In this document: piece by piece, positions 1 to 64,000 of the stretch
Layout: the number at the start of each line of letters is the position of its first letter
Position numbering within the stretch: position 1 is the stretch's first letter
Assembly (NCBI GenBank): GCA_038741495.1
Contig: JAVYKX010000004.1
Span: 1-64,000, forward strand
DNA length: 64,000 nt
Direction of reading: 5' to 3'
Source of the DNA: Thermofilum sp.
GTDB taxonomy: Archaea; Thermoproteota; Thermoprotei; Thermofilales; Thermofilaceae
Made by a program: the position numbers and the translations under genes
The notes under the pieces: generated by a model
Databases searched by the model: none
What the model was told of the DNA's origin: nothing
What the model saw: only the letters and a program-made list of their open reading frames with translations

Positions 1-2
1 TG

Positions 3-674
3 TTGAGGCTTACGATTAACGGGAGAAGTGTTGACTTCACGGTTGCTTGTGTTCACCGGGCTTTGTCTGCGCTGGACGCTGAGGTTCTCATTCCTCTAGA
101 CTCTTTGAGCAGCTTCTCCGTGGACGTCTCTGAGGTTTCGCTTGTGGAGTTCACGCTGAAGCCTGGTGCTGGTGTGGCCGGCACGCTGAGGCGCCTGGAG
201 GAGGTGCTGCCTTCCTCGGTTCAGGTGGTTAAGGTTCAGCAGCCGGGTGCTTTCGTGGAGGGCTTGAACGCGCAGTTGCTGGCGTTTCTGAGTGTCTGGA
301 GCCTAGCTGTTTACGCTGCTGTGGCGTTGGCCTCTTACGTGGTGGTTGTGAGGCTCGCTGTGGAGTCTGCCTACGAGCTCGCGATGCTTAGGGCGCTGGG
401 TGCTGGTAGGCTGCGTGTTTTCGCGGCGGTAGTGGGCTACGCGGCTGTGGTGGCTGCTCTGGGCGGTGTGCTGGGGGTGGCTCTGGGCCTGGTGGTGGCT
501 CAGGTGGTTTCAAGGGTTCTTTGGTGGCTGGCGCCGAGCGCGGAGGTGTCCCCGTTCCTGGAGGCTGGGCAGGCGCTCGGGATACTTCTCATGACGCTGG
601 CTTCCTCGGTTCTGGGCTGCTTGTGGCCTGCTTACAGGTCTGCTTGCTCCGAGTACGCGGGGTATCCGCTGTGA
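3..674 (+). CDS. FtsX/MacB-type ABC transporter permease, C-terminal part
   Basis: This is the end of an FtsX-like permease; the gene probably begins before the window. An extracellular region occupies residues 1-90. Hydrophobic segments follow near residues 93-115, 145-172 and 190-215, with the coupling-helix signature LRALGAGRLRV (about 130-140) that is typical of FtsX/MacB/LolC permeases. These proteins do not form a classical channel; in the family they couple ATP hydrolysis to extracytoplasmic work or lipid/peptide export. The stop overlaps the GTG start of the next permease (GTGA), so the two are translationally coupled and probably heterodimerise. The ATPase partner is at 3660-4319. 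The first codons are uncertain because of the window edge. Confidence 0.75.
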   Translation: MRLTINGRSVDFTVACVHRALSALDAEVLIPLDSLSSFSVDVSEVSLVEFTLKPGAGVAGTLRRLEEVLPSSVQVVKVQQPGAFVEGLNAQLLAFLSVWSLAVYAAVALASYVVVVRLAVESAYELAMLRALGAGRLRVFAAVVGYAAVVAALGGVLGVALGLVVAQVVSRVLWWLAPSAEVSPFLEAGQALGILLMTLASSVLGCLWPAYRSACSEYAGYPL

Positions 675-1858
675 CTGTGCGGGGGCTCTCGAGCTACAGG
701 TACTTTAAGCGTCAGCGTGTTTTAACGCTAGCCGTAGTGATCTTGGTGGCGTCCTTTCTCTTCTCGCTCACGGCGTCGGCTCTCCTGGGCTTCTACAGGG
801 GCCTCGCAGCCTACTTGGGTGAGGGGGAGGATATCGTAGCGGTGTACGACCGGAGGAGTAGGACGCCTTTCACCGGCTTGGTTCCGGCGTACCTCGCCGA
901 CAGGCTGGCGGCTGCCGAGGGTGTGGTGGCGAGCAGCCCTGAGGTTATAGCTCCGTGCGTGGTCAAGGGTCAGCCCGTCTTCGTGAGGGGTGTGATTCTG
1001 GAGAGGCTCGTCGAGCTCAACCCCCTGGCGGTCGAGGGGGCTTCCGCGAGCCTGGAGGGCGCGGGCTCAGCCATCGTGGGGAGAAGCCTCGCGGAGAGGC
1101 TCGGGCTTAAGCCGGGCGACAGAGTACTCGTCCTAGGCGTGCTGGCGGATAGGTACTTGGAGCTGCAGGTCGAGGGCTTATTCGCGTCCGGGTCGGCTCT
1201 AGACGACGAGATCTTGGTCCCGCTCTACGTGGGGCAGTGGCTTAGGGGGGTGGACTACGGGAGTGTCACCCTCATAAGGCTGAAGCTGGATAGGGGTGTG
1301 GTGACCCCGGCCGAGATCTTTGAGGTGGTTGCAGCGGAGGCTTCGCGCCCGAGCGGGGCCGGCGGGGGCCGGGGGGAGGCTGAGGCTCCCAGGTATGCTC
1401 CGCGCTGGGTGGCGAGGAGCTTTAGCTTGGAGGATGTGGGGGTCGAGGAAGCCTCCACTCTAATGAAGAGCTACATGGAGAGGTACGGCGTGAGGGAGGA
1501 GGTTCTCCTAGCGATTTCCCTCACGGTCTTCCTCTTCTCCAGCTCGGTGGTGGTTCTGGCGTCGAAGACAGTGGTCGCTCAGCATAGGAGTGAGGTGGAG
1601 GTTTTGAGGGCGCTCGGCGCGGCGAAGAGGCTTCTAAAGGTGGATATGCTGCTCAAGCTCCTGCCGTGGGGGGCGGCGTTCTCCCTAGCCGGCTGGCTTG
1701 CGGCTTCGGCGTTTCTACTTACGGTTCAGAGGCACGGCTACCTGCAGGTTTTATCGCACACGGTGCCGTTCCAGCTGGACTTCCTCGTCTTAGCTCTGAG
1801 CCTGTTCCTGTCGGCCGCTCTCCTCTCGCTCGGCGTCTTGGAGAGCGAGGTCGGGTAG
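671..1858 (+). CDS. FtsX/MacB-type ABC transporter permease
   Basis: This is the second FtsX-like permease of the export system. GTG at 671 is chosen because it overlaps the previous stop (GTGA) and places the first membrane segment near residues 15-38; the open frame extends upstream only as antisense-like sequence. A large extracytoplasmic domain (about 40-275) resembles the MacB periplasmic core fold and contains a Gly/Arg-rich stretch near residues 232-243. Three C-terminal helices follow, with the coupling motif EVEVLRALGAAKR before the second. With the preceding permease and the ATPase at 3660-4319 it makes a complete MacB-like transporter. The substrate is unknown; the neighbouring glycosyltransferases suggest envelope work. 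Confidence 0.8.
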   Translation: MTVRGLSSYRYFKRQRVLTLAVVILVASFLFSLTASALLGFYRGLAAYLGEGEDIVAVYDRRSRTPFTGLVPAYLADRLAAAEGVVASSPEVIAPCVVKGQPVFVRGVILERLVELNPLAVEGASASLEGAGSAIVGRSLAERLGLKPGDRVLVLGVLADRYLELQVEGLFASGSALDDEILVPLYVGQWLRGVDYGSVTLIRLKLDRGVVTPAEIFEVVAAEASRPSGAGGGRGEAEAPRYAPRWVARSFSLEDVGVEEASTLMKSYMERYGVREEVLLAISLTVFLFSSSVVVLASKTVVAQHRSEVEVLRALGAAKRLLKVDMLLKLLPWGAAFSLAGWLAASAFLLTVQRHGYLQVLSHTVPFQLDFLVLALSLFLSAALLSLGVLESEVG

Positions 1859-2013
1859 CGGGCTTGTTGCATGTTCTCCGCGTGCCCTAGACGTTCGAGG
1901 ACCCTGCGGGACTCGGCGCGCTCTAGCTCTCCTGCCGCTCTCTCTTCGGCTGAGCGCCCGCAGAGGGTTCCCCTGCGCTGCAGCTATATTAGCTGCGATA
2001 CTCTGGTTTTTCG

Positions 2014-3663
2014 ATGAGCGGGGATTTGGGCGAGGACAGCTCCTCTGCGGGAGCTATCGAGCGGGCTGGCTCCGGCCTCGCGGGGGCTCTCTCCATCGCG
2101 CTGCCGCTCACCCTGGCTATCTGCCTGAGGGTTTACCCTTTCCTCTTGAGCGGCCTGCCGTTCTCTGTCGACGCGTGGCCCTCGGTAAGGTACGCTGAGG
2201 TCCTGCTGACGCGCCCCCTCACCGGCTTGAACGTCGAGGTGCTGGGGACTCGGGAAGAGCTCGGAGATAAGCTGTTCGGGGCTTTCGTCTCCGCGTTGAC
2301 GGGCTGGGAGCCCGTAAGGGCTATGGCCTTATTCGTGCCGGTGGCCGGCTCTACCTCTATCCTCGTGTTCTACGTCCTGGTGAGGCGGATCTGCGGTGGG
2401 AGGGTTGCCTTCCTGGCGTCCACGCTGCTGGCTGCAGCGTTCGCCGATGTGATGCTGACAGCTGGGGTTAAGGGCGAGACGTACGCGCACCCGCTGTACA
2501 TGATGCTGATTCTCCTCTTCCTCCAAAGGGGTGAAGATCTGCGGAGGATCCTCCTCTTCTCCCTCGCCAGCGCGTCCCTGGTTGTGGCGCACTGCTACAC
2601 GGCGATCCTCACCTCGGCTATACTGGCGTTTATGTGCGCGGCGGCTCTAGCTTCGAAGTGGAGGACGGGCGGAGAGGTGGAGGCGCGCTGCCTGGTTTTC
2701 CCGCTGATCCCTGTGCTCCAGGCTCTAGCCTACCTCGCGCTCTACGCCAGCTGGGTTTCCGCGTTTTTCTCCGAGATCGACTGGTTCTCAGCAGCTTCCT
2801 ACCAGCTGGTTTTTCTCGCTGTGGCGCTCCACCTGGCTTTCACGCCTCACAAGCCGGGTCTAGCGGGGGTCTTAGCTGCCTGCGCTGCTTTCGCAGCGCT
2901 TGCGCTCGCTTTCCTAGCGACGCGGAAGCCCCTTGTACCCGGTGCGCCAGTCCTCCCGGAGCGCTACCTCCTGTACGCAGCTCCCCTCGTGGCGGCAGCC
3001 CCCTTAAGCGTCTTGGGCTACGACATGCTTAAGGGCGCCGGCAACCGCTACGCCGATATCCCTCTCCTCTGGCTAGCCGCCGTGCTTGGGCTCGAAGCCT
3101 ACGCGGTTTTCGGCGCGGAGCCTGGGCTGGGATCTACTCTCGCTTATCGCGGGCTAGTCTTCCTCATGCCTCCTCTGTCGATTCTATGCGCTGCAGGGCT
3201 TCGGAGGCTGTCGAGGAACGGACTGGGGCTTCGGAGGCTCGGGGCCCTCGCCCTCCTGGTGGTAATCCTAGCCTGTAACTTCCTCACGTTTCACGCCGCG
3301 ATCCACGTGCGGGAGCGCTACCTAGGGTACTTCTGGCTAAACAGGCGCTCGGAGTACGGGGCTGGGGCCTGGCTCTCGAGCGGGTGCGGTAGCAGCACTG
3401 TCGCGAGCGACGTGAAAATGGCTTACCTTTTAAGGTACTACTTCTGGCTGAGGGTTGACGAGCTCCGGGGCCTTCTCTACCTGTCCGGGAGGTCGCGCGA
3501 GCCGGAGATCCTGCTGGTCTACGACTGGATGGTGGAGAAGGGGTACGTTGTCGGCGGGGGTTACAGCGTGGACCTGCCCGGGGGCTGGAGGGAGAGGGTG
3601 CGCGCGCTCAGCCTCATATACTCGAACGGTGCTGTAGAGGTCTATAGGGGTAGGGAGGTTTGA
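2014..3663 (+). CDS. multi-pass membrane protein, possible GT-C glycosyltransferase
   Basis: A 549-residue protein with about a dozen hydrophobic segments and an Asp in the first predicted outside loop (FSVDAWP, about residue 53). That layout is seen in GT-C enzymes such as protein-O-mannosyltransferases and oligosaccharyltransferase relatives, which use dolichol-linked donors. A soluble tail of about 90 residues (YGAGAWLSSGCGSS onward) lies outside the membrane. I do not recognise a specific family, so GT-C is an inference from topology. It sits between the two permeases and the ATPase, and its stop overlaps the TTG start of the ATPase (TTGA). It may therefore be an integral part of the system rather than a passenger. 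Confidence 0.55.
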   Translation: MSGDLGEDSSSAGAIERAGSGLAGALSIALPLTLAICLRVYPFLLSGLPFSVDAWPSVRYAEVLLTRPLTGLNVEVLGTREELGDKLFGAFVSALTGWEPVRAMALFVPVAGSTSILVFYVLVRRICGGRVAFLASTLLAAAFADVMLTAGVKGETYAHPLYMMLILLFLQRGEDLRRILLFSLASASLVVAHCYTAILTSAILAFMCAAALASKWRTGGEVEARCLVFPLIPVLQALAYLALYASWVSAFFSEIDWFSAASYQLVFLAVALHLAFTPHKPGLAGVLAACAAFAALALAFLATRKPLVPGAPVLPERYLLYAAPLVAAAPLSVLGYDMLKGAGNRYADIPLLWLAAVLGLEAYAVFGAEPGLGSTLAYRGLVFLMPPLSILCAAGLRRLSRNGLGLRRLGALALLVVILACNFLTFHAAIHVRERYLGYFWLNRRSEYGAGAWLSSGCGSSTVASDVKMAYLLRYYFWLRVDELRGLLYLSGRSREPEILLVYDWMVEKGYVVGGGYSVDLPGGWRERVRALSLIYSNGAVEVYRGREV

Positions 3664-4319
3664 TAGAGCTCTCCAACGTCTGGAAATCGTACGGCACGAG
3701 GGAGGTTCTGAGAGGAGTGGACTTAGTGGTCGGTGAGGGAGAGTTCGTCTCGATAAGGGGTAAGTCGGGTGTGGGTAAGACGACGCTGCTTAAGATCATA
3801 GGCCTCTTGGAGCCGCCCGACAAAGGGGATGTGAGGCTTTTCGGGAGGTCTGTTAACGGGCTGGGCGACAGCGAGAGGTCGAGGATTAGACTGTACCAGG
3901 TAGGCTTCGTCTTCCAGTTCTTCAACCTGATTCCATCGCTGACTGTTCTGGAGAACATCGAGCTCCCCTTGGCCTTAGCCGGGGTCGGGAAAAAGGAGAG
4001 GAGGGAGAGGGCTATGGAGCTCCTGAGGTATTTCAGCCTAGAGGAACTAGCCGGGAGGTTTCCGGACACGCTGAGCGGAGGGGAGAGGCAGCGCATAGCG
4101 GTGGTGAGGGCGCTGGCCAACAACCCGAGAGTAGTTCTCGCGGATGAGCCCACCTCGAGCCTAGATGAAGAGAACTCCAGGCTAGTTGTAGAACTTTTAA
4201 AGAAGGTTAACAGGGAGAGGGGGGTCGCGGTGGTAGTGACAACGACGGACCTTTACGAGAAGCTTCCGACCCACAGGGACTATCTGCTGAGAGACGGGCG
4301 GCTCTACGAGATGCCCTGA
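3660..4319 (+). CDS. ABC transporter ATP-binding protein, MacB/LolD type
   Basis: A 219-residue ATPase of the MacB/LolD class. Visible motifs are Walker A GKSGVGKTT (about 34-42), Q-loop FVFQFFN, the long LolD-type helical insert, ABC signature LSGGERQR, and Walker B VVLADEPTSSLD. The switch region reads VVVTTTDLYE where relatives have a His (VTHD), so the H-loop His appears to be Thr. It starts with TTG overlapping the preceding stop. It should power the FtsX-like permeases at 3-1858. The His-to-Thr change could lower turnover; the residue assignment comes from reading the motif, not from an alignment. Confidence 0.88.
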   Translation: MIELSNVWKSYGTREVLRGVDLVVGEGEFVSIRGKSGVGKTTLLKIIGLLEPPDKGDVRLFGRSVNGLGDSERSRIRLYQVGFVFQFFNLIPSLTVLENIELPLALAGVGKKERRERAMELLRYFSLEELAGRFPDTLSGGERQRIAVVRALANNPRVVLADEPTSSLDEENSRLVVELLKKVNRERGVAVVVTTTDLYEKLPTHRDYLLRDGRLYEMP

Positions 4320-4983
4320 CTCGGGCGGCTTGGAGGGCTCAGCTACTCACCTCGCTCTGCGAGCTGGCTGGGGGCGTGAGGCGTGCCGCTCTTCGCGCCG
4401 GGGCGCGCGGAGCGGTCGCTTTCCCGAAAAAGATTTAGCTTTCCCAGAGATAACTCTGTGGATGCTTGGAGGCTTACTTGTCGGTTTTGAGCCTCCGCGG
4501 CCTGCGGGAATCGAAGCCGTGCTGATGCTGTTTTCCACCGCTTGCGAGCGCGCGCTGAGGCTGGGATTGCGCTGGAGGCTCGAGCCGGAGGGGCGGGCTA
4601 TCCTAACTCCTGTGTCGGGGATCTGGTCTGAGAGGGCTGGGCTGCGTGGAGCATTAGCTCAGCCTCCGAGTAGCCGAGAGGAGGGTCCGGGCGGCTTCGA
4701 GGGCGGGGCCGGGCGGGGTTACAATCCTCTTTGTCTTGAGGTTAGTTCTGCACTCGCATCTCGCTGCGATGAGCGTGGCGCTTTCTTCGCAGGTGGGGTG
4801 CGGCTGAGGGCTTTTCGGGGAGGAGCCGGGGCTGCGCCGCTGATGCGGGGAGGGGTCGTGCCGGGGGTTAAGCGCTCTAGCTCTGGGGGCAGGGAGGTTG
4901 GCTGCGCGGGGCCGGGTGGGGCTGGGGGCTGCGGTGCCCCGCCGGAGTCTTCTCGCGGGGTTGGTCCTGTTTCTCTGGAGGAT
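4320..4983 (+). other. long intergenic region with a spurious open frame
   Basis: No convincing gene. The reading frame of the following glycosyltransferase stays open back to 4330, but the translated 218 residues are Gly/Arg/Pro/Ser-rich and do not look like protein. The strand opposite is open for the same reason, high GC. An AT-rich patch near 4424-4445 (aaaaagatttagc) could be a TATA box. A leader or non-coding transcript in front of the glycosyltransferase is possible but not shown. Confidence 0.4.
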
Positions 4984-5871
4984 GTGACGGTGGTGATTCC
5001 CACTCTTAACGAGGCGGAGGCTATAGGCCTGGTTATAGACGAGCTGAGGGGGTACGGTTTCTCTAAGATACTCGTCGTCGACGGGCGCTCGAGGGATGGT
5101 ACGCCGGAGATAGCGGCGGCGAGGGGGGCTAGGGTTGTTACCCAGCGCGGTGAGGGTAAGGCTGACGCGGTAAGGACGGCTCTCGACTTCGTGGACACGC
5201 CTTACATGCTCGTCATCGACGGGGACTACAGCTACGACCCTTCCTGCGCCTACAGGATGCTGGAGCTGGCTCGGAGCTACGACGAGGTCATCGGAGCGAG
5301 AACAGAGGGTAGGGAGAACATCCCCGCTGTCAACAGACTTGGCAACTGGCTCCTCACGAAGATGTTCAACTTGCTTTTCGGCACGAAGTTGAGGGACGTG
5401 TGCTCCGGGATGTACCTCCTGAGGACGAGCGTGGCGAGGACGGCTTGGTTTGAAAGCAGGGGGTTCAGCGTCGAAGTGGAGCTGGCAGCTCACGTGGCGT
5501 CGACCACGAGGAGGATAGCGGAGGTGGATGCCAGGTACAGGCCTAGGGTTGGGGAGTCGAAGCTGAGTTTGAGGCACGGCTTCCTCATAGCGCTCGACGC
5601 CGTGAGGCTGGCGTGGAGGTACAACCCGGCTTTCTTCATCTTCGCTGTGGGGGCGCTCGCCCTCATCCCCGCGGCTCTCATCCTGGCTTGGGTGGCTTAC
5701 GAGCTGCTGTTCCTGGGAGTTAAGCACCACGTGTGGGCTTTGGTGGGCGTGACTCTCGGCGGAGTCGGCGTCACGTCCTCTCTCCTGGCGGTGATGGCCC
5801 TCTTCCTGAAGAGGATGGAGTACAGGATCATCAGGGCGCTGGAGGCGATAGAGAGAGGAGTGGGATCGTGA
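4984..5871 (+). CDS. GT2 dolichol-phosphate-sugar synthase-like glycosyltransferase
   Basis: A glycosyltransferase family 2 protein of the dolichyl-phosphate mannose/glucose synthase type, about 295 residues. It has the N-terminal VVIPTLNEAEAI strand, DGRSRDGT, and the metal-binding DGDYSYDP (DxD), then a catalytic region ending RYRPRVGESKLS, and two C-terminal membrane helices (about 205-227 and 243-266). Such enzymes transfer a sugar from a nucleotide donor to a polyprenyl phosphate at the inner membrane face. The start is placed at GTG 4984 (GTG 4990 is an alternative with better spacing from the GGAGGA at 4977-4982). Its stop overlaps the GTG start of the broken gene at 5868. Confidence 0.85.
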   Translation: MTVVIPTLNEAEAIGLVIDELRGYGFSKILVVDGRSRDGTPEIAAARGARVVTQRGEGKADAVRTALDFVDTPYMLVIDGDYSYDPSCAYRMLELARSYDEVIGARTEGRENIPAVNRLGNWLLTKMFNLLFGTKLRDVCSGMYLLRTSVARTAWFESRGFSVEVELAAHVASTTRRIAEVDARYRPRVGESKLSLRHGFLIALDAVRLAWRYNPAFFIFAVGALALIPAALILAWVAYELLFLGVKHHVWALVGVTLGGVGVTSSLLAVMALFLKRMEYRIIRALEAIERGVGS

Positions 5872-6410
5872 GCTGGATCTTCAATAGCAAGGTGCTGGCG
5901 GTCCTAGCAGCTGCCGCGGTCATCTTTCAGCCTCTCAGCGCTTGCCGCTCCCGTTGAGGATCGGCGGCGCGATTAGCGCTGCGCTGAGCAGGTTTGACTT
6001 GAGCAGGTGCACGCACTTCTTCAAGGCTGATAGCGGTGTGAAGCTGCCCCCGGACTACCTCCTCGAACTTCTATCCAGGGGGGCGCCGGTGGCTGGGCGG
6101 GGTTTAGCTAATTTCAGTCAGGTTCCTCAAGGAGCAGTTGGGGGGTAAGTACCCTGTTAGCTACTGCGATGACGGCTACATCTCGGCTCTGAGCGTAGCT
6201 AGCGGTTGGTGGCCGCCAGAGTACAGCGGCCGCTTAGAGTTCCCCGTTATCCGGCAGCCAGCCAGGGAGTACGCTTACGGCGTAGAGTACTACAAGTGGG
6301 GCCTACCCTTCCCGCTCCTCATCCTCATGTCGCCCGCACTGCTAGCCACCGGGAGGCGGGATCTCCGCAGCCTGGTGTGCAACATCGCCGGGTACAAGTA
6401 TTCACTCTGA
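5868..6410 (+). pseudogene. frameshifted exported/membrane protein remnant
   Basis: GTG 5868 overlaps the previous stop and opens with a good signal peptide (MSWIFNSKVLAVLAAAAVIF), then stops at 5955. The sense continues from 5942 one frame over (LPLPLRIGGAISAALSRFDL) and returns to the first frame near 6117, running to 6410 (VRFLKEQLGGKYPVSY ... GYKYSL) with a hydrophobic segment near the end. One missing base near 5942 and one extra base near 6115 would give a single protein of about 180 residues. The family is not recognised. The two compensating shifts could be decay or sequence error. Confidence 0.5.
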
Positions 6411-6605
6411 AGCCGAGTGGCACGCGAGCTTTGTTGCTTTGCGAGCCCCCAACCCCTGGGGGCGGTGGGCCAGTGCTCCTCGGCAGCGAGCTGCGAGCTA
6501 CAACTTGCGGAAGCTGTTGAGCGGTGGGCTCGGCGGCTGAGGAGCAGCTTACGCTGCCTAGCAATGTTTTTCAGCGGGTGTGCCTGTAGAAGTAGTGGTT
6601 GGGGG

Positions 6606-7211
6606 GTGGCTGAGCAGCTGCTTCCTTTGGCGGTTGATAAGGCTTTGGAGCTTGTTGTGAGGAAGGTGGAGAAGGGTGAGAGGCTGAAGCCTGAGGATCT
6701 TGCTGTTCTCACGATTGCTGTTGTGAGAGATATGTCGAGGCGGATTGACGAGACGAATAAGCGGATCGACTTGCTTGCCGACTCGCTTAACGCGAGGATC
6801 ACCGAGCTTGATGAGCGGCTAAACAGGAGGATTGCCGAGCTTGACGAGAGGTTGAATAGGAGGATTGATCTTCTCGATGAGAAGCTGAGCAAGCGCATCG
6901 ACGAGACGAATAAGCGGATCGACGAGACGAATAAGCGTATAGACGCGTTAGCTGATTCCCTCAACGCGAGAATCACCGAGCTCGACGAGAGACTGAACAG
7001 GAGGATTGCCGAGCTTGATGAGCGGCTCAACGCAAGGATTGCCGAGCTCGACGAGAGGCTGAGCAGGAGGATTGATGGTGTTTATCAGCTGCTAGGCGAC
7101 GTGCAGAAGACTGTTGTAGAAGTTCAGAAGACAATGCTCGAGTTGAGCAAGCTGCTCGTCGAAGTGCAGAAGGACATGGCCGACCTGAAGAGAGCAGTAC
7201 TAAAGCAGTGA
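6606..7211 (+). CDS. hendecad-repeat coiled-coil protein
   Basis: About 200 residues from GTG 6606 (preceded by a run of G). A short globular head (residues 1-40, AEQLLPLAVDKALELVVRKV) is followed by a long charged coiled coil. It is built of 11-residue units such as LNRRIAELDER and TNKRIDETNKR, which recur about ten times, ending in VEVQKTMLELSKLLVEVQKD. The 11-residue period (three helical turns) indicates a right-handed or nearly straight coiled coil. It has no membrane segment or signal peptide. The function is unknown; similar coiled-coil proteins occur next to nuclease-like domains in thermophilic archaea. The near-identical DNA repeats can recombine, so length may vary between strains. 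Confidence 0.7.
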   Translation: MAEQLLPLAVDKALELVVRKVEKGERLKPEDLAVLTIAVVRDMSRRIDETNKRIDLLADSLNARITELDERLNRRIAELDERLNRRIDLLDEKLSKRIDETNKRIDETNKRIDALADSLNARITELDERLNRRIAELDERLNARIAELDERLSRRIDGVYQLLGDVQKTVVEVQKTMLELSKLLVEVQKDMADLKRAVLKQ

Positions 7212-8202
7212 ACAAAGGGCTACCGTTTACGCTGAACGTTCGAGGCGATAAGAGCAGGTGTCCAAGGGGCTATCGAAGCGTGGGATTCGCGACCATCGAC
7301 AGTGCTGTGGTTCTTCGGCCGAAGGCTCCATCGATAACTCTCGCAACAGCCGAAGAGGCTGAGCTACGCTGAGGAGTTTCAGAAGGCTCTCGAAACGAGG
7401 GGTGCCCCTAAAGAGCGATGTCAGCGAAGCCCTCCTGTCTAGGTTGCTGCCGCGAGCTCCTACATTAACCGTAGACCGGGTGTGATCTCTAGATCTCATA
7501 GTGAGCGCGGATCATTTGAGGAAAGTGACCGGAGAGGACCTTAGAGCCATGTACAGCGACGTCGTGAGGACGCTGCGTAATGGAGCTTTCTACAAAGGAG
7601 TCTACAACCCGGAAGAAGTCGGGTACGCCATCAGTTAAGATGCTTGAAGAGTTCAAGAGGGGCTGATTTCTCTGAAGCTGAGAAGTAGTCGCATCCTTCA
7701 ACGCGTAGGACTATGGCCGCGCGTTACTTGAGGCAAGCCTTCGGCACGCCGTTGGGAAGTTAAACGGCTTTCGACGGCTATGGTGACTACCGGCCTGCCA
7801 ATAACATCTTACGCGGCTACGCCGCAGGTAATTGGTTACTGAACGGAAGTGCCGGCCGCACGCGCCGTTAGTGGGAGCAACTGCAATCCCCCCAAGCTGT
7901 TGCAGGAGCCTTTCTGACGTGGATTTGTGCCTCGCGGCCCCACCTGCATTCAGCCCCACGATTGAGTATCAAGGCAGAAAGATGCATTTACAGGCTTTAC
8001 GTTTGAACAGGAGAAAAAGCTTAAAGGATTATCATGTTCTGCGCATCTTAACGCGCGGCGGAGTGCCCCTCAACCTCCGGGTTTCCCCAGAGTGTCTCGT
8101 GCTTCCTAAAGCTGGCGCGCTCGCCGGTCGTCTGCAAGCTGAAAGTTGTTCCGACAGGCTAAGCTTTATCTGCACCAGCCTCGGGAGAGTTGCTGGCAGT
8201 GT
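7212..8202 (+). other. about 1 kb without an intact gene; possible gene fragment
   Basis: No intact gene is visible on either strand. A 45-codon frame from GTG 7501 to the stop at 7636-7638 (MSADHLRKVTGEDLRAMYSD at its start) has protein-like composition and could be a scrap of a lost gene. Another open stretch follows the coiled-coil gene (GLPFTLNVRGDKSRC, from about 7217 to 7371). Base composition is lower in GC than the flanks, as in the other degraded stretches here. Confidence 0.35.
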
Positions 8203-8594
8203 ATGGCGAAACGCGAGGAGTGCGAGTATCTTCTCGAGAGGTCGAGGCGCTTCTACGAAACTGCGCGCATGCAGATCGAAAGGGGTTTTTCGACTTAGCC
8301 GCCTTCAGCCTCGAGCAGTCTCTTCAGCTCTGCCTCAAAGCTGTGCTGCTGAAGCTGGGCTTAGAGTACCCGAGAACGCGCAGCGTGAGGAGGCTTATGG
8401 AGCTCTTGTACGAAGTGAAAAAGTGCGAGGAAATCAAGGCTCTGCTCTCTAAGTTCAGCGTTGAGATCGGAGCGCTCGAGGACGCGTACATAACCTCGAG
8501 GTACGTGGCCAGGGCGTATACTTTCGACGAGGTTGCACGGCTCGAGAAGGTTGTGAGGGAGCTGATGGATGCTATCGGAAAAGCTGCTGGTTAG
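8203..8594 (+). pseudogene. HEPN-domain protein, one-base frameshift
   Basis: HEPN toxin-type partner of the nucleotidyltransferase at 8569. From ATG 8203 the frame reads MAKREECEYLLERSRRFYET and on to IERG, then stops at 8296. Adding one T to the T5 run at 8286-8290 joins it exactly to FFDLAAFSLEQSLQLCLKAV, the classic HEPN helix-2/3 region, which continues to 8594 (about 130 residues). The downstream part alone is open from 8190. Either this is a sequencing error, or the gene is inactivated or phase-variable at the T-run. It overlaps the next gene by 26 bases, as is usual for HEPN/MNT pairs. Confidence 0.75.
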
Positions 8595-8892
8595 CGAGGC
8601 GAAGCGCCGGGCAAGGATTTTCAGCGACCTCGACAAGCACTTGAAAACGATAGCGGACACTGTGAAGAGGCTAGATGAAAAAGCTGAAGTGTACCTTTTC
8701 GGCAGCGTCGCCGAGGGAAGGCACCTGCTTTCGAGCGACATAGACGTCCTAGTAGTCACAGACGCAGCGCCAGCTCACGTGATCGCAGAGCTCTGGAAAA
8801 GCGGCATCACAGACCCCTTCGAGGTGCACGTAGTTACGAGAGACTTTTTCGAAACCTACAGGAAGAGAGCCAGGCTAGTCAGGATAGCTTAG
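8569..8892 (+). CDS. MNT-type minimal nucleotidyltransferase (antitoxin of HEPN pair)
   Basis: A 107-residue minimal nucleotidyltransferase with the polymerase-beta signature: FGSVAEGRHLLSSDIDVLVV (GS, then DxD) at about residues 44-63, and the third acidic position in the strand FEVHVV. In HEPN/MNT toxin-antitoxin modules this protein neutralises the HEPN RNase, in characterised pairs by adding AMP to it. ATG 8569 lies inside the end of the HEPN gene. The stop at 8892 directly abuts the truncated rmlD remnant, which suggests the module replaced the front of that gene. Confidence 0.88.
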   Translation: MLSEKLLVSEAKRRARIFSDLDKHLKTIADTVKRLDEKAEVYLFGSVAEGRHLLSSDIDVLVVTDAAPAHVIAELWKSGITDPFEVHVVTRDFFETYRKRARLVRIA

Positions 8893-9718
8893 GAACTCCA
8901 CAGCGCTACAGGGATCACAGGGCAGCAGCCCCCCAGCCTTGAGGGTGTGGAGTGGCGCTTTCTTGACCTTGAAGATGCCCCGAGCGTGAAGGGGCTCGTT
9001 GGGAGGGTGGAGCCGGAGGTCATCGTGCACGCTGCGGCCTACACGGACATCGACGGGTGGAGGTGGACAGGGAGCTGGCCTACAGGGTGAACTACCTGGC
9101 AACGCTCCACCTCGCGAGAGCCGCTCTCGAGGCTGGCTCTTACCTTATCTACGTCTCCACGGACTACGTGTTCGACGGCGAGAGGGGCGGTTACAGGGAG
9201 GGGGATGCCCCCAACCCCGTCAACTACTACGGGCTTTCCAAGCTGCTGGGCGAGGTGGCTGTGTCCAGCGTGCTGCCTGAGCGGAGCCTTACCGTCCGGG
9301 TGAGCGGGCTCTACGGGTACAGCCCTGCGGGGAAGAAGAACTTCGGGCTCATAGCGCTGGAGAAGCTGGTGAGGGGGAGCCGGTGAGCGCTTTCGAGGAC
9401 CAGTTCCTCTCGCCCACCTACGTTCCCTTCCTCGCGGAGAGGCTGGTGGGGGCGGCTGAGAGGGGTGTTACCGGTGTTCTGCACCTTGCGGGTGAGAGGT
9501 TGTCTAGGTTTGACTTCGCGCTCCGGCTGGCAGAGCTCCTGGGAGCGGATAGGGGGCTGGTTAGAGCGGTTCCGATGAGCAGTGCGAGGCTGGTGGCGAG
9601 GAGGCCGAGGGACTCCAGCCTCGACACGTCGAGGGCCGCGGCCTTGGGCTTAGCTCTGCCGCCGCTGCAGGCTTGCCTGGAGCACTTCGTTAGGAGCTAC
9701 CGCGAGGCTTTGGGGTGA
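8893..9718 (+). pseudogene. rmlD: dTDP-4-dehydrorhamnose reductase (RmlD) remnant
   Basis: Three consecutive pieces read as RmlD: LEGVEWRFLDLEDAPSV ... VIVHAAAYTDIDG (frame of 8938), then VEVDRELAYRVNYLATLHLA ... YVSTDYVFDG ... YYGLSKLLGE (from 9057; catalytic Tyr-x3-Lys present), then SAFEDQFLSPTYVPF to the stop at 9718. Each junction is repaired by one extra G, at GGG 9055-9057 and at the G5 run 9373-9377. The first 35 or so residues, with the GxxGxxG nucleotide-binding loop, are absent because the MNT gene ends immediately upstream. RmlD catalyses the last step of dTDP-L-rhamnose synthesis. With the truncation the gene should be dead even if the two shifts are sequence errors. Confidence 0.85.
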
Positions 9719-9722
9719 GCTT

Positions 9723-10274
9723 ATGCCGTTCACCTTCAAGAGGCTTGAGATCCCTGACGTGGTGCTCGTCGAAGCTAAGATTTTCAGCGACGCGAGAGGT
9801 TTCTTCGCGGAACTCTACAAGAGGACCGACTTCGCTGCAGCGGGGATCCCGCACGACTTCGCTCAGGTGAACATGAGCTTCTCGAGGAGGGGTGTGGTTA
9901 GGGGCCTGCACTACCAGTTGAAGCCGATGGAGCAGGGTAAGCTGGTCACCGTCGCTTCGGGGCGCGTCTTCGACGTAGCGGTCGACATCAGGAGGGGCTC
10001 GCCTTGGTTCGGCAGGCACGTGGCGGTGGAGCTGACGCCTGGCTTGCTGCTCTGGATCCCGCCGGGTTTCGCCCACGGCTTCCAGGCGCTGGAGGACTCG
10101 GTTTTCATCTACCTGGTAACGAAGGAGTACAGCCCCCAGCACGAGAGGTGTATCCTCTGGCGCGACCCCAGCTTGGGGATAGAGTGGCCGATCGAGAACG
10201 CTATCGTGAGCGAGAAAGACAGCAAGGGCTTACCGCTGAAGGAAGCTGAAACAAACTTCGCGTATCCACCTTAG
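9723..10274 (+). CDS. rmlC: dTDP-4-dehydrorhamnose 3,5-epimerase
   Basis: A 183-residue cupin of the RmlC family, full length. It converts dTDP-4-keto-6-deoxyglucose to the L-lyxo isomer in the dTDP-L-rhamnose pathway. Family motifs are visible: VLVEAKIFSDARGFFAELYK, NMSFSRRGVVRGLHYQ with the catalytic His (about residue 61), LVTVASGRVFDVAVDIRRGS, and the IPPGFAHGFQAL strand. ATG 9723 is preceded by GGGGTGAG and follows the rmlD stop by 4 bases. No rmlA or rmlB is in the window, so either these lie elsewhere or the pathway is being lost. Confidence 0.93.
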   Translation: MPFTFKRLEIPDVVLVEAKIFSDARGFFAELYKRTDFAAAGIPHDFAQVNMSFSRRGVVRGLHYQLKPMEQGKLVTVASGRVFDVAVDIRRGSPWFGRHVAVELTPGLLLWIPPGFAHGFQALEDSVFIYLVTKEYSPQHERCILWRDPSLGIEWPIENAIVSEKDSKGLPLKEAETNFAYPP

Positions 10275-10300
10275 CGCTCGCAGCAAGCTCCTTGACCAGC

Positions 10301-10423
10301 GTATTTCTCGAATGTGAACGCTTTGGAGGAGAGCTGCCTCGGCTTCCAATCAAAAGCTCCCTCGAGAAAGGTGTGAGAGAAGTAGTGGAGCGCTTCAAAG
10401 CCTTCCTCCCATGTATACGCTAA
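10301..10423 (+). pseudogene. possible C-terminal tail of a sugar-nucleotide SDR enzyme
   Basis: The frame ending at TAA 10421 reads IKSSLEKGVREVVERFKAFL, which resembles the last helix of extended SDR sugar-nucleotide epimerases/dehydratases (pattern LGF-x4-SLEEGL-x-EVVEWF). The LGF part is found one frame over at 10338 (LGFQSKAP). I read this as the degraded end of a GalE/RmlB-like gene. The match is short, so confidence is low. Downstream to 10562 the DNA is AT-rich with no gene. Confidence 0.3.
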
Positions 10424-10562
10424 CGGAGGCAGAGCCGCATTTAATTTTTAGGAGATAAACTTGGAACAATAGAATTCTAGCGCTTCAGAATTTAAGCTAT
10501 TTAGATTGGCTGTTGAGAGAAAACGATAAAAGCTTCTATCTAGCAACTTTAACTTAGAGAAG

Positions 10563-11503
10563 ATGATCTCGGTAGTGATTCTCTCTAAAAATAACGGGAG
10601 GACGATCGGCTACACGCTGCTCAGCGTTTTGAGATAGAAGCTTCTCCTGGGCTTCTCCAGGGAGGTTATAGTCGTTGATGCTTATAGCTTATGATAATAG
10701 AGGATTCTAGAACGTTTCCGCCCCTACATCAGGGTCGTCTACGATGAGGGGAAGGGGATTGGGATCGCCAGGAACATTGGTGTTCTAGCTTCAAGGGGTA
10801 GCTACATTTACTTTGTGGATGCTGACTGCACCGTTGGCGTAGACCACTTCACGAGAGTTTTTGAAGCCTTCGAGAGAGGAGCTGACGTAGTCTATGTGAA
10901 AGCGAGTGGTTCTCAGACTTTAACTAAAATTGAACGTTTGAAGGAGCTGGTGTGGCGTTACGGCAGGGCTTACTCCGAGGAGATGGCAAGATGGTGGTGC
11001 TTCGCTGGAGGATCCTTCATTGCTTTTAAGCGCGGTGTTTTCGACGGGTGAAGGGCTTCTGGATATACCCGCCGTACGATGCCGACGATCTCGACTTCAG
11101 TTTCCGAGCTTGGAAAGCCGGTTTCAGGATTAGCGTGGTGGAGGTACCCGGAACGGCGAGCATGTTCAGGAGAGGGGTAGGGGAGCTTATCAGGCAGCAA
11201 GTGGGGTGGGGGAGGGGTTTCGCGCACGTAATAGCCAGGTACAGGCACGAACGCGATTACTGGAGATGCTACAAGCTGAACCCTTTCCTCTACAGGATTC
11301 TCGGCGGTGCTGCTTGGCTCTACCCTATTGTAGCCGCCCTGCTGGCGCCGGTGAAAGGCCTCCAGCTGAGCTTAAGGATGCGTAAGCCGGAGATGTTCTT
11401 CTACTGGACTGTGCGCAGGTAGGCTTTCCTTTACGGCGTCCTGAGCAAGCTGAGGCGCGCCTTCCTTGCACAGGGGTTGAGGGCGGAGATGAAGGTCCGT
11501 TAA
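10563..11503 (+). pseudogene. GT2 family glycosyltransferase, inactivated
   Basis: From ATG 10563 the translation MISVVILSKNNGRTIGYTLL is a GT2 start, but TAG 10635 interrupts it and three stops (10692-10700) replace the DGT motif after EVIVVDAYSL. The same frame then resumes: GKGIGIARNIGVLASRG, then YIYFVDADC with the DxD site. A one-base gap in GGG 11046-11048 moves the frame to KGFWIYPPYDADDLDFSFRA, and TAG 11420 cuts before the final AFLYGVLSKLRRAF. With nonsense codons, a lost motif and a shift this is a true pseudogene, not just sequencing noise. Confidence 0.8.
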
Positions 11504-11534
11504 GCTTAAGCACCCGGCTGCAGGCCTGACGGCT

Positions 11535-12575
11535 GTGAAGGAGCTGCTCCTTGTGTCACCCCGCGCTAGCGGTATAGGCGGCGTTGCCCAGCACGTGGCT
11601 AGGTTGCGGAGAGAGCTTGAGGCTCGCGGCTTCGAGGTCGACGTGCTATCCGTCGAGAACACGACGCACATACCGGTGAAGGGTCTCTATAACCCTAGCT
11701 TCGCGCTTTCCTCCGCTTTGAAGTCGCTGCTCCGCAGCCTGGGAGGGAGGAAGTACGATGTGGCTCACGGTCACAACGTGCCGTCCTGGCCAGCTATCAG
11801 GTTAGCGCGCGCGGAGGCTAGAGTTCTCACGCAGCACGGTGTCTACTCCCGGCAGATCGGGCTGCTGCACGGAAGGCTTTTCGGGAAGTTGAGCGGGTGG
11901 CTCGAGAGCAAAGCTGTGAGAAGCGTTGACGCCTTAACATGTGTTTCCCGCAGCGTGTGCGAGTTCTACAGGAGTAGGGGGGTTGACGCCGTCTACATTC
12001 CTAACGCTGTAGATCTGCGGGAGATCCCCTCCGAGGGTTTAAAAATTTATGAGAAGCAGGTTGTTTATGTGGGGCGGTTAAGCCGCGAGAAAGGCTTCGA
12101 CGTGCTCCTCGAGGCTGCTGGGATGTTAAACCCCGATGTGCACTTGATCGTCGTGGGGTCGGGGGTGAGGGAGCTCGAGGAGCGTGCCCGCGCTCTTTCA
12201 AAGCGTTTGAGAAACTTCCACTACCTGGGCTACAGGCCGAGAGGGGAGGCGTTGAGGGTGATCAAAGGGAGTGATTTACTTGTCCTCCCCTCACGCGCGG
12301 AGGGGTTGCCCACAGTGCTGCTAGAGGCGATGGCTTCGAAGACCCCAATCCTCGCCTCGAGGATTCCCGGTATCCTCGATGTGGTCGACGAGACATGCGC
12401 CATCCTAATCGAGCCGGGAGACCCTAGGGAGCTCGCCAAAGCAATCAACAGGAGTGTGATGGAGTACCCGAAGACCTTCGTCGAAAGAGCATTCGAGAAA
12501 GTTATGAAAGAGTTCAGCTGGGATAAAGTTGCCCAGGAGTACATCGAGCTTTACGAGCGCCTTCTGAGCAGCTGA
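11535..12575 (+). CDS. GT4 family glycosyltransferase
   Basis: An intact 346-residue GT-B fold retaining glycosyltransferase. It has an N-terminal donor/acceptor domain with the glycine loop SGIGGVAQHVARL (about 12-24), and a C-terminal GT4 domain with VVYVGRLSREKGFDVLLEA, VVGSG, and LVLPSRAEGLPTVLLEAMAS (the E-x7-E motif). It ends with helix FSWDKVAQEYIELYERLLSS. It should transfer a sugar from a nucleotide donor to a cell-surface glycan at the membrane surface. GTG 11535 is the only start that keeps the first strand. It is the only complete glycosyltransferase left between 5.9 and 14 kb. Confidence 0.88.
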   Translation: MKELLLVSPRASGIGGVAQHVARLRRELEARGFEVDVLSVENTTHIPVKGLYNPSFALSSALKSLLRSLGGRKYDVAHGHNVPSWPAIRLARAEARVLTQHGVYSRQIGLLHGRLFGKLSGWLESKAVRSVDALTCVSRSVCEFYRSRGVDAVYIPNAVDLREIPSEGLKIYEKQVVYVGRLSREKGFDVLLEAAGMLNPDVHLIVVGSGVRELEERARALSKRLRNFHYLGYRPRGEALRVIKGSDLLVLPSRAEGLPTVLLEAMASKTPILASRIPGILDVVDETCAILIEPGDPRELAKAINRSVMEYPKTFVERAFEKVMKEFSWDKVAQEYIELYERLLSS

Positions 12576-12579
12576 AAGT

Positions 12580-13660
12580 GTGGTGAACGCCTTGAATTCA
12601 AAAAGCACCAAGAGCATCGCGTACATTACACCCTTCGACTCTCGGTCTTACAGGAGGCCCTACCTTGCAAGAAGGGCTTTACCGCTCGCGAGCATATACT
12701 ATTACAAGGAGATCAGGGACTCGAGCTGGTTACTAAGCAGAGTTTTAGGGCTTAATCATCGCCTATCAAGAGCAGAGCTAAGGATCTACCAGCATGCACG
12801 GAGCGGCGGGGATGCGCTGGTAACTGCTCTGGCCACTGATGTCCTAAAATAAAGTACTACTCGCGCGCCTCAAAGCTAACACTGTTATAACGCTAAACCC
12901 ATTCCTAGGGTCGAGAAGGATATGGGGAAACAGAAACAATCATCATAGATTGGATGGACATACTTATGTGGCCTTGGGATGAGTTGAACCTTTTCGATAT
13001 TGAAGCTGTTGAGGAGGCTGACGGTGTGATTTTCTGGAGTAGACCGCTCATGGAGATCATGAAGAAACGGCTTAAAGTAAGGAAATGCGCGTACGTTCCG
13101 CACGGTGTAGATTTAAGCGAGTTCGACCCAATGAAAGCTGATCCGAAAAACTTTAGGAGCAAGCACAGGTTAGGTGATAGCTTTCTTGTCACTTACAGCG
13201 GGGGCGCTTGGTCGTACCGCGGAATCGACCTGCAAGGCGTCCGGAAGGTCGTCGAGGCAGTTGCGCTTGCAAGTAAACAGCTGCCAGACCTTAAGCTGGT
13301 TTTACAGTTAGGAAGAGTAGACTTGGACTTGATACGCTTTTGCAAAAAACTTAAAGTTTTGGGTAAAACTCGAGTTATAGGCCCGCTACCTTATAACGAC
13401 CCTGAGAGGTTAGGCTTGTTCGCTGCCGCTGATGTTCTTATCGCACCTAATTCTGCTCATCCAACCGCTTACTACGCCGAGCGTATTAAGTTCTTCCATT
13501 ACATGGCCGCAGGAAGGGCGATCTTAGCGGAGAGGACGCCGGGAGCAATTATTCTCTGAGAAATAGCTTAGGCAAGACCGCCCGAGAAAGAGTCACGTCG
13601 TTATTTGAGTGGAATGTTACAGCACCGAGACTTAGGGATTTCATTAATAATATCCCTTAA
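12580..13660 (+). pseudogene. GT4-like glycosyltransferase, frameshifted
   Basis: Pieces of one GT4-type protein lie in order: an N-terminal part (NSKSTKSIAYITPFDSRSYR ... to TAA 12850), a middle linked by KVLLARLKANTVITLNPFLG in another frame, then IIDWMDILMWPWDELNLFDI through VVEAVALASKQLPDLKLVLQ and KFFHYMAAGRAILAERTPGA to TGA 13557, and a final tail one frame over (LRNSLGKTARERVTSLFEWN to the stop at 13660). At least three frame breaks occur within 1.1 kb. The region is AT-richer than the rest of the window. It belongs to the same decaying glycan cluster. Confidence 0.7.
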
Positions 13661-14020
13661 CGTGAACCATTATCGGAGCTCTGATCTAAGCGTTAAAATG
13701 TGGAGGATTGAGCTAGAGGGAAATGAAAAAGCATCACTTTCTAAGGGACTTCGGCTGAAGCTCTAGCAAAGTTTAGAGCTGCTCGAGAGGCCCCGGCACG
13801 TTGTTTAACGTCAAGGCGGCAACGCGATGCTAGCAGCACAACTAGATCGGGTATAGCACGTGTCCTTTATTTTTCGTGTTCTCAGCAGAACGCTTGGGCT
13901 GTGAACCAGGCATATCTTGGTCAGAGTGAAATAGCGTAGCTTTTCTGAACTTGCTTCACGTAGAATTTCTATACTTTAGCCGCTTCAGTAAAAGAGCCAC
14001 GATAAGATGTAATCTTCGAG
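13661..14020. other. intergenic region, no gene seen
   Basis: About 360 bases of AT-richer DNA between the broken GT4 and the convergent minus-strand genes. I find no open frame of useful length, no RNA gene and no strong repeat. Confidence 0.5.
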
Positions 14021-14342
14021 CTAGTTTCTATTCTCTAGAGGTTCGGGTTTCAGAGCTTGCTCGCCTTTGGTCTTCGGCTCGACGAAGACGATCTTTATGA
14101 CCTGAGCTGCTACCCTTAGCCTCGCCTGGTACCCGAGGAGATTCTTCCTCCTGGCGACTCTGTACTCCTCGAATATGAGATCCGCGATCCTCTCCAGCTC
14201 TTTCACGTCTTCGAGCGTGTACTTTTTTTGGGTCCTCGTCTAGGAGGGCTTTAGGCCTCTCCTCAACCTCCTTCGTGTAGTGCTTGCTCGAAGGCTTGGG
14301 TAGGGACACTTTTAGGGCCTGTATTGGCGCGTAGCTCTCCAT
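14021..14342 (-). pseudogene. small hypothetical gene split by an A7/T7 tract
   Basis: From ATG 14342 the minus strand reads MESYAPIQALKVSLPKPSSK through LLDEDPKK, then runs into nonsense sequence. Removing one base of the T7 run at 14223-14229 (A7 on the coding strand) joins it to YTLEDVKELERIADLIFEEY and on through RLRVAAQVIKIVFVEPKTKG to the stop at 14021, about 107 residues. No family is recognised; the product would be a basic, helical soluble protein. It overlaps the end of the small membrane gene upstream by 31 bases. The indel could be an assembly error, a mutation or a slippage site. Confidence 0.55.
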
Positions 14343-14554
14343 GGGCGTGAGGACGCCTTGGCTTCTAAGATTTTAAGCAGAAGCTCGTTGTACAAGAGAA
14401 AAGCGTTCTCGAGCCTGCTTACTGTGTCCTCGAGCCTGCTGAGCTTGGATTCGAGCTTCTCGAACTTGGATGCTAGCCAGTAGCTCAGTGCGGCAGCTGA
14501 TGAAATTACGCTCGCTACTATGGCGATCGTGTTCAGCACTTCGTGAGAGCTCAT
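14312..14554 (-). CDS. small membrane-anchored coiled-coil protein
   Basis: About 80 residues from ATG 14554 (MSSHEVLNTIAIVASVISSA). One N-terminal membrane helix (about 7-28) is followed by a short coiled coil with a seven-residue pattern (FEKLESKLSRLEDTVSRLEN). An earlier Met at 14581 would add a basic extension. The end overlaps the start of the next minus-strand gene. The function is unknown. The layout (anchor plus coiled coil) resembles small partner proteins found beside toxin-like genes; the neighbours are HEPN/MNT genes. Confidence 0.5.
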   Translation of the reverse strand: MSSHEVLNTIAIVASVISSAAALSYWLASKFEKLESKLSRLEDTVSRLENAFLLYNELLLKILEAKASSRPWRATRQYRP

Positions 14555-14797
14555 TGCTATGGCTGCGGCGCGCCGGGGCACTTATGTTCGCCAGGTTGTT
14601 TGCGTTTTCGCTTTGAACGGGCGGGAATTGCACCGGCAGCTGCGAGCGCTTAGAGGGGCGAGGAAACGAGGACGAGCAGGGTTGTCAACTAGGTGGAGTA
14701 AGCGGGGGCAGCATTGCTCGCCTGCTTTCAGCTTCTCCGGTGAAAGATCGTTGCGGGTATGACTGTGCTCGGTTAGAGCGGGCTTGAAGGGTTTCGC

Positions 14798-15199
14798 CTA
14801 GCCTTGCTGTGCTTGCTTGAAGAGCTCTTCGATTTTCCCGACGATCTTCTCAGCCGTTGTGAGGAGCCTTTGGGAGGTTCCTCGCGCTATCTCCTTCCAC
14901 GGTTTCCGCAACCCCGCGTTTGGGTACCTTGCTACCACGTAGTATGGCGAGAGCTCTGAGAGCCCCTCGACCTCGCTGGGCTCTAGCCGTATCGATGCCG
15001 CTGCTGCCAGCTCTACGGGGTCGCGAGTTTTAGGGAGCCTTACCCTCTTGAAGGCTATGATGTACGCCTTCAGTGCTTTTTCGACAGCCTGGTGGGCTAG
15101 GAACGCAGAGAGGTGGTAGCTTCCGCGGGAGTGGGCTTCCTTAGCCTCCTTTAGATCAACTAAGGAGCTCTCGAGCCAATCCAGCGCTTCTCCCCTCAT
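14798..15199 (-). CDS. HEPN-domain protein
   Basis: A 133-residue HEPN protein, the toxin-side partner of the MNT gene just upstream on the same strand (15 bases between them). Typical features are the first helix ALDWLESSLVDLKEAKEA, the central YHLSAFLAHQAVEKALKAYI (the most conserved HEPN stretch) and the late YYVVARYPNAG segment. HEPN proteins are all-helical and often RNases acting as toxins. I see no clear R-x4-6-H motif, so catalytic activity is uncertain. Confidence 0.88.
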   Translation of the reverse strand: MRGEALDWLESSLVDLKEAKEAHSRGSYHLSAFLAHQAVEKALKAYIIAFKRVRLPKTRDPVELAAAASIRLEPSEVEGLSELSPYYVVARYPNAGLRKPWKEIARGTSQRLLTTAEKIVGKIEELFKQAQQG

Positions 15200-15214
15200 T
15201 ACGCCCGGCCCCCT

Positions 15215-15541
15215 TCAGGCTATCTTGATCCAGTACTCAGCGGCATCCTGGATGACGATGCTCCTCCTCTTAGCCTCCTCGAACTCTTCCGGCGTGTAGG
15301 TCAGGATCTCAAAGCCCCTACCGGGCGGCAGGAGCTTTCTCACGAGCGCGTGTCTTCTCCCGAGATCAAGGCCCTTGAAGCCGTCCGATACGACTATGAG
15401 GTCTATGTCGCTATCGGAGAGCCAATCACCTCTAGCGTAACTGCCGAAGAGGTAAACTTCTACGCTGCCCAAAACATCCTCCGCTCTCTCAGCGAAACTC
15501 CTGAGAAGCTTTAACACGTCCTCAGGCACGCAGCCTGGCAT
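15215..15541 (-). CDS. MNT-type minimal nucleotidyltransferase
   Basis: A minimal nucleotidyltransferase with a complete signature FGSYARGDWLSDSDIDLIVV (GS, DxD) and a third strand GFEILTYT. ATG 15541 is preferred; an in-frame ATG at 15577 would lie upstream of the expected transcript start, given the TTTAAA box at 15591-15596. It is the first gene of the MNT-HEPN pair, so the order is antitoxin then toxin, the reverse of the pair at 8.2-8.9 kb. Confidence 0.86.
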   Translation of the reverse strand: MPGCVPEDVLKLLRSFAERAEDVLGSVEVYLFGSYARGDWLSDSDIDLIVVSDGFKGLDLGRRHALVRKLLPPGRGFEILTYTPEEFEEAKRRSIVIQDAAEYWIKIA

Positions 15542-15577
15542 GGAACACCACTCCACTCCCGCATCTAGGTATTTCAA

Positions 15578-16065
15578 TGCTCCTTAAGCCTTTAAAGTTT
15601 CCAGCGATAGGCTGCATATAAATGAAGCTTAAAGTTTATGCGTAAATTTCAGCCATTATGCGTTAAAGTGCGGCAGATGATTGTCAGCGTGGGAGGTCAA
15701 CTAGCGTAAGCCGTAGAGAGTACTTTGGGAGTGGGGCGGCAGGGGGTGCTGAACCACGCTTTCCGCCGTATTCGCGACGAAGGTCGCAGTAGGCTGTGGA
15801 CGAGAGGGTTTCACAGCCATAGTATCGATGCCTGTCGGTTGCTCGCTGCGAGAGCGGACGTGCTGCGCCCGCTATCAGTTGGAACCCGGTTGATGGGGCT
15901 GGTGCGGCTTCGCGGGGGTGCACCGGGGGCTGCGGGAACGTGGGTGAGCTTGGGGCTAGGGTGGGTTTTGCATGGCAGAGTATCGGGGTGCCTCATAGCG
16001 CTGGCGATACTTTCGTTTTTATTTTGCCCCGATCTTTTACTGCTTAGGGGAGGTGGTTCGCAAGT
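15578..16065. other. intergenic region with promoter of the MNT/HEPN pair
   Basis: About 490 bases without a supported gene. Near 15580-15650 lie AT-rich motifs (TTTAAA at 15591-15596, CATATAAATGAAG near 15614) that fit archaeal promoters. The remainder is GC-rich with only chance open frames on both strands. Confidence 0.45.
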
Positions 16066-16425
16066 ATGGGTTTAACGAGCGTGAGGGTGACTATCTCTAA
16101 TCCCGTGAATCCAGAGCTCAGGGAGGATGTGGAGCTCATAGTAGATACTGGCGCGGTACTACCTTGGATACCGCGAAAAGTGTTGGAGAAAATTGGTGTG
16201 AAGCCGGAGTATAAGAAGCTCTTCAGGACGGTAGAGGGCAAAGTCATCGAGCGTTCGACGTCTTTCGCCCGGATAAGGTACGGGGAGCATGAAACAGTGG
16301 TGGAAGTCGTGATTGCGGAGGAGGGGGATGCTGCGGTCCTAGGCGTCGTAGCGCTGGAGAGCATGGGTTACCGGGTCAACCCGGTCACTGGCGAGCTGGA
16401 GTACGTCGGGCTGCTGGCCGTGTAG
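16066..16425 (+). CDS. retropepsin-like clan AA aspartic protease
   Basis: A 119-residue single-domain protein with the retroviral-type aspartic protease core: VELIVDTGAVLPWIPRKVLE (DTGA active-site loop, about residues 26-29), the flap-like region RTVEGKVIERSTSFARIRYG, and the second hydrophobic-hydrophobic-Gly turn AVLGVVALESMGYRVNPVTG. Members act as homodimers with one Asp from each subunit. Archaeal genomes carry such small aspartyl proteases of unknown substrate. ATG 16066 has a strong GGGGAGGTGG upstream. It stands alone between two HEPN/MNT modules. Confidence 0.82.
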   Translation: MGLTSVRVTISNPVNPELREDVELIVDTGAVLPWIPRKVLEKIGVKPEYKKLFRTVEGKVIERSTSFARIRYGEHETVVEVVIAEEGDAAVLGVVALESMGYRVNPVTGELEYVGLLAV

Positions 16426-17335
16426 GGAAAGCTCGATCCCGACTTGCAGCGTTGTGTAGAAAACAGCGCAGAGGGGGTTTTACCTCCTTCTACCTCGAAA
16501 CTAACTTTTGCCATACCACAGGAATTCGTTGAGGCCGCTGCAGCGCGAAGGCAGAGAGAACAAGCACTCTTGATGCCTTCGCACTTTTACTCTCTTAAGC
16601 TCTGTTCGTCAGTCGTAGGTCTGCCTAGCTTACGAGCTGGGAATGGGTAATCAAGCATAAAGGTGTAGAGCATGCTTGGCCTAAAGTCCCCGCTTTTAAG
16701 CGCCCGAGTACACTTGACGGAACTCTTGCTGTCTCTGACGTCTGAGCCTGATTCAGAGCAACAGTTGCGTTCGCGAGCTTGGCCAGCGCCGCTCTTACTC
16801 CCAGAGGGGGAGAGAGCTGCGAGAGCTTATGCGCCAACTGCTATCGCGACCCTCCCTCCCGAGGCTCGCAGAGAAGCGGGAGGAACAGGCTACTCCCCCT
16901 CCAGCTCCCTAACCACAACTGAAGCTCTCCCTCGCCTTCGGCCCCCTCACCCTCCTTTCAATGAACCTCCTCACTTTCTCTGCCCGTTTCACTCTACTCG
17001 TAAACCCTCGCATTTTTGGCTTTCAGCCCCGCTGATCTTAACGTTGAGCATAGCTTATAGTAGGGAGGCTTGCATCCTTGCAGAGCTTGTGCAGCATCTA
17101 GCTTCACTTGAACCCGAATGCTACTCCTACCCGTGTTAGGCGCGTAAAGCCTGTGGTACCTTAACCGACTCGGTACTAAAGGAGGTGCGTAGGCCCCTTC
17201 CATATCGACCTTATGGCGCTCACCCCAGCGATCTAAGGTGTTAAGCTGGAGGGCGGGACCGACTCTGTTGAACCGGAGAAGTGAGGGGCGAGCGCGGATC
17301 GATAAATAGAATAGAATAGGCTGGTACTCCGAGTT
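16426..17335. other. long intergenic region, no gene supported
   Basis: About 900 bases with only short low-quality frames on both strands. Several tracts are C/T-rich on the plus strand (16830-17000). A TATA-like gataaatagaatag at about 17300-17315 is probably the promoter of the HEPN gene at 17336. Nothing here resembles an RNA gene. Confidence 0.45.
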
Positions 17336-17764
17336 GTGAGTGGCGAGTACGTGGAGCTTCTTAAGAGGAGATCGCGATCCATGCTCAGGCTGGCTAAGCA
17401 GCTCCTCTTTAGCGGCGAGTACGATTTGGCGGTTCTGAACGCGGAGTACGCTGCCCAGCTACTTGTTAAAGCGCTCCTGTATAGGACCACCGGCGAAGAG
17501 GTAAGGGGGCATAGCATCAGGGCACTGATTGGGCTTTTGGTCTCCGTTCTCGAGGAGAAAGGGTTCCGCAGGGAGGCGGGGGAGCTGATCGAGTACGTTA
17601 GGAGGAACAGGGGGATCATAGCGGAGCTTGAGGAAGGTCACGTGCGCTCAGTTTACGGAGTCTTCAGCTACAGCAGGGAGCAGGCAGAGAAGCTCGTAGA
17701 GGCCGCTGAAAGTATTGTCGGTGTGCTCGAGAAGGTCGAGAGGGAGGTGTTCGGTGATGCTTAG
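17336..17764 (+). CDS. HEPN-domain protein
   Basis: A 142-residue HEPN protein: YVELLKRRSRSMLRLAKQLL, then EYDLAVLNAEYAAQLLVKAL (core HEPN helices), RGHSIRALIGLLVSVLEE and a C-terminal YSREQAEKLVEAAESIVGVL helix. GTG 17336 lies about 25 bases after the TATA-like sequence, which fits a leaderless mRNA. It overlaps the following nucleotidyltransferase by 8 bases. This is the third HEPN/MNT module in 10 kb and it is divergent in sequence from the other two. Confidence 0.87.
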   Translation: MSGEYVELLKRRSRSMLRLAKQLLFSGEYDLAVLNAEYAAQLLVKALLYRTTGEEVRGHSIRALIGLLVSVLEEKGFRREAGELIEYVRRNRGIIAELEEGHVRSVYGVFSYSREQAEKLVEAAESIVGVLEKVEREVFGDA

Positions 17765-18089
17765 GGCGCTGGTTCGCTGGAAAGTGCACCTAGGCGCTGT
17801 GGTTGAGGCCGTAGCCCGGGCTGCGCCTGGCGCTAGGGCTTACCTGACGGGTGGAGCTGCGGAGGGGAGGCTCACGGCTCTGAGCGATGTCGACGTAGTT
17901 GTAGTGCTGCCGCGCGAACCGACGTTCGAGGAGGCTGTGGAGCTCAGGGCTAAGATCCACGAGGAGATGGATAAGCTGGGAGTGCCTCTAAGCCTACCTG
18001 TAGAGCTGCACATTGTCGGGCCTGAAAGCGCTAAGCGGTACCGCGTGCTGATCCCGCTAGCCCGCCCCGGCGAGGGGCTTGAGTACTAG
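17757..18089 (+). CDS. divergent MNT-type nucleotidyltransferase
   Basis: A 110-residue nucleotidyltransferase fold. The signature reads LTGGAAEGRLTALSDVDVVV: the DxD acids are present, but the usual Gly-Ser of the GSxARG loop is Gly-Gly. A C-terminal LPVELHIVGPESAKRYR strand carries the third acidic position (Glu). ATG 17757 sits inside the end of the HEPN gene. The Ser loss might alter nucleotide transfer. The pair is probably a toxin-antitoxin or, if inactive, a binding-only antitoxin. Confidence 0.8.
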   Translation: MLRALVRWKVHLGAVVEAVARAAPGARAYLTGGAAEGRLTALSDVDVVVVLPREPTFEEAVELRAKIHEEMDKLGVPLSLPVELHIVGPESAKRYRVLIPLARPGEGLEY

Positions 18090-18510
18090 CTGGCTCAAGC
18101 CTCCGGGGAAAGCGCTCCAGACTCGGGAGGGTTTCCGGCGGACGGCCGGCGGACGGTAGTTGTGAAAACCGTTTCCGGTTGCGGTCGTGCTGTGCGCGTC
18201 AGCCGCAGGAGGTCAAGCGCGCGGTCATCCCGCTTCTCTTGAACACTTCGCCGGGAAGTGTGGAAGCCCTTCCCACGCGATAGTTCCTTCATCAGGCGGG
18301 ATCGCTTGATCGGTGAGGCTCTCAGCCGGCGTAGTATCTTTTACCGCGATGAGGGTGGCTTTGCCCTTGCTCCTAGCTTCGCATACCGTCGGGACGAGCA
18401 GGGCTGTGGGCGCGGGGTCGGGGTTCGAGCTCTAAGCCTGTGGAGCTGTCTTCCCGAGGGAGCTCTAGCCCTGCTCTCAAGGTTCCGCGAGGTAACGCTT
18501 TTTAGGTCTT
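18090..18510. other. intergenic region, no gene seen
   Basis: About 420 bases with only GC-driven open frames. A short direct repeat (cggacggccgg / cggacgg) occurs near 18137-18156. A T-rich TATA-like box (TTTTTA, 18499-18504) marks the end of the region as the promoter of vapBC. Confidence 0.45.
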
Positions 18511-18526
18511 AAGTACTAAAGTACTT
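18511..18526. promoter_or_regulatory. perfect palindrome, probable VapBC operator
   Basis: AAGTACT-AA-AGTACTT is a perfect inverted repeat with 7-base arms. It begins 7 bases after the TTTTTA box at 18499-18504 and ends at the VapB start codon, so it covers the expected transcription start. VapB antitoxins usually repress their own operon through such sites. Confidence 0.6.
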
Positions 18527-18528
18527 TG

Positions 18529-18813
18529 GTGCTGGTGGTGGGGGAGGCTACCGAGGTGATTAAGGTTGAGCTTCCCAAGTGGCTGGCCGAGAGGTTTAGG
18601 AGGTATGTTGCTGAGAAGTATGGTTTCAGGAGGGGCGCGCTCTCTAGGGCTGTGGCGGACCTTATAGAGAGGGAGCTGGGCCTAGAGCGTGCTTCGAGCT
18701 CTGCTACAGTGGACGGGATTGTGGGTTTAGGCTTGCTCTCGGACTACTCGTGGGGAGGTGAGGACGTTGCCGAAGCGCTCAGGAGAAGGTGGAGCCTACC
18801 TGGTGGACGCTAA
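18529..18813 (+). CDS. VapB-type antitoxin
   Basis: About 94 residues. The N-terminal part (VIKVELPKWLAERFRRYVAE) looks like a ribbon-helix-helix DNA-binding domain, followed by RRGALSRAVADLIERELGLE, and a C-terminal tail (SDYSWGGEDVAEALRRRW) that would wrap the toxin. GTG 18529 fits the TATA box as a leaderless start; TTG 18526 and GTG 18556 are alternatives. It overlaps the PIN-domain toxin by 56 bases and probably binds the palindrome at 18511-18526. Confidence 0.75.
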   Translation: MLVVGEATEVIKVELPKWLAERFRRYVAEKYGFRRGALSRAVADLIERELGLERASSSATVDGIVGLGLLSDYSWGGEDVAEALRRRWSLPGGR

Positions 18814-19198
18814 CGTGGTTTTGGAGGTTCTCTACAAGAGGGAGCGCTGGGAGGAGTCCTACGAGCTGTTGAACAGGGTTAAGGAGGGGTCTGTGAGAGT
18901 TTTCATGCTTCACTTCGACGTTCACGGGATATCAGCTATCCTCGGTAGGCCGGACCTGGTGTCCAGGTTTCTCTCGGAGATCCTGACGTGGCGCGGCTTG
19001 ACTGTGGTAGACCTGCCTGTGCGCGAGGAGGCGGCGGCTTGCGAGCTAGCGAGCAAAGCCGGCTTTGACTTCGACGATGGACTGCACTACTACTTCGCGA
19101 GGAGCAGGGGGTTGCCGATCGTGAGCTTCGATAGGGATTTCGACGGCCTCGATGTTAGGAGAGTGGAGCCGCGCGAAATCCTAGCGGAGAGCGCGTAG
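18758..19198 (+). CDS. vapC: PIN-domain ribonuclease, VapC-type toxin
   Basis: A 146-residue PIN domain. The first acidic residue lies in YLVDANVVLEVLYKRERW (about 13-30), a Glu follows in RERWEESYELL, and the C-terminal acidic pair is FDFDDGLHYYFARSRGLPIV and SFDRDF. PIN toxins cleave RNA with Mg2+ coordinated by these acids. GTG 18758 lies within vapB. The spacing and overlap are those of a classic VapBC operon. Confidence 0.85.
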   Translation: MRTLPKRSGEGGAYLVDANVVLEVLYKRERWEESYELLNRVKEGSVRVFMLHFDVHGISAILGRPDLVSRFLSEILTWRGLTVVDLPVREEAAACELASKAGFDFDDGLHYYFARSRGLPIVSFDRDFDGLDVRRVEPREILAESA

Positions 19199-19366
19199 GA
19201 GGAGCTCGAGGCCGGGAGCGAGCGCTTTCGAGCCAGGAGGGCTGCCGCGGCCGCGCCGGGTCTGCTACGCTGCTGTCTAGTGGTGAGCTGCTAACGTTTT
19301 CCTGGTTGCTTGGCGCGCGCTGCAAAAAGGACTTATACTCTACCTTCCTCGCAGAAGGGGTAGCGG

Positions 19367-19597
19367 ATGAGCGAGCAGGAGGAGGCTAAACCGCTCAGGA
19401 TTATTTCTCCTCCTCACAAGAGTAAGTGGCACCCTTACGAACACAAGGACATTATGTACGAGGGTTCGTCGTGGAGGATCGATGGGCTGCGCGAGTGGGA
19501 GGTGGAAGCGCTGAAGAGGTCTTGGAAGATCAAGGGTGAGAAGTTCAGGGACATAGAGGAGGAGTGGAGCAAGTCTGCCGAGAAATACACGGATTAG
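19367..19597 (+). CDS. small conserved-looking hypothetical protein
   Basis: A 76-residue charged, soluble protein (SEQEEAKPLRIISPPHKSKW, then WEVEALKRSWKIKGEKFRDI). It is rich in Trp, Lys and Glu and has no membrane segment. A TATA-like acttatact at 19331-19339 lies 28 bases upstream of ATG 19367, so it appears to be transcribed alone and nearly leaderless. I do not recognise the family. Coding-like composition and a proper promoter support a real gene. Confidence 0.6.
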   Translation: MSEQEEAKPLRIISPPHKSKWHPYEHKDIMYEGSSWRIDGLREWEVEALKRSWKIKGEKFRDIEEEWSKSAEKYTD

Positions 19598-19948
19598 GGC
19601 GGTTACCCGTCTTACTGGGCGTTAGGTGCCTGTTGATCTAGTGCGCGAAGACGTTTAAGTAGCCTTTCTGGTCTCCACCATCTTCTCGCAGCCACGCTCT
19701 CGGGGCTTCATCGCGCGCGGAGAACGACTCCCCTCCCCACACGTTCCCACGGTCTCCATTCCCCCCTGCAGTAGCAGCACTCTCTTTCTAAGTCCCTGCT
19801 GCTTCGTTTACACCACTGCGTAGCGGGAGACGCCATCTGGCAGCCGCGCACAGGCTCTCAACTCGTAGGTGCTTCACTTGCCAGCTTCCCAGCGCTGGCT
19901 AAGGTTTCTCGGAAGCTTCTTCCTTCTTATCGTCTACAGCTTTGACCC
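19598..19948. other. intergenic region, no gene seen
   Basis: About 350 bases between the small gene and the convergent vapC. The plus strand is C/T-rich. No repeat, RNA gene or coding frame is evident. Confidence 0.45.
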
Positions 19949-20398
19949 TCAGGTTCGCACGATGCTTAATCCCTCGAGGCTTGCTATCTGGGCCAGTTTT
20001 TTATCGTATGTGAGGAACGCGTCGAAGCCCTCAGCCGATGTAAGCTGCACGGCATCAGCTATGTAGATTCCGTGTTTAAACGTGTAATTCACAGCTTTGG
20101 TAATGATCTTAAAACTTAGCGGGACGAGTTTTAGCTGGTTAAGTTTTTCGAGAAGACGGGATTCGCCAATAAACTTCGTGAACACCGCTCTCGCATTTTC
20201 TATGATCCCCCTCTTCTCGTACTCGTCCAGGACTACCGCCACCTCGCCGATGTTCCAAACTGAGAAACCTATCCTGATTCTCCCGGCGTGAGCCTCGCTA
20301 TACAACTCGTCAACATGGGCACTGTGCTCCTCCCAAACATACCTCTTAACCAGAGCGCTGGTATCCAGGTAGACGCTCCGCACGCTCATCTCTAACAT
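19949..20398 (-). CDS. vapC: PIN-domain ribonuclease, VapC-type toxin
   Basis: A 149-residue PIN domain of a second VapBC pair. Motifs are VYLDTSALVKRYVWEEHS (Asp, about residue 12), the conserved Glu in SVWNIGEVAVVLDEYEKR, and IYIADAVQLTSAEGFDAFLT followed by TYDKKLAQIA (third and fourth acids). The start is ATG 20398 or the in-frame ATG 20389, both inside the antitoxin gene. It is distinct from the PIN protein at 18758, so the two pairs are not a recent duplication. Confidence 0.87.
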   Translation of the reverse strand: MLEMSVRSVYLDTSALVKRYVWEEHSAHVDELYSEAHAGRIRIGFSVWNIGEVAVVLDEYEKRGIIENARAVFTKFIGESRLLEKLNQLKLVPLSFKIITKAVNYTFKHGIYIADAVQLTSAEGFDAFLTYDKKLAQIASLEGLSIVRT

Positions 20399-20645
20399 CC
20401 CTCACAACCTCCTCTGCTTTAAACCCCTTAGGCCTGTCTGCCTCAACTTCGAACCTCGAGTAGAATCTCTTCTCCAAGCCTAGCTCGTCGCAGATCCTCT
20501 CGAGTAGCTCAGCCCCCTCATACACGGTTAGAGACTCTTCCACAACCTCGCTGAGACTCTTTCCCTCCAAAGCAAGCCTACTCTTTAACCTTCTAACGAG
20601 GTCCTCCCTCAGCGAAAGGGTGACTTTAACCTTCCCAGCCACCAT
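20346..20645 (-). CDS. VapB-type antitoxin
   Basis: About 99 residues from ATG 20645: VAGKVKVTLSLREDLVRRLK (ribbon-helix-helix strand and helix), LALEGKSLSEVVEESLTVYE, then a toxin-wrapping tail rich in charged residues. An upstream frame start at 20693 would place the start before the TATA box, so 20645 is preferred. It overlaps vapC by 53 bases. Confidence 0.78.
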   Translation of the reverse strand: MVAGKVKVTLSLREDLVRRLKSRLALEGKSLSEVVEESLTVYEGAELLERICDELGLEKRFYSRFEVEADRPKGFKAEEVVRDVRDERAERLPGYQRSG

Positions 20646-20654
20646 ACTGCCAGC

Positions 20655-20678
20655 AGTATATACGTATGTAAGTATATA
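20655..20678 (-). promoter_or_regulatory. promoter/operator of the second VapBC pair
   Basis: The octamer AGTATATA occurs twice (20655-20662 and 20671-20678, 16 bases apart). On the minus strand the distal copy lies about 26-33 bases before the VapB ATG and can serve as the TATA box. The proximal copy covers the start region and is a candidate repressor site. Confidence 0.5.
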
Positions 20679-20934
20679 ACTTCTCCGCCTCAAAAGCTAC
20701 TGCTAAAGCTGTGAAAGCTTCATTGCTCGAGAGGTTGGGTGGGAAGAGCGCGAGGGTGGCGTGCTTGCTGAAGCTTTGGTTGACAGGCTTGAGACGGGGA
20801 AGGGTTGCTATGCGGGTAGGGTGGTGGCGGGCGTGGAGGGTTTTCGCGGAGCTTGCTCGGAGGGTTGAGGTGCTTTCCTGCCTGCGGATACCGGTGATGC
20901 CCCTGCCGGTATGCTACCACTGTTATGATCTAGA

Positions 20935-21034
20935 ATAACTTTGTTATAATAGGTGGAGGGGTCTCCCCTTGGCAGTGCCCAGGGAAGCCACGAGATGATT
21001 ATAACGTTGTTAGCCTTTATCATAACATTGTTAT
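20935..21034. promoter_or_regulatory. three operator-like palindromes ATAAC-N3-GTTAT
   Basis: Three copies of an inverted repeat with a 3-base centre: ATAAC-ttt-GTTAT (20935-20947), ATAAC-gtt-GTTAg (21001-21013) and ATAAC-att-GTTAT (21022-21034). The last two are exactly 21 bases apart, two helical turns. The surrounding 20694-21123 region holds no convincing gene. A related palindrome occurs in the MFS promoter at 49483-49498. Confidence 0.5.
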
Positions 21035-21123
21035 CAAACATCTGAAGCGTCTCCCCTCACCGGCGGGTGTGCTTCTCGAGGGAGTGTTTCGAAGCTTCGT
21101 GCGCGCTCTGGGGTGGAGCCGCG

Positions 21124-22089
21124 CTACCTCTCTTCCACGACCATGGGCGTCAGGTCCCCGCTCCACTTCAGCACCCATACTTTCTCTCTTCTTGCGAGCT
21201 CCAGCGCATCGGGTGTTGCGTAGTCCGCGTAGATTACTTTCACGATCTTAGGCCTTAGGAGCTCTGGCCTTTTCTCTTCGATTAGCTTGACTTTCTCCTT
21301 CAGCTCTTCCACTAGACCTACACCCAGCCTGACCGTCGCCTCTCCTACTACGCATAGATCTCCTACCGCTCCGTAGAAGTTCACCTCCTTTGAGTCTATG
21401 AACAGCCTGCCGATCTCAATCTCCACCCCGAGCTTTTCCTTCAACCTGTGCCTGATCCAGCTCGCAGCCTCCTCCTCGACGCTTAGAGTGAGCCTATCTA
21501 GAGTGATCACCACTCTGTTGAGCGTTACCCGAATATCCCTAACCTCCTCCCACAGCTTGTTCTGTCCTTCTCTCAGCTGCTTGATTTCCTCCCATATTTT
21601 GACTTGCTCCTCCCTCAGCTGCTTGATCTCTTCCCATATCTTGGCCTGCTCTTCTCTTAGCTGCTTGATCTCTTCCCATATCTTGGCCTGTTCTTCCCTT
21701 ATCTTAACTTGCTCTTCTCTCAGCTGCTTGATTTCCTCCCATATTTTGACTTGCTCCTCCCTCAGCTTGCTTTGCTCTTCTCTTAGCTGCTTGATCTCTT
21801 CCCATATCTTGGCCTGCTCTTCTCTCAGCCTCCTGACCTCCTCCCACAGCTTGTTCTGTCCTTCTCTCAGCTGCTTGATTTCCTCCCATATTTTGACTTG
21901 CTCCTCCCTCAACCGCTTGATCTCTTTCCACGTTTTGCTCATTTCCTTCCTTATCTTGCTCTGCTCTGCTGCCAGGGCGTTCAGCTTCTCGAGCGTTTCC
22001 GATAATCCTAGGTAACCTATCACCGTGTGCCGGAACTCCGAGTCTTTCTCGAGCAGGTCCAGGAACCTCTTCTTCAGGCTAGCGCCCAT
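21124..22089 (-). CDS. repeat coiled-coil protein with nuclease-like C-terminal domain
   Basis: About 321 residues. An N-terminal helical part (KKRFLDLLEKDSEFRHTVIG) is followed by a long coiled coil (about 35-190) made of a 14-residue unit REEQAKIWEEIKQL repeated about nine times with small changes. A C-terminal domain (about 205-321) reads AASWIRHRLKEKLGVEIEIG, KEVNFYGAVGDLCVVGEATV, then a helix and PKIVKVIYADYATPDALELA. This C-terminal layout matches the PD-(D/E)XK-like domain seen in archaeal DUF3782-type proteins, but the usual ExK is GEATVR here. Its function is unknown and DNA or nucleic-acid binding is an inference. Confidence 0.7.
   Translation of the reverse strand: MGASLKKRFLDLLEKDSEFRHTVIGYLGLSETLEKLNALAAEQSKIRKEMSKTWKEIKRLREEQVKIWEEIKQLREGQNKLWEEVRRLREEQAKIWEEIKQLREEQSKLREEQVKIWEEIKQLREEQVKIREEQAKIWEEIKQLREEQAKIWEEIKQLREEQVKIWEEIKQLREGQNKLWEEVRDIRVTLNRVVITLDRLTLSVEEEAASWIRHRLKEKLGVEIEIGRLFIDSKEVNFYGAVGDLCVVGEATVRLGVGLVEELKEKVKLIEEKRPELLRPKIVKVIYADYATPDALELARREKVWVLKWSGDLTPMVVEER
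21543..21915. repeat. 42-base tandem repeats encoding 14-residue units
   Basis: Inside the coiled-coil gene, near-identical units such as cagctgcttgatttcctccc recur at about 42-base steps, with a few shorter inserted units. Some copies are identical over more than 40 bases, so copy number can change by recombination and assembly may be collapsed or expanded. Confidence 0.75.
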
Positions 22090-22092
22090 CAC

Positions 22093-22707
22093 GCCGTACC
22101 GGAGAGAGTGGTGTCAGGAGCTATATAAACCGTTACGGAGCCGCTGAGAGCGTATCCTGCGGCGCTGCTAGGTTAAGCGCGCTAAGGGTAGCGCTGGTGC
22201 TGCTCACAGCCGGGAAGGCTGTGGGAGCTGGCGAGTAGCGGGCCACTACGGTGAGAATTCTTAGAAGCCGTGCTTTCAGCGTGTAGGCTTGGCTGACCTG
22301 CAGGTGCGCGGCTGCGAAGCGCCGAGGAGCTCCGGGTTATCCTCACGGCTACACTGGAAGCTGTGAACGCATGTAGCTACGTCCTCGGGCTTCGCGGTGA
22401 GCTGCCCAGGAGAAAAGCGGCAGGGACCAGCGCGAACCTTGCAAGAGCTGCACGAGGCTGAGCTGAAGGAGCTTTCGGCAAGCTGAGAGCTGGCTGGGAG
22501 GGGCTCGAGAGGGCCTAAAGCCTATTGGAGGAGCTGGGCTTGGAGCAGTCGAGCTTCCGTTCCCAGGCGCGATCACTTCTCTAGTGCGGGTGAAGCTCTG
22601 CCGGCGCTTGAGCACAGGATCTACGTAGCAGCTGTTGTCGCAGCTAGCATGATGAGCAGCGTGTATTCGCGCGCAACGCTTATCCGGCGTTTGCCGGGGG
22701 CTCGCTC
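22093..22707. other. intergenic region, perhaps an old gene remnant
   Basis: About 615 bases without an intact gene. A helical-looking frame around 22325-22540 (ELRVILTATLEAVNACSYVL, then KLRAGWEGLERA after a stop) might be a decayed small helical gene, but it is interrupted by stops. The promoter for the corrinoid operon should lie near 22650-22700. Confidence 0.35.
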
Positions 22708-23355
22708 GTGCAGCTCGAAGAGCTGGTAGATGCTATCCTCAGACTCGATGAGAGCACGGCTCTGAAGCTGGCTCGCGAGTGGCTCGAGGTGGGGGGCGAC
22801 CCCCTCCTGCTCCTAGAGGCTGTTAGGAGGGCAGCGCAGGTGATCGGCGAACGGTACGAGCGGGGTGAGCTGTTCGTCGCGGACCTTGTCATGGCGGGGG
22901 AGATCCTCAAGGAGGTTAGCGAGCTTGTAAGGCCGCTGCTGCGCGGCGGAGGCGGTAAGCCTGTAGGCAGGCTGGTGATCGGCACCGTGCAGGGCGATAT
23001 CCACGATATTGGAAAGAATATTGTCGTCGCTTTAGCCGAGGCCGCGGGCTTCGAGGTGATCGACTTGGGGGTGGACGTACCCCCCGAGAAGTTCGTGGAA
23101 GCTGTAAGGCGGTACGAGCCTGACGTTGTCGGCCTCTCCGGCCTGCTCTCCGTCTCTATCGAGTCGATGAAGCTTACTGTCAAAGCTCTCGAGGAGGCGG
23201 GCCTGCGGGGCAGGGTGAAAGTCATCATAGGGGGTGGTAGGGTCGACGAGGAAGCGATGAAGTACACGGGAGCGGACGCCTGGGCCGACAGCGCGGCTGC
23301 AGGGGTTAAGATTATGCTGAGCTGGGTTGGGGGTGGGGAGCGTGGCAGCCCTTGA
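22708..23355 (+). CDS. corrinoid (B12)-binding methyl-carrier protein
   Basis: A 215-residue two-domain corrinoid protein like MtbC/MtaC/MetH modules. The N-terminal four-helix cap (about 1-85) is followed by a Rossmann B12 domain with the cobalt-ligating loop GDIHDIGKNIVVALAEAAGF (DxHxxG; His about residue 97), SGLLSVSI and the GGG turn VKVIIGGGRV. It carries a methyl group on cobalt between methyltransferases. GTG 22708 is the start. It overlaps the next gene by 14 bases. No substrate-specific methyltransferase (MttB/MtbB-like) or corrinoid-activating protein lies nearby. Confidence 0.9.
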   Translation: MQLEELVDAILRLDESTALKLAREWLEVGGDPLLLLEAVRRAAQVIGERYERGELFVADLVMAGEILKEVSELVRPLLRGGGGKPVGRLVIGTVQGDIHDIGKNIVVALAEAAGFEVIDLGVDVPPEKFVEAVRRYEPDVVGLSGLLSVSIESMKLTVKALEEAGLRGRVKVIIGGGRVDEEAMKYTGADAWADSAAAGVKIMLSWVGGGERGSP

Positions 23356-24616
23356 GCCGGCAGAGCTCCTCAGGGAGCGTAGAGAGAGGCTGGAGAAGGC
23401 GTACGCAAACCGCGCTCCCGACAGGGTCCCTTTAACCCTCCTCCCCGCTCCCGACCTGGTGGCCAGCTACGCGGGCTTGACTACCGAGGAGTTCTGCTTC
23501 AGCTGGGAGGCGCAGGTAAGGGTTGCCGAGAAGTGGGGTAGCGACTTTAACGTTGAAGGTGTGGACTCTCTGCCTTACTTCGTCCCCGGCCTGGAGATGT
23601 ACCTGCTTCTGCTGGCCTGGGTGGAGAAGCCGGAGGTCGCTGCCTGGGCCAGGTTCCTCATGGGCCCCTTCCACGACATCCTTCAGGACAAGTACACGAA
23701 GTGGCCTGGGAGGGAGCTGGCGCCCACTGCCCACCCTCAGTTCACCGGCGGGAAGTTCATGGAAGCCGATGAGTACAGGTTCCTTGCAGAGGACCCCCTG
23801 GGCTTCGTGAACGAGAGAGTGCTACCACGAGCCTTTGGGCTACTCTCTAGGGGTCGAGCTGAGCTCTACCCCGCGCTCGTGAAGCTAGGGGTTGAACTGC
23901 AGAACTTCTCAGCAACGATGGCGAAGGTGGGCTCCCTCTCGGCTCAGCTCGGCTACCCTTCCTTCCCCACAGGCTGGGGCTACGCCCCCCTGGACTTAAT
24001 CAGCGACTTCCTCAGGTACCCCACCCACACGATGCTTGATCTCCGGCGCCACCCTGACGACGTTAAAGCGGCTGTAGAGTCCCTCACGCCGGTTCTCAGG
24101 AGGTGCGTGAGGGCGTCAACTTCTCCGCCGGAAGTTGCCGAGAAAGCTTTCGGTACTAGAACCGTGCTGGTCTTCTTCCCGCTCCACCTCAACGAAATGC
24201 TGCCGCCAAAGCTCTTCGAAGAGTTCTACTGGCCCAGCCTGAGGGAGGTCGTCCAGGAGGCTTTAAGCCTCGGCGCTAAGCCCTGGATTTTCTTCGAAGG
24301 TAACTTCACGCCCTTCCTGCACTACCTCGAAGACCTGCCCAAGGGCCGCGTCATCGCCTGGTTCGAGAGGACGGACCTCCGGAGAGCGAGGGAAGCTTTG
24401 GGAGATCACGTTGTCTTAATGGGTGGTTTACCGCTCTCGCTGCTGATGCACGGCTCCAGGGAGAAGGTCTACGAGGAAGCCTGCAAGCTGCTTACAGAGG
24501 TTAAAGAGCCAGGCGGCTTCATCTTCGCGGGAGGCCAAGCCTCTCCAACCGCCGCGACACGCATCGAGAACCTGTGGGCTGTGATCGAGGCTACCTTAGC
24601 CTGCGGGAGGTATTGA
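23342..24616 (+). CDS. uroporphyrinogen decarboxylase-family methyltransferase
   Basis: A URO-D superfamily protein of about 424 residues (start GTG 23342 after GGTGGGGAG), coupled to the corrinoid gene. Family members paired with corrinoid proteins move the methyl group between cobalamin and CoM or another acceptor. Visible parts are RERRERLEKAYANRAPDRVP, GPFHDI, FPTGWGYAPLDLISDF, and NEMLPPKLFEEFYWPSLREV. In CoM methyltransferases Zn is bound by HxC in the ILHICG-like strand and by a late Cys; here those places read IFFEGNFTPFL and FAGGQASP, so the Zn ligands appear absent. The acceptor is therefore unknown. Confidence 0.82.
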   Translation: MAALEPAELLRERRERLEKAYANRAPDRVPLTLLPAPDLVASYAGLTTEEFCFSWEAQVRVAEKWGSDFNVEGVDSLPYFVPGLEMYLLLLAWVEKPEVAAWARFLMGPFHDILQDKYTKWPGRELAPTAHPQFTGGKFMEADEYRFLAEDPLGFVNERVLPRAFGLLSRGRAELYPALVKLGVELQNFSATMAKVGSLSAQLGYPSFPTGWGYAPLDLISDFLRYPTHTMLDLRRHPDDVKAAVESLTPVLRRCVRASTSPPEVAEKAFGTRTVLVFFPLHLNEMLPPKLFEEFYWPSLREVVQEALSLGAKPWIFFEGNFTPFLHYLEDLPKGRVIAWFERTDLRRAREALGDHVVLMGGLPLSLLMHGSREKVYEEACKLLTEVKEPGGFIFAGGQASPTAATRIENLWAVIEATLACGRY

Positions 24617-24747
24617 AGCTGATGCTCTACTCTGCTGCTTGAAGCGCCTCGAGGCCGCGGCGCTGCTCCAGAAGGTACACACAGTTAAAGTGCTCGGTAC
24701 ACGTGGGGGAGTAATTCGATAAAAACGAAAAGAGTTTTGACAGTTGC

Positions 24748-25452
24748 TTAGAGGGCTTTCGCCAGTTCTGCGAGCTCGGAAGCGATGCTCCTTCTGCGAT
24801 CTACTTCCCGCTCGAGGCCTCTGGCTTCAGCGTGTAAGCTGTCAGCTAGCCTGCCGAGAAGGTCTTTCATAGCGGAGCGGGTCAGCTCGTCAGCCTGCTT
24901 CAGCTCGTCTCTAAGCATGCTGTAGAAAATGTTCCGGTCTCTCAAGACTCCGATGTCGGGCATCGCTGCGCTGAGGGCATCCTCCCAGGAGGCGACTTCG
25001 CGGGGTGGGCTGAGCCTGAGTATCAAGCGGAAGAGGTTCAGGAGGTCTCTCTCTTCTGGGGGCAGCTTCTCCGGCTCTCCGACAACTCTCGCGTAAACGC
25101 GGCGCAGTATTCGTAACGGTTCTTTAAACGCGCTGGCGGCGGGGACGCTGCGGGAGAGCCTGTCGATGAAGAGGTCGTAGTACTTCTCAGCGAAAGGTGT
25201 GCGCGAGATGAAGTTGAATAGCGCTGCCCAGCCTCTCGGGGAGAGGGAGTAGGATCTTCCACGCTTCTCCATAACCCCCTTCTCGGCCAGGTCCGTGAGG
25301 AGCTGCGAGGAGTAGGCTTTCGACGTGTTCTGCGTGAGCTTGAGTTTCTGCACTAGAGCCTGCGCTAGCTCCGAGGCCGTGATGGTGTCTTTAGCCAGCA
25401 ATTGTTCCACTAAAACCAGGAACCTCTGGTTTTTCGACTCTATTCTCTTCAC
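24748..25452 (-). CDS. winged-helix DNA-binding regulator
   Basis: A 234-residue protein. The N-terminal wHTH reads FLVLVEQLLAKDTITASELA, then LLTDLAEKGVMEKRGRSYSL with the wing. The remaining 160 residues are helical (YYDLFIDRLSRSVPAASAFK; LLGRLADSLHAEARGLEREV) with no recognised ligand domain. It is a likely transcription regulator. It converges on the methyltransferase gene and is followed on the same strand by nothing close, so its target is not obvious. Confidence 0.65.
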   Translation of the reverse strand: MKRIESKNQRFLVLVEQLLAKDTITASELAQALVQKLKLTQNTSKAYSSQLLTDLAEKGVMEKRGRSYSLSPRGWAALFNFISRTPFAEKYYDLFIDRLSRSVPAASAFKEPLRILRRVYARVVGEPEKLPPEERDLLNLFRLILRLSPPREVASWEDALSAAMPDIGVLRDRNIFYSMLRDELKQADELTRSAMKDLLGRLADSLHAEARGLEREVDRRRSIASELAELAKAL

Positions 25453-25620
25453 AAGTTTTTTGCAGCATCAACGTATATTAAATTTTCGCAGCGTTGCAGG
25501 CGTTTTCCCAGCTGTTCAAACCTCCACATAGGGTTTTTCAACTTGAATCCTCCTTCCGTGCAACATTACCATCCTACATTGTTGAAACACCAACAGGCTT
25601 GCGCAGCGCACGGAGACCGT

Positions 25621-26829
25621 TTAGAGCCCCAGCTCCCTCGCTAGCTCCTCGGCGAGACCCGCTCCACCCAGCCGCGCCCAGATCGCGCACGTGCCCTCGA
25701 CGCTCACCATGCAGGGCCCGTAGGGGCTGCTGGGCGTGCACTTCTTCATAAACATGGGGCAGTCCGTCGGCTTCGCCTTCCCGAGAATCACCTCCGCGCA
25801 CCTGCAGCCGGGCGGCGTATCCTTCCTCCAAGTCTCCGGCTTAATCTCCTCGATCCCGAAGTGCTTGAGAGCATCGTACCTGCTCAACTGCTCCCTGATG
25901 CGCAGCCCACTGTAGGGGAGGAAGCCGATGCCCCTCCACGCGCTGTGCACAGTCTCGAAGGCCCTGTGAATCATAGCTTGCGCTTTAAGGTCGCCCTGCC
26001 ACGTCACAGCCCTCGTGTACTCGATGGCGACGCGAGCCTCCCCCGCTTCCAGCTGCCGGAGGATCTCTGCTACCGCTGCGAGAACGTCGACCGGCTCGAA
26101 GCCCGCGACCACTACGGGTATCCCGAAGCTCTCCGCTACGGGAGTCCAGGCTTTCGCGCCTGTAATTGTGGAGACATGGCCGGGAGCTATCACCCCCATC
26201 ACGGGCGGCTCGGTCGGCTTCTCGCGGAGGATCTCGAGCGAGTACAGCATCGCGGGAGGGGTCAGCTTCACGAGGCTCATCACCTTTAGGTTCTCCGGCA
26301 GGGAGCCGCTGAGCAGAGCTTGCGCGTAGCCCGGGGCCACCGTCTCGAAGCCGATCCCCAGGAAGACTGCGTCGCGCCCATGCCTCGCCGCGTCCCGCAC
26401 CGCGTCCCCCACGCTGACGACAACTTTCACGGGCGCGCCGCGCGCTCTCGCACCCTCCAGGCTCGAAACCCCGTCCACGGGGTTGAGCGCCGGGAGCCTG
26501 AAGGTATCACCGTAAGTGTACACGACCACCCCCTCGAGCGCGAGCTTGATCGCGGACTCGATGTAGTACGAGGGGGTGACGCAGACGGGGCAGCCGGGGC
26601 CCGCCACGAGCTCAACCCCCTTGGGGAGCAAGCCTCTGATCCCGTAGTGCACTATAGTCCACTCGTGCGTCCCGCAGAAGTCCATCACCTTGATGCGCTC
26701 CACCCCCAGCTTCGAGACGACTTTCTCGAACTTCTTCTCGATCGCCCTCCTCAAGCTCGCAGCCAGCGGCCGGTTTTCGCGGAAAATCTTCTCGAGCGGG
26801 AAAGCTGCCGCTTCGCTGCTGAGCGCCAT
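25621..26829 (-). CDS. hypD: hydrogenase maturation protein HypD
   Basis: A HypD of about 402 residues, the iron-sulfur scaffold that, with HypC, assembles the Fe(CN)2CO part of the [NiFe] centre. Signatures are MDFCGTHEWTIVHYGIRGLL, LVAGPGCPVCVTP, GFETVAPGYAQALLSG, and the 4Fe-4S cluster cysteines in PPGCRCAEVILGKAKPTDCP. ATG 26829 is chosen: a T7-A TATA-like box lies at about 26857-26864 on the minus strand, and the longer start at 26892 would precede it. No other hyp genes are near. It serves the hydrogenase at 35-41 kb. Confidence 0.95.
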   Translation of the reverse strand: MALSSEAAAFPLEKIFRENRPLAASLRRAIEKKFEKVVSKLGVERIKVMDFCGTHEWTIVHYGIRGLLPKGVELVAGPGCPVCVTPSYYIESAIKLALEGVVVYTYGDTFRLPALNPVDGVSSLEGARARGAPVKVVVSVGDAVRDAARHGRDAVFLGIGFETVAPGYAQALLSGSLPENLKVMSLVKLTPPAMLYSLEILREKPTEPPVMGVIAPGHVSTITGAKAWTPVAESFGIPVVVAGFEPVDVLAAVAEILRQLEAGEARVAIEYTRAVTWQGDLKAQAMIHRAFETVHSAWRGIGFLPYSGLRIREQLSRYDALKHFGIEEIKPETWRKDTPPGCRCAEVILGKAKPTDCPMFMKKCTPSSPYGPCMVSVEGTCAIWARLGGAGLAEELARELGL

Positions 26830-26886
26830 CCGCTTCGGGATGTTTCCACCGTAGAGATAAAAAAAGCTCACTGCTAGACTAGGCGT

Positions 26887-27747
26887 GTGCACGGCGGCCA
26901 GCCCCGCGCAGTCATCACGCTCCCCCTCATCTTCCGCTACGTGTTCGCGGTCGGTTTCCTCTTAGGGGTCCTGGTATTCGCGCTTCTCAGGGAGGCCGGA
27001 GCGGGTGCAGGCGGGGTCAGCCCCCAGGAGTCAGCTGCAGCGCTAGCGGTAGCGATACCCGTAGTGGTGGCCTTGCACGAGGCGGCGCACGCGGCTGCTG
27101 CTCTGCTGCTCGGAGGCTCCCGCGTAGGCTTCGGCGTAGCTAAGCTAGGTCCCTTAGCAGCGGGCATCTACGTGAAAGTCGAGAAGCCTTTGCCGGTTTC
27201 AAGGTGGCTTATCGTCGCGCTCGCCCCCCTGATCATCTCAGCCGCATCCTACCCCTTCATCTTCCTCGGCGGCTTCCCCGGGGCTGTAGCTCTGATGATC
27301 TCTTGGCTCAACGCCGTCGGCGCCTCGGGCGACATCGTCTTCTCGATCCTCGCATCCAGCGCGGGCAGGGGAGCTCTCGTGCAGGACGAAGGCGACAGGC
27401 TCGTCATCGTGGGCGGCAAGCCGCGCGCCGTAGCTCTACTCGCCCTAGACGCGGTCTACGTGTTCTTCGTGAGTTTTCTCGCAGTTGCTGCCGCCTCGCT
27501 GGCTGCAGCAGTGCTCACCCGGAGCGAAGTCGCGCTGGCTGGGCTTCCTCTCGCGGAGTTCGCCGTGCGGGGGCCAGCAGAGCCTGCAGGTTCTCCAGCC
27601 GCGGGGGCCAGCTACGAGGTCACGTTATCGGTAAGGCACGGGTCCGTGCTGGCCGCTCTAGCGGCGACGGGCGTCTTCGAAGCAGCCTTAGGGGCGAGAA
27701 GGTCTAGGCGTCTACTCCACCGCTTAACAGAAGTTGAGGCCAAGTGA
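26887..27747 (+). CDS. membrane zinc metalloprotease-like protein (DUF3267 type)
   Basis: A 286-residue membrane protein with about six helices. The zincin motif VVALHEAAHAAAALLLGG (HExxH, about residue 60) and a second motif NAVGASGDI (about 139-147; Asp as third ligand) are typical of DUF3267/M50-like intramembrane zinc proteins. A hydrophilic loop of about 40 residues precedes the last helix. It is divergent from hypD, with starts only about 60 bases apart. The substrate is unknown. Confidence 0.7.
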   Translation: MHGGQPRAVITLPLIFRYVFAVGFLLGVLVFALLREAGAGAGGVSPQESAAALAVAIPVVVALHEAAHAAAALLLGGSRVGFGVAKLGPLAAGIYVKVEKPLPVSRWLIVALAPLIISAASYPFIFLGGFPGAVALMISWLNAVGASGDIVFSILASSAGRGALVQDEGDRLVIVGGKPRAVALLALDAVYVFFVSFLAVAAASLAAAVLTRSEVALAGLPLAEFAVRGPAEPAGSPAAGASYEVTLSVRHGSVLAALAATGVFEAALGARRSRRLLHRLTEVEAK

Positions 27748-27849
27748 GCGGGTAATCCCTCATTTTTTGAGCAGCCCGGCTCACCGTTCGCGGAAGTAGC
27801 CCTGCCAGCCGGCCCGGGTAGCAAGTATATAAGGGAGGAGCCCGCAGCT

Positions 27850-29480
27850 CTCTCAGTTGTTTATGGCTCTGCGGGTGACCCGCGCCGTGCTCATCTCCCC
27901 CTTTTGGCCGTTGCGGGCCTCTGGGGCCCGCCCTGCGGCCTCCTCGCGGGATAGCCGGGGCGGGTCATGGGGTCGGCCGCCCTTGGCGGTGGCCTACACC
28001 CTCTCCTTTCAGCGCACCGTCGCCGGAGCGCATCCCCGGAGGGGGACCTCCCAGTTGGTAGCGGGGGTGGACCCTCGATCCCGCGCGCGGAGCACCCGGG
28101 CACCAGCGCCGCCAAAGCGGCAGGGTCCCGGGAAGGGGGGCTCTGGTGCTCGAAACTCGGCGCTAAGACGCTCGGGTGCTCGCGGAGCCATGCTCGCAAC
28201 CTCTCGGCTAGGCCTAGGCCCTCGAGGAACTTGGCGATTAGGGCAATACACGCGTTGTAATCGCGGTTCCAGACCAGGCCGCACTGGCTGCAACGGTAAT
28301 GGCGCCACCCAACCTCGACTCCCCTCCTCCCGCAGAGGGGGCAGTACTGCCCCGAAGCCCTCACCTCCATGTAGAGCGCTCCTTCGTAGCGGCACAGGTT
28401 CTCCAGCCTCCTGCAGATTCTCAGGATGGTGTTCTGCAGCGGCGTCCCCCTCAAGCTCTCGGGGTCCGGCTTGTCCACCACTATCACCACCCTCCCATGC
28501 TCCCTGATCTTTCCACGAAGGTAGTGGACTAGCTGCCTCTCCCACTCCCTCACCCTGGCCGCGTGCGCCCCGTGAACCTCGCCGAGCAGCTCCTTTGCCT
28601 TCGAGGGTGTTAGTGGCACGCTGGCGGGGAATATCTCGCGCAGCTCCCCGTACTTCTCGCGCACCGCCGAGGGGCTGCGCCCGCTCCTAGCGCTGTCCTT
28701 GTAGCTCTGCAGCGCGCTGACCAGCCCCCACTCCTTCCTCGGGGGCTTCACCCTCATCGGCTGCCGCACCATCCTCACCCTGTCCCCGACCTCGAAGCCC
28801 AGTATTGCGAGGCCGTTCCTACTGTTGACGTCGAGGGCGAAGACCGCGAACGGCGCCGGGTAGTCTGCGTCGTCGCACTCCTCACCCGCCTCAGACCACC
28901 ACCTCAGCGGGCTGCGGCGCGCCACCAGCCTAAGCCCGCCAGTGCAGGTGAGGAACATTGTAAAGCGTGGCGGAGGATCTAGCTCCAGCTCCCCGATCAG
29001 CGCTTCGACTAAGCTCCTCTTCAGGGGGATCGCTATCCCCATACCCTTGAACGTCAGCACCCCCCTGTCCAGGTCGAAGCGGCAGACTGCGTGCGCCGCA
29101 CCGTACACCCTCCCCCTCCACCTGAACTGCGCCAGCAGCGGGATCGGCGGAGTCCTCCACTTCCTCCTCTGCTTCCTCCGCCTGCCTTTCCGCCTCTTCG
29201 GTTTATTGGATGAAAGCATGTTCAGGAATTCCTTCTTGTAGTAGAGGTAGTCCTTGTGTGGAAGGACTACCTCGCTCCCCGCGCCGGCCATAGCCTCGAG
29301 GATTACCTTGTAGAGCGCCGCGAGAGCCGCCTCGAGAGCGCTGGAAGCCTTGATCCTGAAGACCCTGAAGCCATCCCCCGGGGCCATCTTCCCAGGGGTT
29401 CCTTTCGCCGTGCCGGCCCCCATCCCCATCCGCCCCCCCAGCTTCACTTGCCCAAACCCTATTTATGGCCGCAAGGGATA
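27850..29480 (-). mobile_element. IS605/IS1341-type element carrying only tnpB
   Basis: The tnpB gene occurs without a tnpA, as in IS1341-type elements. The 3' side (27860-28170) is extremely GC-rich with several self-complementary stretches (for example ggggcccgcc around 27930), as expected for the omega-RNA/right-end region. Exact ends cannot be set by reading. Confidence 0.5.
27891..29447 (-). CDS. tnpB: TnpB-like RNA-guided nuclease/transposase accessory protein
   Basis: A 518-residue TnpB-family protein. There is a basic N-terminal stretch RRKGRRRKQRRK (about 85-96). RuvC-I Asp lies in FALDVNSRNGLAI (about D206), and the RuvC-II region reads VVIVVDKPDPE, with Asp where Glu is usual. A Zn ribbon YCPLCGRRG and YRCSQCG is followed by RuvC-III Asp in NRDYNACIALI (about D396). 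TnpB proteins cut DNA guided by omega-RNA. The last 90 residues are Pro/Arg/Gly-rich and overlap the probable omega-RNA region, so this tail may be translated RNA-gene sequence. The start is uncertain; Mets also occur at residues 7, 9 and 21. Confidence 0.8.
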   Translation of the reverse strand: MKLGGRMGMGAGTAKGTPGKMAPGDGFRVFRIKASSALEAALAALYKVILEAMAGAGSEVVLPHKDYLYYKKEFLNMLSSNKPKRRKGRRRKQRRKWRTPPIPLLAQFRWRGRVYGAAHAVCRFDLDRGVLTFKGMGIAIPLKRSLVEALIGELELDPPPRFTMFLTCTGGLRLVARRSPLRWWSEAGEECDDADYPAPFAVFALDVNSRNGLAILGFEVGDRVRMVRQPMRVKPPRKEWGLVSALQSYKDSARSGRSPSAVREKYGELREIFPASVPLTPSKAKELLGEVHGAHAARVREWERQLVHYLRGKIREHGRVVIVVDKPDPESLRGTPLQNTILRICRRLENLCRYEGALYMEVRASGQYCPLCGRRGVEVGWRHYRCSQCGLVWNRDYNACIALIAKFLEGLGLAERLRAWLREHPSVLAPSFEHQSPPSRDPAALAALVPGCSARGIEGPPPLPTGRSPSGDALRRRCAERRGCRPPPRAADPMTRPGYPARRPQGGPQRPATAKRGR

Positions 29481-29793
29481 CGGGGGTCAACGCCCCCCGG
29501 GAGAATGGTGCCGGCGCTTGAGGGAAGGCTGGCTCACCCTCTACATGGCTTTCGCCACAGGGTGAAGGTATGGAGCGGCTCGCGAGCAGCGAGGGTAGAA
29601 AGCTGGGGGCTGGGGGGTGGGTCGAGGGGCGCGGAGCTCCAGCAGCTCTTCGGCGAGTACGGGTTGGGGCTGGCGCTCAGGCTGCTGCGGGCACCCCCCC
29701 CCCCGGTGCCCACGTCCAGCCGGTGCCACGCGTAGCTCACGGAAAGCGTTAAGCAGGGGCTGCACTTATTCTATGCGGTGGGGGTGGTGGAGC
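29448..29793. other. left flank of tnpB and promoter of the V4R gene
   Basis: About 345 bases. A C9 homopolymer (within the run around 29695-29703) and GC-rich sequence occupy most of it. A TATA-like cacttattct at 29763-29772 lies about 22-31 bases before ATG 29794 and is probably the promoter of the V4R/regulator pair. Confidence 0.45.
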
Positions 29794-30363
29794 ATGAGCG
29801 CGCAGGAGCTTTCCAGCCGCCTGGAGGAGGCTGTGTCCCAGTGGAGGAGAAAGTACGCGGAGGAGATTCAGAAAGGACCTTCGAGGCCTAGCGCGGGTAG
29901 GCTGCGGCTTGAGGATTTCCTGGTAGAGAGGAGGCCTTTCTTCTCGAGCATCGACAACTCAGATGTGTTCTACGTTAACACGTTTAGGCTCATCGAGTAC
30001 ACTGCGCTGAGCGACGCCCTCCCCTCCAAGGTCTCGCTGATGAGGTCCTCCGGGTACAACCTGGGGGTCAACCTCGTGCGGAGCGGGCTCGTGCGGAGCC
30101 TCGACGACGCTCCACTAGCACTAGCGCTGTACAGGGTTGGGCTCATGGACGTGGTGAAGGAGAGCTTGAGCTCGATGAAGGTGAATATCTACGAGTGTAT
30201 GAGCTGCTACGGGGTCCCCAACCTGGGTAAGACTCTCTGCGACTTTGAGGCTGGAGTGCTTCAGGGAGTGCTGAGAGAGCTTTACGGCCCGAACATCGTT
30301 CGCGAGAAGTACTGCTGGGGGCTCGGCTTCTCGTTCTGCGGCTTCGAGATCGTTTTCGAGTAG
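29794..30363 (+). CDS. V4R-domain protein
   Basis: A 189-residue protein. The C-terminal 130 residues are a V4R (4-vinyl reductase/hydrocarbon-binding) domain, recognised by YECMSCYGVPNLGKTLCDFE, then AGVLQGVLRELYG and the closing YCWGLGFSFCGFEIVF. The conserved Cys residues suggest ligand, metal or cluster binding. V4R domains act as small-molecule sensors in archaeal and bacterial regulators, but the ligand here is not known. An N-terminal extension (about 55 residues) is helical and charged. It lies 6 bases before the radical-SAM-like/HTH gene and so is probably its sensor partner. Confidence 0.82.
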   Translation: MSAQELSSRLEEAVSQWRRKYAEEIQKGPSRPSAGRLRLEDFLVERRPFFSSIDNSDVFYVNTFRLIEYTALSDALPSKVSLMRSSGYNLGVNLVRSGLVRSLDDAPLALALYRVGLMDVVKESLSSMKVNIYECMSCYGVPNLGKTLCDFEAGVLQGVLRELYGPNIVREKYCWGLGFSFCGFEIVFE

Positions 30364-30369
30364 GTCGGT

Positions 30370-31461
30370 ATGAAGCGCACGCTGCTGTTATCGCTGTCGC
30401 CGAGCTGCGAGGGCAGCTGCCCCTCATGCCCCTTCGTGGGTGGGGAGAGGCTCCTCTCCTACGATGTGCTGAAGCATCTTCTCGAAACTCTCGAGAGAGT
30501 TGACGAGACGGTAGTCGTTTGCTCCTGGGCGAGCCACCCAGACCTGCTTAGGATTGGAAAGCTAGTCTTCGAGGCTTCCAGAAAGGTCACATGGCTCGTT
30601 TCACCAGCCGAGCTGGCTAAACTCGCTAAAGTGCGTGCAGCTCTATCTAGCGCGGACGAGCTGGTAGTCGTTACGCATGAAGCCCAGCAGCCACCCCCGC
30701 TCGAGCACTTGAAGACTATTCTCTCGGCTTTCGATCTGCGCGTCGGACTATGGTGGGTTTTCGGGGATTCTCTACCCGCTTTAGGGAGCTTCAGGGACAC
30801 GGTGAAGCTCGCGCAGAGCATGGGGCTTAAGCTCGTAGTGGGCGAGACCCCGTACAGCTGCGATAGCGGCAGAGATGCTTCACGCTTCGCTTCAGCGCTG
30901 AAAGCCGAGGTCGGCTTGCCGATGGGGCAGGTTTACGGCTACACCGCTGCGAGAGCGTACTTCTACGGCTACCCTGCCCTACTCCTCCTGCGGCCGCTTC
31001 ACCTCCGCGGTTTTCTCTACCTCTCACACGAAGGCCTCCTGCGGAAGCACCCGAGGGATCCTGAAGCCGTGAATGCTAGCGAAGCTGACACTGGCACGCT
31101 GAGGAAGCTTCTCTTCTCCAGCGGCTCCCCCTGCATCAACACGCCGGCCTTCAGGCTCGAGGTTCAGCTGAGCATGAGGGAAGACGCGACGGGTACTGTG
31201 ATAACGCCTCAGATGATCGCTCTCCTCGAGGCTATCCACTCCGTAAAATCCCTGAAAGCTGCCTGCGCTGCGCTCGGAATCCCCTATCCCACCTGCCTGG
31301 AGAAGCTGAAGACGCTCGAGAGGAACCTCGGCCACAAGCTCGTGGAGACGCGGCGTGGGGGTAAGTCTAGGGGGGTGTGCCACCTCACAGAGTTCGGCCT
31401 TCAAGTGCTTGCAGCCTACCGCGAAGCGCTGAGAGCTGTCTACGAGAGAATTCCGGGCTGA
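30370..31461 (+). CDS. radical SAM-like domain fused to ModE-like winged helix
   Basis: A 363-residue protein of unusual build. The N-terminus has a radical-SAM cysteine motif CEGSCPSC (C13-x3-C17-x2-C20) and alternating strands and helices, consistent with a partial TIM barrel (LTLERVDETVVVCSW-like segments). From about residue 275 a LysR/ModE-type winged helix follows: TPQMIALLEAIHSVKSLKAA, CLEKLKTLERNLGHKLVETR, then the wing GVCHLTEFGLQVL. The fusion implies DNA binding controlled by an iron-sulfur or SAM-dependent event. It is transcribed with the V4R gene and lies directly upstream of the CO-dehydrogenase promoter, so it is the obvious candidate regulator. Confidence 0.7.
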   Translation: MKRTLLLSLSPSCEGSCPSCPFVGGERLLSYDVLKHLLETLERVDETVVVCSWASHPDLLRIGKLVFEASRKVTWLVSPAELAKLAKVRAALSSADELVVVTHEAQQPPPLEHLKTILSAFDLRVGLWWVFGDSLPALGSFRDTVKLAQSMGLKLVVGETPYSCDSGRDASRFASALKAEVGLPMGQVYGYTAARAYFYGYPALLLLRPLHLRGFLYLSHEGLLRKHPRDPEAVNASEADTGTLRKLLFSSGSPCINTPAFRLEVQLSMREDATGTVITPQMIALLEAIHSVKSLKAACAALGIPYPTCLEKLKTLERNLGHKLVETRRGGKSRGVCHLTEFGLQVLAAYREALRAVYERIPG

Positions 31462-31507
31462 AATTCATTCAACCGAGTAGTAGCGATAAGCACTCGGCTT
31501 CTCCTTA

Positions 31508-31570
31508 ATAATGTGCATTATGTATAACTCGGAATACATAAAATTCGCGATACAGTATTAGGTCGCAGCG
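31508..31570 (+). promoter_or_regulatory. promoter and palindromic site of the coo operon
   Basis: A perfect inverted repeat ATAATG-TG-CATTAT (31508-31521) lies upstream of a TATA box (tacataaaa, about 31535-31543). The cooF start codon follows at 31571, about 28 bases after the TATA box, so transcript and reading frame would start together. The palindrome position (about -50 to -63) suits an activator. Confidence 0.6.
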
Positions 31571-32194
31571 GTGAGGGGTTTGGAGCAGCTCTTCATCCTA
31601 GTTCTACCCGAGCTGTGCACCGGCTGCAAGTCCTGCGAGATCGCGTGCGCAGTCGAGCATTCGCGGACGAAGTGCATATACACTGCTCACTTGGAGGAAC
31701 CTCGCCCGGTTCCGAGAATTCGCGTACTACTGGCTGACGGGTACTCGGTACCTATGCGTTGCCAGCACTGCGCGGATGCCCCCTGCATGGCTGTATGCCC
31801 CACGAAGGCGATCTCCAGGTCGCCGGAAGGTTTCATCCTGCTGGACAGCGCTAAGTGCATCGGCTGTCTTATGTGCGCGCAGGCGTGCCCCTTCGGCGCG
31901 GTCAGGCTTGACACCGCCCTGAGGGTAGCGGTTAAGTGCGACTTCTGCTTCGAGAGAGTCAGGCAGGGCAGGCAGCCTGCCTGCGCGGAGGCCTGCCCTA
32001 CGAGAGCGCTGCGCTTCGGCACTCTTGAGGAGCTTATGGCGCAGGTCGCGGGAGCTAAAGCACGCGAGGTTCTCAAAAGGCTCTCATCCGAGGCCGGCAT
32101 CCTGGTGGCTAAGCCTGAGAGGGAAAGGGGTGTTGAGACCCCGATGAGCCCCGCGTTCGTCCGGGAGATGTACAGGGGAGCGGGGTGGGTGTAA
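31571..32194 (+). CDS. cooF: CooF-type polyferredoxin, electron carrier of CO dehydrogenase
   Basis: A 207-residue protein with four [4Fe-4S] cysteine sets: CTGCKSCEIAC, CQHCADAPCMAVCP, CIGCLMCAQACP, and CDFCFERVRQGRQPACAEAC. It takes electrons from CooS and passes them to the hydrogenase. GTG 31571 fits the promoter geometry. A C-terminal extension of about 40 residues follows the last cluster. Its TAA stop overlaps the ATG of cooS (TAATG). Confidence 0.92.
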   Translation: MRGLEQLFILVLPELCTGCKSCEIACAVEHSRTKCIYTAHLEEPRPVPRIRVLLADGYSVPMRCQHCADAPCMAVCPTKAISRSPEGFILLDSAKCIGCLMCAQACPFGAVRLDTALRVAVKCDFCFERVRQGRQPACAEACPTRALRFGTLEELMAQVAGAKAREVLKRLSSEAGILVAKPERERGVETPMSPAFVREMYRGAGWV

Positions 32195-34101
32195 TGAGTG
32201 AGGCAAGGAGGTTGAGAGTTAGAGTTCCCGCCGGTGAGGTAACTATCAACCCTGCAGCTGCAGAGCTCATCGAGAAGGCGGAGAGGGAGGGGGTCGAGAC
32301 CGCGTGGCACAGGCACCTCGAGCAGCAGCCGCAGTGCGGCTTCGGTCTCCTAGGTATTTGCTGCAGGAACTGCATGCTGGGACCCTGCAGGATAGACCCC
32401 TTCGGCTACGGCCCAGCGAGAGGAGTCTGCGGTGCGGACGCCGACACGATCGTTGCCAGGAATATCGTCAGGATGATCGCCGCAGGTGCAGCGTCGCACA
32501 GTGACCACGCGCGAGATATTCTTCACGTGTTCGAGCTGGTGGGTGAGGGCAAGACCGCGGCGTACAAGGTCACCGACCCCGAGAAGCTCAGAGCGGTTGC
32601 TAGCGCCCTAGGGATACCGGTGGAGGGTAGGAGCGACCAGGAGATCGTGAGGGATCTCGCTCACGTGCTAGCTCACGAGTTCGGCAAGCCGGGGGAGGAG
32701 CCGCTGAAGCTTCTGCTAGCGCTCGCGCCGAAGAGGAGGAAGGAGCTCTGGAGCAAGTTGGGCGTGATGCCCAGAGCGATCGACAGGGAGGTTAATGAGT
32801 GCATGCACAGGACGCACATGGGCGTGGACGCCGACCCCGTCAACTTGCTGCTTCACGGCGTGAGGACGAGCCTCGCGGACGGCTGGAGCGGCTCCATGAT
32901 GGCTACTTTTCTCAGCGACATCCTCTTCGGGACCCCGAAGCCCGTAAAGTTTGCCGCGAACCTAGGCGTTCTAAGAGAGGATGCTGTCAACATCATCGTC
33001 CACGGCCACAACCCAATCCTCTCAATGAAGATAGCAGAGGTCGCGCTGAGCCAGGAGATGCAGGAGCTCGCGAAGAAGTACGGCGCTAACGGGGTCAACG
33101 TGGCCGGCATATGCTGCACCGGTAACGAGGTGCTCATGAGGCTCGGCGTTCCGGCTATCGGCAACCTCCTGCTCCAGGAGCTCGCCATAATCACAGGCGC
33201 AGTTGAGGCCATGGTCGTTGACTACCAGTGCGTCATGCCGGCTCTCGCGTCCCTAGCGGAGTGCTACCACACTAAGCTGATCACTACGGAGCCGAAGGCG
33301 AAGATCCCTGGCGCTGTGCACATCGAGTTCGACCCCGCGAAAGCCGATGAGATAGCTAAGAGGATAGTCAAGCTCGCTATCGAGAACTACCCCAACAGGA
33401 AGAAGGAGAGGGTTCACATCCCCAAAGAGAAGATGGAGGCTGTTGCCGGCTTCAGCGTGGAAGCCATTCTTAAAGCGCTGGGCGGCTCCCTCGAACCTCT
33501 GCTCAACGCGCTGAAAGACGGGACTATCAAGGGCATCGTCGGCATTGTAGGCTGCAACAACCCGAAGGTGAAGCAGAATTACGGTCACATCACTCTCACC
33601 GAGAAGCTGATCGCCAACGACATCCTGGTAGTAGGCACCGGCTGCTGGGCGATGGCTGCGGCAGCGCACGGCCTCCTCAAGCCCGAGGCAGCGGAGAAAG
33701 CCGGGCCGGGTCTCCGCAAAATCTGCGAGGCGCTGGGCATACCTCCCGCTCTGCACATGGGTAGCTGCGTGGACTGCAGCCGCATCCTGATCGCTCTGAC
33801 GGCTATGGCTGAAGCTCTAGGTGTAGATATCTCCGACCTACCCGTCGCCGGCTCAGCCCCAGAGTGGTACAGCGAGAAAGCTGTCGCTATAGGAACCTAC
33901 TTCGTCGCCACAGGAGTCTTCGTCCACCTCGGTGTCGTGCCGCCAGTCCTCGGCAGCAAGAAGGTCACTAAGCTGCTCACGGAGGACATCGAGGGCGTGT
34001 TCGGAGGAAAGTTCTACGTCGAGCCAGACCCCGTGAAAGCAGCGGACACTATCATCAAGGTGATAATGGAGAAGAGAAAGAAGCTCGGCTGGCCCACTTA
34101 A
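32194..34101 (+). CDS. cooS: Ni-containing anaerobic CO dehydrogenase, catalytic subunit
   Basis: A 635-residue monofunctional CODH (CO + H2O to CO2 + 2 e- + 2 H+). The N-terminal B/D-cluster cysteines are in CGFGLLGICCRNCMLGPCR (about 46-65) and ARGVCGADAD. C-cluster and proton-relay regions are visible as CMHRTHMGVD, IIVHGHNPILSM, GICCTGNEVLMR, VGCNNPKVKQ, GTGCWAMAAAAHG and HMGSCVDCSRI. All usual Cys and His positions that I can place are present. The length fits CooS of carboxydotrophs rather than the CdhA of acetyl-CoA synthase complexes. It is coupled to cooF, with the Ni-insertion genes after it. Confidence 0.96.
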   Translation: MSEARRLRVRVPAGEVTINPAAAELIEKAEREGVETAWHRHLEQQPQCGFGLLGICCRNCMLGPCRIDPFGYGPARGVCGADADTIVARNIVRMIAAGAASHSDHARDILHVFELVGEGKTAAYKVTDPEKLRAVASALGIPVEGRSDQEIVRDLAHVLAHEFGKPGEEPLKLLLALAPKRRKELWSKLGVMPRAIDREVNECMHRTHMGVDADPVNLLLHGVRTSLADGWSGSMMATFLSDILFGTPKPVKFAANLGVLREDAVNIIVHGHNPILSMKIAEVALSQEMQELAKKYGANGVNVAGICCTGNEVLMRLGVPAIGNLLLQELAIITGAVEAMVVDYQCVMPALASLAECYHTKLITTEPKAKIPGAVHIEFDPAKADEIAKRIVKLAIENYPNRKKERVHIPKEKMEAVAGFSVEAILKALGGSLEPLLNALKDGTIKGIVGIVGCNNPKVKQNYGHITLTEKLIANDILVVGTGCWAMAAAAHGLLKPEAAEKAGPGLRKICEALGIPPALHMGSCVDCSRILIALTAMAEALGVDISDLPVAGSAPEWYSEKAVAIGTYFVATGVFVHLGVVPPVLGSKKVTKLLTEDIEGVFGGKFYVEPDPVKAADTIIKVIMEKRKKLGWPT

Positions 34102-34128
34102 AATCGCTCTTTTTTACCGGTGTTTTTA

Positions 34129-34929
34129 ATGAAAGTTGTTGTTACGGGTAAAGGTGGGACGGGGAAGACGAGCACCGCGGCCGCTCTCTCGCTGCAGCTA
34201 GCTGAGATGGGCTACAAGGTTCTCGCGATAGATGCAGACTCCTTTCCGAACCTCGCCAGGAGCCTCGGCCTGTCAGACGAGAACGTGACGCCGCTCACCC
34301 ACAACTTAGAGCTCGTGAGGGAGCGCACGGGCGCGGCTCCTGGCGACGGGTGGGGGCTCTTCTTCTCTCTCACGCCGAAAGTAGACGACCTAGCCGAGAA
34401 GTATGGCGTGAAGGTGAGCGATAACTTGAGCCTCGTTGTCCTCGGGGGGATTGAGCAGCCGGGAGAGGGGTGCATGTGCCCTGCTGTAGCGCTCGCGAAA
34501 GCTTTCCTCAGGCATGTGCTAGCTAACCGAGGCGAGTTCGTAGTTGTTGATTCCGAAGCTGGCTTAGAGGCTTTCGGCCGGGGTCTGGTAGAGTACTTTG
34601 ACCTGAATATCTGCGTGGCTGAGCCGACCGTGAAGGCTCTGGAAGCCTGCGCGAAGATCTTCGAGATGTCTGAGAAGCTCGGCGTTAGAGAGAGCATTCT
34701 TGTTGTAAACAAGGTGCGGGACCTCGCCGGGCTCGGAAGGCTCTTGGAGCGCTTCCCCGCCCAGCAGAGCTTCTTCTCGATCCGCTTCGACTCTCTCCTC
34801 GAGAAGGTTGAGCGGGAGGGGCTCGGGATACGCGAAGCTTCTGGCGGCTTTTTCTGGAGTGACGTGAAAGTTCTCGCCAGGCACGTGGTGTCTCAGGCGA
34901 GGTGGGAGAAATGTGCGAAAGCAAGGTGA
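34129..34929 (+). CDS. cooC: CO dehydrogenase maturation ATPase CooC
   Basis: About 266 residues from ATG 34129. A MinD/SIMIBI ATPase with the deviant Walker A KGGTGKTSTAAALSLQL, a DADSFPNLARSLG switch, and the Cys pair GEGCMCPAVA (CxC) that binds Ni at the dimer interface in the CooC family. It drives Ni insertion into CooS. A T6 run (about 34109-34114) lies between cooS and cooC and might lower read-through. The end overlaps cooT by 19 bases. Confidence 0.93.
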   Translation: MKVVVTGKGGTGKTSTAAALSLQLAEMGYKVLAIDADSFPNLARSLGLSDENVTPLTHNLELVRERTGAAPGDGWGLFFSLTPKVDDLAEKYGVKVSDNLSLVVLGGIEQPGEGCMCPAVALAKAFLRHVLANRGEFVVVDSEAGLEAFGRGLVEYFDLNICVAEPTVKALEACAKIFEMSEKLGVRESILVVNKVRDLAGLGRLLERFPAQQSFFSIRFDSLLEKVEREGLGIREASGGFFWSDVKVLARHVVSQARWEKCAKAR

Positions 34930-35108
34930 TAATCCGCATAGGCAGCGATGAGAGGACGTACGAGGAGGTAGCCTACCTGGGCTTTGAAGGAGGAAGGATA
35001 ACGCTCATCGACATCGAGGGAAGAAAACACGTGATCGAGGGTTTCACACGCGTAGTACGCATCGACGCCAACTTCGTGAAGCACACAGTTCAGGTGGTGC
35101 TGGAGTGA
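34911..35108 (+). CDS. cooT: CooT-type small Ni-binding protein
   Basis: A 65-residue protein starting Met-Cys (MCESKVIIRIGSDERTYEEV), then YLGFEGGRITLIDIEGRKHV and EGFTRVVRIDANFVKHTVQV. The conserved Cys2 and the SH3-like small beta fold are the marks of CooT, which binds Ni and helps CODH maturation. ATG 34911 is chosen over an in-frame start three codons earlier because it gives Cys at position 2. The end overlaps the hydrogenase membrane subunit (GTGA). Confidence 0.85.
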   Translation: MCESKVIIRIGSDERTYEEVAYLGFEGGRITLIDIEGRKHVIEGFTRVVRIDANFVKHTVQVVLE

Positions 35109-36841
35109 GCGCAGCAGTGGCTCTCGAATACTATGTAGCGGCGATCGCCGCTCAACCGCTGGTCGGCCTTCTCGTCTACCCTCTCCAGAGGTTCTCGCAC
35201 CGCCTAGCGAGGGCGCTTCCCGTCGCGAGCTCAGCTGCGCTGCTCGCTATTCTGCTGCTGGGCGTTCAAGGCGGTACTCGGGGCGTGATCCCCTTAGTCA
35301 AGCTCGACCCTCTCTCTCAGATCTTCTCGCTCATGATAGCGCTCATAGGTTTTCTCTGCATGCTCTACTCCTACGAGTACATGGCTCGCGACCCCTCGCC
35401 AGGAAGGTACTACTTCTGGATGCTCACCTTCCTCTCATCGATGCTGCTGCTCGTAATCGCTGATTCGGTGCTCCTGTTCCTGCTCGCGTGGGAGCTTACG
35501 AGCCTGTGCTCGTTCAGCTTGATTTCCCACTGGAACTTCAGGAGAGAGAGCCTAGCAGGAGCTTTCAAGGCGTTAGCTGTAACCGAGCTAGGCAGCTCAC
35601 TCGTACTACTTGGTTTCGTGCTGTCTGGGGGCATAACGCTGAGCAGCGCGCTCGAGCGGGCGGGGGCTGCTGCGCAAACCCTTCTCGTTCTAGGCGCTCT
35701 CGCGAAGTCGGCACAGTACCCGTTTCTCATCTGGCTGCCTGACGCGATGGAGGCTCCTACTCCAGTCAGCGCGTACCTGCACGCAGCGGCTATGGTGAAA
35801 GCTGGGCTGTACCTCCTCGCTAGGCTTTCGGCATCGATGCAGGCGCCCGTCGCCTGGCTCACGGTGGTTATCGGCTGTGTCTCTATGCTGGCTGGAAGCT
35901 TTCTCATGCTCTTCCCCAACGATGTCAAAAGAGTGCTCGCCTACAGCACTATCTCGCACCTCGGTCTTCTAACATCCACGGTCCCTACAGCGGGCTTAGT
36001 GCCTACTCTCGTGCATTTCGTGAACCACGCTGTCGCTAAAGCGCTCCTCTTCCTCACTGCAGGAGCGGTAGAGCACGAGACGGGGAAGAGGAGCTTAACC
36101 GAGCTCGGAGGGCTGGCAGCGGGGATGCCCATTACTGCTGCCTGCTTCACTGCCGGCTTCCTGTCGCTCGCGGGGATCCCTCTCTTCGGAGGTTTCGTGA
36201 GCAAGTGGCTGGTTCTCTACAGCGCTATCGCCAGCGGGGGCCTTGGGTGGCTGCTTCTCGTATCGCTGCTTGCCTCCACTGTCTTCGCGTTCATGGGGTT
36301 AGCGAGGGTTGCCGGGGGAGTCTTTTTCGGCTCACCGGTAGAGGGGGAGAAGGCTAGAGAACCCGGGATTCCCATGTCGATACCTATGCTTGTGCTCGCC
36401 GCTGGTACTGTTCTCCTCGGAGTTTACCCAGCGCCTCTCATCGACTGGGCTGCGTTGGCTGCTGGAAAAGCACCGCCGCAAGGGACCTCGGTCCCCGCCC
36501 TGCCCTCGGGAGCTGTGGGCGCTGCCGTAGCTGCTCTCCTCCTTGGAGCGGTTGCCATTGGAGCTGTTGCATTCTTCGTCTCAAGAGGACTGCGTCCCGC
36601 AGCAGTCTACGTGTGCGGTGAGGACCCGGCTGAAGCGAGAACCTCAGGAGTCCACCTCTTCTCAGACCTCTTCAGAGCGTCGCGGAAGTACTTGTTCCTC
36701 GCCGACCCGGATGCGTGGGTAGTTCCGCTGGCTAAAAGCTTGCACACTATTCTGGAGAGAAAGCTTACGTCGAGGAAGTTCTGCATCGCAGCTACCATCT
36801 CGCTCATACTACTCATCGCTCTATCCTTCGCGGTGAGGTGA
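35105..36841 (+). CDS. group 4 hydrogenase antiporter-like membrane subunit (NuoL/EchA/HyfB type)
   Basis: A 578-residue protein with about 15 helices, of the proton-conducting antiporter family. Conserved parts are LLFLLAWELTSLCSFSLISH (with the Glu on helix 5), the LPDAMEAPTPVSAYLHAAAM loop, the Lys in AAMVKAGLYLLAR, and the LTELGGLAAGMPITAACFTA region with HFVNHAVAKALLFLTAGAVE. It pumps ions using energy from hydrogen formation. There is one antiporter-size subunit, shorter than CooM of Rhodospirillum. It overlaps cooT, so CODH and hydrogenase genes form one transcription unit. Confidence 0.9.
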   Translation: MSAAVALEYYVAAIAAQPLVGLLVYPLQRFSHRLARALPVASSAALLAILLLGVQGGTRGVIPLVKLDPLSQIFSLMIALIGFLCMLYSYEYMARDPSPGRYYFWMLTFLSSMLLLVIADSVLLFLLAWELTSLCSFSLISHWNFRRESLAGAFKALAVTELGSSLVLLGFVLSGGITLSSALERAGAAAQTLLVLGALAKSAQYPFLIWLPDAMEAPTPVSAYLHAAAMVKAGLYLLARLSASMQAPVAWLTVVIGCVSMLAGSFLMLFPNDVKRVLAYSTISHLGLLTSTVPTAGLVPTLVHFVNHAVAKALLFLTAGAVEHETGKRSLTELGGLAAGMPITAACFTAGFLSLAGIPLFGGFVSKWLVLYSAIASGGLGWLLLVSLLASTVFAFMGLARVAGGVFFGSPVEGEKAREPGIPMSIPMLVLAAGTVLLGVYPAPLIDWAALAAGKAPPQGTSVPALPSGAVGAAVAALLLGAVAIGAVAFFVSRGLRPAAVYVCGEDPAEARTSGVHLFSDLFRASRKYLFLADPDAWVVPLAKSLHTILERKLTSRKFCIAATISLILLIALSFAVR

Positions 36842-36846
36842 GGGGC

Positions 36847-37263
36847 ATGGAAGCTCGGGAAGTTCTCCGCAGCCTTGAGGCTGAAGGAGTCCTAAGCGGT
36901 CTTAGGCAGCTCCGGTCGAGACGCTGGAGCGCTGCAGTAGAACCCGGGAACATCAGGCGTCTAGCTGAGCGCATGGGATCCCTGAAGGCTCACTTCTCAG
37001 CACTCACGTGCATCGACTTGGGCGACAGGTTTGAGCTGATCTACCACTTTGACCTCGAGGGAGAGCTGGTCAACGTGTCCACGCTGGTTCCTAAAGCTCT
37101 GCCGGCTTTACCCTCTATCGCGGATATTCACCCTCCGGCTGACTTCTACGAGAGAGAGGTGGCAGAAATGTTCGGTGTGAAGTTCGAGGGGGCGCCGCGG
37201 TCTGGGAGGCTTCTCCTGCCCGAGGATTGGCCTCCCGGAGAGTACCCGCTGAGGAGGTGGTAG
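36847..37263 (+). CDS. group 4 hydrogenase 30-kDa-like subunit (NuoC/EchD type)
   Basis: About 138 residues, NuoC-like: MGSLKAHFSALTCIDLGDRF, LIYHFDLEGELVNVSTLVPK, then the typical HPPADFYEREVAEMFGVKFE and the RRLLLPEDWPPGEYPLRR-like end. It links the large subunit to the membrane part. ATG 36847 has GGTGAG before it; GTG 36838, overlapping the previous stop, is an alternative. Confidence 0.88.
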   Translation: MEAREVLRSLEAEGVLSGLRQLRSRRWSAAVEPGNIRRLAERMGSLKAHFSALTCIDLGDRFELIYHFDLEGELVNVSTLVPKALPALPSIADIHPPADFYEREVAEMFGVKFEGAPRSGRLLLPEDWPPGEYPLRRW

Positions 37264-37265
37264 GT

Positions 37266-38348
37266 GTGGCTGCCGCGATCCGCGTACCTTTCGGTCCTTA
37301 CCACCTAGCGCTCGAGGAGCCTTTCAGGGTGGATATCGAGGCTGAGGGGGAGAGGGTGAGGGAAGCCGTAGTAAGGATAGGGTACGTCCATAGGGGGATC
37401 GAGTGGCTGCTTCAGAGGAAAAGGTGGTTCGAGGGCTTGAGGATAGTGGAGAGAGTTTGCTCCATATGCACGCAGGCTCACAGCCAGTGCTTCGCCCAGG
37501 GTGTGGAGGAGCTAGCCGGCGTTGAGGTGCCGGAGAAGGCGAAGTGGATCCGGATAGTGGTCGCGGAGCTTAACAGGATAGAGAGCCACCTTCTCGCGCT
37601 GGGCGTTCTCGCGCACAAAGCAGGCTTCAGCACGCTCTTCATGTACACTTGGTACGCGAGGGAAAGCATTATGGACGCTCTCGAAATGCTCACCGGGAAC
37701 AGGGTTCAGTACGCGATTAACGTGCTGGGCGGGGTCAGGAGGGATGTAGACGGGAGTGTGAAAGCCGCTGTTGAGGGGAAGCTTCACGAGGCTTTAAGGC
37801 TCCTCGACCGCTTCAGGAGAGTTTTCCTCGAGGATAGGTCACTGAAGTCGAGGCTGGCGGGCGTGGGCACCTTGAGCAGGGAGGATGCGGTGAAGTTCTC
37901 TGTGGTGGGGCCTGTCCTCAGAGCTTCAGGAGTTGAATGGGATCTCAGGAGGAAGGACCCGTACCTGGCTTACGACCAATTAGAGTTTAACGTCGTCGTG
38001 AGAGATGAGGGCGACACCTACGCGAGGACAGCGGTGAGGCTCGAGGAAGTTTACGAGTCCGCGAAGATCATCCGCCAAGCTCTGCGCGAGATGCCTGAAG
38101 GGCCTTTATCGGTCCCCGTGGAGCGTGTTCCTCCCGGCTCGGTAGTGAGCAGGGTGGAGGCGCCGCGGGGAGAACTGCTCTACTGCATTGTCAGCGACGG
38201 CGGGGATACTCCTTCTCGCGTGAAGATACGCACTCCCACTTTACCCAACGTCAGAGTCCTCGAGCACATTCTCGTAGGCTGCCAGGTTGCTGACGTACCG
38301 ATAATCATCGGGAGCATTGACCCGTGCATATCTTGCGAGGATAGGTGA
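37266..38348 (+). CDS. [NiFe]-hydrogenase large subunit (NuoD/EchE/CooH type)
   Basis: A catalytic subunit of about 360 residues. The L1 motif RVCSICTQAHS and the L2 motif DPCISCEDR at the very C-terminus supply the four Ni-Fe cysteines, so this is a real hydrogenase and not a complex I relative. Other family parts are YVHRGIEWLLQ, ELNRIESHLLALGVLAHKAG and MLTGNRVQYAINVLGGVRRD. It ends right after L2 and has no C-terminal peptide to be removed, as in CooH. GTG 37266 lies 9 bases after GAGGAGG. HypD at 25.6-26.8 kb would help mature it. Confidence 0.93.
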   Translation: MAAAIRVPFGPYHLALEEPFRVDIEAEGERVREAVVRIGYVHRGIEWLLQRKRWFEGLRIVERVCSICTQAHSQCFAQGVEELAGVEVPEKAKWIRIVVAELNRIESHLLALGVLAHKAGFSTLFMYTWYARESIMDALEMLTGNRVQYAINVLGGVRRDVDGSVKAAVEGKLHEALRLLDRFRRVFLEDRSLKSRLAGVGTLSREDAVKFSVVGPVLRASGVEWDLRRKDPYLAYDQLEFNVVVRDEGDTYARTAVRLEEVYESAKIIRQALREMPEGPLSVPVERVPPGSVVSRVEAPRGELLYCIVSDGGDTPSRVKIRTPTLPNVRVLEHILVGCQVADVPIIIGSIDPCISCEDR

Positions 38349-38914
38349 TGAGCATGGCGGAGCTGTTTCTCCTGCTAGCCTCGTTGGCCGCGGGGGTGCT
38401 TCTCATAGCTCAGCGCCGCGCCGAGTGGTTCCTCGTGTTCGCATGGCTCTCGTACCTACCTTTAGCTTTTCTCTCGCAGGCGAGGTCACTCGACGCACGC
38501 CTGCTGGCAGCCTCTCTAGGGTATCTAGCCAGCGCTACGATCTTGGTTCTCTCGCTCTCAAGCGCGCTGGGTCGAGATGTCCGCAGCCTGCGGGGAGCCG
38601 TCGGCAAGTACTCGCTGGAGGGGTGGCTTCTAGCCTTCCACATGCTTGCACTGGCCGCGCTACCACCTTTCGCTAACTTCACCTGGCTTGAGAGCTTAGC
38701 GAGGACCGCGCCGGAAATTGCTTCAGCGCTGGCAGCAGTGAGGGTCTCGTGGCTTCTCGGCTTCTCCCGCTTAGCGGTGGAAGCGATGTTTGCTCCTCCC
38801 GAGGGCGGTGGAAAGCTGCGTACGAGAGTCTGGCCGCTAGAGCTCTTCCTGTTCGTTCTTCTCACCGCAGCTTCCCTAGCTCTGCTGGTAGAGGAGTTGG
38901 GGGGTGGTGCGTGA
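38348..38914 (+). CDS. small hydrogenase membrane protein, antiporter-helix fragment
   Basis: About 188 residues and five or six helices. A central segment FHMLALAALPPFANFTWLES matches the helix 11-12 stretch of NuoL/M/N-type antiporters (H-x-LAL-x-LPPF), but the rest of an antiporter is missing. It is not a standard Ech or Coo subunit that I can name. It sits inside the operon with ATGA-type overlaps on both sides, so it is probably a real membrane subunit. It may replace part of a second antiporter or a HyfE-like subunit. Confidence 0.65.
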   Translation: MSMAELFLLLASLAAGVLLIAQRRAEWFLVFAWLSYLPLAFLSQARSLDARLLAASLGYLASATILVLSLSSALGRDVRSLRGAVGKYSLEGWLLAFHMLALAALPPFANFTWLESLARTAPEIASALAAVRVSWLLGFSRLAVEAMFAPPEGGGKLRTRVWPLELFLFVLLTAASLALLVEELGGGA

Positions 38915-39333
38915 TGAGGGGGTATGTTCTGAGGAGAAGCATCTGGGTGTACCACTTGAATACGGGTGCCTGTAACGGCTGCGATATAGAGGCTATCGCT
39001 GCGCTGGCTCCCCGTTACGATGTTGAGCGCTTCGGCGTAAAGCTCGTCGGGTCTCCGAGGCACGCTGACGTCCTCCTAGTAACGGGGCCCCTCACGAGGC
39101 AAGCGCTCTCGAGAGTGAAGAGGGTGTACGACATGGTTCCAGAGCCTAAAGTGGTTGTAGCCGTAGGTACTTGCGCGTGCGATGGCGGAGTATTCAAGGA
39201 GAGCCCCATGGTGTGCTCCCCCCTTGAGAGGTTTTTACCCGTGGATGTGCGCGTCTACGGCTGCCCTCCAAGGCCCCATAACATACTGAGGGGGGTGCTG
39301 GAGGCAGCGGAAATCTTATCGAGGAAGAGGTGA
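38914..39333 (+). CDS. group 4 hydrogenase small subunit (NuoB/EchC/CooL type)
   Basis: 139 residues with the NuoB-like proximal [4Fe-4S] ligands: LNTGACNGCDIEAIAAL (C-x2-C), VAVGTCACDGGVF and VRVYGCPPRPHNIL. It transfers electrons from the ferredoxin-like subunit to the large subunit. ATG 38914 overlaps the previous stop. Confidence 0.94.
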   Translation: MRGYVLRRSIWVYHLNTGACNGCDIEAIAALAPRYDVERFGVKLVGSPRHADVLLVTGPLTRQALSRVKRVYDMVPEPKVVVAVGTCACDGGVFKESPMVCSPLERFLPVDVRVYGCPPRPHNILRGVLEAAEILSRKR

Positions 39334-39338
39334 GTGCG

Positions 39339-40262
39339 ATGGCTCTGCAAGGTGGGGTTTACCAAGCTCTGCTCACAGCTCTCCTGTTTATTTACGTATT
39401 CTTTGCTGCCGTGCTAGTCGCGGGCGTTAGGAGGAAGCTGCGCGCCCGGCTGCAGGGGCGTGTGGGCCCGCCGGTCTGGCAACCTATCCTAGATTTCCTG
39501 AAGCTGCTGTTCAAGAAGCCCACCGCTCCCTCTCTCGCTAACCCGGTCTACGTGAGCGCAGCGGTTATCGCGCTTCTGGCATCGCTCGCGGCAGCAGCTC
39601 TCGTGCCTTTCACTCGGCAGCACCCCCTGTGTTTCGCCGGCGACATTGTAGCGTTCTTCATCCTTCTGTTCGCTGGTGAGGCAGTGCTAGTGGTGGGTGG
39701 CTTAGCCTCAGGGAACCCCTACTCCTGGCTCAGCGGCATGAGGGCAATGCTCATCATGATGGTGAGGGAGCTTCTGCTGGCAGGCGCTCTCCTTCTCCTC
39801 TACGCTAGCACCCAGAAGTTATCACTGGTGGAAGCTCTACCTGCTGTTCCTCCAGCTGTAGCCGTGCCCCTCGCTCTCTTCTTCGTAGCTTTCGCACTGG
39901 TTCTCTCTATGTCAACGCTCTTCTCAGCTCCCGTCGCGGAGACCGAGGTTCTCGAGGGGTACTTCATCGAGTACAGTGGCCCCTTGCTCGCGATGGCAGA
40001 GCTCTCCCACTGGCTGCTAGCTTACGCGCCGCTCGCGCTAGCATCTTCCCTTTTCCTTGCAGCGGCAGGAGCGCTCGGGCTCAGCTGGCTCGCTGCAGCC
40101 GCGCACCTACTGATGCTCGCGGCTTTCTCCGCAGTTCTAGCTGTGCTTGACGCTGCTTTCGCAAGATTACGTATCTGGGGGGCGATGAAGCTCGCAGCTG
40201 CGCTTCTCGGAGCCTTGCTCGCGCTGGGGGCAGCCCTACTGGCTTTAAAGGTGGGAGCATGA
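39339..40262 (+). CDS. group 4 hydrogenase membrane anchor (NuoH/EchB/CooK type)
   Basis: About 307 residues and eight helices. The family signature RARLQGRVGPPVWQPILDFL (cytoplasmic loop) and LKLLFKKPTAP are clear, and the ETEVLEGYFIEYSGPLLAMA loop contains the conserved Glu residues. It anchors the soluble arm to the pump. ATG 39339 has GAGGTGA upstream; GTG 39330 is an alternative. Confidence 0.92.
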   Translation: MALQGGVYQALLTALLFIYVFFAAVLVAGVRRKLRARLQGRVGPPVWQPILDFLKLLFKKPTAPSLANPVYVSAAVIALLASLAAAALVPFTRQHPLCFAGDIVAFFILLFAGEAVLVVGGLASGNPYSWLSGMRAMLIMMVRELLLAGALLLLYASTQKLSLVEALPAVPPAVAVPLALFFVAFALVLSMSTLFSAPVAETEVLEGYFIEYSGPLLAMAELSHWLLAYAPLALASSLFLAAAGALGLSWLAAAAHLLMLAAFSAVLAVLDAAFARLRIWGAMKLAAALLGALLALGAALLALKVGA

Positions 40263-40759
40263 GCATAGCTGCTGAAGCTCTTAGGAGGCTTTTGAAAGGG
40301 CCGTGGACCCTAAAGTACCCGCTAGAGCCAGCCGAAGCTCCGGAAGGGTACAGGGGAAGGTTGTTCATTGATTCGAGTGTGTGCAGAGGGTGCGGTGTCT
40401 GCGCGCGTGTATGTCCCTCTAAAGCGGTGGAGCTGGTGGAGGGGGATGCCGAGATCATTGTGCGCGTTTACCACGATAAGTGCATTAGGTGCGGCGAGTG
40501 CGTGGAGAAGTGCCCTTACAGAGCTCTCTCCTTTTCGAGAGAGTTTGAGCACACTTCGAGGACTTCCCTCACAGTTATGGCGGAGGCGAGGATCCCCGCG
40601 GTGAGGTGCGGTGCGTGCGGCAGGCTCTTCATCTCTGAGAGGCTAGGAGTGGACATCGCCGGCTCCAGTCGCCGCGAGCTACCTTACCTCACCCAGCTGT
40701 GCCCTGACTGCCGAGCTCGGGTAGCAGCCAGCGCAACAGCCTCCAGGAAGATCACCTAA
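40259..40759 (+). CDS. hydrogenase iron-sulfur subunit (NuoI/HycF type) with Zn ribbon
   Basis: 166 residues. Two [4Fe-4S] sets, CRGCGVCARVCPSKA and CIRCGECVEKCPYRAL, are followed by a C-terminal zinc-ribbon-like pair VRCGACGRLF and QLCPDCR, the build of HycF/HyfH. It should accept electrons from CooF and feed the small subunit. It starts with ATG 40259 overlapping the previous stop and closes the operon. A T-rich stretch follows at about 40764-40775. Confidence 0.92.
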   Translation: MSIAAEALRRLLKGPWTLKYPLEPAEAPEGYRGRLFIDSSVCRGCGVCARVCPSKAVELVEGDAEIIVRVYHDKCIRCGECVEKCPYRALSFSREFEHTSRTSLTVMAEARIPAVRCGACGRLFISERLGVDIAGSSRRELPYLTQLCPDCRARVAASATASRKIT

Positions 40760-40824
40760 AGGGGTCTTCTTTACCGTTTCATCCCGAACCGCGGGTTAGA
40801 ACCGGCGAGCGTTGCGCACAAATG

Positions 40825-40852
40825 TTTAAACTGCAGCGGGAATTTGTCCCTT
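40825..40852 (+). promoter_or_regulatory. promoter of the translin gene
   Basis: TTTAAA at 40825-40830 lies 23 bases before ATG 40853, the geometry of a leaderless archaeal gene. It decides against an in-frame TTG at 40844. Confidence 0.5.
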
Positions 40853-41464
40853 ATGCTCAACACCGAGAAGCTGTTCGGCGAGCTGAGGGAGTACGAGGCC
40901 GTTAAGGACGAGGTTTCCCAGCTGTCCTTGAGGGTGACAAGGCTGAGCAAGTCAGCTATCTACGCCGCTATAAGAGGTGATTGGCCGGCTGCCGAGGAGA
41001 GCTTCCGGAAAGTGGAGAGCGAGGCGGCGAAGCTCAGGGACACTGTGCTTAAGTGGCCGATGTTCTACGGGACAGGGGCTCACGGCCTGCAGGAGTACGT
41101 GGAGGCTGCTGTCGTGTACTACTTCCTCAAGGAGGGCAGGATCCCGCAGAGAGAGGAGCTCGGGGTAGACGTGTACACGTACCTTATGGGCGTTGGGGAC
41201 GCTGCCGGAGAGCTCAGCAGGAAAGCGACCGAGGAGCTCTTGAAAGGCGGTGTTGAAGCTGCGCAGAAGCTCCGGGAGGCTGTCGAGCAGCTCTACCTGA
41301 GCATGCTGTCTCTCGAGCCCAGGGACTACGATCTGAGGAGGAAGACAGACTACGTTGCCAGCCAGGCGGGCTGGATCACCGAGAAGCTCTTCTACGCTAT
41401 CACCTGCCGCTCCCTCACCGCGCGAGAGCCTGGAGAGCAGGGGGCTGGAGGTTCTACAACCTGA
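40853..41464 (+). CDS. translin family protein
   Basis: A 203-residue all-helical protein of the translin/TRAX family. The diagnostic C-terminal half reads LQEYVEAAVVYYFLKEGRIP, LGVDVYTYLMGVGDAAGELS and LEPRDYDLRRKTDYVASQAG. Archaeal translins form octamers that bind and in some cases cut RNA. The last 11 bases overlap the convergent alcohol dehydrogenase gene. Confidence 0.88.
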   Translation: MLNTEKLFGELREYEAVKDEVSQLSLRVTRLSKSAIYAAIRGDWPAAEESFRKVESEAAKLRDTVLKWPMFYGTGAHGLQEYVEAAVVYYFLKEGRIPQREELGVDVYTYLMGVGDAAGELSRKATEELLKGGVEAAQKLREAVEQLYLSMLSLEPRDYDLRRKTDYVASQAGWITEKLFYAITCRSLTAREPGEQGAGGSTT

Positions 41465-42443
41465 CGACGACCTTTACCTCTTCTCTCTTCAGCGACCTTT
41501 CCAGGGCCTCCCCAGCCCTCTCCACCCCCTCGAGAACGCTGGTAACCACGGGCTTAACCAGCCCCCTCTTCAGGAGGCTAATCGCCTCCCTGAACTCTTT
41601 GAAGGTGCCGCACCTCGTCCCCACGATCCTTAGCTCTTTGACGACAGCCCATGTGAGGTTCACCGTAGACGGAGAGCCGGGCGTCGACTTCAAGTGCACT
41701 ACGCCCCGGGGCCTCGCCAGCCTGACTGCCATGTCGAGGGCTGCGGGGTCCCCGCTAACCTCGAAGACTGCATCGAAGCCCTGGCCCTCCTCCGTCTTCC
41801 CCCTCGCGAACTCCTCGGCTTCGCGCGGTGAAAGCACTTCGATGCCCAGGCTCTCGAGGTGCTTTCTCTTCGGGCTACCCTCCCTGACGATAGCCACGGG
41901 CTCCGCGCCCGCAAGCCTGAGCACCTGAGCCGTCAGCACGGCCAGGTTCCCAGACCCTATCACCGCGCACTTGCTCCCGGGCGGTAGAGGGATCTGCGAG
42001 AGCGCGTTCAGCACAGCTGCGATCGGCTCTACTTCCGTCGCCACCACCGGGTCGATCCCGTCGACAAGGTGCAGCGAGCTGGCGGGAGCGGTGAAGTACT
42101 CCGCAAGCCCTCCGTCGAAGTCGATGCCCAGTGTCTTCTTGCGCGGGCAGTGAGTGTACAGGCCCGCTCTGCAGAACCTACACTCCCAGCACGGGAAGTT
42201 GATCTCCGGTACGACGAGCCTGCCCACCAGCTCCTCGGGCCCTTCCTCGACGATGCCCGCAACTTCGTGTCCCGGCACGAGCGGCGCTTTAAAGAGCGGG
42301 TAGGTCCCAGTGTAGAAGGCCTTATCCGTCCCGCAGATACCTACTGCCACGCTCCTGACAAGTGCCCAGCCGGCCGGAGGAGCAGGCTTCTCAACCTCCT
42401 CCACTACGAGCTTTCGCGGAGCGTAAAGCCTCGCGGCTTTCAC
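41454..42443 (-). CDS. zinc-dependent medium-chain alcohol dehydrogenase
   Basis: A 329-residue MDR dehydrogenase. The catalytic zinc region VGICGTDKAFY and PGHEVAG is followed by structural-zinc cysteines CWECRFCRAGLYTHC, and a Rossmann domain with VIGSGNLAVLTAQV. The substrate could be a polyol, a sugar (galactitol/glucose type) or a secondary alcohol. The downstream GalE-like gene points to sugars, but there is no specific proof. Confidence 0.85.
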   Translation of the reverse strand: MKAARLYAPRKLVVEEVEKPAPPAGWALVRSVAVGICGTDKAFYTGTYPLFKAPLVPGHEVAGIVEEGPEELVGRLVVPEINFPCWECRFCRAGLYTHCPRKKTLGIDFDGGLAEYFTAPASSLHLVDGIDPVVATEVEPIAAVLNALSQIPLPPGSKCAVIGSGNLAVLTAQVLRLAGAEPVAIVREGSPKRKHLESLGIEVLSPREAEEFARGKTEEGQGFDAVFEVSGDPAALDMAVRLARPRGVVHLKSTPGSPSTVNLTWAVVKELRIVGTRCGTFKEFREAISLLKRGLVKPVVTSVLEGVERAGEALERSLKREEVKVVVRL

Positions 42444-42539
42444 GGGTAGCTAGCCTGCCTAAGGGCTTAGAAAACCTTCCGGCTGCGGCGGAGCAGCATA
42501 GAATCCCCGGCGAAGATGCTGCTTCTCTGCAAGCCCCGC

Positions 42540-43463
42540 TCAGCCGCTTCGGAGCGCTAGATCCAGGAGTTCTCGAACACCCTCCTCCAGGCTCACGAGG
42601 GGCTGAAAGCCTAAGCGCGCTCTAGCTTTCGCGATATCAGCGTAGCTGTGCTTCACATCTCCTGGGCGCGGCCTGTCGTACACGGGCTCGAGCTCCAGCC
42701 CCGCTAGCCTCGTAACCAGCTTGGCGAGCTCGAGGATCGAAGTAGGCTTGCCCGAAGCCACGTTGAGTACTTCGTTCCGCAGACCCCGCTCGAGCGCTGC
42801 CAGCACCGCTCTAGCGACGTCCCGCACGTGCACGAAGTCTCTAGTCTGGGAACCGTCTCCGAAGATCACTGGGGGGAGGCCCCTCGCCGCTCTCTCGACG
42901 AATTTCGCGATGACACCTGCGTACGCTGCTGACTGGCCGGGCCCGTACACGTTGAAGAGCCGGAGCGTGAGGTAGCTGAGCCCGTAAACCTTGCTGAAAA
43001 CCTCGAGGACCTGCTCCCCCATCAGCTTGCTCAAGCCGTAGGGCGAGATCGGCCGAGTCGGATGGTCCTCCCTCACCGGGAGGTAGGTAGGCTCGCCGTA
43101 GACTGCCGCTGAGCTCAGGTAGATGAACAGCTCAGCGCCGGAGTCGCTGCAAGCCTTCGCTAGCTTAGCGGTTGCGATAGCGTTGTTTTCGAAGTACTCG
43201 AGAGGCTTCTCGACGGACTCGGCCACGTCGATGTACGCTGCAGCGTGCACAACCGCGTCGAAGTCCGCGCAGCTGACCTGCCCCCTAACGTCCGAGACGA
43301 CTAGCTGCACGCCCGCCTCGCGGAGCCTGCTGAGAGTGTACCTGCTCGGCCTCTCGAGGTTGTCAAGCGCGACGACACTGTAGCCTTTTTCAGCCAGGAG
43401 GAGGGCTACGTGCCCCCCGACGAAGCCGGCACCGCCCGTGACGAGCACCTTCACTTCAGGCAC
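42540..43463 (-). CDS. galE: NAD-dependent UDP-glucose 4-epimerase-like protein
   Basis: A 307-residue extended SDR. NAD binding VLVTGGAGFVGGHVALLLAE, DNLERPS, the catalytic SSAAVYG and YGLSKLMGE (Tyr-x3-Lys), RLFNVYGPGQ, and the end ARLGFQPLVSLEEGVRELLD are all present. With GalK and GalT in the window it completes the Leloir pathway, though related enzymes use other UDP-sugars. It overlaps the CPBP protease gene upstream by 8 bases. Confidence 0.82.
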   Translation of the reverse strand: MPEVKVLVTGGAGFVGGHVALLLAEKGYSVVALDNLERPSRYTLSRLREAGVQLVVSDVRGQVSCADFDAVVHAAAYIDVAESVEKPLEYFENNAIATAKLAKACSDSGAELFIYLSSAAVYGEPTYLPVREDHPTRPISPYGLSKLMGEQVLEVFSKVYGLSYLTLRLFNVYGPGQSAAYAGVIAKFVERAARGLPPVIFGDGSQTRDFVHVRDVARAVLAALERGLRNEVLNVASGKPTSILELAKLVTRLAGLELEPVYDRPRPGDVKHSYADIAKARARLGFQPLVSLEEGVRELLDLALRSG

Positions 43464-44067
43464 CCAGGATGGCTGGCACCGGGGCGATGTAGAGGACGAG
43501 GTAGAGCCACGCGATGTGGGCAGCAGCGCTGCACGCTACCCCCCACTTCCTCGCCAGCAAGCCAGTCACCAGGCCCACGGGGGCGGCTGCGAGGATCAGG
43601 AGCGGGAGCCCGGAGACCAGGTGCACCAGCGAGTACGGAATCGCGGAGAGCCACCACGGCCTGCCTAGCCGCGAGACTATCAGGTCCTCCTGAAGGTAAC
43701 CCCTCCAGAAAACTTCCTCTGCAAGCCCTACTACAAAAACCGCAGCTAGCTCTACGGGTGTGCGGGTTAGCGAGCTGTAAACTCGAAGCACCTGCCACCA
43801 CATCCCCACCGCTACCGAGAAGGCTCCTCCCGCTATGAAAACGAAGTAGAGTGCGAGAGCGCCGAGGGGCCAGGCGAGGAGCCAGCCTCTCGACGGCGGG
43901 AGGCGGCTCCGCAGGCTCGGCTTCAGCGCTAGCGCAAAGGCGGCTAGGGTGGAGGCAGCTAGGCTCATCGCTAGCACCAGCCACTCGAGTGCAAGGTTGA
44001 AAACCACGTAGAACAGCGGCCAGGGAAGAGCTAGCAGCAGGTAGTCTGAAGCTTCTGTTCGCGCCAC
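43456..44067 (-). CDS. CPBP family intramembrane metalloprotease
   Basis: A 203-residue membrane protein with about six helices. CPBP (CAAX/Abi) motifs are VGLAEEVFWRGYLQ (EE-x3-R), IPYSLVHLVSG and AAAHIAWLYL (late His). Such proteases process prenylated or membrane proteins and, in some bacteria, protect against bacteriocins. It is the first gene of a minus-strand pair with the epimerase. Confidence 0.85.
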   Translation of the reverse strand: MARTEASDYLLLALPWPLFYVVFNLALEWLVLAMSLAASTLAAFALALKPSLRSRLPPSRGWLLAWPLGALALYFVFIAGGAFSVAVGMWWQVLRVYSSLTRTPVELAAVFVVGLAEEVFWRGYLQEDLIVSRLGRPWWLSAIPYSLVHLVSGLPLLILAAAPVGLVTGLLARKWGVACSAAAHIAWLYLVLYIAPVPAILGA

Positions 44068-44120
44068 GGTGTCGAAGTGTAGAGCAACTTAAAAAAGAAT
44101 GATGTTTCCGGTTCACCCCC

Positions 44121-44864
44121 GTGCAGAAAGATGCCTTGCTGGTCGCCGAGAAGCTGTGGAAGTTCTACAGCCGCACCCCCGCGCTGACCGGCGTCTCGCT
44201 CTCCGTGCGCAGCGGGGAGATCTACGCGCTGCTAGGCCCCAACGGGGCTGGGAAGACAACGCTCCTGAAAGTGATCGTCGGGCTCTTGAAGCCGAGCTCT
44301 GGGATCGTTAGGGTCTGCGGCCACGACGTTAGGAGCGAGAGGCTCAGGGCGCTGTCCTGCCTCGGCTACGTCCCCGAGAACCCTGTGGGCTTCGACTACC
44401 TGACGGTCCGGGAGTTCCTCGAGTTCGTCGGCTCGCTGAGGGGTGTGCCGAGGGAGCTCGTGGAGGAGAGTATCGCGAAGTACTTGCCGATGTTCGGCAT
44501 AGAGGATAAGGAGCACGAGTTCATGGGGAGGCTCTCTAGAGGATCTGTGCAGAAGGTTCTCGTGGCTGCAGCCTTCATGCACAGGCCCCGGGTCCTAGTC
44601 ATGGACGAGCCCATATCCGGCATGGACCCCGAGTCGCAGAGGGCTTTCAAAGACGAGGTGAGGAGCTTCGCCTCGCAGGGCGCTGCAGTCCTCATCTCGA
44701 GCCACATGCTCGACACCGTCGAGAGGCTCTGCACGAGAGTCGGTGTGATCAACAAAGGCTCCCTGATCGCCGAGGGCACGCTCGAGGAGGTCAAGCGCAA
44801 AGCGGAAGCGGGCGAGAGCGCAACCCTGGAGGAAGTCTTCCTGAAGCTGGTGAGAGGTGCGTAG
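44121..44864 (+). CDS. ABC-2 type transporter ATP-binding protein
   Basis: 247 residues. Walker A LLGPNGAGKTTLLKVIVG (about 33-50), signature MGRLSRGSVQKVLVAAA (LSRGS, common in Nat/ABC-2 types), Walker B VLVMDEPISGMDP and H-loop LISSHMLD are visible. Its permease follows directly. The substrate is not evident. GTG 44121 is the start. Confidence 0.9.
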   Translation: MQKDALLVAEKLWKFYSRTPALTGVSLSVRSGEIYALLGPNGAGKTTLLKVIVGLLKPSSGIVRVCGHDVRSERLRALSCLGYVPENPVGFDYLTVREFLEFVGSLRGVPRELVEESIAKYLPMFGIEDKEHEFMGRLSRGSVQKVLVAAAFMHRPRVLVMDEPISGMDPESQRAFKDEVRSFASQGAAVLISSHMLDTVERLCTRVGVINKGSLIAEGTLEEVKRKAEAGESATLEEVFLKLVRGA

Positions 44865-46448
44865 ATGAAGCGCGCTTGGGAGGTTACAGTCTACCTTCTC
44901 AAGAACAACGTCAACGCGGTCGCCAGGACGCTCACCCAGAGCAGCGCCGGTAAAGTCGCCTTAGCAGCCCTCCTCGCAGTGCTCGCCGCCCCACCGGCTT
45001 ACTCCATCCTCTCCGTAGCGGTTCACGGCCCGCCCCCCGCGGCGCTCGCCCGAAGCTGGATACCTGCGGGCTTGGAGAAGAACACGGTGATAGCCAGCAC
45101 CAGCGCTTTCCTAACAGTAATCGTTCTGATGACAGCGTTCAGAGGCCCTCACGAGATCACGGCCAGCGAGGAAGCAGAGTACGAGCTGCTCTTGTCGCTA
45201 CCTCTAACGATGCCAGAGTACGTGCTCGGCAAGCTCGGCTACTTCGCCGCGCAGTCTCTACTAGCGAGCACCGCCCTCGTAGTCGCTGGAGTAGCGCTAG
45301 CCCCCCTCGTGACCGGGGGGAGCGTTGCTAAAGCCCTCCTCTTCCCTCTGGCGTACCTCCTCTTCCTCCTCTACGCTGAGACCCTGTTCCAGCTGATCGT
45401 CGTGGTGAGGGCGGTCTCGGGCCGCCGCGTCTGGGCGGTCTCGGCCGCGGCGCTCGCGTACCTGGCCGCTGCCGCCGCGCATTCTGTTCTCACGAGGTCC
45501 CTGTCTCCTTTGCTCACCGCCCCCGCGCTGCTAGCAGCCGCACCCCTCGTGCACTGCTTCACGATTTCTGAGACGCCCGCCTTCGTAGCTCTAGAGCTCG
45601 CGGCCTTACTCCTCCTCGACGCGCTTCTCGTAGCGTGCCTCTACGCGGTGTCAACCCGCCTCGAACCTGAGAACGTTAAACCGCTCAGCGAGGTTGCGAG
45701 ATCTCTACTCCTGGGTAGGCCTACGCGGAGCCGCCGGATGCCGGGGAGCCACAGCGCCGCTATCAGGAGAGTCGTGCTGGAGCTTCCGCTGCTATCGCTT
45801 AGGCACGCTGCGCTCGTTCTCGGAGCGCTAGCTGCGGCGGCCGGCGGAGGCTACGCTGCAAGGCTCCTGCTGCCGGGGCTTGACGCTTCAACGGTTACTT
45901 CCTTCGCGGTAGGCGTGCTAGTACTCGAGCTCACAGTCTCGACGGGCAACATCGCGCTCCGCGATCTTTCGCCGCTGTGGTTGTACAGGACTTCAGCCCA
46001 GAGCATGAAGCCGCTAGCCGCCTCCTTGCTAGCCAAGAGCGTGGTGTACTACACGGAGTCCTTCGCAGTCGTGGGAGTGCTGCTCGCTTCCCTGACCGGG
46101 AACCCGGCGCACCTGCTGTTACCGCTCGCAGCCATGCCTGCCTCTGCAGCGTCGGCCACCGTGGCTCTATGGTTCCTCGCCCACGTAGCTGCTCACCGCA
46201 GGCTGGTCCGCTTCTCGTCGCGAGGCTTCTACCTCCTCGAAGACATCGTAGCGACGCTCATCATGGGCTTCTCCCTCGTTGCCGCCGTCTTCTCGGTAAC
46301 TTCCTTCAACCTACTGCTGGAGTACGCGAGCGGCACAGCTCTCTTCAAGCTCTTCCCGCTCATCTCCCTGGCAGTCGGAGCAATCCTCACTTTGATAGGG
46401 AGAGACGTGCTCGCCGATACGCTCGCCTCGATCGACGTAGCAGGCTAG
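44865..46448 (+). CDS. ABC-2 type transporter permease
   Basis: A 527-residue membrane protein with about 12 helices, begun directly after the ATPase stop. An early cytoplasmic stretch (GPHEITASEEAEYELLLSLP) matches the elbow region of ABC-2 exporters of the Nat/YxlF kind. Two similar halves are likely. Its stop overlaps the stop of the convergent PHP gene by 4 bases. Confidence 0.75.
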   Translation: MKRAWEVTVYLLKNNVNAVARTLTQSSAGKVALAALLAVLAAPPAYSILSVAVHGPPPAALARSWIPAGLEKNTVIASTSAFLTVIVLMTAFRGPHEITASEEAEYELLLSLPLTMPEYVLGKLGYFAAQSLLASTALVVAGVALAPLVTGGSVAKALLFPLAYLLFLLYAETLFQLIVVVRAVSGRRVWAVSAAALAYLAAAAAHSVLTRSLSPLLTAPALLAAAPLVHCFTISETPAFVALELAALLLLDALLVACLYAVSTRLEPENVKPLSEVARSLLLGRPTRSRRMPGSHSAAIRRVVLELPLLSLRHAALVLGALAAAAGGGYAARLLLPGLDASTVTSFAVGVLVLELTVSTGNIALRDLSPLWLYRTSAQSMKPLAASLLAKSVVYYTESFAVVGVLLASLTGNPAHLLLPLAAMPASAASATVALWFLAHVAAHRRLVRFSSRGFYLLEDIVATLIMGFSLVAAVFSVTSFNLLLEYASGTALFKLFPLISLAVGAILTLIGRDVLADTLASIDVAG

Positions 46449-47854
46449 AGCTCCCCCACCGAAACGTGGATGGGCGCTGTCAGCGAGGAAAGCACGTTCT
46501 CAGGGTGGTAGGGGTCCAGCGGATCTTCCGCTGCGCGAAGAGTCTCAAGCCTGATGAAGATCGCATCCCTCAAGTCAACCTCCAGCTCGGCTTCGAAAGC
46601 TTTTTCCTCAACGTTCCAGGTAGCGATCACCCCCTTGTCCGTGACGAGCCTCGCGAGGTGCCCAGCACCCTCCTCAACCTTCACCAGCACTCTAGCGTTG
46701 CCCACCGCGGCGGCGGTCCCGCCCATCGGCACCTCTCTCCCGCCCGCCGCAACCGCGAGCTCAACCTTCGGGCCGCTCGGCGACTCCGACACGAAAACCC
46801 TCTGCCTGAGAAGGCCTCCCAGCAACCCTTCCTCGCTGAGCTCGTCGACGTAAACCCAGGTGGTCGGGGTTCCGAGTAGAAGCAGGTCTCCCGAAACCTT
46901 CAAGTTATGCACATCGCTACCGCCCACAAGCCCGAGCCTGCATCCCGCGCGCAGCTGGTCATCCCACTTCCTCAGAGAGACGTAGTTGTTGAACTCCCAA
47001 AACGCGTGGAAAACCTCGACCAGGTCGGCGAAACCCATCACACCCCACTCCCAGTCTGGTCCAAGGGGCTTAGGGTGGTTGACCGAAACTACGCCTCCTC
47101 TACGCCTCACATCCTCGACAGCCCGCAGCAGATCTGCAGTGCTCTGGATCCTGAACTCCGGAGTCCTCTCAACACCATACACGTTGAAGTGTCCCCGGTA
47201 CGTGGTTACTTCTACTCCGCGCAGAACCAGCACACCGTCCAGGAACAGGCTTCTGCCACCCATCTCGAGAACGTGAGAGTGAGTATTGTGGTCGGTTACA
47301 GCGACAAAGTCGAGACCTAGCTTCCTCGCCGTCGACGCGAGCTCTGAGATGCTGGAGTCCCCATCGCTGTGAACCGTGTGCGTGTGAAAGTCGCCCCTAA
47401 CCCAGCCCTCCCTAGCCCGCGGCCCTTCCTCAACTGACTGCAGAATACTGCCCCCAGACCCTCCGCCGCCTCTAGCCTCTTCCGAGAACGTTATCGAGAC
47501 TTCGTACTCGCAGCCCCCTTCAGGGATCTTGTATAGGCCTAGGATCACGTGCCAGGTCCCGCTCCTCAGAGGCCCGGGGATGTAGCTGGGCGTGGCCGAG
47601 GCTTCAGAGATGTAGAAAGACTTCTTGTTCGACCCACTCCACCCCCTGAAGCTCTCCATGGCTTCTACGAGCTCGAGGGGTCCTGGCTCGAAAACCCCGA
47701 TGTCGATCGTACACTCGCCGGGGCCGAGGCCGCGGTAGCTGTACTCCACCTCGATGGCTCTGCACCACTCGGGGACCTCGAAAGGCAGGTACAGGTACGT
47801 CCCAGCCTGCTCCCTGCCCGCGGCCCCCTTCATCTTCAGGCTGGCGGTCTTCAT
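46445..47854 (-). CDS. PHP-domain metallohydrolase (CehA/McbA type)
   Basis: A 469-residue protein. An N-terminal beta domain (about 1-150) and a Gly/Ser linker precede the PHP domain: WVRGDFHTHTVHSDGDSSIS (HxH), FVAVTDHNTHSHVLEM, VVSVNHPKP and GGSDVHN, together the usual metal ligands. A C-terminal beta domain follows. The family hydrolyses phosphoesters or carbamates, but the substrate is unknown here. The start overlaps the permease stop by 4 bases, so the two are co-expressed. Confidence 0.82.
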   Translation of the reverse strand: MKTASLKMKGAAGREQAGTYLYLPFEVPEWCRAIEVEYSYRGLGPGECTIDIGVFEPGPLELVEAMESFRGWSGSNKKSFYISEASATPSYIPGPLRSGTWHVILGLYKIPEGGCEYEVSITFSEEARGGGGSGGSILQSVEEGPRAREGWVRGDFHTHTVHSDGDSSISELASTARKLGLDFVAVTDHNTHSHVLEMGGRSLFLDGVLVLRGVEVTTYRGHFNVYGVERTPEFRIQSTADLLRAVEDVRRRGGVVSVNHPKPLGPDWEWGVMGFADLVEVFHAFWEFNNYVSLRKWDDQLRAGCRLGLVGGSDVHNLKVSGDLLLLGTPTTWVYVDELSEEGLLGGLLRQRVFVSESPSGPKVELAVAAGGREVPMGGTAAAVGNARVLVKVEEGAGHLARLVTDKGVIATWNVEEKAFEAELEVDLRDAIFIRLETLRAAEDPLDPYHPENVLSSLTAPIHVSVGEL

Positions 47855-49158
47855 ACAGCTCTACCCCGCTTCCTCGCTCTTGTGAGTTTCGTGTACGTTG
47901 CGTACCACAGCGCGCCTATCAGGACGACAGCCGCCCCGAGGGAGGCGGCTGAGCCGAGCAGGCTGAGCGTCAGCGCTGTGCTGAGCAGCATGCCCGCGTA
48001 GGAGTGAATAGGAACGCCTCTAACGTCGTACCGCACTCTCAGGCTTGCCCGCTCCAGCCTCAGCGCGGCGTAGTTTGTCAGGATGTGCGTGATGAGGACG
48101 CAGAAGCTTGTAAGGCTCGCCAAGCTCGCGAGGTCGATGGTGAGAACCAGGAACGCCATGACGGCTCCCGAGAGCAGGACGGTGTACACAGGTGTCCTGA
48201 ACCTGCTGTGCAGCTTCGAAAGCGTGTAAGGCATCTCCATGTTCCTCGCCATAGCGAAGAATATCCTCGACTGCCCCATGACGGAGGTTAAAACCACGCT
48301 GAACGTCGCGAGGAGGCCTCCAGCGTACAGCAGAGGCTTCAGCCCGAGCTCTTCAGCCGCCTCAGCTAGCGGGGCCTGCGAGGAGCTAAGCCTAACCCAG
48401 CCGACCGTGCCCACCGCGGTGACTGCAACCAGGAGGTAAATAGTGGAGGAGACGGCTAGAGCCAGCAGTATCGCTCGGGGGATGTTCCGCTCCGGGTCCT
48501 TCACCTCCTCGGCGAGCGTCGTGATCCTTGGGAATCCGATGTACGCGAAGTAGAACAGCCCTGAGGCCTGAACGACCGCGAGCAGACCCTTATCGAGAAC
48601 GCCGCCCAGGTTTGCCGGCTGGACTCGGGGGAGGCCTGCTGCGGAGAACGCTACGAGAGCTAGAAGCTTCAACACTACGATAAGGTTGTTAACGCTCGCC
48701 GAGAGCTTCGCGCCGAGGACGTTGAGCAGCGTCACGAGAGCTATCAGGCCCAGAGCCGCAGCTTTCACCGGGATCTCCGGGAAGGCTGAGGACAAGTAGC
48801 TCCCGAAGCCTAAGCTCGCGGTAGCTCCCAGGACTATGTTCCCTGAAACCCACAGCCAGCCCATCATGAAGCCGGTGAAAGGAGATATGAGGGTGTGCCC
48901 GAACTCGTAAGGCCCTCCAGCCCTAGGCAGAGCAGCCCCCAGCTCGCAGAAGCTGAGAGCTGTGAACGTTGCGCTCACACCGCTGAGAACTACAGCCAGC
49001 AGAACCCCGGAACCCGCGATCCCCGCCGCGATCCCTATCAGCACGAAGATTCCAGCGCCGATAATTGCGCCGAGGCCCACTGACACGGCGTCCAGGAGGC
49101 TAAGCTGCCTCTGAAGCTGTACACCTGTTCCGCCTTCATCTCTGCTCACTACCACCAC
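47851..49158 (-). CDS. APC-family amino acid permease
   Basis: A 435-residue, 12-helix transporter of the APC superfamily. The opening LSLLDAVSVGLGAIIGAGIF (helix-1 break GxGAIIGAGIF) is diagnostic, followed by LPRAGGPYEFGHTLISPFTG and YIGFPRITTLAEEVKDPERN. It imports an amino acid or amine, probably by proton symport. It is the first gene of an operon with the PHP hydrolase, which might act on an imported compound. Confidence 0.9.
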   Translation of the reverse strand: MVVVSRDEGGTGVQLQRQLSLLDAVSVGLGAIIGAGIFVLIGIAAGIAGSGVLLAVVLSGVSATFTALSFCELGAALPRAGGPYEFGHTLISPFTGFMMGWLWVSGNIVLGATASLGFGSYLSSAFPEIPVKAAALGLIALVTLLNVLGAKLSASVNNLIVVLKLLALVAFSAAGLPRVQPANLGGVLDKGLLAVVQASGLFYFAYIGFPRITTLAEEVKDPERNIPRAILLALAVSSTIYLLVAVTAVGTVGWVRLSSSQAPLAEAAEELGLKPLLYAGGLLATFSVVLTSVMGQSRIFFAMARNMEMPYTLSKLHSRFRTPVYTVLLSGAVMAFLVLTIDLASLASLTSFCVLITHILTNYAALRLERASLRVRYDVRGVPIHSYAGMLLSTALTLSLLGSAASLGAAVVLIGALWYATYTKLTRARKRGRAV

Positions 49159-49473
49159 CCGTGCCTTCCTCCTCCGGAGCTGTGGGGTCTGGCTTCACTC
49201 TCCAGGCACCTCCACCCGTAGCTGCGCCCCGAGAGCACTGGGAGCTACAGACTGCGTGAAAAAGGTTTCGAGGTAAATGCTTTCGGCGCTTTTCCGCGGG
49301 CGCAGCTCTCGAGGGCAGCCTCTGCGAAAAGCCAATTGGGGAGCTTAACGCTAGCAGGTAGGGGGATGATGCAAGTCTGGAGCTCTGAGGGGTGAAGAGC
49401 TTTCCGCTGAGCGCTGACCCTACTCCGAAACCTTTCTAGGAATTGAATGAGTTGTCATAATTTTTTCTGCCAA
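49159..49473. other. intergenic region between divergent transporter genes
   Basis: About 315 bases separate the APC permease and the MFS gene starts. The part near 49160-49430 is GC-rich and holds no gene. AT content rises from 49440 toward the MFS promoter. Confidence 0.4.
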
Positions 49474-49498
49474 ATATTTAAAAATAACAGTTGTTATT
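49474..49498 (+). promoter_or_regulatory. MFS promoter with overlapping palindrome
   Basis: A TATA box (atatttaaaa, 49474-49483) is followed at once by AATAACA-GT-TGTTATT (49483-49498), a perfect palindrome with 7-base arms, 15 bases before GTG 49513. A repressor bound there would block the transcription machinery. Confidence 0.6.
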
Positions 49499-49512
49499 CT
49501 TCTCCCCGCAGG

Positions 49513-50787
49513 GTGGCACCGTTGCAGAAGTTCAGCTACGGGAAAATCTTCCTTCTCGGCTTCGGCTTCTTCGGGATCAGTGTCATCTGGTCCATCTACA
49601 ACTCCTACGTCCCGGTATTCCTGAAGGAGCACGCACTCCCCTCGTGGCTCGTCGGCTTCATCATGACGATCGATAACATCTTCGCTGTAGTGCTGCTCCC
49701 CTACATCGGCGTGCTCAGCGACCTCACTAGGACGCGGCTCGGCAGGCGAAAACCCTACATCCTCGCGGGCGCCCCTCCAGCGGCTCTCACCTTCGCGCTG
49801 ATCCCGCTGCTTAGAGGCGAGCTGATACCGATGATGATCGTCATTCTCTTCATGAACCTTTCAATGGCGCTCTTCCGCTCACCAGTCATCGCGTTCATGC
49901 CCGATATAACGCCATCCGAGTACAGGAGCCAGGCTAACGGGATCATCAACTTCATGGGAGGAGTGGGCTCGCTGCTCGCGTTCTTCGCGGGAAGCTGGCT
50001 ATACCGGCTCAACCCAACATACCCCTTCATCGCGAGCGCTGTCCTGCTCGCCGCCTCCAGCTTCCTCGTAATCGTCCTTGTCGACGAGCCTGAAGAGTTC
50101 AAGGTGAAGGGTGGTAAGTCAAACATCGGCGGAGAGCTCGGCAGGCTCTTCCGGAGGAGCTTCGCCGACCTAGGGGGGACTCTCTCCGCTGCCTACAGCG
50201 ACCCAGACAAGAGCCTCCTGTTCATGCTGGCGTCAATCTTCCTCTGGTTCGTGGGCTACAACGCTATTGAGACTTTCTTCACGAGTTACGCGAAGTGGTA
50301 CATGGGGATCGGTGAGGCGACAGGAGCTTTCCTCCTGGGTTTCGTGGCGCTCGGCTTCCTCATCTTCTCCCTCCCAGCTGGCTTCATTGGCGCTAAGCTC
50401 GGCCGCCGGAAGACGATGACTTTAGGGCTGCTGCTCATCCTAGTCCTCCTCTCTCTCGCGATGCAGCTGCCAGAGATCCTGCCCGTCGAGGTTGCTGTTC
50501 TCTACATCCAGGGAGTCTTCCTTCTCCTCGGCTTCTCCTGGGCGCTAGTGAACGTCAACTCCTTACCCACCGTCGTTGACATGACTTCGCGTGAGAAGCT
50601 AGGCACGTACACCGGCCTCTACTACTTCGCTTCTCAGACGGCGGCGATCACGGGCCCGCCGATCGCCGGGCTCTTCATAGACTTGCTCGGGTACGGTGCG
50701 CTCTTCCCCTTCTCCCTCATCTTCCTCGCTCTCTCCGCCGTTACCCTCCAGTTCGTGAAGCGGGGCGAAGCCCGGAGAGGCTTCTAA
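49513..50787 (+). CDS. MFS transporter, GPH/SLC45-like sugar carrier
   Basis: A transporter of about 424 residues and 12 helices. SFGFFGISVIWSIYN-like first helix, the loop GVLSDLTRTRLGRRKPYILA (MFS motif GxxSDxTxxRxGRRxP) and a second-half GAKLGRRKTMTLGLL place it with glycoside/sucrose-type cation symporters. GTG 49513 is supported by the promoter; TTG 49522 is an alternative. It may import galactosides or other sugars for the glycosidases in this window. Confidence 0.8.
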   Translation: MAPLQKFSYGKIFLLGFGFFGISVIWSIYNSYVPVFLKEHALPSWLVGFIMTIDNIFAVVLLPYIGVLSDLTRTRLGRRKPYILAGAPPAALTFALIPLLRGELIPMMIVILFMNLSMALFRSPVIAFMPDITPSEYRSQANGIINFMGGVGSLLAFFAGSWLYRLNPTYPFIASAVLLAASSFLVIVLVDEPEEFKVKGGKSNIGGELGRLFRRSFADLGGTLSAAYSDPDKSLLFMLASIFLWFVGYNAIETFFTSYAKWYMGIGEATGAFLLGFVALGFLIFSLPAGFIGAKLGRRKTMTLGLLLILVLLSLAMQLPEILPVEVAVLYIQGVFLLLGFSWALVNVNSLPTVVDMTSREKLGTYTGLYYFASQTAAITGPPIAGLFIDLLGYGALFPFSLIFLALSAVTLQFVKRGEARRGF

Positions 50788-50811
50788 AAAAGTGAACCCC
50801 ACGTACTCTTT
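50788..50811. terminator. bidirectional terminator between convergent genes
   Basis: The 24-base gap has A6 at the start (T6 on the minus strand) and T5 at about 50809-50813 on the plus strand, giving T-runs for both converging genes. Confidence 0.5.
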
Positions 50812-51693
50812 TTACGCGAGGTCTGCTAAGTCCTCTAGGAGGTCTAGTGCTCTGAGGATCTTCTCCTGCACCGCGGCTGGGAGGCTTGCCCGCGAGAAGT
50901 GTTCTCGTGCCTTGCGGAGAGCGTTCCTGGCCTCCTCCGTCCTCCCTCTACCTTCTAGAACCTCGCGGAGAACGAGCCTCTGCGCATCTTCCAAAAGCTC
51001 GACTCTGCTGAGCTCGCAGCGTGTTCTCGAGGCGAGAGAGGCTAGCGACTCGTAGGTGTCCCCGAGGTCCTCAAGGTGCTTGGCGGTTAAGCGCAGGTCC
51101 ACAAGCCGGACTCTCTCCTCGGGAGGGGTTAGGGGGTTCGCGACTCTACCTCTTATGAGCCTCACGGTGAGGAAGTACAGCCTGTCGACTCTATCGTCTA
51201 GAGCGCGGACTTCGTCTGCTACTTCCTCATCCCCCCGGCTGAGAGCCTGGAAAGCTTTCTCAAGCATCGATATAGAGACGGCGTTCATCCTGTACAGGAG
51301 GGACTCAACCGAGTAATCTTCCCTTATGAAGCACTGCAGGATTAAAGCGTTCCTAGACTCTTCTACGAGCTCTAAGCCGACGAGGAGGTTCTGCGCCTTA
51401 AGTGCTGCTTGCAGCGCTGACTCGCGACAACCCTCCTCTAAACTGATCTCTATCACTTCGCAGCCTTTCAGGTAAGCTGAGAGAATCTTGCGGAGCACTT
51501 CGCCGCCGCAGCTGATCCTAGCAATCGAGGGCTCTTTCCTCTCCTTCTGCCCGAGAGCGCGGACTCTGAGCACTCCTCCGCTTTCCGCCTCAACGGTGAC
51601 GTACCCTTCCTCGAGGCTGTTTTCGAGCACCCACGCCTTCGGAAGGGCTACGTAGTAGCTACCCCCTATCCTGATAACTCTTTTAACTTCCAC
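50812..51693 (-). CDS. PhoU-like regulator with AbrB-type N-terminal domain
   Basis: 293 residues. The N-terminal swapped-hairpin DNA-binding domain (KRVIRIGGSYYVALPKAWVL) is followed by two PhoU-like three-helix bundles (about 115-290; SISMLEKAFQALSRGDEEVA and LRLTAKHLEDLGDTYESLAS). This is the archaeal 'phosphate uptake regulator' layout. No phosphate transporter is adjacent, so the target is open. Confidence 0.85.
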   Translation of the reverse strand: MEVKRVIRIGGSYYVALPKAWVLENSLEEGYVTVEAESGGVLRVRALGQKERKEPSIARISCGGEVLRKILSAYLKGCEVIEISLEEGCRESALQAALKAQNLLVGLELVEESRNALILQCFIREDYSVESLLYRMNAVSISMLEKAFQALSRGDEEVADEVRALDDRVDRLYFLTVRLIRGRVANPLTPPEERVRLVDLRLTAKHLEDLGDTYESLASLASRTRCELSRVELLEDAQRLVLREVLEGRGRTEEARNALRKAREHFSRASLPAAVQEKILRALDLLEDLADLA

Positions 51694-51740
51694 AACAGTT
51701 AAACTGAGATAAACTCTTTTAAACAGTTCCAGCGGCGAGC

Positions 51741-51771
51741 TTTAAATACGGTGCCCGAGTACCTCTGCCGC
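51741..51771 (+). promoter_or_regulatory. promoter of the DedA gene
   Basis: TTTAAATA at 51741-51748 lies 24-31 bases before ATG 51772, so translation should begin there (leaderless) and not at GTG 51751. Confidence 0.55.
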
Positions 51772-52413
51772 ATGTCGCTGGTAGAGGCGCTCACCGACTT
51801 CCTGGCGGGCTTAGCGGCCGAGCTAGGTCCCGCAGGTTTTTTCGCCGTAATGTTCCTCGAGAGCATTATCGTCCCCATCCCGAGCGAAGTGGTTCTAGTG
51901 ACCGCCGGGCTCGCAGCTGGAAGGAGCTCAGCAAATCTCTTAGGATTCTTCGTAGCAGCCACTCTCGGGAGCCTTGCGGGAGCGATGACCATATACACTC
52001 TCGCACGGGTCTTAGGCGTAAAGCTCGTTGAGAAGTACGGCAGGTACCTAGGCGTAAGGGAGAGCCACCTCAAGGCAGCTGCTGCTTTCTTCGAGAAGTA
52101 CGGCGCTCTATCAGTTTTCCTCGCCAGGTTCGTGCCCGGTGTCCGAAGCCTCATCGGTATCCCTGCGGGGATTGTGGGGATGGATCCACGGCTTTACGCG
52201 CTTGCCGCGGGTGCAGGCGGCGCTATATGGAACGCAGCCTTCATCCTACTCGGGGTGGTTGTCGAAGGGAGCTTATCGGCCGCTAAGCACTACTCAGCCT
52301 ACATAGACGCTGCTGGCGCAGCAGCTCTGCTGATTCTCGCAGCTTTAGCCCTGAGGAAAGTTAAGCTCAACCGCGCTGCTCAAAAAGTTTTGACTTCATC
52401 CACGCTTCAGTGA
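51772..52413 (+). CDS. DedA/SNARE-associated family membrane protein
   Basis: 213 residues with about five helices. Family motifs are FFAVMFLESIIVPIPSEVVL (re-entrant loop with Glu), GRYLGVRESHLKAAAAFFEK and FLARFVPGVRSLIGIPAGIV (the F-x-R-x-x-P-G-x-R signature). DedA proteins move polyprenyl or phospholipid head groups across membranes. The gene is transcribed alone, divergent from the PhoU-like gene. Confidence 0.9.
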   Translation: MSLVEALTDFLAGLAAELGPAGFFAVMFLESIIVPIPSEVVLVTAGLAAGRSSANLLGFFVAATLGSLAGAMTIYTLARVLGVKLVEKYGRYLGVRESHLKAAAAFFEKYGALSVFLARFVPGVRSLIGIPAGIVGMDPRLYALAAGAGGAIWNAAFILLGVVVEGSLSAAKHYSAYIDAAGAAALLILAALALRKVKLNRAAQKVLTSSTLQ

Positions 52414-52492
52414 AAAACTTATAGAAGGGAAAGCCAGGTAGCAGAGTACTCCGCAATCTGAATTGCAAATATCTGAAAAAGCTTAAGGTAAA

Positions 52493-53806
52493 ATGATAAA
52501 AGAGCAACGTTTATTAAGCACGCGTATGAGTAAACGCTACAAATGGTTCATAGTTCTGTTCTTCTTCACCTTCCTGACGTTCCACGAGGCCGACAGATTC
52601 ATCATTTCTGCTGTAGCTCCGCAGCTTCTCGACGAGTTCCAAGTCAAGTACTCTGAGCTGGGTCTAGTCTTCTCGCTCACAGTGCTAGTCGCCGCCATCC
52701 TCTACCCCGTCTGGGGCTACCTTTACGACAGGTACTCGAGGAAGGTTCTCGCGGGGCTTGCAGCGCTGATTTGGGGCTTCACAACGATCTTCAACGCTCT
52801 AGCGAAGACGTTCACCCAGTTCTTCCTGACGAGGTTAGCCACGGGTGCTGATGACGCCGCTCCACCAGGCATCTACAGCCTGGTAGCCGACTACTTTGAA
52901 CCCTACAGCCGCGGCAAAGCGATGGGGATCCTCAACGCCAGCGGGCCTCTCGGCGCTATACTGGGCAGCGTGCTGGCGCTCAGCATAGTAGCGGCGGGGA
53001 TGAGCTGGAGGAACGCTTTCTTCATCACCGGGCCCATAGGCATCATCGTGGGCGTTCTCACCTTCTTCCTCGTCAAGGAGATTCCTCGAGGCAGCAGCGA
53101 GCCGGAGCTCAGCGGGCTTCTCACCCAGGACGTGTACAAGGCTCACCTCTCCGACCTCCCCCGCCTACTTAAGAACCGGTCGCTGCTACTGCTCTACACG
53201 CAGGGGTTCTGGGGGGTCTTCCCGTGGAACGCGATCACCTTCTGGTTCATCACCTACATGCAGAGGGAGAGGGGGATGCCGCCCGACGCGGTGATGCCCG
53301 TAATGGTTATCGCGCTCGTAGCCATGGTTGCCGGAAACCTGGTTGCCGGCGTGGTCGGCGACTGGCTCTTCAAGAAGACTAAGAGAGGTAGAGCCATCTT
53401 CGGGGCAGTGGTAGTCCTCTTCTCAGCCGTGCTCATCTACCTCGCGATCCGCGCTCCAACCACGGAGGAGTTCATACTCTTAACCGCCCTCACAGCGTTC
53501 GAGATCCCGATGGCTGGGCCGAACGTCTCAGCCGCTATAACTGACGTCACCGAGCCGGAGCTGAGAGCGAGCGCGACAGGCTACCTCCGCTTCTTCGAAA
53601 ATATCGGGAGCGCCGCCGCACCCTTCATCACGGGGGTGCTGGCTGACCAGATAGGCCTCGGAGAGGCGATCCTCTGGGTATCGGTGTCGACGTGGCTGCT
53701 GTGCTTCGTCTTCTTCACCATCCTCGCTCTTATCATACCCCGGGACATAGACAGGCTCAGGAAAATTATGGAGTCGAGGGCGAGAGAGCTTAGGGGCGGC
53801 GAGTGA
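52493..53806 (+). CDS. MFS transporter, probable sugar or organic-acid carrier
   Basis: A 437-residue, 12-helix transporter. The opening helix ends in the loop YLYDRYSRKVLAGLAALIWG, then RLATGADDAAPPGIYSLVAD and GMSWRNAFFITGPIGIIVGV. This resembles the ACS/spinster part of MFS. It overlaps the GH1 gene by one base (TGATG), so it probably brings in the beta-glycosides. The start is ATG 52493 or the in-frame ATG 52526. Confidence 0.8.
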   Translation: MIKEQRLLSTRMSKRYKWFIVLFFFTFLTFHEADRFIISAVAPQLLDEFQVKYSELGLVFSLTVLVAAILYPVWGYLYDRYSRKVLAGLAALIWGFTTIFNALAKTFTQFFLTRLATGADDAAPPGIYSLVADYFEPYSRGKAMGILNASGPLGAILGSVLALSIVAAGMSWRNAFFITGPIGIIVGVLTFFLVKEIPRGSSEPELSGLLTQDVYKAHLSDLPRLLKNRSLLLLYTQGFWGVFPWNAITFWFITYMQRERGMPPDAVMPVMVIALVAMVAGNLVAGVVGDWLFKKTKRGRAIFGAVVVLFSAVLIYLAIRAPTTEEFILLTALTAFEIPMAGPNVSAAITDVTEPELRASATGYLRFFENIGSAAAPFITGVLADQIGLGEAILWVSVSTWLLCFVFFTILALIIPRDIDRLRKIMESRARELRGGE

Positions 53807-55362
53807 TGTTCCCCAAGGGCTTCCTCTGGGGCGTGTCCCTCGCAGGCTTCCAGTTCGAGATGGGTGACGCGGAGGGGAGGGCCCTAGACCCGAACACTGA
53901 CTGGTTCGTCTGGGTGCACGACAGGGAGAACATCGAGAAAGGCATCGTCAGCGGCGACCTACCCGAGCACGGTATCGACTACTGGCACCGCTTCCGCGAG
54001 GACCACGCTCTAGCCCAGGAGCTCGGCATGAACGCTTACCGGCTGAACGTCGAGTGGAGCCGGATCTTCCCCAAGCCCACATACGCGGTCGAGGTGGGCG
54101 TTGAGAGGGAGGAGGGCCTAGCTGTGGGGGTAAGCATCGACGAGAGCGATCTCGCGAAGCTCGAAGAGCTGGCGGACGCGGCAGCTGTGCAGCACTACCG
54201 CGAAGTTATCGAGGATCTTCGCGAGAGAGGCTTCCTCGTGATCCTCAACTTAGTGCACTTCACGCTCCCTTTGTGGCTCCACGACCCGATAGCAGCTAGG
54301 AGCACCAACCTGAGGAAGGGGCCCCTCGGCTGGGTGGACCAGCGCTTCCCGGTCGAGTTCGCGAAGTTCGCAGCTTACGCTGCGTGGAAGTTCGGGGATC
54401 TCGTGGACATGTGGTCGACGTTTAACGAGCCAGGCGTCGTGATGGAGGCTGGCTACCTCGGGCGTAGAAGGTTCCCTCCGGGAGTCTTCCACTTCGATGG
54501 CTACAGGAAGGGGATGCTGAACATAGTGCAAGCTCACGTTCTCGCTTACAGCGCGATTAAGAAGTTCGACAGAACCAAGGCTTACAGGGAGAGCGCTGAG
54601 CCTGCGAGCGTGGGTGTCATTCACAACGTGATCCCCTTCCACCCTCTGAGGCCCGAGAAAGGGAAGGATGTCGCCGCCGCGAAAACCGCAGACTACCTCC
54701 ACAACCGCTGGATCCTGCAGGCTGTCCATTCCGGAATCGTAAACAGGAGCCTTAACTGGAGGAGGGAGGGAGAGAAGGTGGAGAAGTACAGGGGGAAGCT
54801 CGACTGGCTGGGCGTGAACTACTACTCGCGAAGCGTAGTCGCCGGGAAAACAGGCCTGCTCCCGCTTCTCGTAGGTCTCCCCGCGATACCCCATCTCGTG
54901 AAAGGTTACGGGTTCGAGTGCGAGCCCCGCTCATCCAGCGCTTCAGGAAGGCCGACAACAGACTTCGGCTGGGAAGTTTACCCCGAGGGCCTCGCCGAGG
55001 CGCTCAGCGCTGCGGTAGAGATAGGTAAGCCGGTTCTTGTGACGGAGAACGGGATCGCCGACGCTGAGGATAGGCTGCGCCCCCACTTCATCGCTCTACA
55101 CCTCGAGGTGCTTGAGCGATTCCTCAGGGAGAGAAAGGGCAATGTGCTGGGCTACCTGCACTGGGCGCTCACAGACAACTACGAGTGGGCTGACGGCTTC
55201 AGGATGAAGTTCGGGTTGTTTCACGTCGACCTAGAGACCAAGAAGAGAGTGAAAAGGCCTAGCGCGAACCTTCTCGCACGGGTGATATCCGAGGGAGCTG
55301 TCCCCGACGAGGCATTGAGGAAAGCTGAAGAAGCTACCTGTATCGCCCTCCGGGAGCGCTGA
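53806..55362 (+). CDS. GH1 beta-glycosidase
   Basis: A 518-residue family 1 glycosidase like Sulfolobus LacS. FPKGFLWGVSLAGFQFEMGD is the GH1 opening, acid/base Glu is in WSTFNEPGV, nucleophile Glu in LVTENGIAD, and YLHWALTDNYEWADGFRMKF closes the barrel. It splits beta-galactosides, beta-glucosides or beta-mannosides. There is no signal peptide, so it is cytoplasmic and fits the co-transcribed MFS carrier. Its galactose could enter the GalK/GalT/GalE route. Confidence 0.94.
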   Translation: MFPKGFLWGVSLAGFQFEMGDAEGRALDPNTDWFVWVHDRENIEKGIVSGDLPEHGIDYWHRFREDHALAQELGMNAYRLNVEWSRIFPKPTYAVEVGVEREEGLAVGVSIDESDLAKLEELADAAAVQHYREVIEDLRERGFLVILNLVHFTLPLWLHDPIAARSTNLRKGPLGWVDQRFPVEFAKFAAYAAWKFGDLVDMWSTFNEPGVVMEAGYLGRRRFPPGVFHFDGYRKGMLNIVQAHVLAYSAIKKFDRTKAYRESAEPASVGVIHNVIPFHPLRPEKGKDVAAAKTADYLHNRWILQAVHSGIVNRSLNWRREGEKVEKYRGKLDWLGVNYYSRSVVAGKTGLLPLLVGLPAIPHLVKGYGFECEPRSSSASGRPTTDFGWEVYPEGLAEALSAAVEIGKPVLVTENGIADAEDRLRPHFIALHLEVLERFLRERKGNVLGYLHWALTDNYEWADGFRMKFGLFHVDLETKKRVKRPSANLLARVISEGAVPDEALRKAEEATCIALRER

Positions 55363-55369
55363 ATCCCCT

Positions 55370-56197
55370 CTAGCCGCTCTTTCTCCCTTTCTTCTCGCTC
55401 CGCTTAACGAGCCAGATCGAGAGGAAGTAGAGGGCCATGAAAGGCACGCCGAGCACCAAGTCCGTGACCAGGGTGGGGTCTGGGGTGATGAAAGCTAGGA
55501 TCGCGAAAATCGCGAAGACGACGTACCTCCACTGCTTGCTGAGGGTCTCCGAGCTAACGAGCCCAATCTTGTGGAGGGTGAGCACTGCGAGGGGGAACAT
55601 GAAGAAGACTCCTGTGGAGAGCACGCCGAGAAACAGGTTCTGGTAGAACTCCTGTATCGAGAAGAGCAGCGCCGCCCCGCCCAGCGTCGCTAAGCCGGCG
55701 CCGACCGCGAAGACGATAGGCATGACGACAAAGTAGCCGTAGATAGAGCCTAGTAGGAAGAGCACCAGGCTGAACGCTATGTACTTTCTCACGACTTTCT
55801 TCTCGTGGGGGTAGAGGGCTGGCTCGACGAACCTGTATATGAGGTAAGCGTGCAGGGGGCTGAGAACAACCACAGCTAGGAGCCCTGCGAGGAGGAGTGA
55901 GGCAGTGAGCGCGTCGAACCAGCCGTGAGAGATCAGTACCGCCTGCTTCCCGGATAGCCCGAACACCGTGATGAACGGCCTTGCGAAAACACTGGTGTTG
56001 AAGTCCAGCATGTACTCGTTAGTCTTCGCCATCAGGTCGAAGATGAGGGGGCTGTAGCCTGGCAGCTGAAGCGGTGACGGCGCCACGTAGAGGGCCAGGA
56101 TGAAGACTAGCGAGTATATCAGCATTCTCCTCAGAGTTTCGAGAAGGTCGTAGACGTGCTCGAGGAAAGGCTTCTCAGGCAGCTCTTCCGCGCTCAT
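55370..56197 (-). CDS. tatC: twin-arginine translocase subunit TatC
   Basis: 275 residues and six helices. KPFLEHVYDLLETLRRMLIY (N-terminal signal-binding region), LFLLGSIYGYFVVMPIVFAV and AILAFITPDPTLVTDLVLGV (TPD loop) are typical of TatC. It exports folded proteins with RR signals. No tatA is adjacent. It converges on the GH1 gene. Confidence 0.93.
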   Translation of the reverse strand: MSAEELPEKPFLEHVYDLLETLRRMLIYSLVFILALYVAPSPLQLPGYSPLIFDLMAKTNEYMLDFNTSVFARPFITVFGLSGKQAVLISHGWFDALTASLLLAGLLAVVVLSPLHAYLIYRFVEPALYPHEKKVVRKYIAFSLVLFLLGSIYGYFVVMPIVFAVGAGLATLGGAALLFSIQEFYQNLFLGVLSTGVFFMFPLAVLTLHKIGLVSSETLSKQWRYVVFAIFAILAFITPDPTLVTDLVLGVPFMALYFLSIWLVKRSEKKGRKSG

Positions 56198-56235
56198 AGG
56201 CTTGCATCTCTTTCCTCAGCTGCCGGGCTTCTCTC

Positions 56236-57165
56236 CTATGTAAGTTTAACGTAGTTCCGCCCTCCTCTCCGCTCGATAACGATGTAGCCTAGCTCTTGCA
56301 GCTTTCGGAGCCGCCTCCACAGCGTTGTTGTCGGGATACTTAACCTAGCAGCTAGCTCAGACTGGAACATACCGCCGCCAGCAGCTTGAAGAGCTCGTAT
56401 GATCTCCATATCAGTCTCGGAGAGCTCTTCCTTGCGTCTCCCTCTGAGGATTAGTGCCGCCGCCGCGGCGGCAGCTGCCAGCGCAACCCCGAGTAGAGCT
56501 ACCAGCAACCAGTCCACCTGCTGCGGCTGGGCAGGGCTAGGCTGCTGGGTCGGAGTACCGGGGGAGGGCTGCGCAGGGCCGGAGGGCTGAGAGGGGGGCG
56601 GGGTAGCGGGCTGCTGGGTCTGGTTGCCTGGGGGTGGTGGGCGGGGCTTTATAGGCTGAAGAAGGGTGTAGCTCAGCATTACGGGGCCCGGCGGGAACTG
56701 GACCACTACGCGTCCCCCCTCTGCTTTTATGCTCGTGAAATCCGTGTAGATCCCGCTGAGCGTTGCGTTAGGGGGTAGCTCCACGGTAGCTGGGAGCGGA
56801 GCTGAGAAGTTGACGAACCACAAGTCCCGAACCTTCGTTGTCAGCGTTGCCGTGACGTAGCTCACGGTGATTGTAGACGAGTTGAACGCCAGGACTGTGA
56901 TCAAGCCGCTCGCGCTATCGTAGCTCGTCGGGAGGAGTTCATTCCTCTCGTTGAAGGCCACGATGCCTAAGGAGGGGTCGGGAGAGCCGATAGCCTCCAG
57001 CTCGACCAGCGGCGCGCCGCCCGTCTCAGCTTTTATCGTCACCAGCGCGGAGCCGTCCGCGTATATGGTGACGCTCAAGCTCCCTTTCACAGCTTGCGCG
57101 GCAGCGGTGCTCAGCGTGAAGAGCGCTAGCACCGCTAGCGCCAGGTGTAGGCGAAAACGGCTCAC
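56236..57165 (-). CDS. membrane-anchored winged-helix protein with extracytoplasmic domain
   Basis: 309 residues. A signal peptide (LALAVLALFTLSTAAAQA) is followed by an outside beta-rich domain (about 25-170), a Pro/Gln-rich linker (about 172-215), one membrane helix (LLVALLGVALAAAAAAAALI) and a cytoplasmic wHTH (ETDMEIIRALQAAGGGMFQS; LWRRLRKLQELGYIVIERRG). This is the archaeal one-protein sensor layout (DUF7343/7345-like). It could pass an outside signal to DNA directly. It lies behind tatC on the opposite side from galT, so its target is unknown. Confidence 0.75.
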   Translation of the reverse strand: MSRFRLHLALAVLALFTLSTAAAQAVKGSLSVTIYADGSALVTIKAETGGAPLVELEAIGSPDPSLGIVAFNERNELLPTSYDSASGLITVLAFNSSTITVSYVTATLTTKVRDLWFVNFSAPLPATVELPPNATLSGIYTDFTSIKAEGGRVVVQFPPGPVMLSYTLLQPIKPRPPPPGNQTQQPATPPPSQPSGPAQPSPGTPTQQPSPAQPQQVDWLLVALLGVALAAAAAAAALILRGRRKEELSETDMEIIRALQAAGGGMFQSELAARLSIPTTTLWRRLRKLQELGYIVIERRGGRNYVKLT

Positions 57166-57205
57166 AGGAGGCTCTTGGCAGGGCAGCGTAATTAAACTTT
57201 CTCTC

Positions 57206-58228
57206 TCACCCCGGCCCGGGATCCCCCAGCGGCTTCTCTCCCCTCCTTCCGAGCTTCTCGACGGCTTTCTTGACGGCGGCGCGGAGCTCGGCAGCCTTCT
57301 CCTCCGGGACAGCGTCGTAGGTGAAGACCCATGCCCCCCACTCTATGCCTGCAGGGTACTTGAGCTTGTCCCTCGCCCGGTGCACTGGGTAGAACTCCAC
57401 GTGCAGGTGAAAGCCCTCGTAGCCGCGGCACGGCTTCTGGTGGAAGACCATCATGTAGGGGAGGCTGAAGCCGAAGAGCTCGTTGTAGGCGGCGACGATG
57501 ACTCTCAGCGCGTCAGCTAGCTGCTCGAGCGAAGCTCTGTCGAGCTCGTCCAACCTCTCAACGTGCCGCCGAGAGTACACGTGAACCTCGTAGGGCCACA
57601 TCGCGAAGAATGGCAGGAACGCTGTGAACTCCGCGTTCAGGTAGAGGAGCCTCGAGCCCTCTTCCTCCTCCTGCTTCAGGATCTCGCACAGCAGGCAGCC
57701 CCCGTAGCGGCTTTTGTGCTCGGACATCATCCTGTGCTCTCTCTCGACTCTCGGGGGGACAAACGGGAGGATGTACACCTGCGAGTGAGGGTGTGTCAAC
57801 GAGACCCCTATTACCTCGCCCTTATTCCTGAACGGGAAAACGTACGCGATGCCGGGGTCTGCGCAGTACTGCCTCGTCAGCTGGGCGAGAAGCTCCACGT
57901 ACCTGAGCAGGTTTTCCCTAGGGATAGCGTCGAGGTCCCCCTCGTGCTCCGGGGTCTCAACCACCACCTTAGCGTAGCCGTAGGCGGGTCGCACCCGGTA
58001 GAGACCCCTGCTCTCCGTGCAGGTTTTCGCGTCGGGCCTCAGAGCTGGGAAGCGGTTATCAAGAGCGAGCACATCCCACCCGTATCCTGTCTCCTCCGCT
58101 CCAGGGCAGAAGGGGCACTGCGTAACGCTCCTCCAAGGCCGGGTAGCCCGCGAGCTCGAAACTACCACCCAGCAACCGAGGAGAGGGTTCCAGCGGAGTT
58201 CGTTGCAACCTGCGCTCACGTGGCGCAA
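57206..58228 (-). CDS. galT: galactose-1-phosphate uridylyltransferase
   Basis: A 340-residue GalT (HIT superfamily). ELRWNPLLGCWVVVSSSRAT, Zn ligands CPFCPGAEETG, and the catalytic HPHSQVY with SLTH before it are visible, plus FHLHVEFYPVHRARDKLKYP. It moves UMP from UDP-glucose to Gal-1-P. It is on the minus strand, with galK divergent 400 bases away and one small membrane gene between them. Confidence 0.93.
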   Translation of the reverse strand: MRHVSAGCNELRWNPLLGCWVVVSSSRATRPWRSVTQCPFCPGAEETGYGWDVLALDNRFPALRPDAKTCTESRGLYRVRPAYGYAKVVVETPEHEGDLDAIPRENLLRYVELLAQLTRQYCADPGIAYVFPFRNKGEVIGVSLTHPHSQVYILPFVPPRVEREHRMMSEHKSRYGGCLLCEILKQEEEEGSRLLYLNAEFTAFLPFFAMWPYEVHVYSRRHVERLDELDRASLEQLADALRVIVAAYNELFGFSLPYMMVFHQKPCRGYEGFHLHVEFYPVHRARDKLKYPAGIEWGAWVFTYDAVPEEKAAELRAAVKKAVEKLGRRGEKPLGDPGPG

Positions 58229-58254
58229 AGGAAGAAAAAATAATCAATTTTTGC

Positions 58255-58584
58255 CTACAGGAGGGTCGGCAGGAAGAACCCGAAGACCGCGTTGATGATG
58301 TAGATCAGCACAGCTAGCGCCGCTGCCCCCAGCCACCCAACGCCCTGGAGCCTTCTCAGCAGGTAGAGCCAGACGACCCAGGCGATCACTGTGCCGAGCG
58401 GGATCTCGATTATCTTGAACACGTAGAAGACTACAGCACCCACGAGCGCTGTGAGCGCGGCGCCCGGCAGTGACTCTCTCTTCTGCTTTCCCGGCAGGAA
58501 CTTCAATGCTAGCCACACTGCTACTGTCGAAACCAGCCAGCCGATAAGCAAGTTGACTAGGCTGCCGACGGTGATGGTCGGCAT
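58255..58584 (-). CDS. small four-helix membrane protein
   Basis: 109 residues with about four helices (PTITVGSLVNLLIGWLVSTV; LVGAVVFYVFKIIEIPLGTV; VLIYIINAVFGFFLPTLL). I do not recognise the family. It lies 26 bases upstream of galT on the same strand and shares a promoter region with galK, so it is expressed with the galactose genes; a role there is only a guess. Confidence 0.65.
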   Translation of the reverse strand: MPTITVGSLVNLLIGWLVSTVAVWLALKFLPGKQKRESLPGAALTALVGAVVFYVFKIIEIPLGTVIAWVVWLYLLRRLQGVGWLGAAALAVLIYIINAVFGFFLPTLL

Positions 58585-58603
58585 CAGGTATATGTGGAAT
58601 ACT

Positions 58604-58612
58604 TTCTTAAAT
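58604..58612. promoter_or_regulatory. shared divergent promoter of galK and the galT-side genes
   Basis: The sequence ttcttaaat gives a TTAAAT box for galK (27-33 bases before ATG 58639) and an ATTTAA box for the minus-strand gene (20-28 bases before its ATG at 58584). One AT patch appears to serve both directions. Confidence 0.5.
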
Positions 58613-58638
58613 GGTTTTCCAGCATTACATGTCCTGCC

Positions 58639-59808
58639 ATGACGGGTTACTCCAACGCGAGGGTGAAGCTCCCCGAGCGCTGGGTCTTCTTATCTTCGGC
58701 CCCAGGCAGGGTGGATTTCCTCAACACCCACCAGGACTACAAAGGGCTCCCCGTTGTGCCCGCCGCGGTTAATCTCCGCACGTTCATCGCGGTCTTAGAG
58801 CCTTGCGAGCGCTTCGAAATCGAGAGCTGGAACCTCAGAGAGGAGGGGTCACCCCACCGGGACGTGTTCCCCGCTTCGAGCCCCCCGCTGCTCCATAAGG
58901 GCTGGTGGGGAAACTACCTCAGGGCGGTGGTGAGGGCTGTCGAGGAGAGGGTGGGCAGGCCCCTCAAGAGCGGTTTCAGGGCTGTGGTCAGCAGCGAGAT
59001 CCCTGTGGGCTCGGGGCTGTCGAGCAGCGCGGCACTGGAAGTGGCTTTCGCGAAAGCCCTAGACCACTACTTCAACTTAGGTCTTTCACCCGAGGAGTTA
59101 GCAGAGGTGGCTTTCCAGGCGGAGAACAGGATCGCAGGGATTCCGTGCGGCCGCCTCGACCAGTACGCTTCAGCTATCGGCGGCGCGATACTCCTCTACC
59201 CGAAGCCCCCCGTGCGCGTCCAGAGGCTTGAGGCCCGCTGGCTGCGCTTCACCGTGGCGGACTCAGGCATCAGGCACAGCGTTGCTGACATACACCCCGT
59301 GAGGCAGGCCGAGATCAACAGGGGGCTGAAGGCGCTCATGGAGAACCCCGGGGTGCCCGCGTCCCTGAAGGCGAAGCTGGGCTGGAGGTTCGACGAGCCA
59401 GCCTGGGAGGACCTCAGCCTTCGGGAGCTCGAGCCGTACCTGGGAGCGCTAGATGAAGCAGCTAGGCGCCGTATCCTCTTCACCCTACTCACGCACAGCT
59501 CTACGCTCCGCGCCGTGAGGGCACTCCGGGAGGGCGATTTCCGCGCCCTAGCAGAGGAGGTGAACAGGCAGCACGAGCTTCTCAGGGACCTCTACGAGGT
59601 TAGCTTGCCGGAGCTCGAGCGCTTGAGAGACGCGATGCTGGGTGCAGGCGCGCTGGCGGTGAAGATCAGCGGAGCTGGGATGGGGGGCAGCCTCGTAGCG
59701 CTTGCCCCAGGCAGGGAGCGCGAGGTGCTCCAAGCCTCTCTGGAGGCTGGCGCCTCTAGAGCGTGGGCGCTCAGCGTGGACGAGGGGGCTAGGATCGAGG
59801 AGGGATAG
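58639..59808 (+). CDS. galK: galactokinase
   Basis: 389 residues of the GHMP kinase family. The galactokinase N-terminal signature FLSSAPGRVDFLNTHQDYKG (GRV-x-x-x-x-x-H-x-DY), ATP-binding IPVGSGLSSSAALEVAFAKA, the catalytic Asp in CGRLDQYAS, and KISGAGMGGSLVAL are all present. The usual GRxNLIGEH is GRVDFLNTHQD, the form seen in archaeal enzymes. ATG 58639 follows its TATA box as a leaderless start. The end overlaps the convergent phosphoesterase by 20 bases. Confidence 0.94.
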   Translation: MTGYSNARVKLPERWVFLSSAPGRVDFLNTHQDYKGLPVVPAAVNLRTFIAVLEPCERFEIESWNLREEGSPHRDVFPASSPPLLHKGWWGNYLRAVVRAVEERVGRPLKSGFRAVVSSEIPVGSGLSSSAALEVAFAKALDHYFNLGLSPEELAEVAFQAENRIAGIPCGRLDQYASAIGGAILLYPKPPVRVQRLEARWLRFTVADSGIRHSVADIHPVRQAEINRGLKALMENPGVPASLKAKLGWRFDEPAWEDLSLRELEPYLGALDEAARRRILFTLLTHSSTLRAVRALREGDFRALAEEVNRQHELLRDLYEVSLPELERLRDAMLGAGALAVKISGAGMGGSLVALAPGREREVLQASLEAGASRAWALSVDEGARIEEG

Positions 59809-60874
59809 CGCCTTCGCTTTGCGAGCTTTCTTTCGTGTTTTCCGGCAGGATAGCGGCTCGCGCTAGCACTCTCTCCGCACCGTTAGCCCACTGTGAGAGG
59901 AGAATCTCCCCGGGCTTAACCCTCAGGAAAGTGCAGGTGGCAGCGTTCCCGTTCTCCACCCACGAGCCTGTGTTAGCGAACACTCTGCCGTTATCTTCGA
60001 GGAGCTCCGGCACGTGGGTGTGGCCAAAGACAGCGATATCTACGCGGCCTACAATGCTCTCGATCAAGCCGAGAAGCTTTCTAAGGGGCTTGCTGACAGC
60101 AAGAGTCCTAATGCTCTTCCCCCTTAACCTCCCTCTCGAGAGCCTGCCTGCTAGAGGTTGAATGAGCAGGTACCACACCTCGTCTTGGAAGTTTCTCCAG
60201 AGCAGGAGCAGGAGGGGGGACAGCAGGAAGGCTGCGAGGAGCATTACCGCAATCTCCACCACCAGGGAGCCGGCTGGGATGATGGCGATCAACCCGAGGA
60301 ACAGGAGCGCAGCTAGCCCCGCCAGCACCCACTCCAACCCTTTAGGCAGCGCGAGAAGAGCTTCAGAGAACGTGTACACGTAGGACTGGAGCTTCCAGAG
60401 GCTGCGCGTGATGAGGAATGCTCTGTCGAGCTGGTGGCCGTGGAACAGGAGCGCTTTCCTGCCTGAAACCTCTAGCAGTACTGCTTCGGGAGCCACCACG
60501 AGGTCCTCCTCCCCCCGTCTCCCGATGAGGTGCAGGCCTGCGAGGATCCTGTCGTGGTTCCCGGCAACGTAGACGACAGTTGCATTGCTCCTGGAGAGCT
60601 CCCTCAGGGGCTCGTAGGCTGCGCGCATGACGCTGTGCAGCGGAGCGTTCCACAGCTCCAGCACATCGCCGAGCAGCACTACGAGCTTCGTCTTAGTGCT
60701 CCGCAGGTGGGCGAAGAACTCAGCGAGCTCTCTGCTCTTGCTGGCAACCCTCCCCTTAACGTTGAGGCCGAGGTGCGTGTCCGAGAGTATAACCGCCTCC
60801 TCCTCGTCCTCGAGGGTTATCAGGGGTAGGGGGATGCCGGAGGCCTCGATGATGTCTATTTTCAAAGCCCCCAC
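59789..60874 (-). CDS. membrane-inserted calcineurin-like metallophosphoesterase
   Basis: 361 residues. Metal motifs are AVILSDTHLGLN (DxH), VLLGDVLELW (GD), VVYVAGNHDRIL (GNHD) and late HGHQ and FGHTHVPELL (GHTH). Between the fourth and fifth motif a hydrophobic region (about 178-228) forms two membrane helices. The fold resembles UDP-diacylglucosamine hydrolase-like enzymes, but archaea lack lipid A, so a different nucleotide- or lipid-linked phosphodiester is likely. Confidence 0.82.
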   Translation of the reverse strand: MGALKIDIIEASGIPLPLITLEDEEEAVILSDTHLGLNVKGRVASKSRELAEFFAHLRSTKTKLVVLLGDVLELWNAPLHSVMRAAYEPLRELSRSNATVVYVAGNHDRILAGLHLIGRRGEEDLVVAPEAVLLEVSGRKALLFHGHQLDRAFLITRSLWKLQSYVYTFSEALLALPKGLEWVLAGLAALLFLGLIAIIPAGSLVVEIAVMLLAAFLLSPLLLLLWRNFQDEVWYLLIQPLAGRLSRGRLRGKSIRTLAVSKPLRKLLGLIESIVGRVDIAVFGHTHVPELLEDNGRVFANTGSWVENGNAATCTFLRVKPGEILLSQWANGAERVLARAAILPENTKESSQSEGAIPPRS

Positions 60875-60976
60875 CTTCGCGGCTGAAGCCCCTGCATACG
60901 GGGGTGATATGTAGCTTTCACTGAAGTCGGTTTTCTCTAGAGAAAAGTCGCTTTCTCCCGCTTTCCACAGCTTTCC

Positions 60977-61006
60977 TTAATACCGCCTCCTTACCGCTTG
61001 TAGGCG
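60977..61006 (+). promoter_or_regulatory. promoter of the secreted helical protein gene
   Basis: TTAATA at 60977-60982 lies 25-30 bases before GTG 61007, supporting that start as leaderless. GTG 61016 remains possible. Confidence 0.45.
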
Positions 61007-62077
61007 GTGAGCGACGTGAAAGCTCCGACGGCAGTACTCCTTGCCGTGTTGCTGGTGCTAGCGCCCCTGGCAGTAACCGTGAGAGCAGAGAACGACCGCT
61101 CGGCGGAGGTACTGGTCGAGAACGCGAAGAGGCTGCAGCTGCTTGTACACTTCCGGAACGAGGTTATCGCCAACAGCAGCCTACCTCTCGTCAATGCTAC
61201 GCTCTGGGCCACTATACTGAACCTTACGGCTGAAGCGGATCTCTACCTGAGCCTAGCTGTTGAGCAGCTCGCAGCGGGAAACTTTACGCTGGCGAAGAAC
61301 TACGCTCTGTCAGCTATGCGCTTGTACGGCGACATCCTGGAGCTGCAGAGTGAGGTTGCTGAAGAGCTTGGGCTCGAGTTTAGGTTCAAGGGCGCGCTGC
61401 CTTTGAACCTAACCGCTTCCGTCAGCAACATGACGGTAGCGCTCAACAGAACCGCGCTCATCCTGCAGCTTCAGGTGCTTGAAGCCCGGGTCGCGCAGCT
61501 GAGGGAGCAGCTCTCTAAAGTGGACACCTTGCTCTTCGACATCGCGGACGCGCTAGCGCTCCTGGACAGAGCCAGCGAGATCCTCGCCGAGGCCCGGGCG
61601 GCTCTCGACGCGGGCAACCTGACGGTCTCAGACCTGGCGAGAATGCTCGCTGAGGTTAAGCGCATTCTCGGCCTAGTCACTGCAGAGCTCAACCGCGCAT
61701 CCCTTCACGTTGCTATCGTGAAGGCGATGAAGCTCGGCTGGCTGAAGAGGAACGAGACAGAGTACCTTGAGGACGTTCTAATCAACAGAACGCTCGTAAA
61801 GAAAGTCGAGAAGGCCATCCGGGAGAGGGCGTTGAACTGGTCCGAGGTCGAGAGCGTTAGGAACGCGACCAGAGAGCTGGTAGAGAAAGTCTTCAAGGAG
61901 GTAAAGAGCAAGGTCGAGAAAGCCGCCGAGAGGGCCGGAGCTGCTGCGAAGATCTCCATCAAGGTTAAAGTCGAGAAGGAAGCGCCTCCCATCACTCCGC
62001 CGGGCTGGGCGAAGAAAGCTGAGCGCGGAACCGAGGCTCCGGCTCCTCCGAAGCAGGGTAAGGGGGCTAGAGGCTAG
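61007..62077 (+). CDS. secreted, probably N-glycosylated helical protein
   Basis: 356 residues. A signal peptide (VKAPTAVLLAVLLVLAPLAV, cleavage near VRA-EN) is followed by an almost entirely helical protein with many N-x-S/T sites (NSS, NAT, NLT, NFT, NMT, NRT, NET, NWS) and a coiled-coil stretch LQVLEARVAQLREQLSKVDT. The C-terminal tail is Lys/Pro-rich. The family is not recognised. It may be an envelope or S-layer associated stalk protein. The glycosylation sites fit the dolichol-type glycosyltransferases in this window. Confidence 0.65.
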   Translation: MSDVKAPTAVLLAVLLVLAPLAVTVRAENDRSAEVLVENAKRLQLLVHFRNEVIANSSLPLVNATLWATILNLTAEADLYLSLAVEQLAAGNFTLAKNYALSAMRLYGDILELQSEVAEELGLEFRFKGALPLNLTASVSNMTVALNRTALILQLQVLEARVAQLREQLSKVDTLLFDIADALALLDRASEILAEARAALDAGNLTVSDLARMLAEVKRILGLVTAELNRASLHVAIVKAMKLGWLKRNETEYLEDVLINRTLVKKVEKAIRERALNWSEVESVRNATRELVEKVFKEVKSKVEKAAERAGAAAKISIKVKVEKEAPPITPPGWAKKAERGTEAPAPPKQGKGARG

Positions 62078-62099
62078 CTGAGCCGGGCCTCAGGCGAAA

Positions 62100-62118
62100 G
62101 ATATTATTTTTATTTTTT
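62100..62118 (+). promoter_or_regulatory. T-rich terminator/promoter before the GH36 gene
   Basis: The stretch atattatttttattttttt ends 19 bases before ATG 62137. The T-runs can terminate the preceding gene, and the TATTAT part can be a TATA box for the alpha-galactosidase gene. Confidence 0.5.
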
Positions 62119-62136
62119 TGAATACTCCTTCTTCTC

Positions 62137-64000
62137 ATGCCTCTCAAGGTCAAAGTAGGCGTTTCTGAGCTGGAAATCGCCCTGAAGCTTTCCCTCAGGG
62201 GGGCGCTCGAAGACGTCGTACGTGCGGAGCCAGCAGGTAATGCTTACGAGCTCCTACTCGCGGGTGGCCGAGCCCTCCTGAAGCTGCTCGGCTCCGAGGA
62301 CGCGGTAGCGCTCCTGGTGGAGGGGGAGGGGGAGACCGCGGACGACGGGCTCGTTCTAGCTGCTGAGGTGAAGCTGCCGGAGCATAGCAGCGTGCTCGTG
62401 TTCCACCACACCTACGACCCACCCGGCTTTCTCGGCGGCCAGAGCGAGCCCTACGACTACCCTGCTGTTAGCGCGGCGCCCGCTGTACCCAGCGCGTGGA
62501 CTTTCCCCTGGCACACCCGCTCTCTCGCGAGCCTGCCGAAAGACTTGAAGATCTCGCAGCTTCTGTTAAAGCTCGAGAGCGGCTACCTGCACCTCTTGGC
62601 CCTGCCGGGGTGGGGCTTCTCAGGATACTTCACGAACCCCGGCGAGAAGGTTCTCACGATTCAGCAGCTCTCAACAGTGAAGATGAGGTGGAGAACAGCA
62701 CCTCTCCTGGCTGCGGCGCGCGGCTCAACCGCAGCGGAGACTGTGAGCCGCGCGTTCAATGTTGCTGCCCGCGCGCTCGGCAGGGAGTGCCTTCTGCGGA
62801 GCCGGAAGCGGAAGCCCTCCTTCGCGGAGTACTTGGGCTGGTGCACCTGGAACGCGTTCTGGAGGGGTATCTCTGAGGAGAAGGTGGTCTCCGGCTTCAA
62901 GGAGCTGAGGTCGAAAGCCCCCTTCGCGATGGTGATTCTCGACGACGGGTGGATGGCTAGCCGGGAGGGATCTCTCAGCTCTTTCGAAGCGGATCCCGAG
63001 AAGTTCCCCAGAGGCCTAGCCGGCTTGGCGGCAAAGCTGAGAGAGCTCGGGGCAGAGAAGCTGGGCCTCTGGATCACCGTCAACGGGTACTGGAACGGCG
63101 TAGACCCTGAGAGCGACCTGGCGAGAGACTACCATGAGGTATTGGAGGATCTCGACGGCACTCTGGCGCCTTCCCCTGGGAAGGCTTTCCGCTTCTTCAT
63201 GGATTGGTTCAGGAGGGTCAAGGATGCCGGCTTCGACTTCATCAAAGCTGATAACCAGCTTGCAGTGGCATCGCTTTACGCGGGCCACCACCCCGTCGAG
63301 CAAGCGTCTTCAGAGTTGCACGAAGCGGTGGAGGCGGCTGCCGCGCTCTTCAACCTGGAGATCCTCAACTGCATGTCCCTCAACCCCGAGCACTTCTTCA
63401 GCATGTGGCGCTCGAACACTGCTAGAGCATCGATCGACTACAGCTCTCCCCCGTCACCCTCTAGGTCGAAACTGCACTTGTACTTCAACGCGTACAACAC
63501 TCTCTGGCTCTCCCAAGTCGCGTGGCCAGACTGGGACATGTTCCAGACGAAAGACCCCTTAGCGCTCCAGCAAGCGGTTGCGAGAGCTCTGAGCGGGGGG
63601 CCGGTTTACGTTTCTGACGTTCCGCAGGAGCTCAAAGCAGAGGTCGTCGCCCCCCTAGCGTTCCCCGACGGCAGGGTGCCCACCTTCCCGGCTCCCGCGC
63701 TCCCGACCGAGGATATCGCGATGAGGGACCCCTACAACGAGCCAGTGGCGCTGAAGCTCTTCAACAAGCTCGAGGTCCCCGGCCTAGGAGTCTACGGCCT
63801 CGTTGGCGTGTTCAACATCTACAAGCGGGATGAGGTGATCGAGTACGCGGTATCCCCCTCCGACGCTGCCCTCAGCGCTGGAGAGTACGTCGCGTACGAG
63901 TACTTCTCGGAGAGGTTCGGGAAGGCTGAGGGTAGCCAGGTGCTGCGCGGCAAGCTCAACCCGGGGGAAGTCCACCTCTACGTGTTTGCCCCCCTAAAGC
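62137..64000 (+). CDS. GH36 alpha-galactosidase (GalS/Sip1 type), partial
   Basis: At least 621 residues from ATG 62137; the frame is open to the window end. It matches the raffinose-synthase-like archaeal alpha-galactosidases. FAEYLGWCTWNAFWRGISEE is the GH36 signature, PFAMVILDDGWM follows, the nucleophile Asp lies in DFIKADNQLA, and NCMSLNPEHFFSMWRSNTAR and WLSQVAWPDWDMFQ supply the second acid. It has no signal peptide, so it acts inside the cell on imported alpha-galactosides and delivers galactose to GalK. Confidence 0.9.
   Translation, partial: MPLKVKVGVSELEIALKLSLRGALEDVVRAEPAGNAYELLLAGGRALLKLLGSEDAVALLVEGEGETADDGLVLAAEVKLPEHSSVLVFHHTYDPPGFLGGQSEPYDYPAVSAAPAVPSAWTFPWHTRSLASLPKDLKISQLLLKLESGYLHLLALPGWGFSGYFTNPGEKVLTIQQLSTVKMRWRTAPLLAAARGSTAAETVSRAFNVAARALGRECLLRSRKRKPSFAEYLGWCTWNAFWRGISEEKVVSGFKELRSKAPFAMVILDDGWMASREGSLSSFEADPEKFPRGLAGLAAKLRELGAEKLGLWITVNGYWNGVDPESDLARDYHEVLEDLDGTLAPSPGKAFRFFMDWFRRVKDAGFDFIKADNQLAVASLYAGHHPVEQASSELHEAVEAAAALFNLEILNCMSLNPEHFFSMWRSNTARASIDYSSPPSPSRSKLHLYFNAYNTLWLSQVAWPDWDMFQTKDPLALQQAVARALSGGPVYVSDVPQELKAEVVAPLAFPDGRVPTFPAPALPTEDIAMRDPYNEPVALKLFNKLEVPGLGVYGLVGVFNIYKRDEVIEYAVSPSDAALSAGEYVAYEYFSERFGKAEGSQVLRGKLNPGEVHLYVFAPLK

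Follow-up and report, generated by a model that had tools for sequence, protein, structure and literature searches.

The window, a stretch of 64,000 nucleotides from a Thermofilum genome, carries on its forward strand two adjacent genes followed by a set of genes for anaerobic CO metabolism. The first, a homologue of corQ (29794-30363), encodes a V4R protein of 189 amino acids. The second, a homologue of corR (30370-31461), encodes a protein of 363 amino acids in which a predicted radical-SAM/SPASM-like domain (residues ~1-270) precedes a ModE/LysR winged helix (residues 278-357). The initial annotation had placed the two genes six bases apart, and we confirmed both their coordinates and the gap (30364-30369). 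The first gene 3' of the pair encodes a CooF-like 4Fe-4S protein (31571-32194; Fer4_11, 7.6e-25) and is syntenic in every CorR locus that was inspected closely. It is followed by cooS, the catalytic subunit of an anaerobic Ni-CO dehydrogenase (32185-34101), by a cooC-like CODH accessory ATPase of the CbiA/ParA P-loop type (34120-34929) and by an energy-converting hydrogenase or Nuo-like membrane cluster with NuoL- and NuoD-type matches (35105-40759). The match of cooS to TIGR01702 (766 bits, cut-off 478) bears out the view that the pair adjoins a CO-dehydrogenase operon. The cooC-like ATPase is about 50% identical to the product of the gene after cooS in loci L072, L085 and L086, and homologues of the hydrogenase cluster lie downstream of cooS in L085 and L089.

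Several other genes lie around this cluster. Upstream of corQ, on the reverse strand, is a gene for a TnpB-like protein of 518 amino acids (27891-29447) with a weak match to the NCBIfam TnpB model, which may mark a mobile element close to the CODH cluster. The hydrogenase maturation protein HypD is also encoded near the CODH/hydrogenase cluster on the reverse strand (25621-26892). A B12-binding corrinoid protein and then a URO-D-type methyltransferase-like protein occupy 22708-24616 of the forward strand, and an open reading frame with long tandem heptad repeats of the type LREEQxKIWEEIKQ occupies 21124-22092 of the reverse strand. Directly 3' of the hydrogenase cluster lies a gene for a Translin-family protein (40844-41464, forward strand; Pfam 3.3e-14).

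The V4R domain of CorQ was recognized by Pfam above the cut-off (PF02830, E=1.6e-11). The cysteines that the initial annotation considered conserved are indeed so within the CorQ clade, where the alignments show conservation of C135-x2-C138, C149, E171, C174 and C182; V4R paralogues in related genomes have serines in place of the C135-x2-C138 pair. An AlphaFold2 model of CorQ (pLDDT 75.6) gave Foldseek matches to PoxR, MopR, MJ1460 and Bet3 of the V4R/Bet3 superfamily. C149, C174 and C182 align with the metal-ligand cysteines of V4R sensors. E171 may be a fourth metal ligand; its spacing presumably fits that of MopR. The zinc ligands of DmpR are Cys151, Cys177 and Cys185, and the spacing of DmpR Glu172, as printed, is unlike that of E171 (PMC7264223). 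CorQ thus has the V4R fold and the aligned metal-ligand cysteines in common with the aromatic sensors PoxR, MopR and DmpR, but these are sigma54 AAA+ regulators with aromatic ligands. A second relative is MsvR, a V4R regulator of methanogens, in which a V4R domain with conserved cysteines is also linked to transcription control. The NCBIfam model for MsvR (NF053755) aligns residues 57-186 of CorQ with the C-terminal half of the profile, from position 105, with a score of 44 bits against a cut-off of 220, which leaves CorQ outside the MsvR family. Unlike MsvR, which has its own N-terminal helix-turn-helix (HTH), CorQ lacks an HTH and is paired with a partner gene.

CorR had been described as a radical-SAM-type N-terminus joined to a ModE/LysR winged helix. 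The cysteine motif and the winged helix stand, while the radical-SAM assignment is weak by sequence and is supported by the fold. The triad C13-x3-C17-x2-C20 is encoded at 30406-30429 (forward strand) and the winged helix, residues 278-357, at 31201-31440 (forward strand). The latter matches Pfam HTH_1 (8.9e-7), which was found in all seven of the family members, and residues 278-355 match the ModE_repress domain TIGR00637 (5e-14) with 52 bits, below the curated cut-off of 98.5. The best match of the Pfam Radical_SAM model was E=0.14 in the window protein and 0.0087 in a homologue, with none over the cut-off; searches of PDB sequences returned only ModE/LysR HTH matches and sub-threshold radical-SAM matches. 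We then predicted the structure of the 363-residue protein with AlphaFold2 from seven family members (pLDDT 78.1, pTM 0.64). In the model, a barrel of alternating beta and alpha elements is followed by an extension rich in strands and then by the winged helix. Foldseek matched it to PqqE (3e-5), EpeE (9e-5) and BlsE, with E values from 3e-5 to 3e-4 and TM scores of ~0.4, and its HTH part to ModE (9e-4). The prediction therefore supports, at the fold level, a partial TIM-barrel with a radical-SAM/SPASM-like fold for residues 1-270, in front of a ModE-like winged helix. The fusion protein is the likely DNA binder, as had been proposed.

The cysteine sites of CorR are not equally conserved. The triad C-x3-C-x2-C is intact in 21 of the 26 homologues that could be assessed; the departures include a C-x6-C arrangement in Desulfurococcales, loss of the first cysteine in genome G085 and absence of the motif in L089. 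A C-x8-G-x4-C pair, which resembles the auxiliary-cluster motif of twitch domains, is kept in 26 of 27 CorR proteins, that of the window being the only one to have lost it, and C51 is retained in nearly all homologues. Judged from these alignments, the triad highlighted at first is not the most conserved site of CorR. These data bear on the alternative that the N-terminal part of CorR functions as a radical-SAM enzyme, making or modifying some product, and that the HTH only coordinates its expression. Both cysteine motifs occur in most homologues and the best structural matches are SPASM/twitch radical-SAM enzymes, as this explanation would predict. CorR differs from the SPASM/twitch enzymes PqqE, BlsE and EpeE, however, in that its cysteine ligands are not universally conserved and that it is always fused to a DNA-binding domain; it also always lies beside cooS. 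Since the triad is broken or absent in some members and the twitch-like pair is lost in the window protein, catalysis is unlikely to be a function common to the family, and we regard a working enzyme as improbable. The scaffold of CorR, as modelled, is a degenerate radical-SAM enzyme fold with a putative role in gas sensing.

The winged helix is common to CorR and the ModE/LysR regulators, but in CorR it is C-terminal, fused to the radical-SAM-like domain and accompanied by neither a molbindin nor a PBP domain. The layout of the ModE repressor, an N-terminal HTH followed by a molybdate-binding domain, is not that of the window protein. We also considered whether nearby ModE-HTH proteins mostly have the same fusion as CorR. 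This was rejected; their domain order is the opposite one, with a binding-protein-like domain.

The names CorQ and CorR come from Thermococcus onnurineus; we follow the usage of the abstract of Kim and colleagues from 2015, in which CorQ is reportedly the V4R protein. In this organism the two CorQR proteins, one with a V4R (4-vinyl-reductase) domain and the other with a DNA-binding domain of the LysR type, are encoded beside the CODH-hydrogenase cluster (PMC6557876, where the two names are swapped relative to our usage). CorQR activates the CODH gene cluster (PMC4791640), and in these papers it is defined by genetics and described only by the two domains (PMC6557876, PMC4791640). The genome G210, one contig of 1,847,607 bp, was assigned to T. 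onnurineus NA1 by matching published mutation coordinates to codons, and we accept this assignment because those coordinates agree with the codons for Thr55 of TON_1525 and Leu65 of TON_0820: position 1400830 lies in the Thr codon for residue 55 of a Tfx-like protein and position 760634 in the Leu codon for residue 65, with both residues counted from internal ATG codons. In this genome corQ is located at 938.5-939.0 kb and corR at 939.0-940.2 kb, with cooF and cooS next. The CorQ proteins of the window and of T. onnurineus are 46% identical over 178 amino acids (E=5e-61), and the CorR proteins 28% identical over 366 columns (E=1e-34). CorR of T. onnurineus has the same C-x3-C-x2-C motif, radical-SAM-like N-terminus and C-terminal winged helix. 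The two pairs also agree in gene order, in domain types and in their site directly upstream of cooF-cooS-cooC-hydrogenase; the order corQ-corR-cooF-cooS-cooC-nuoL is common to the window, T. onnurineus, L085 from Desulfurococcales and L086 and L088 from Thermococci.

The predicted orthology of the window pair to CorQ and CorR of T. onnurineus rests on this full-length identity together with synteny. Because the same proteins occur in the same order and layout in T. onnurineus, the window pair is identified as CorQR, and CorR proteins ordinarily have this fusion. The suggestion in the initial annotation that the pair represents a new type of regulator unlike CorQR is therefore refuted, while its picture of a two-gene regulator, V4R plus a radical-SAM-like domain with a winged helix, tied to a CODH operon is supported. 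The pair very probably is a CO-responsive regulator of the adjacent cooF-cooS-cooC-hydrogenase operon. It extends a known kind of regulator to one more lineage and is not new in itself; we know of no earlier report of CorQR in this lineage. There are three differences from T. onnurineus: the window CorR lacks the twitch-like cysteine pair, the two genes are 6 bp apart and do not overlap, and the promoter has a CCGAGT-N13-ACTCGG dyad and no GAWCACG box. The divergence of the window CorR (28% identity), together with the missing cysteine pair and box, means that its activity or signal may differ.

We searched for further loci with an archaeal cooS alignment and inspected the neighbourhoods of the cooS genes. 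The scan found loci in Desulfurococcales, Thermococci, a Thermoproteota archaeon and a MAG labelled Bathyarchaeota. In these loci at least the fusion gene, if not the whole pair, lies beside cooS, in most of them directly upstream of it; in L089 CorR is beside cooS but on the opposite strand. The CorR family was recovered in this way, through synteny with cooS. A scan of genome contigs with the single CorR protein gave no confirmed relative, because the N-terminal domain diverges fast, and a phmmer search restricted to the first 270 residues had no match beyond the window.

The linkage was quantified with a CorR profile and a cooS search in 151 Thermococci-centred genomes and in 398 genomes of the window's phylum. 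Full-length CorR was present in 16 and 9 of these genomes and cooS in 48 and 40, respectively. In all 25 CorR genomes cooS follows on the same strand, 748-886 bp downstream of the CorR match, a distance that leaves room for cooF. The CorR profile found no match in any of the 103 + 358 genomes without cooS, so that the expected co-occurrence holds. Fisher tests gave 1.5e-9 for the Thermococci-centred set and 4e-10 for the phylum, values that overstate independence because the genomes in both sets are related. Most genomes with cooS lack CorR and must therefore be regulated otherwise. This linkage also bears on the explanation that the window protein is a generic ModE-type regulator for molybdate or tungstate that adjoins cooS by chance. 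Its HTH is closest to ModE, and related genomes encode many ModE-HTH proteins, but these have an N-terminal HTH and a binding-protein-like C-terminus or stand alone, and the matches to the full CorR profile are linked to cooS in every one of the 25 genomes. We consider a chance neighbour of this kind exceedingly improbable.

CorQ is encoded just upstream of CorR in 23 of 27 loci, counting a weak V4R match in L187, and in most Thermococci the two genes overlap by 4 bp. No CorQ is found beside CorR in G085, G407 and G442, and the locus L182 runs off its contig. In G085 (L072 / L090) CorR lies directly upstream of cooF-cooS with no adjoining corQ, and no V4R protein was found in this genome, which is 85% complete; G407 and G442 have V4R proteins elsewhere. 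The three genomes are 80-88% complete. CorQ may therefore not be obligatory everywhere. Among seven genomes sampled in the genus, that of the window is the only one with cooS or with the full pair, which suggests that the whole CODH cluster was gained laterally in this lineage.

The gap between corR and cooF in the window measures 109 bp (31462-31570). In 19 of 26 homologous gaps, from three lineages, we found a GAWCACG box, which usually reads CCGAACACG and precedes by a few bases an A+T-rich block that resembles a BRE/TATA element; in 2000 shuffles at most 5 of the 26 gaps contained the box. It is absent, on the same strand, from every corQ upstream region that was checked, and it is also absent from the window gap. 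There, at 31501-31512 (forward strand), CTCCTTAATAAT is the probable BRE/TATA element of the cooF-cooS promoter, given its position and its resemblance to the A+T-rich block of the homologues. The window gap contains five perfect 6-bp dyads, compared with a shuffle mean of 0.6; 3 of 500 shuffles reached five. Of these dyads, three lie nested within 31518-31541. The perfect dyad CCGAGT-N13-ACTCGG at 31473-31497, identified in the dyad scan, takes the position equivalent to that of GAWCACG in the homologues and is a candidate operator. The initial annotation had proposed the 14-bp palindrome ATAATG-TG-CATTAT at 31508-31521 for this role. The palindrome is real, but it is seen only in the window, being absent from the homologous promoters that were scanned for dyads, and another site is conserved. 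The dyad at 31473-31497 appears the likelier operator because the palindrome overlaps the core promoter and is not seen in homologues. No genome-wide enrichment of the promoter 10-mer CCGAACACGR was seen across Thermococcus genomes, where a reversed-pattern control gave similar counts; we therefore claim no wider regulon. In the loci without an adjoining CorQ the box is missing and the wing of the winged helix is changed, which is consistent with co-evolution of protein and site.

To our knowledge, the mechanism by which archaea sense CO without heme is not understood. We propose that CorQ and CorR would be co-translated and act as a complex, and that CorR would bind just upstream of the BRE/TATA element of the cooF promoter. 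In the presence of CO, or of the redox change that CO brings about, CorR would help to recruit the transcription machinery. Either of two sites could take up the signal: one or more Fe-S clusters of CorR, held in its radical-SAM-derived domain, or the V4R domain of CorQ with its zinc and cysteines.

It is quite possible that the zinc/cysteine site of CorQ does the sensing and that CorR is a passive DNA-binding adaptor. The V4R domain is the effector-binding part of PoxR, MopR and DmpR, which sense aromatic compounds (PMC7264223), and the redox-responsive part of MsvR (PMC3729527). C149, C174 and C182 of CorQ are kept, and its C135-x2-C138 pair is missing from the paralogues in related genomes. 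This explanation leaves unexplained, however, both the retained cysteine sites of CorR and the loci in which CorR occurs without CorQ. It is also possible that CorR alone senses CO or redox state through an Fe-S cluster, with CorQ as a modulator or stability partner. CorR stands by cooS without an adjoining CorQ in three genomes, one of them with no V4R protein found, and its twitch-like pair and C51 are widely retained. Yet the CorR proteins of these three genomes differ in the wing and their promoters lack the box, two of the genomes have V4R proteins elsewhere, and all three are incomplete. In addition, deletion of corQ reportedly impairs growth on CO in T. onnurineus, according to the same abstract by Kim and colleagues. 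We would place the sensor in the V4R domain first and in CorR second, neither being probable by itself, and assign the rest to joint or indirect sensing. It is conceivable, if doubtful, that CorR is a CO or redox sensor with an Fe-S cluster in a repurposed radical-SAM/SPASM barrel and a V4R co-regulator, and would form a class of gas sensors apart from CooA and RcoM, which sense through heme.

What appears to be new here is the structural reading of CorR, as modelled, and the predicted binding site. The comparison indicates a domain of radical-SAM origin in CorR, with conserved cysteine sites, and it predicts the DNA box of CorR in most lineages. The natural variants, which lack CorQ, the twitch cysteines or the triad, make the question of the sensor directly testable, and G085, with CorR but without CorQ, is a natural test of the need for CorQ.

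Two further loci are related to this system. A CorR relative of 528 amino acids is encoded at L053:6686-8272 in G003, a genome of the same genus without cooS. It has the radical-SAM-like triad, a ModE-type HTH and an extra C-terminal domain, and it adjoins genes for a FocA-type transporter, a formate dehydrogenase, an Fe-S subunit and a NuoL-like protein. Only a single copy of this type was found in 81 genomes of the class; it is possibly a formate-hydrogenlyase counterpart of CorR. The bacterium GBS-1 (L087) has a cooS 72% identical to that of the window, without CorQR; the open reading frames upstream of it encode 113, 199 and 279 amino acids.
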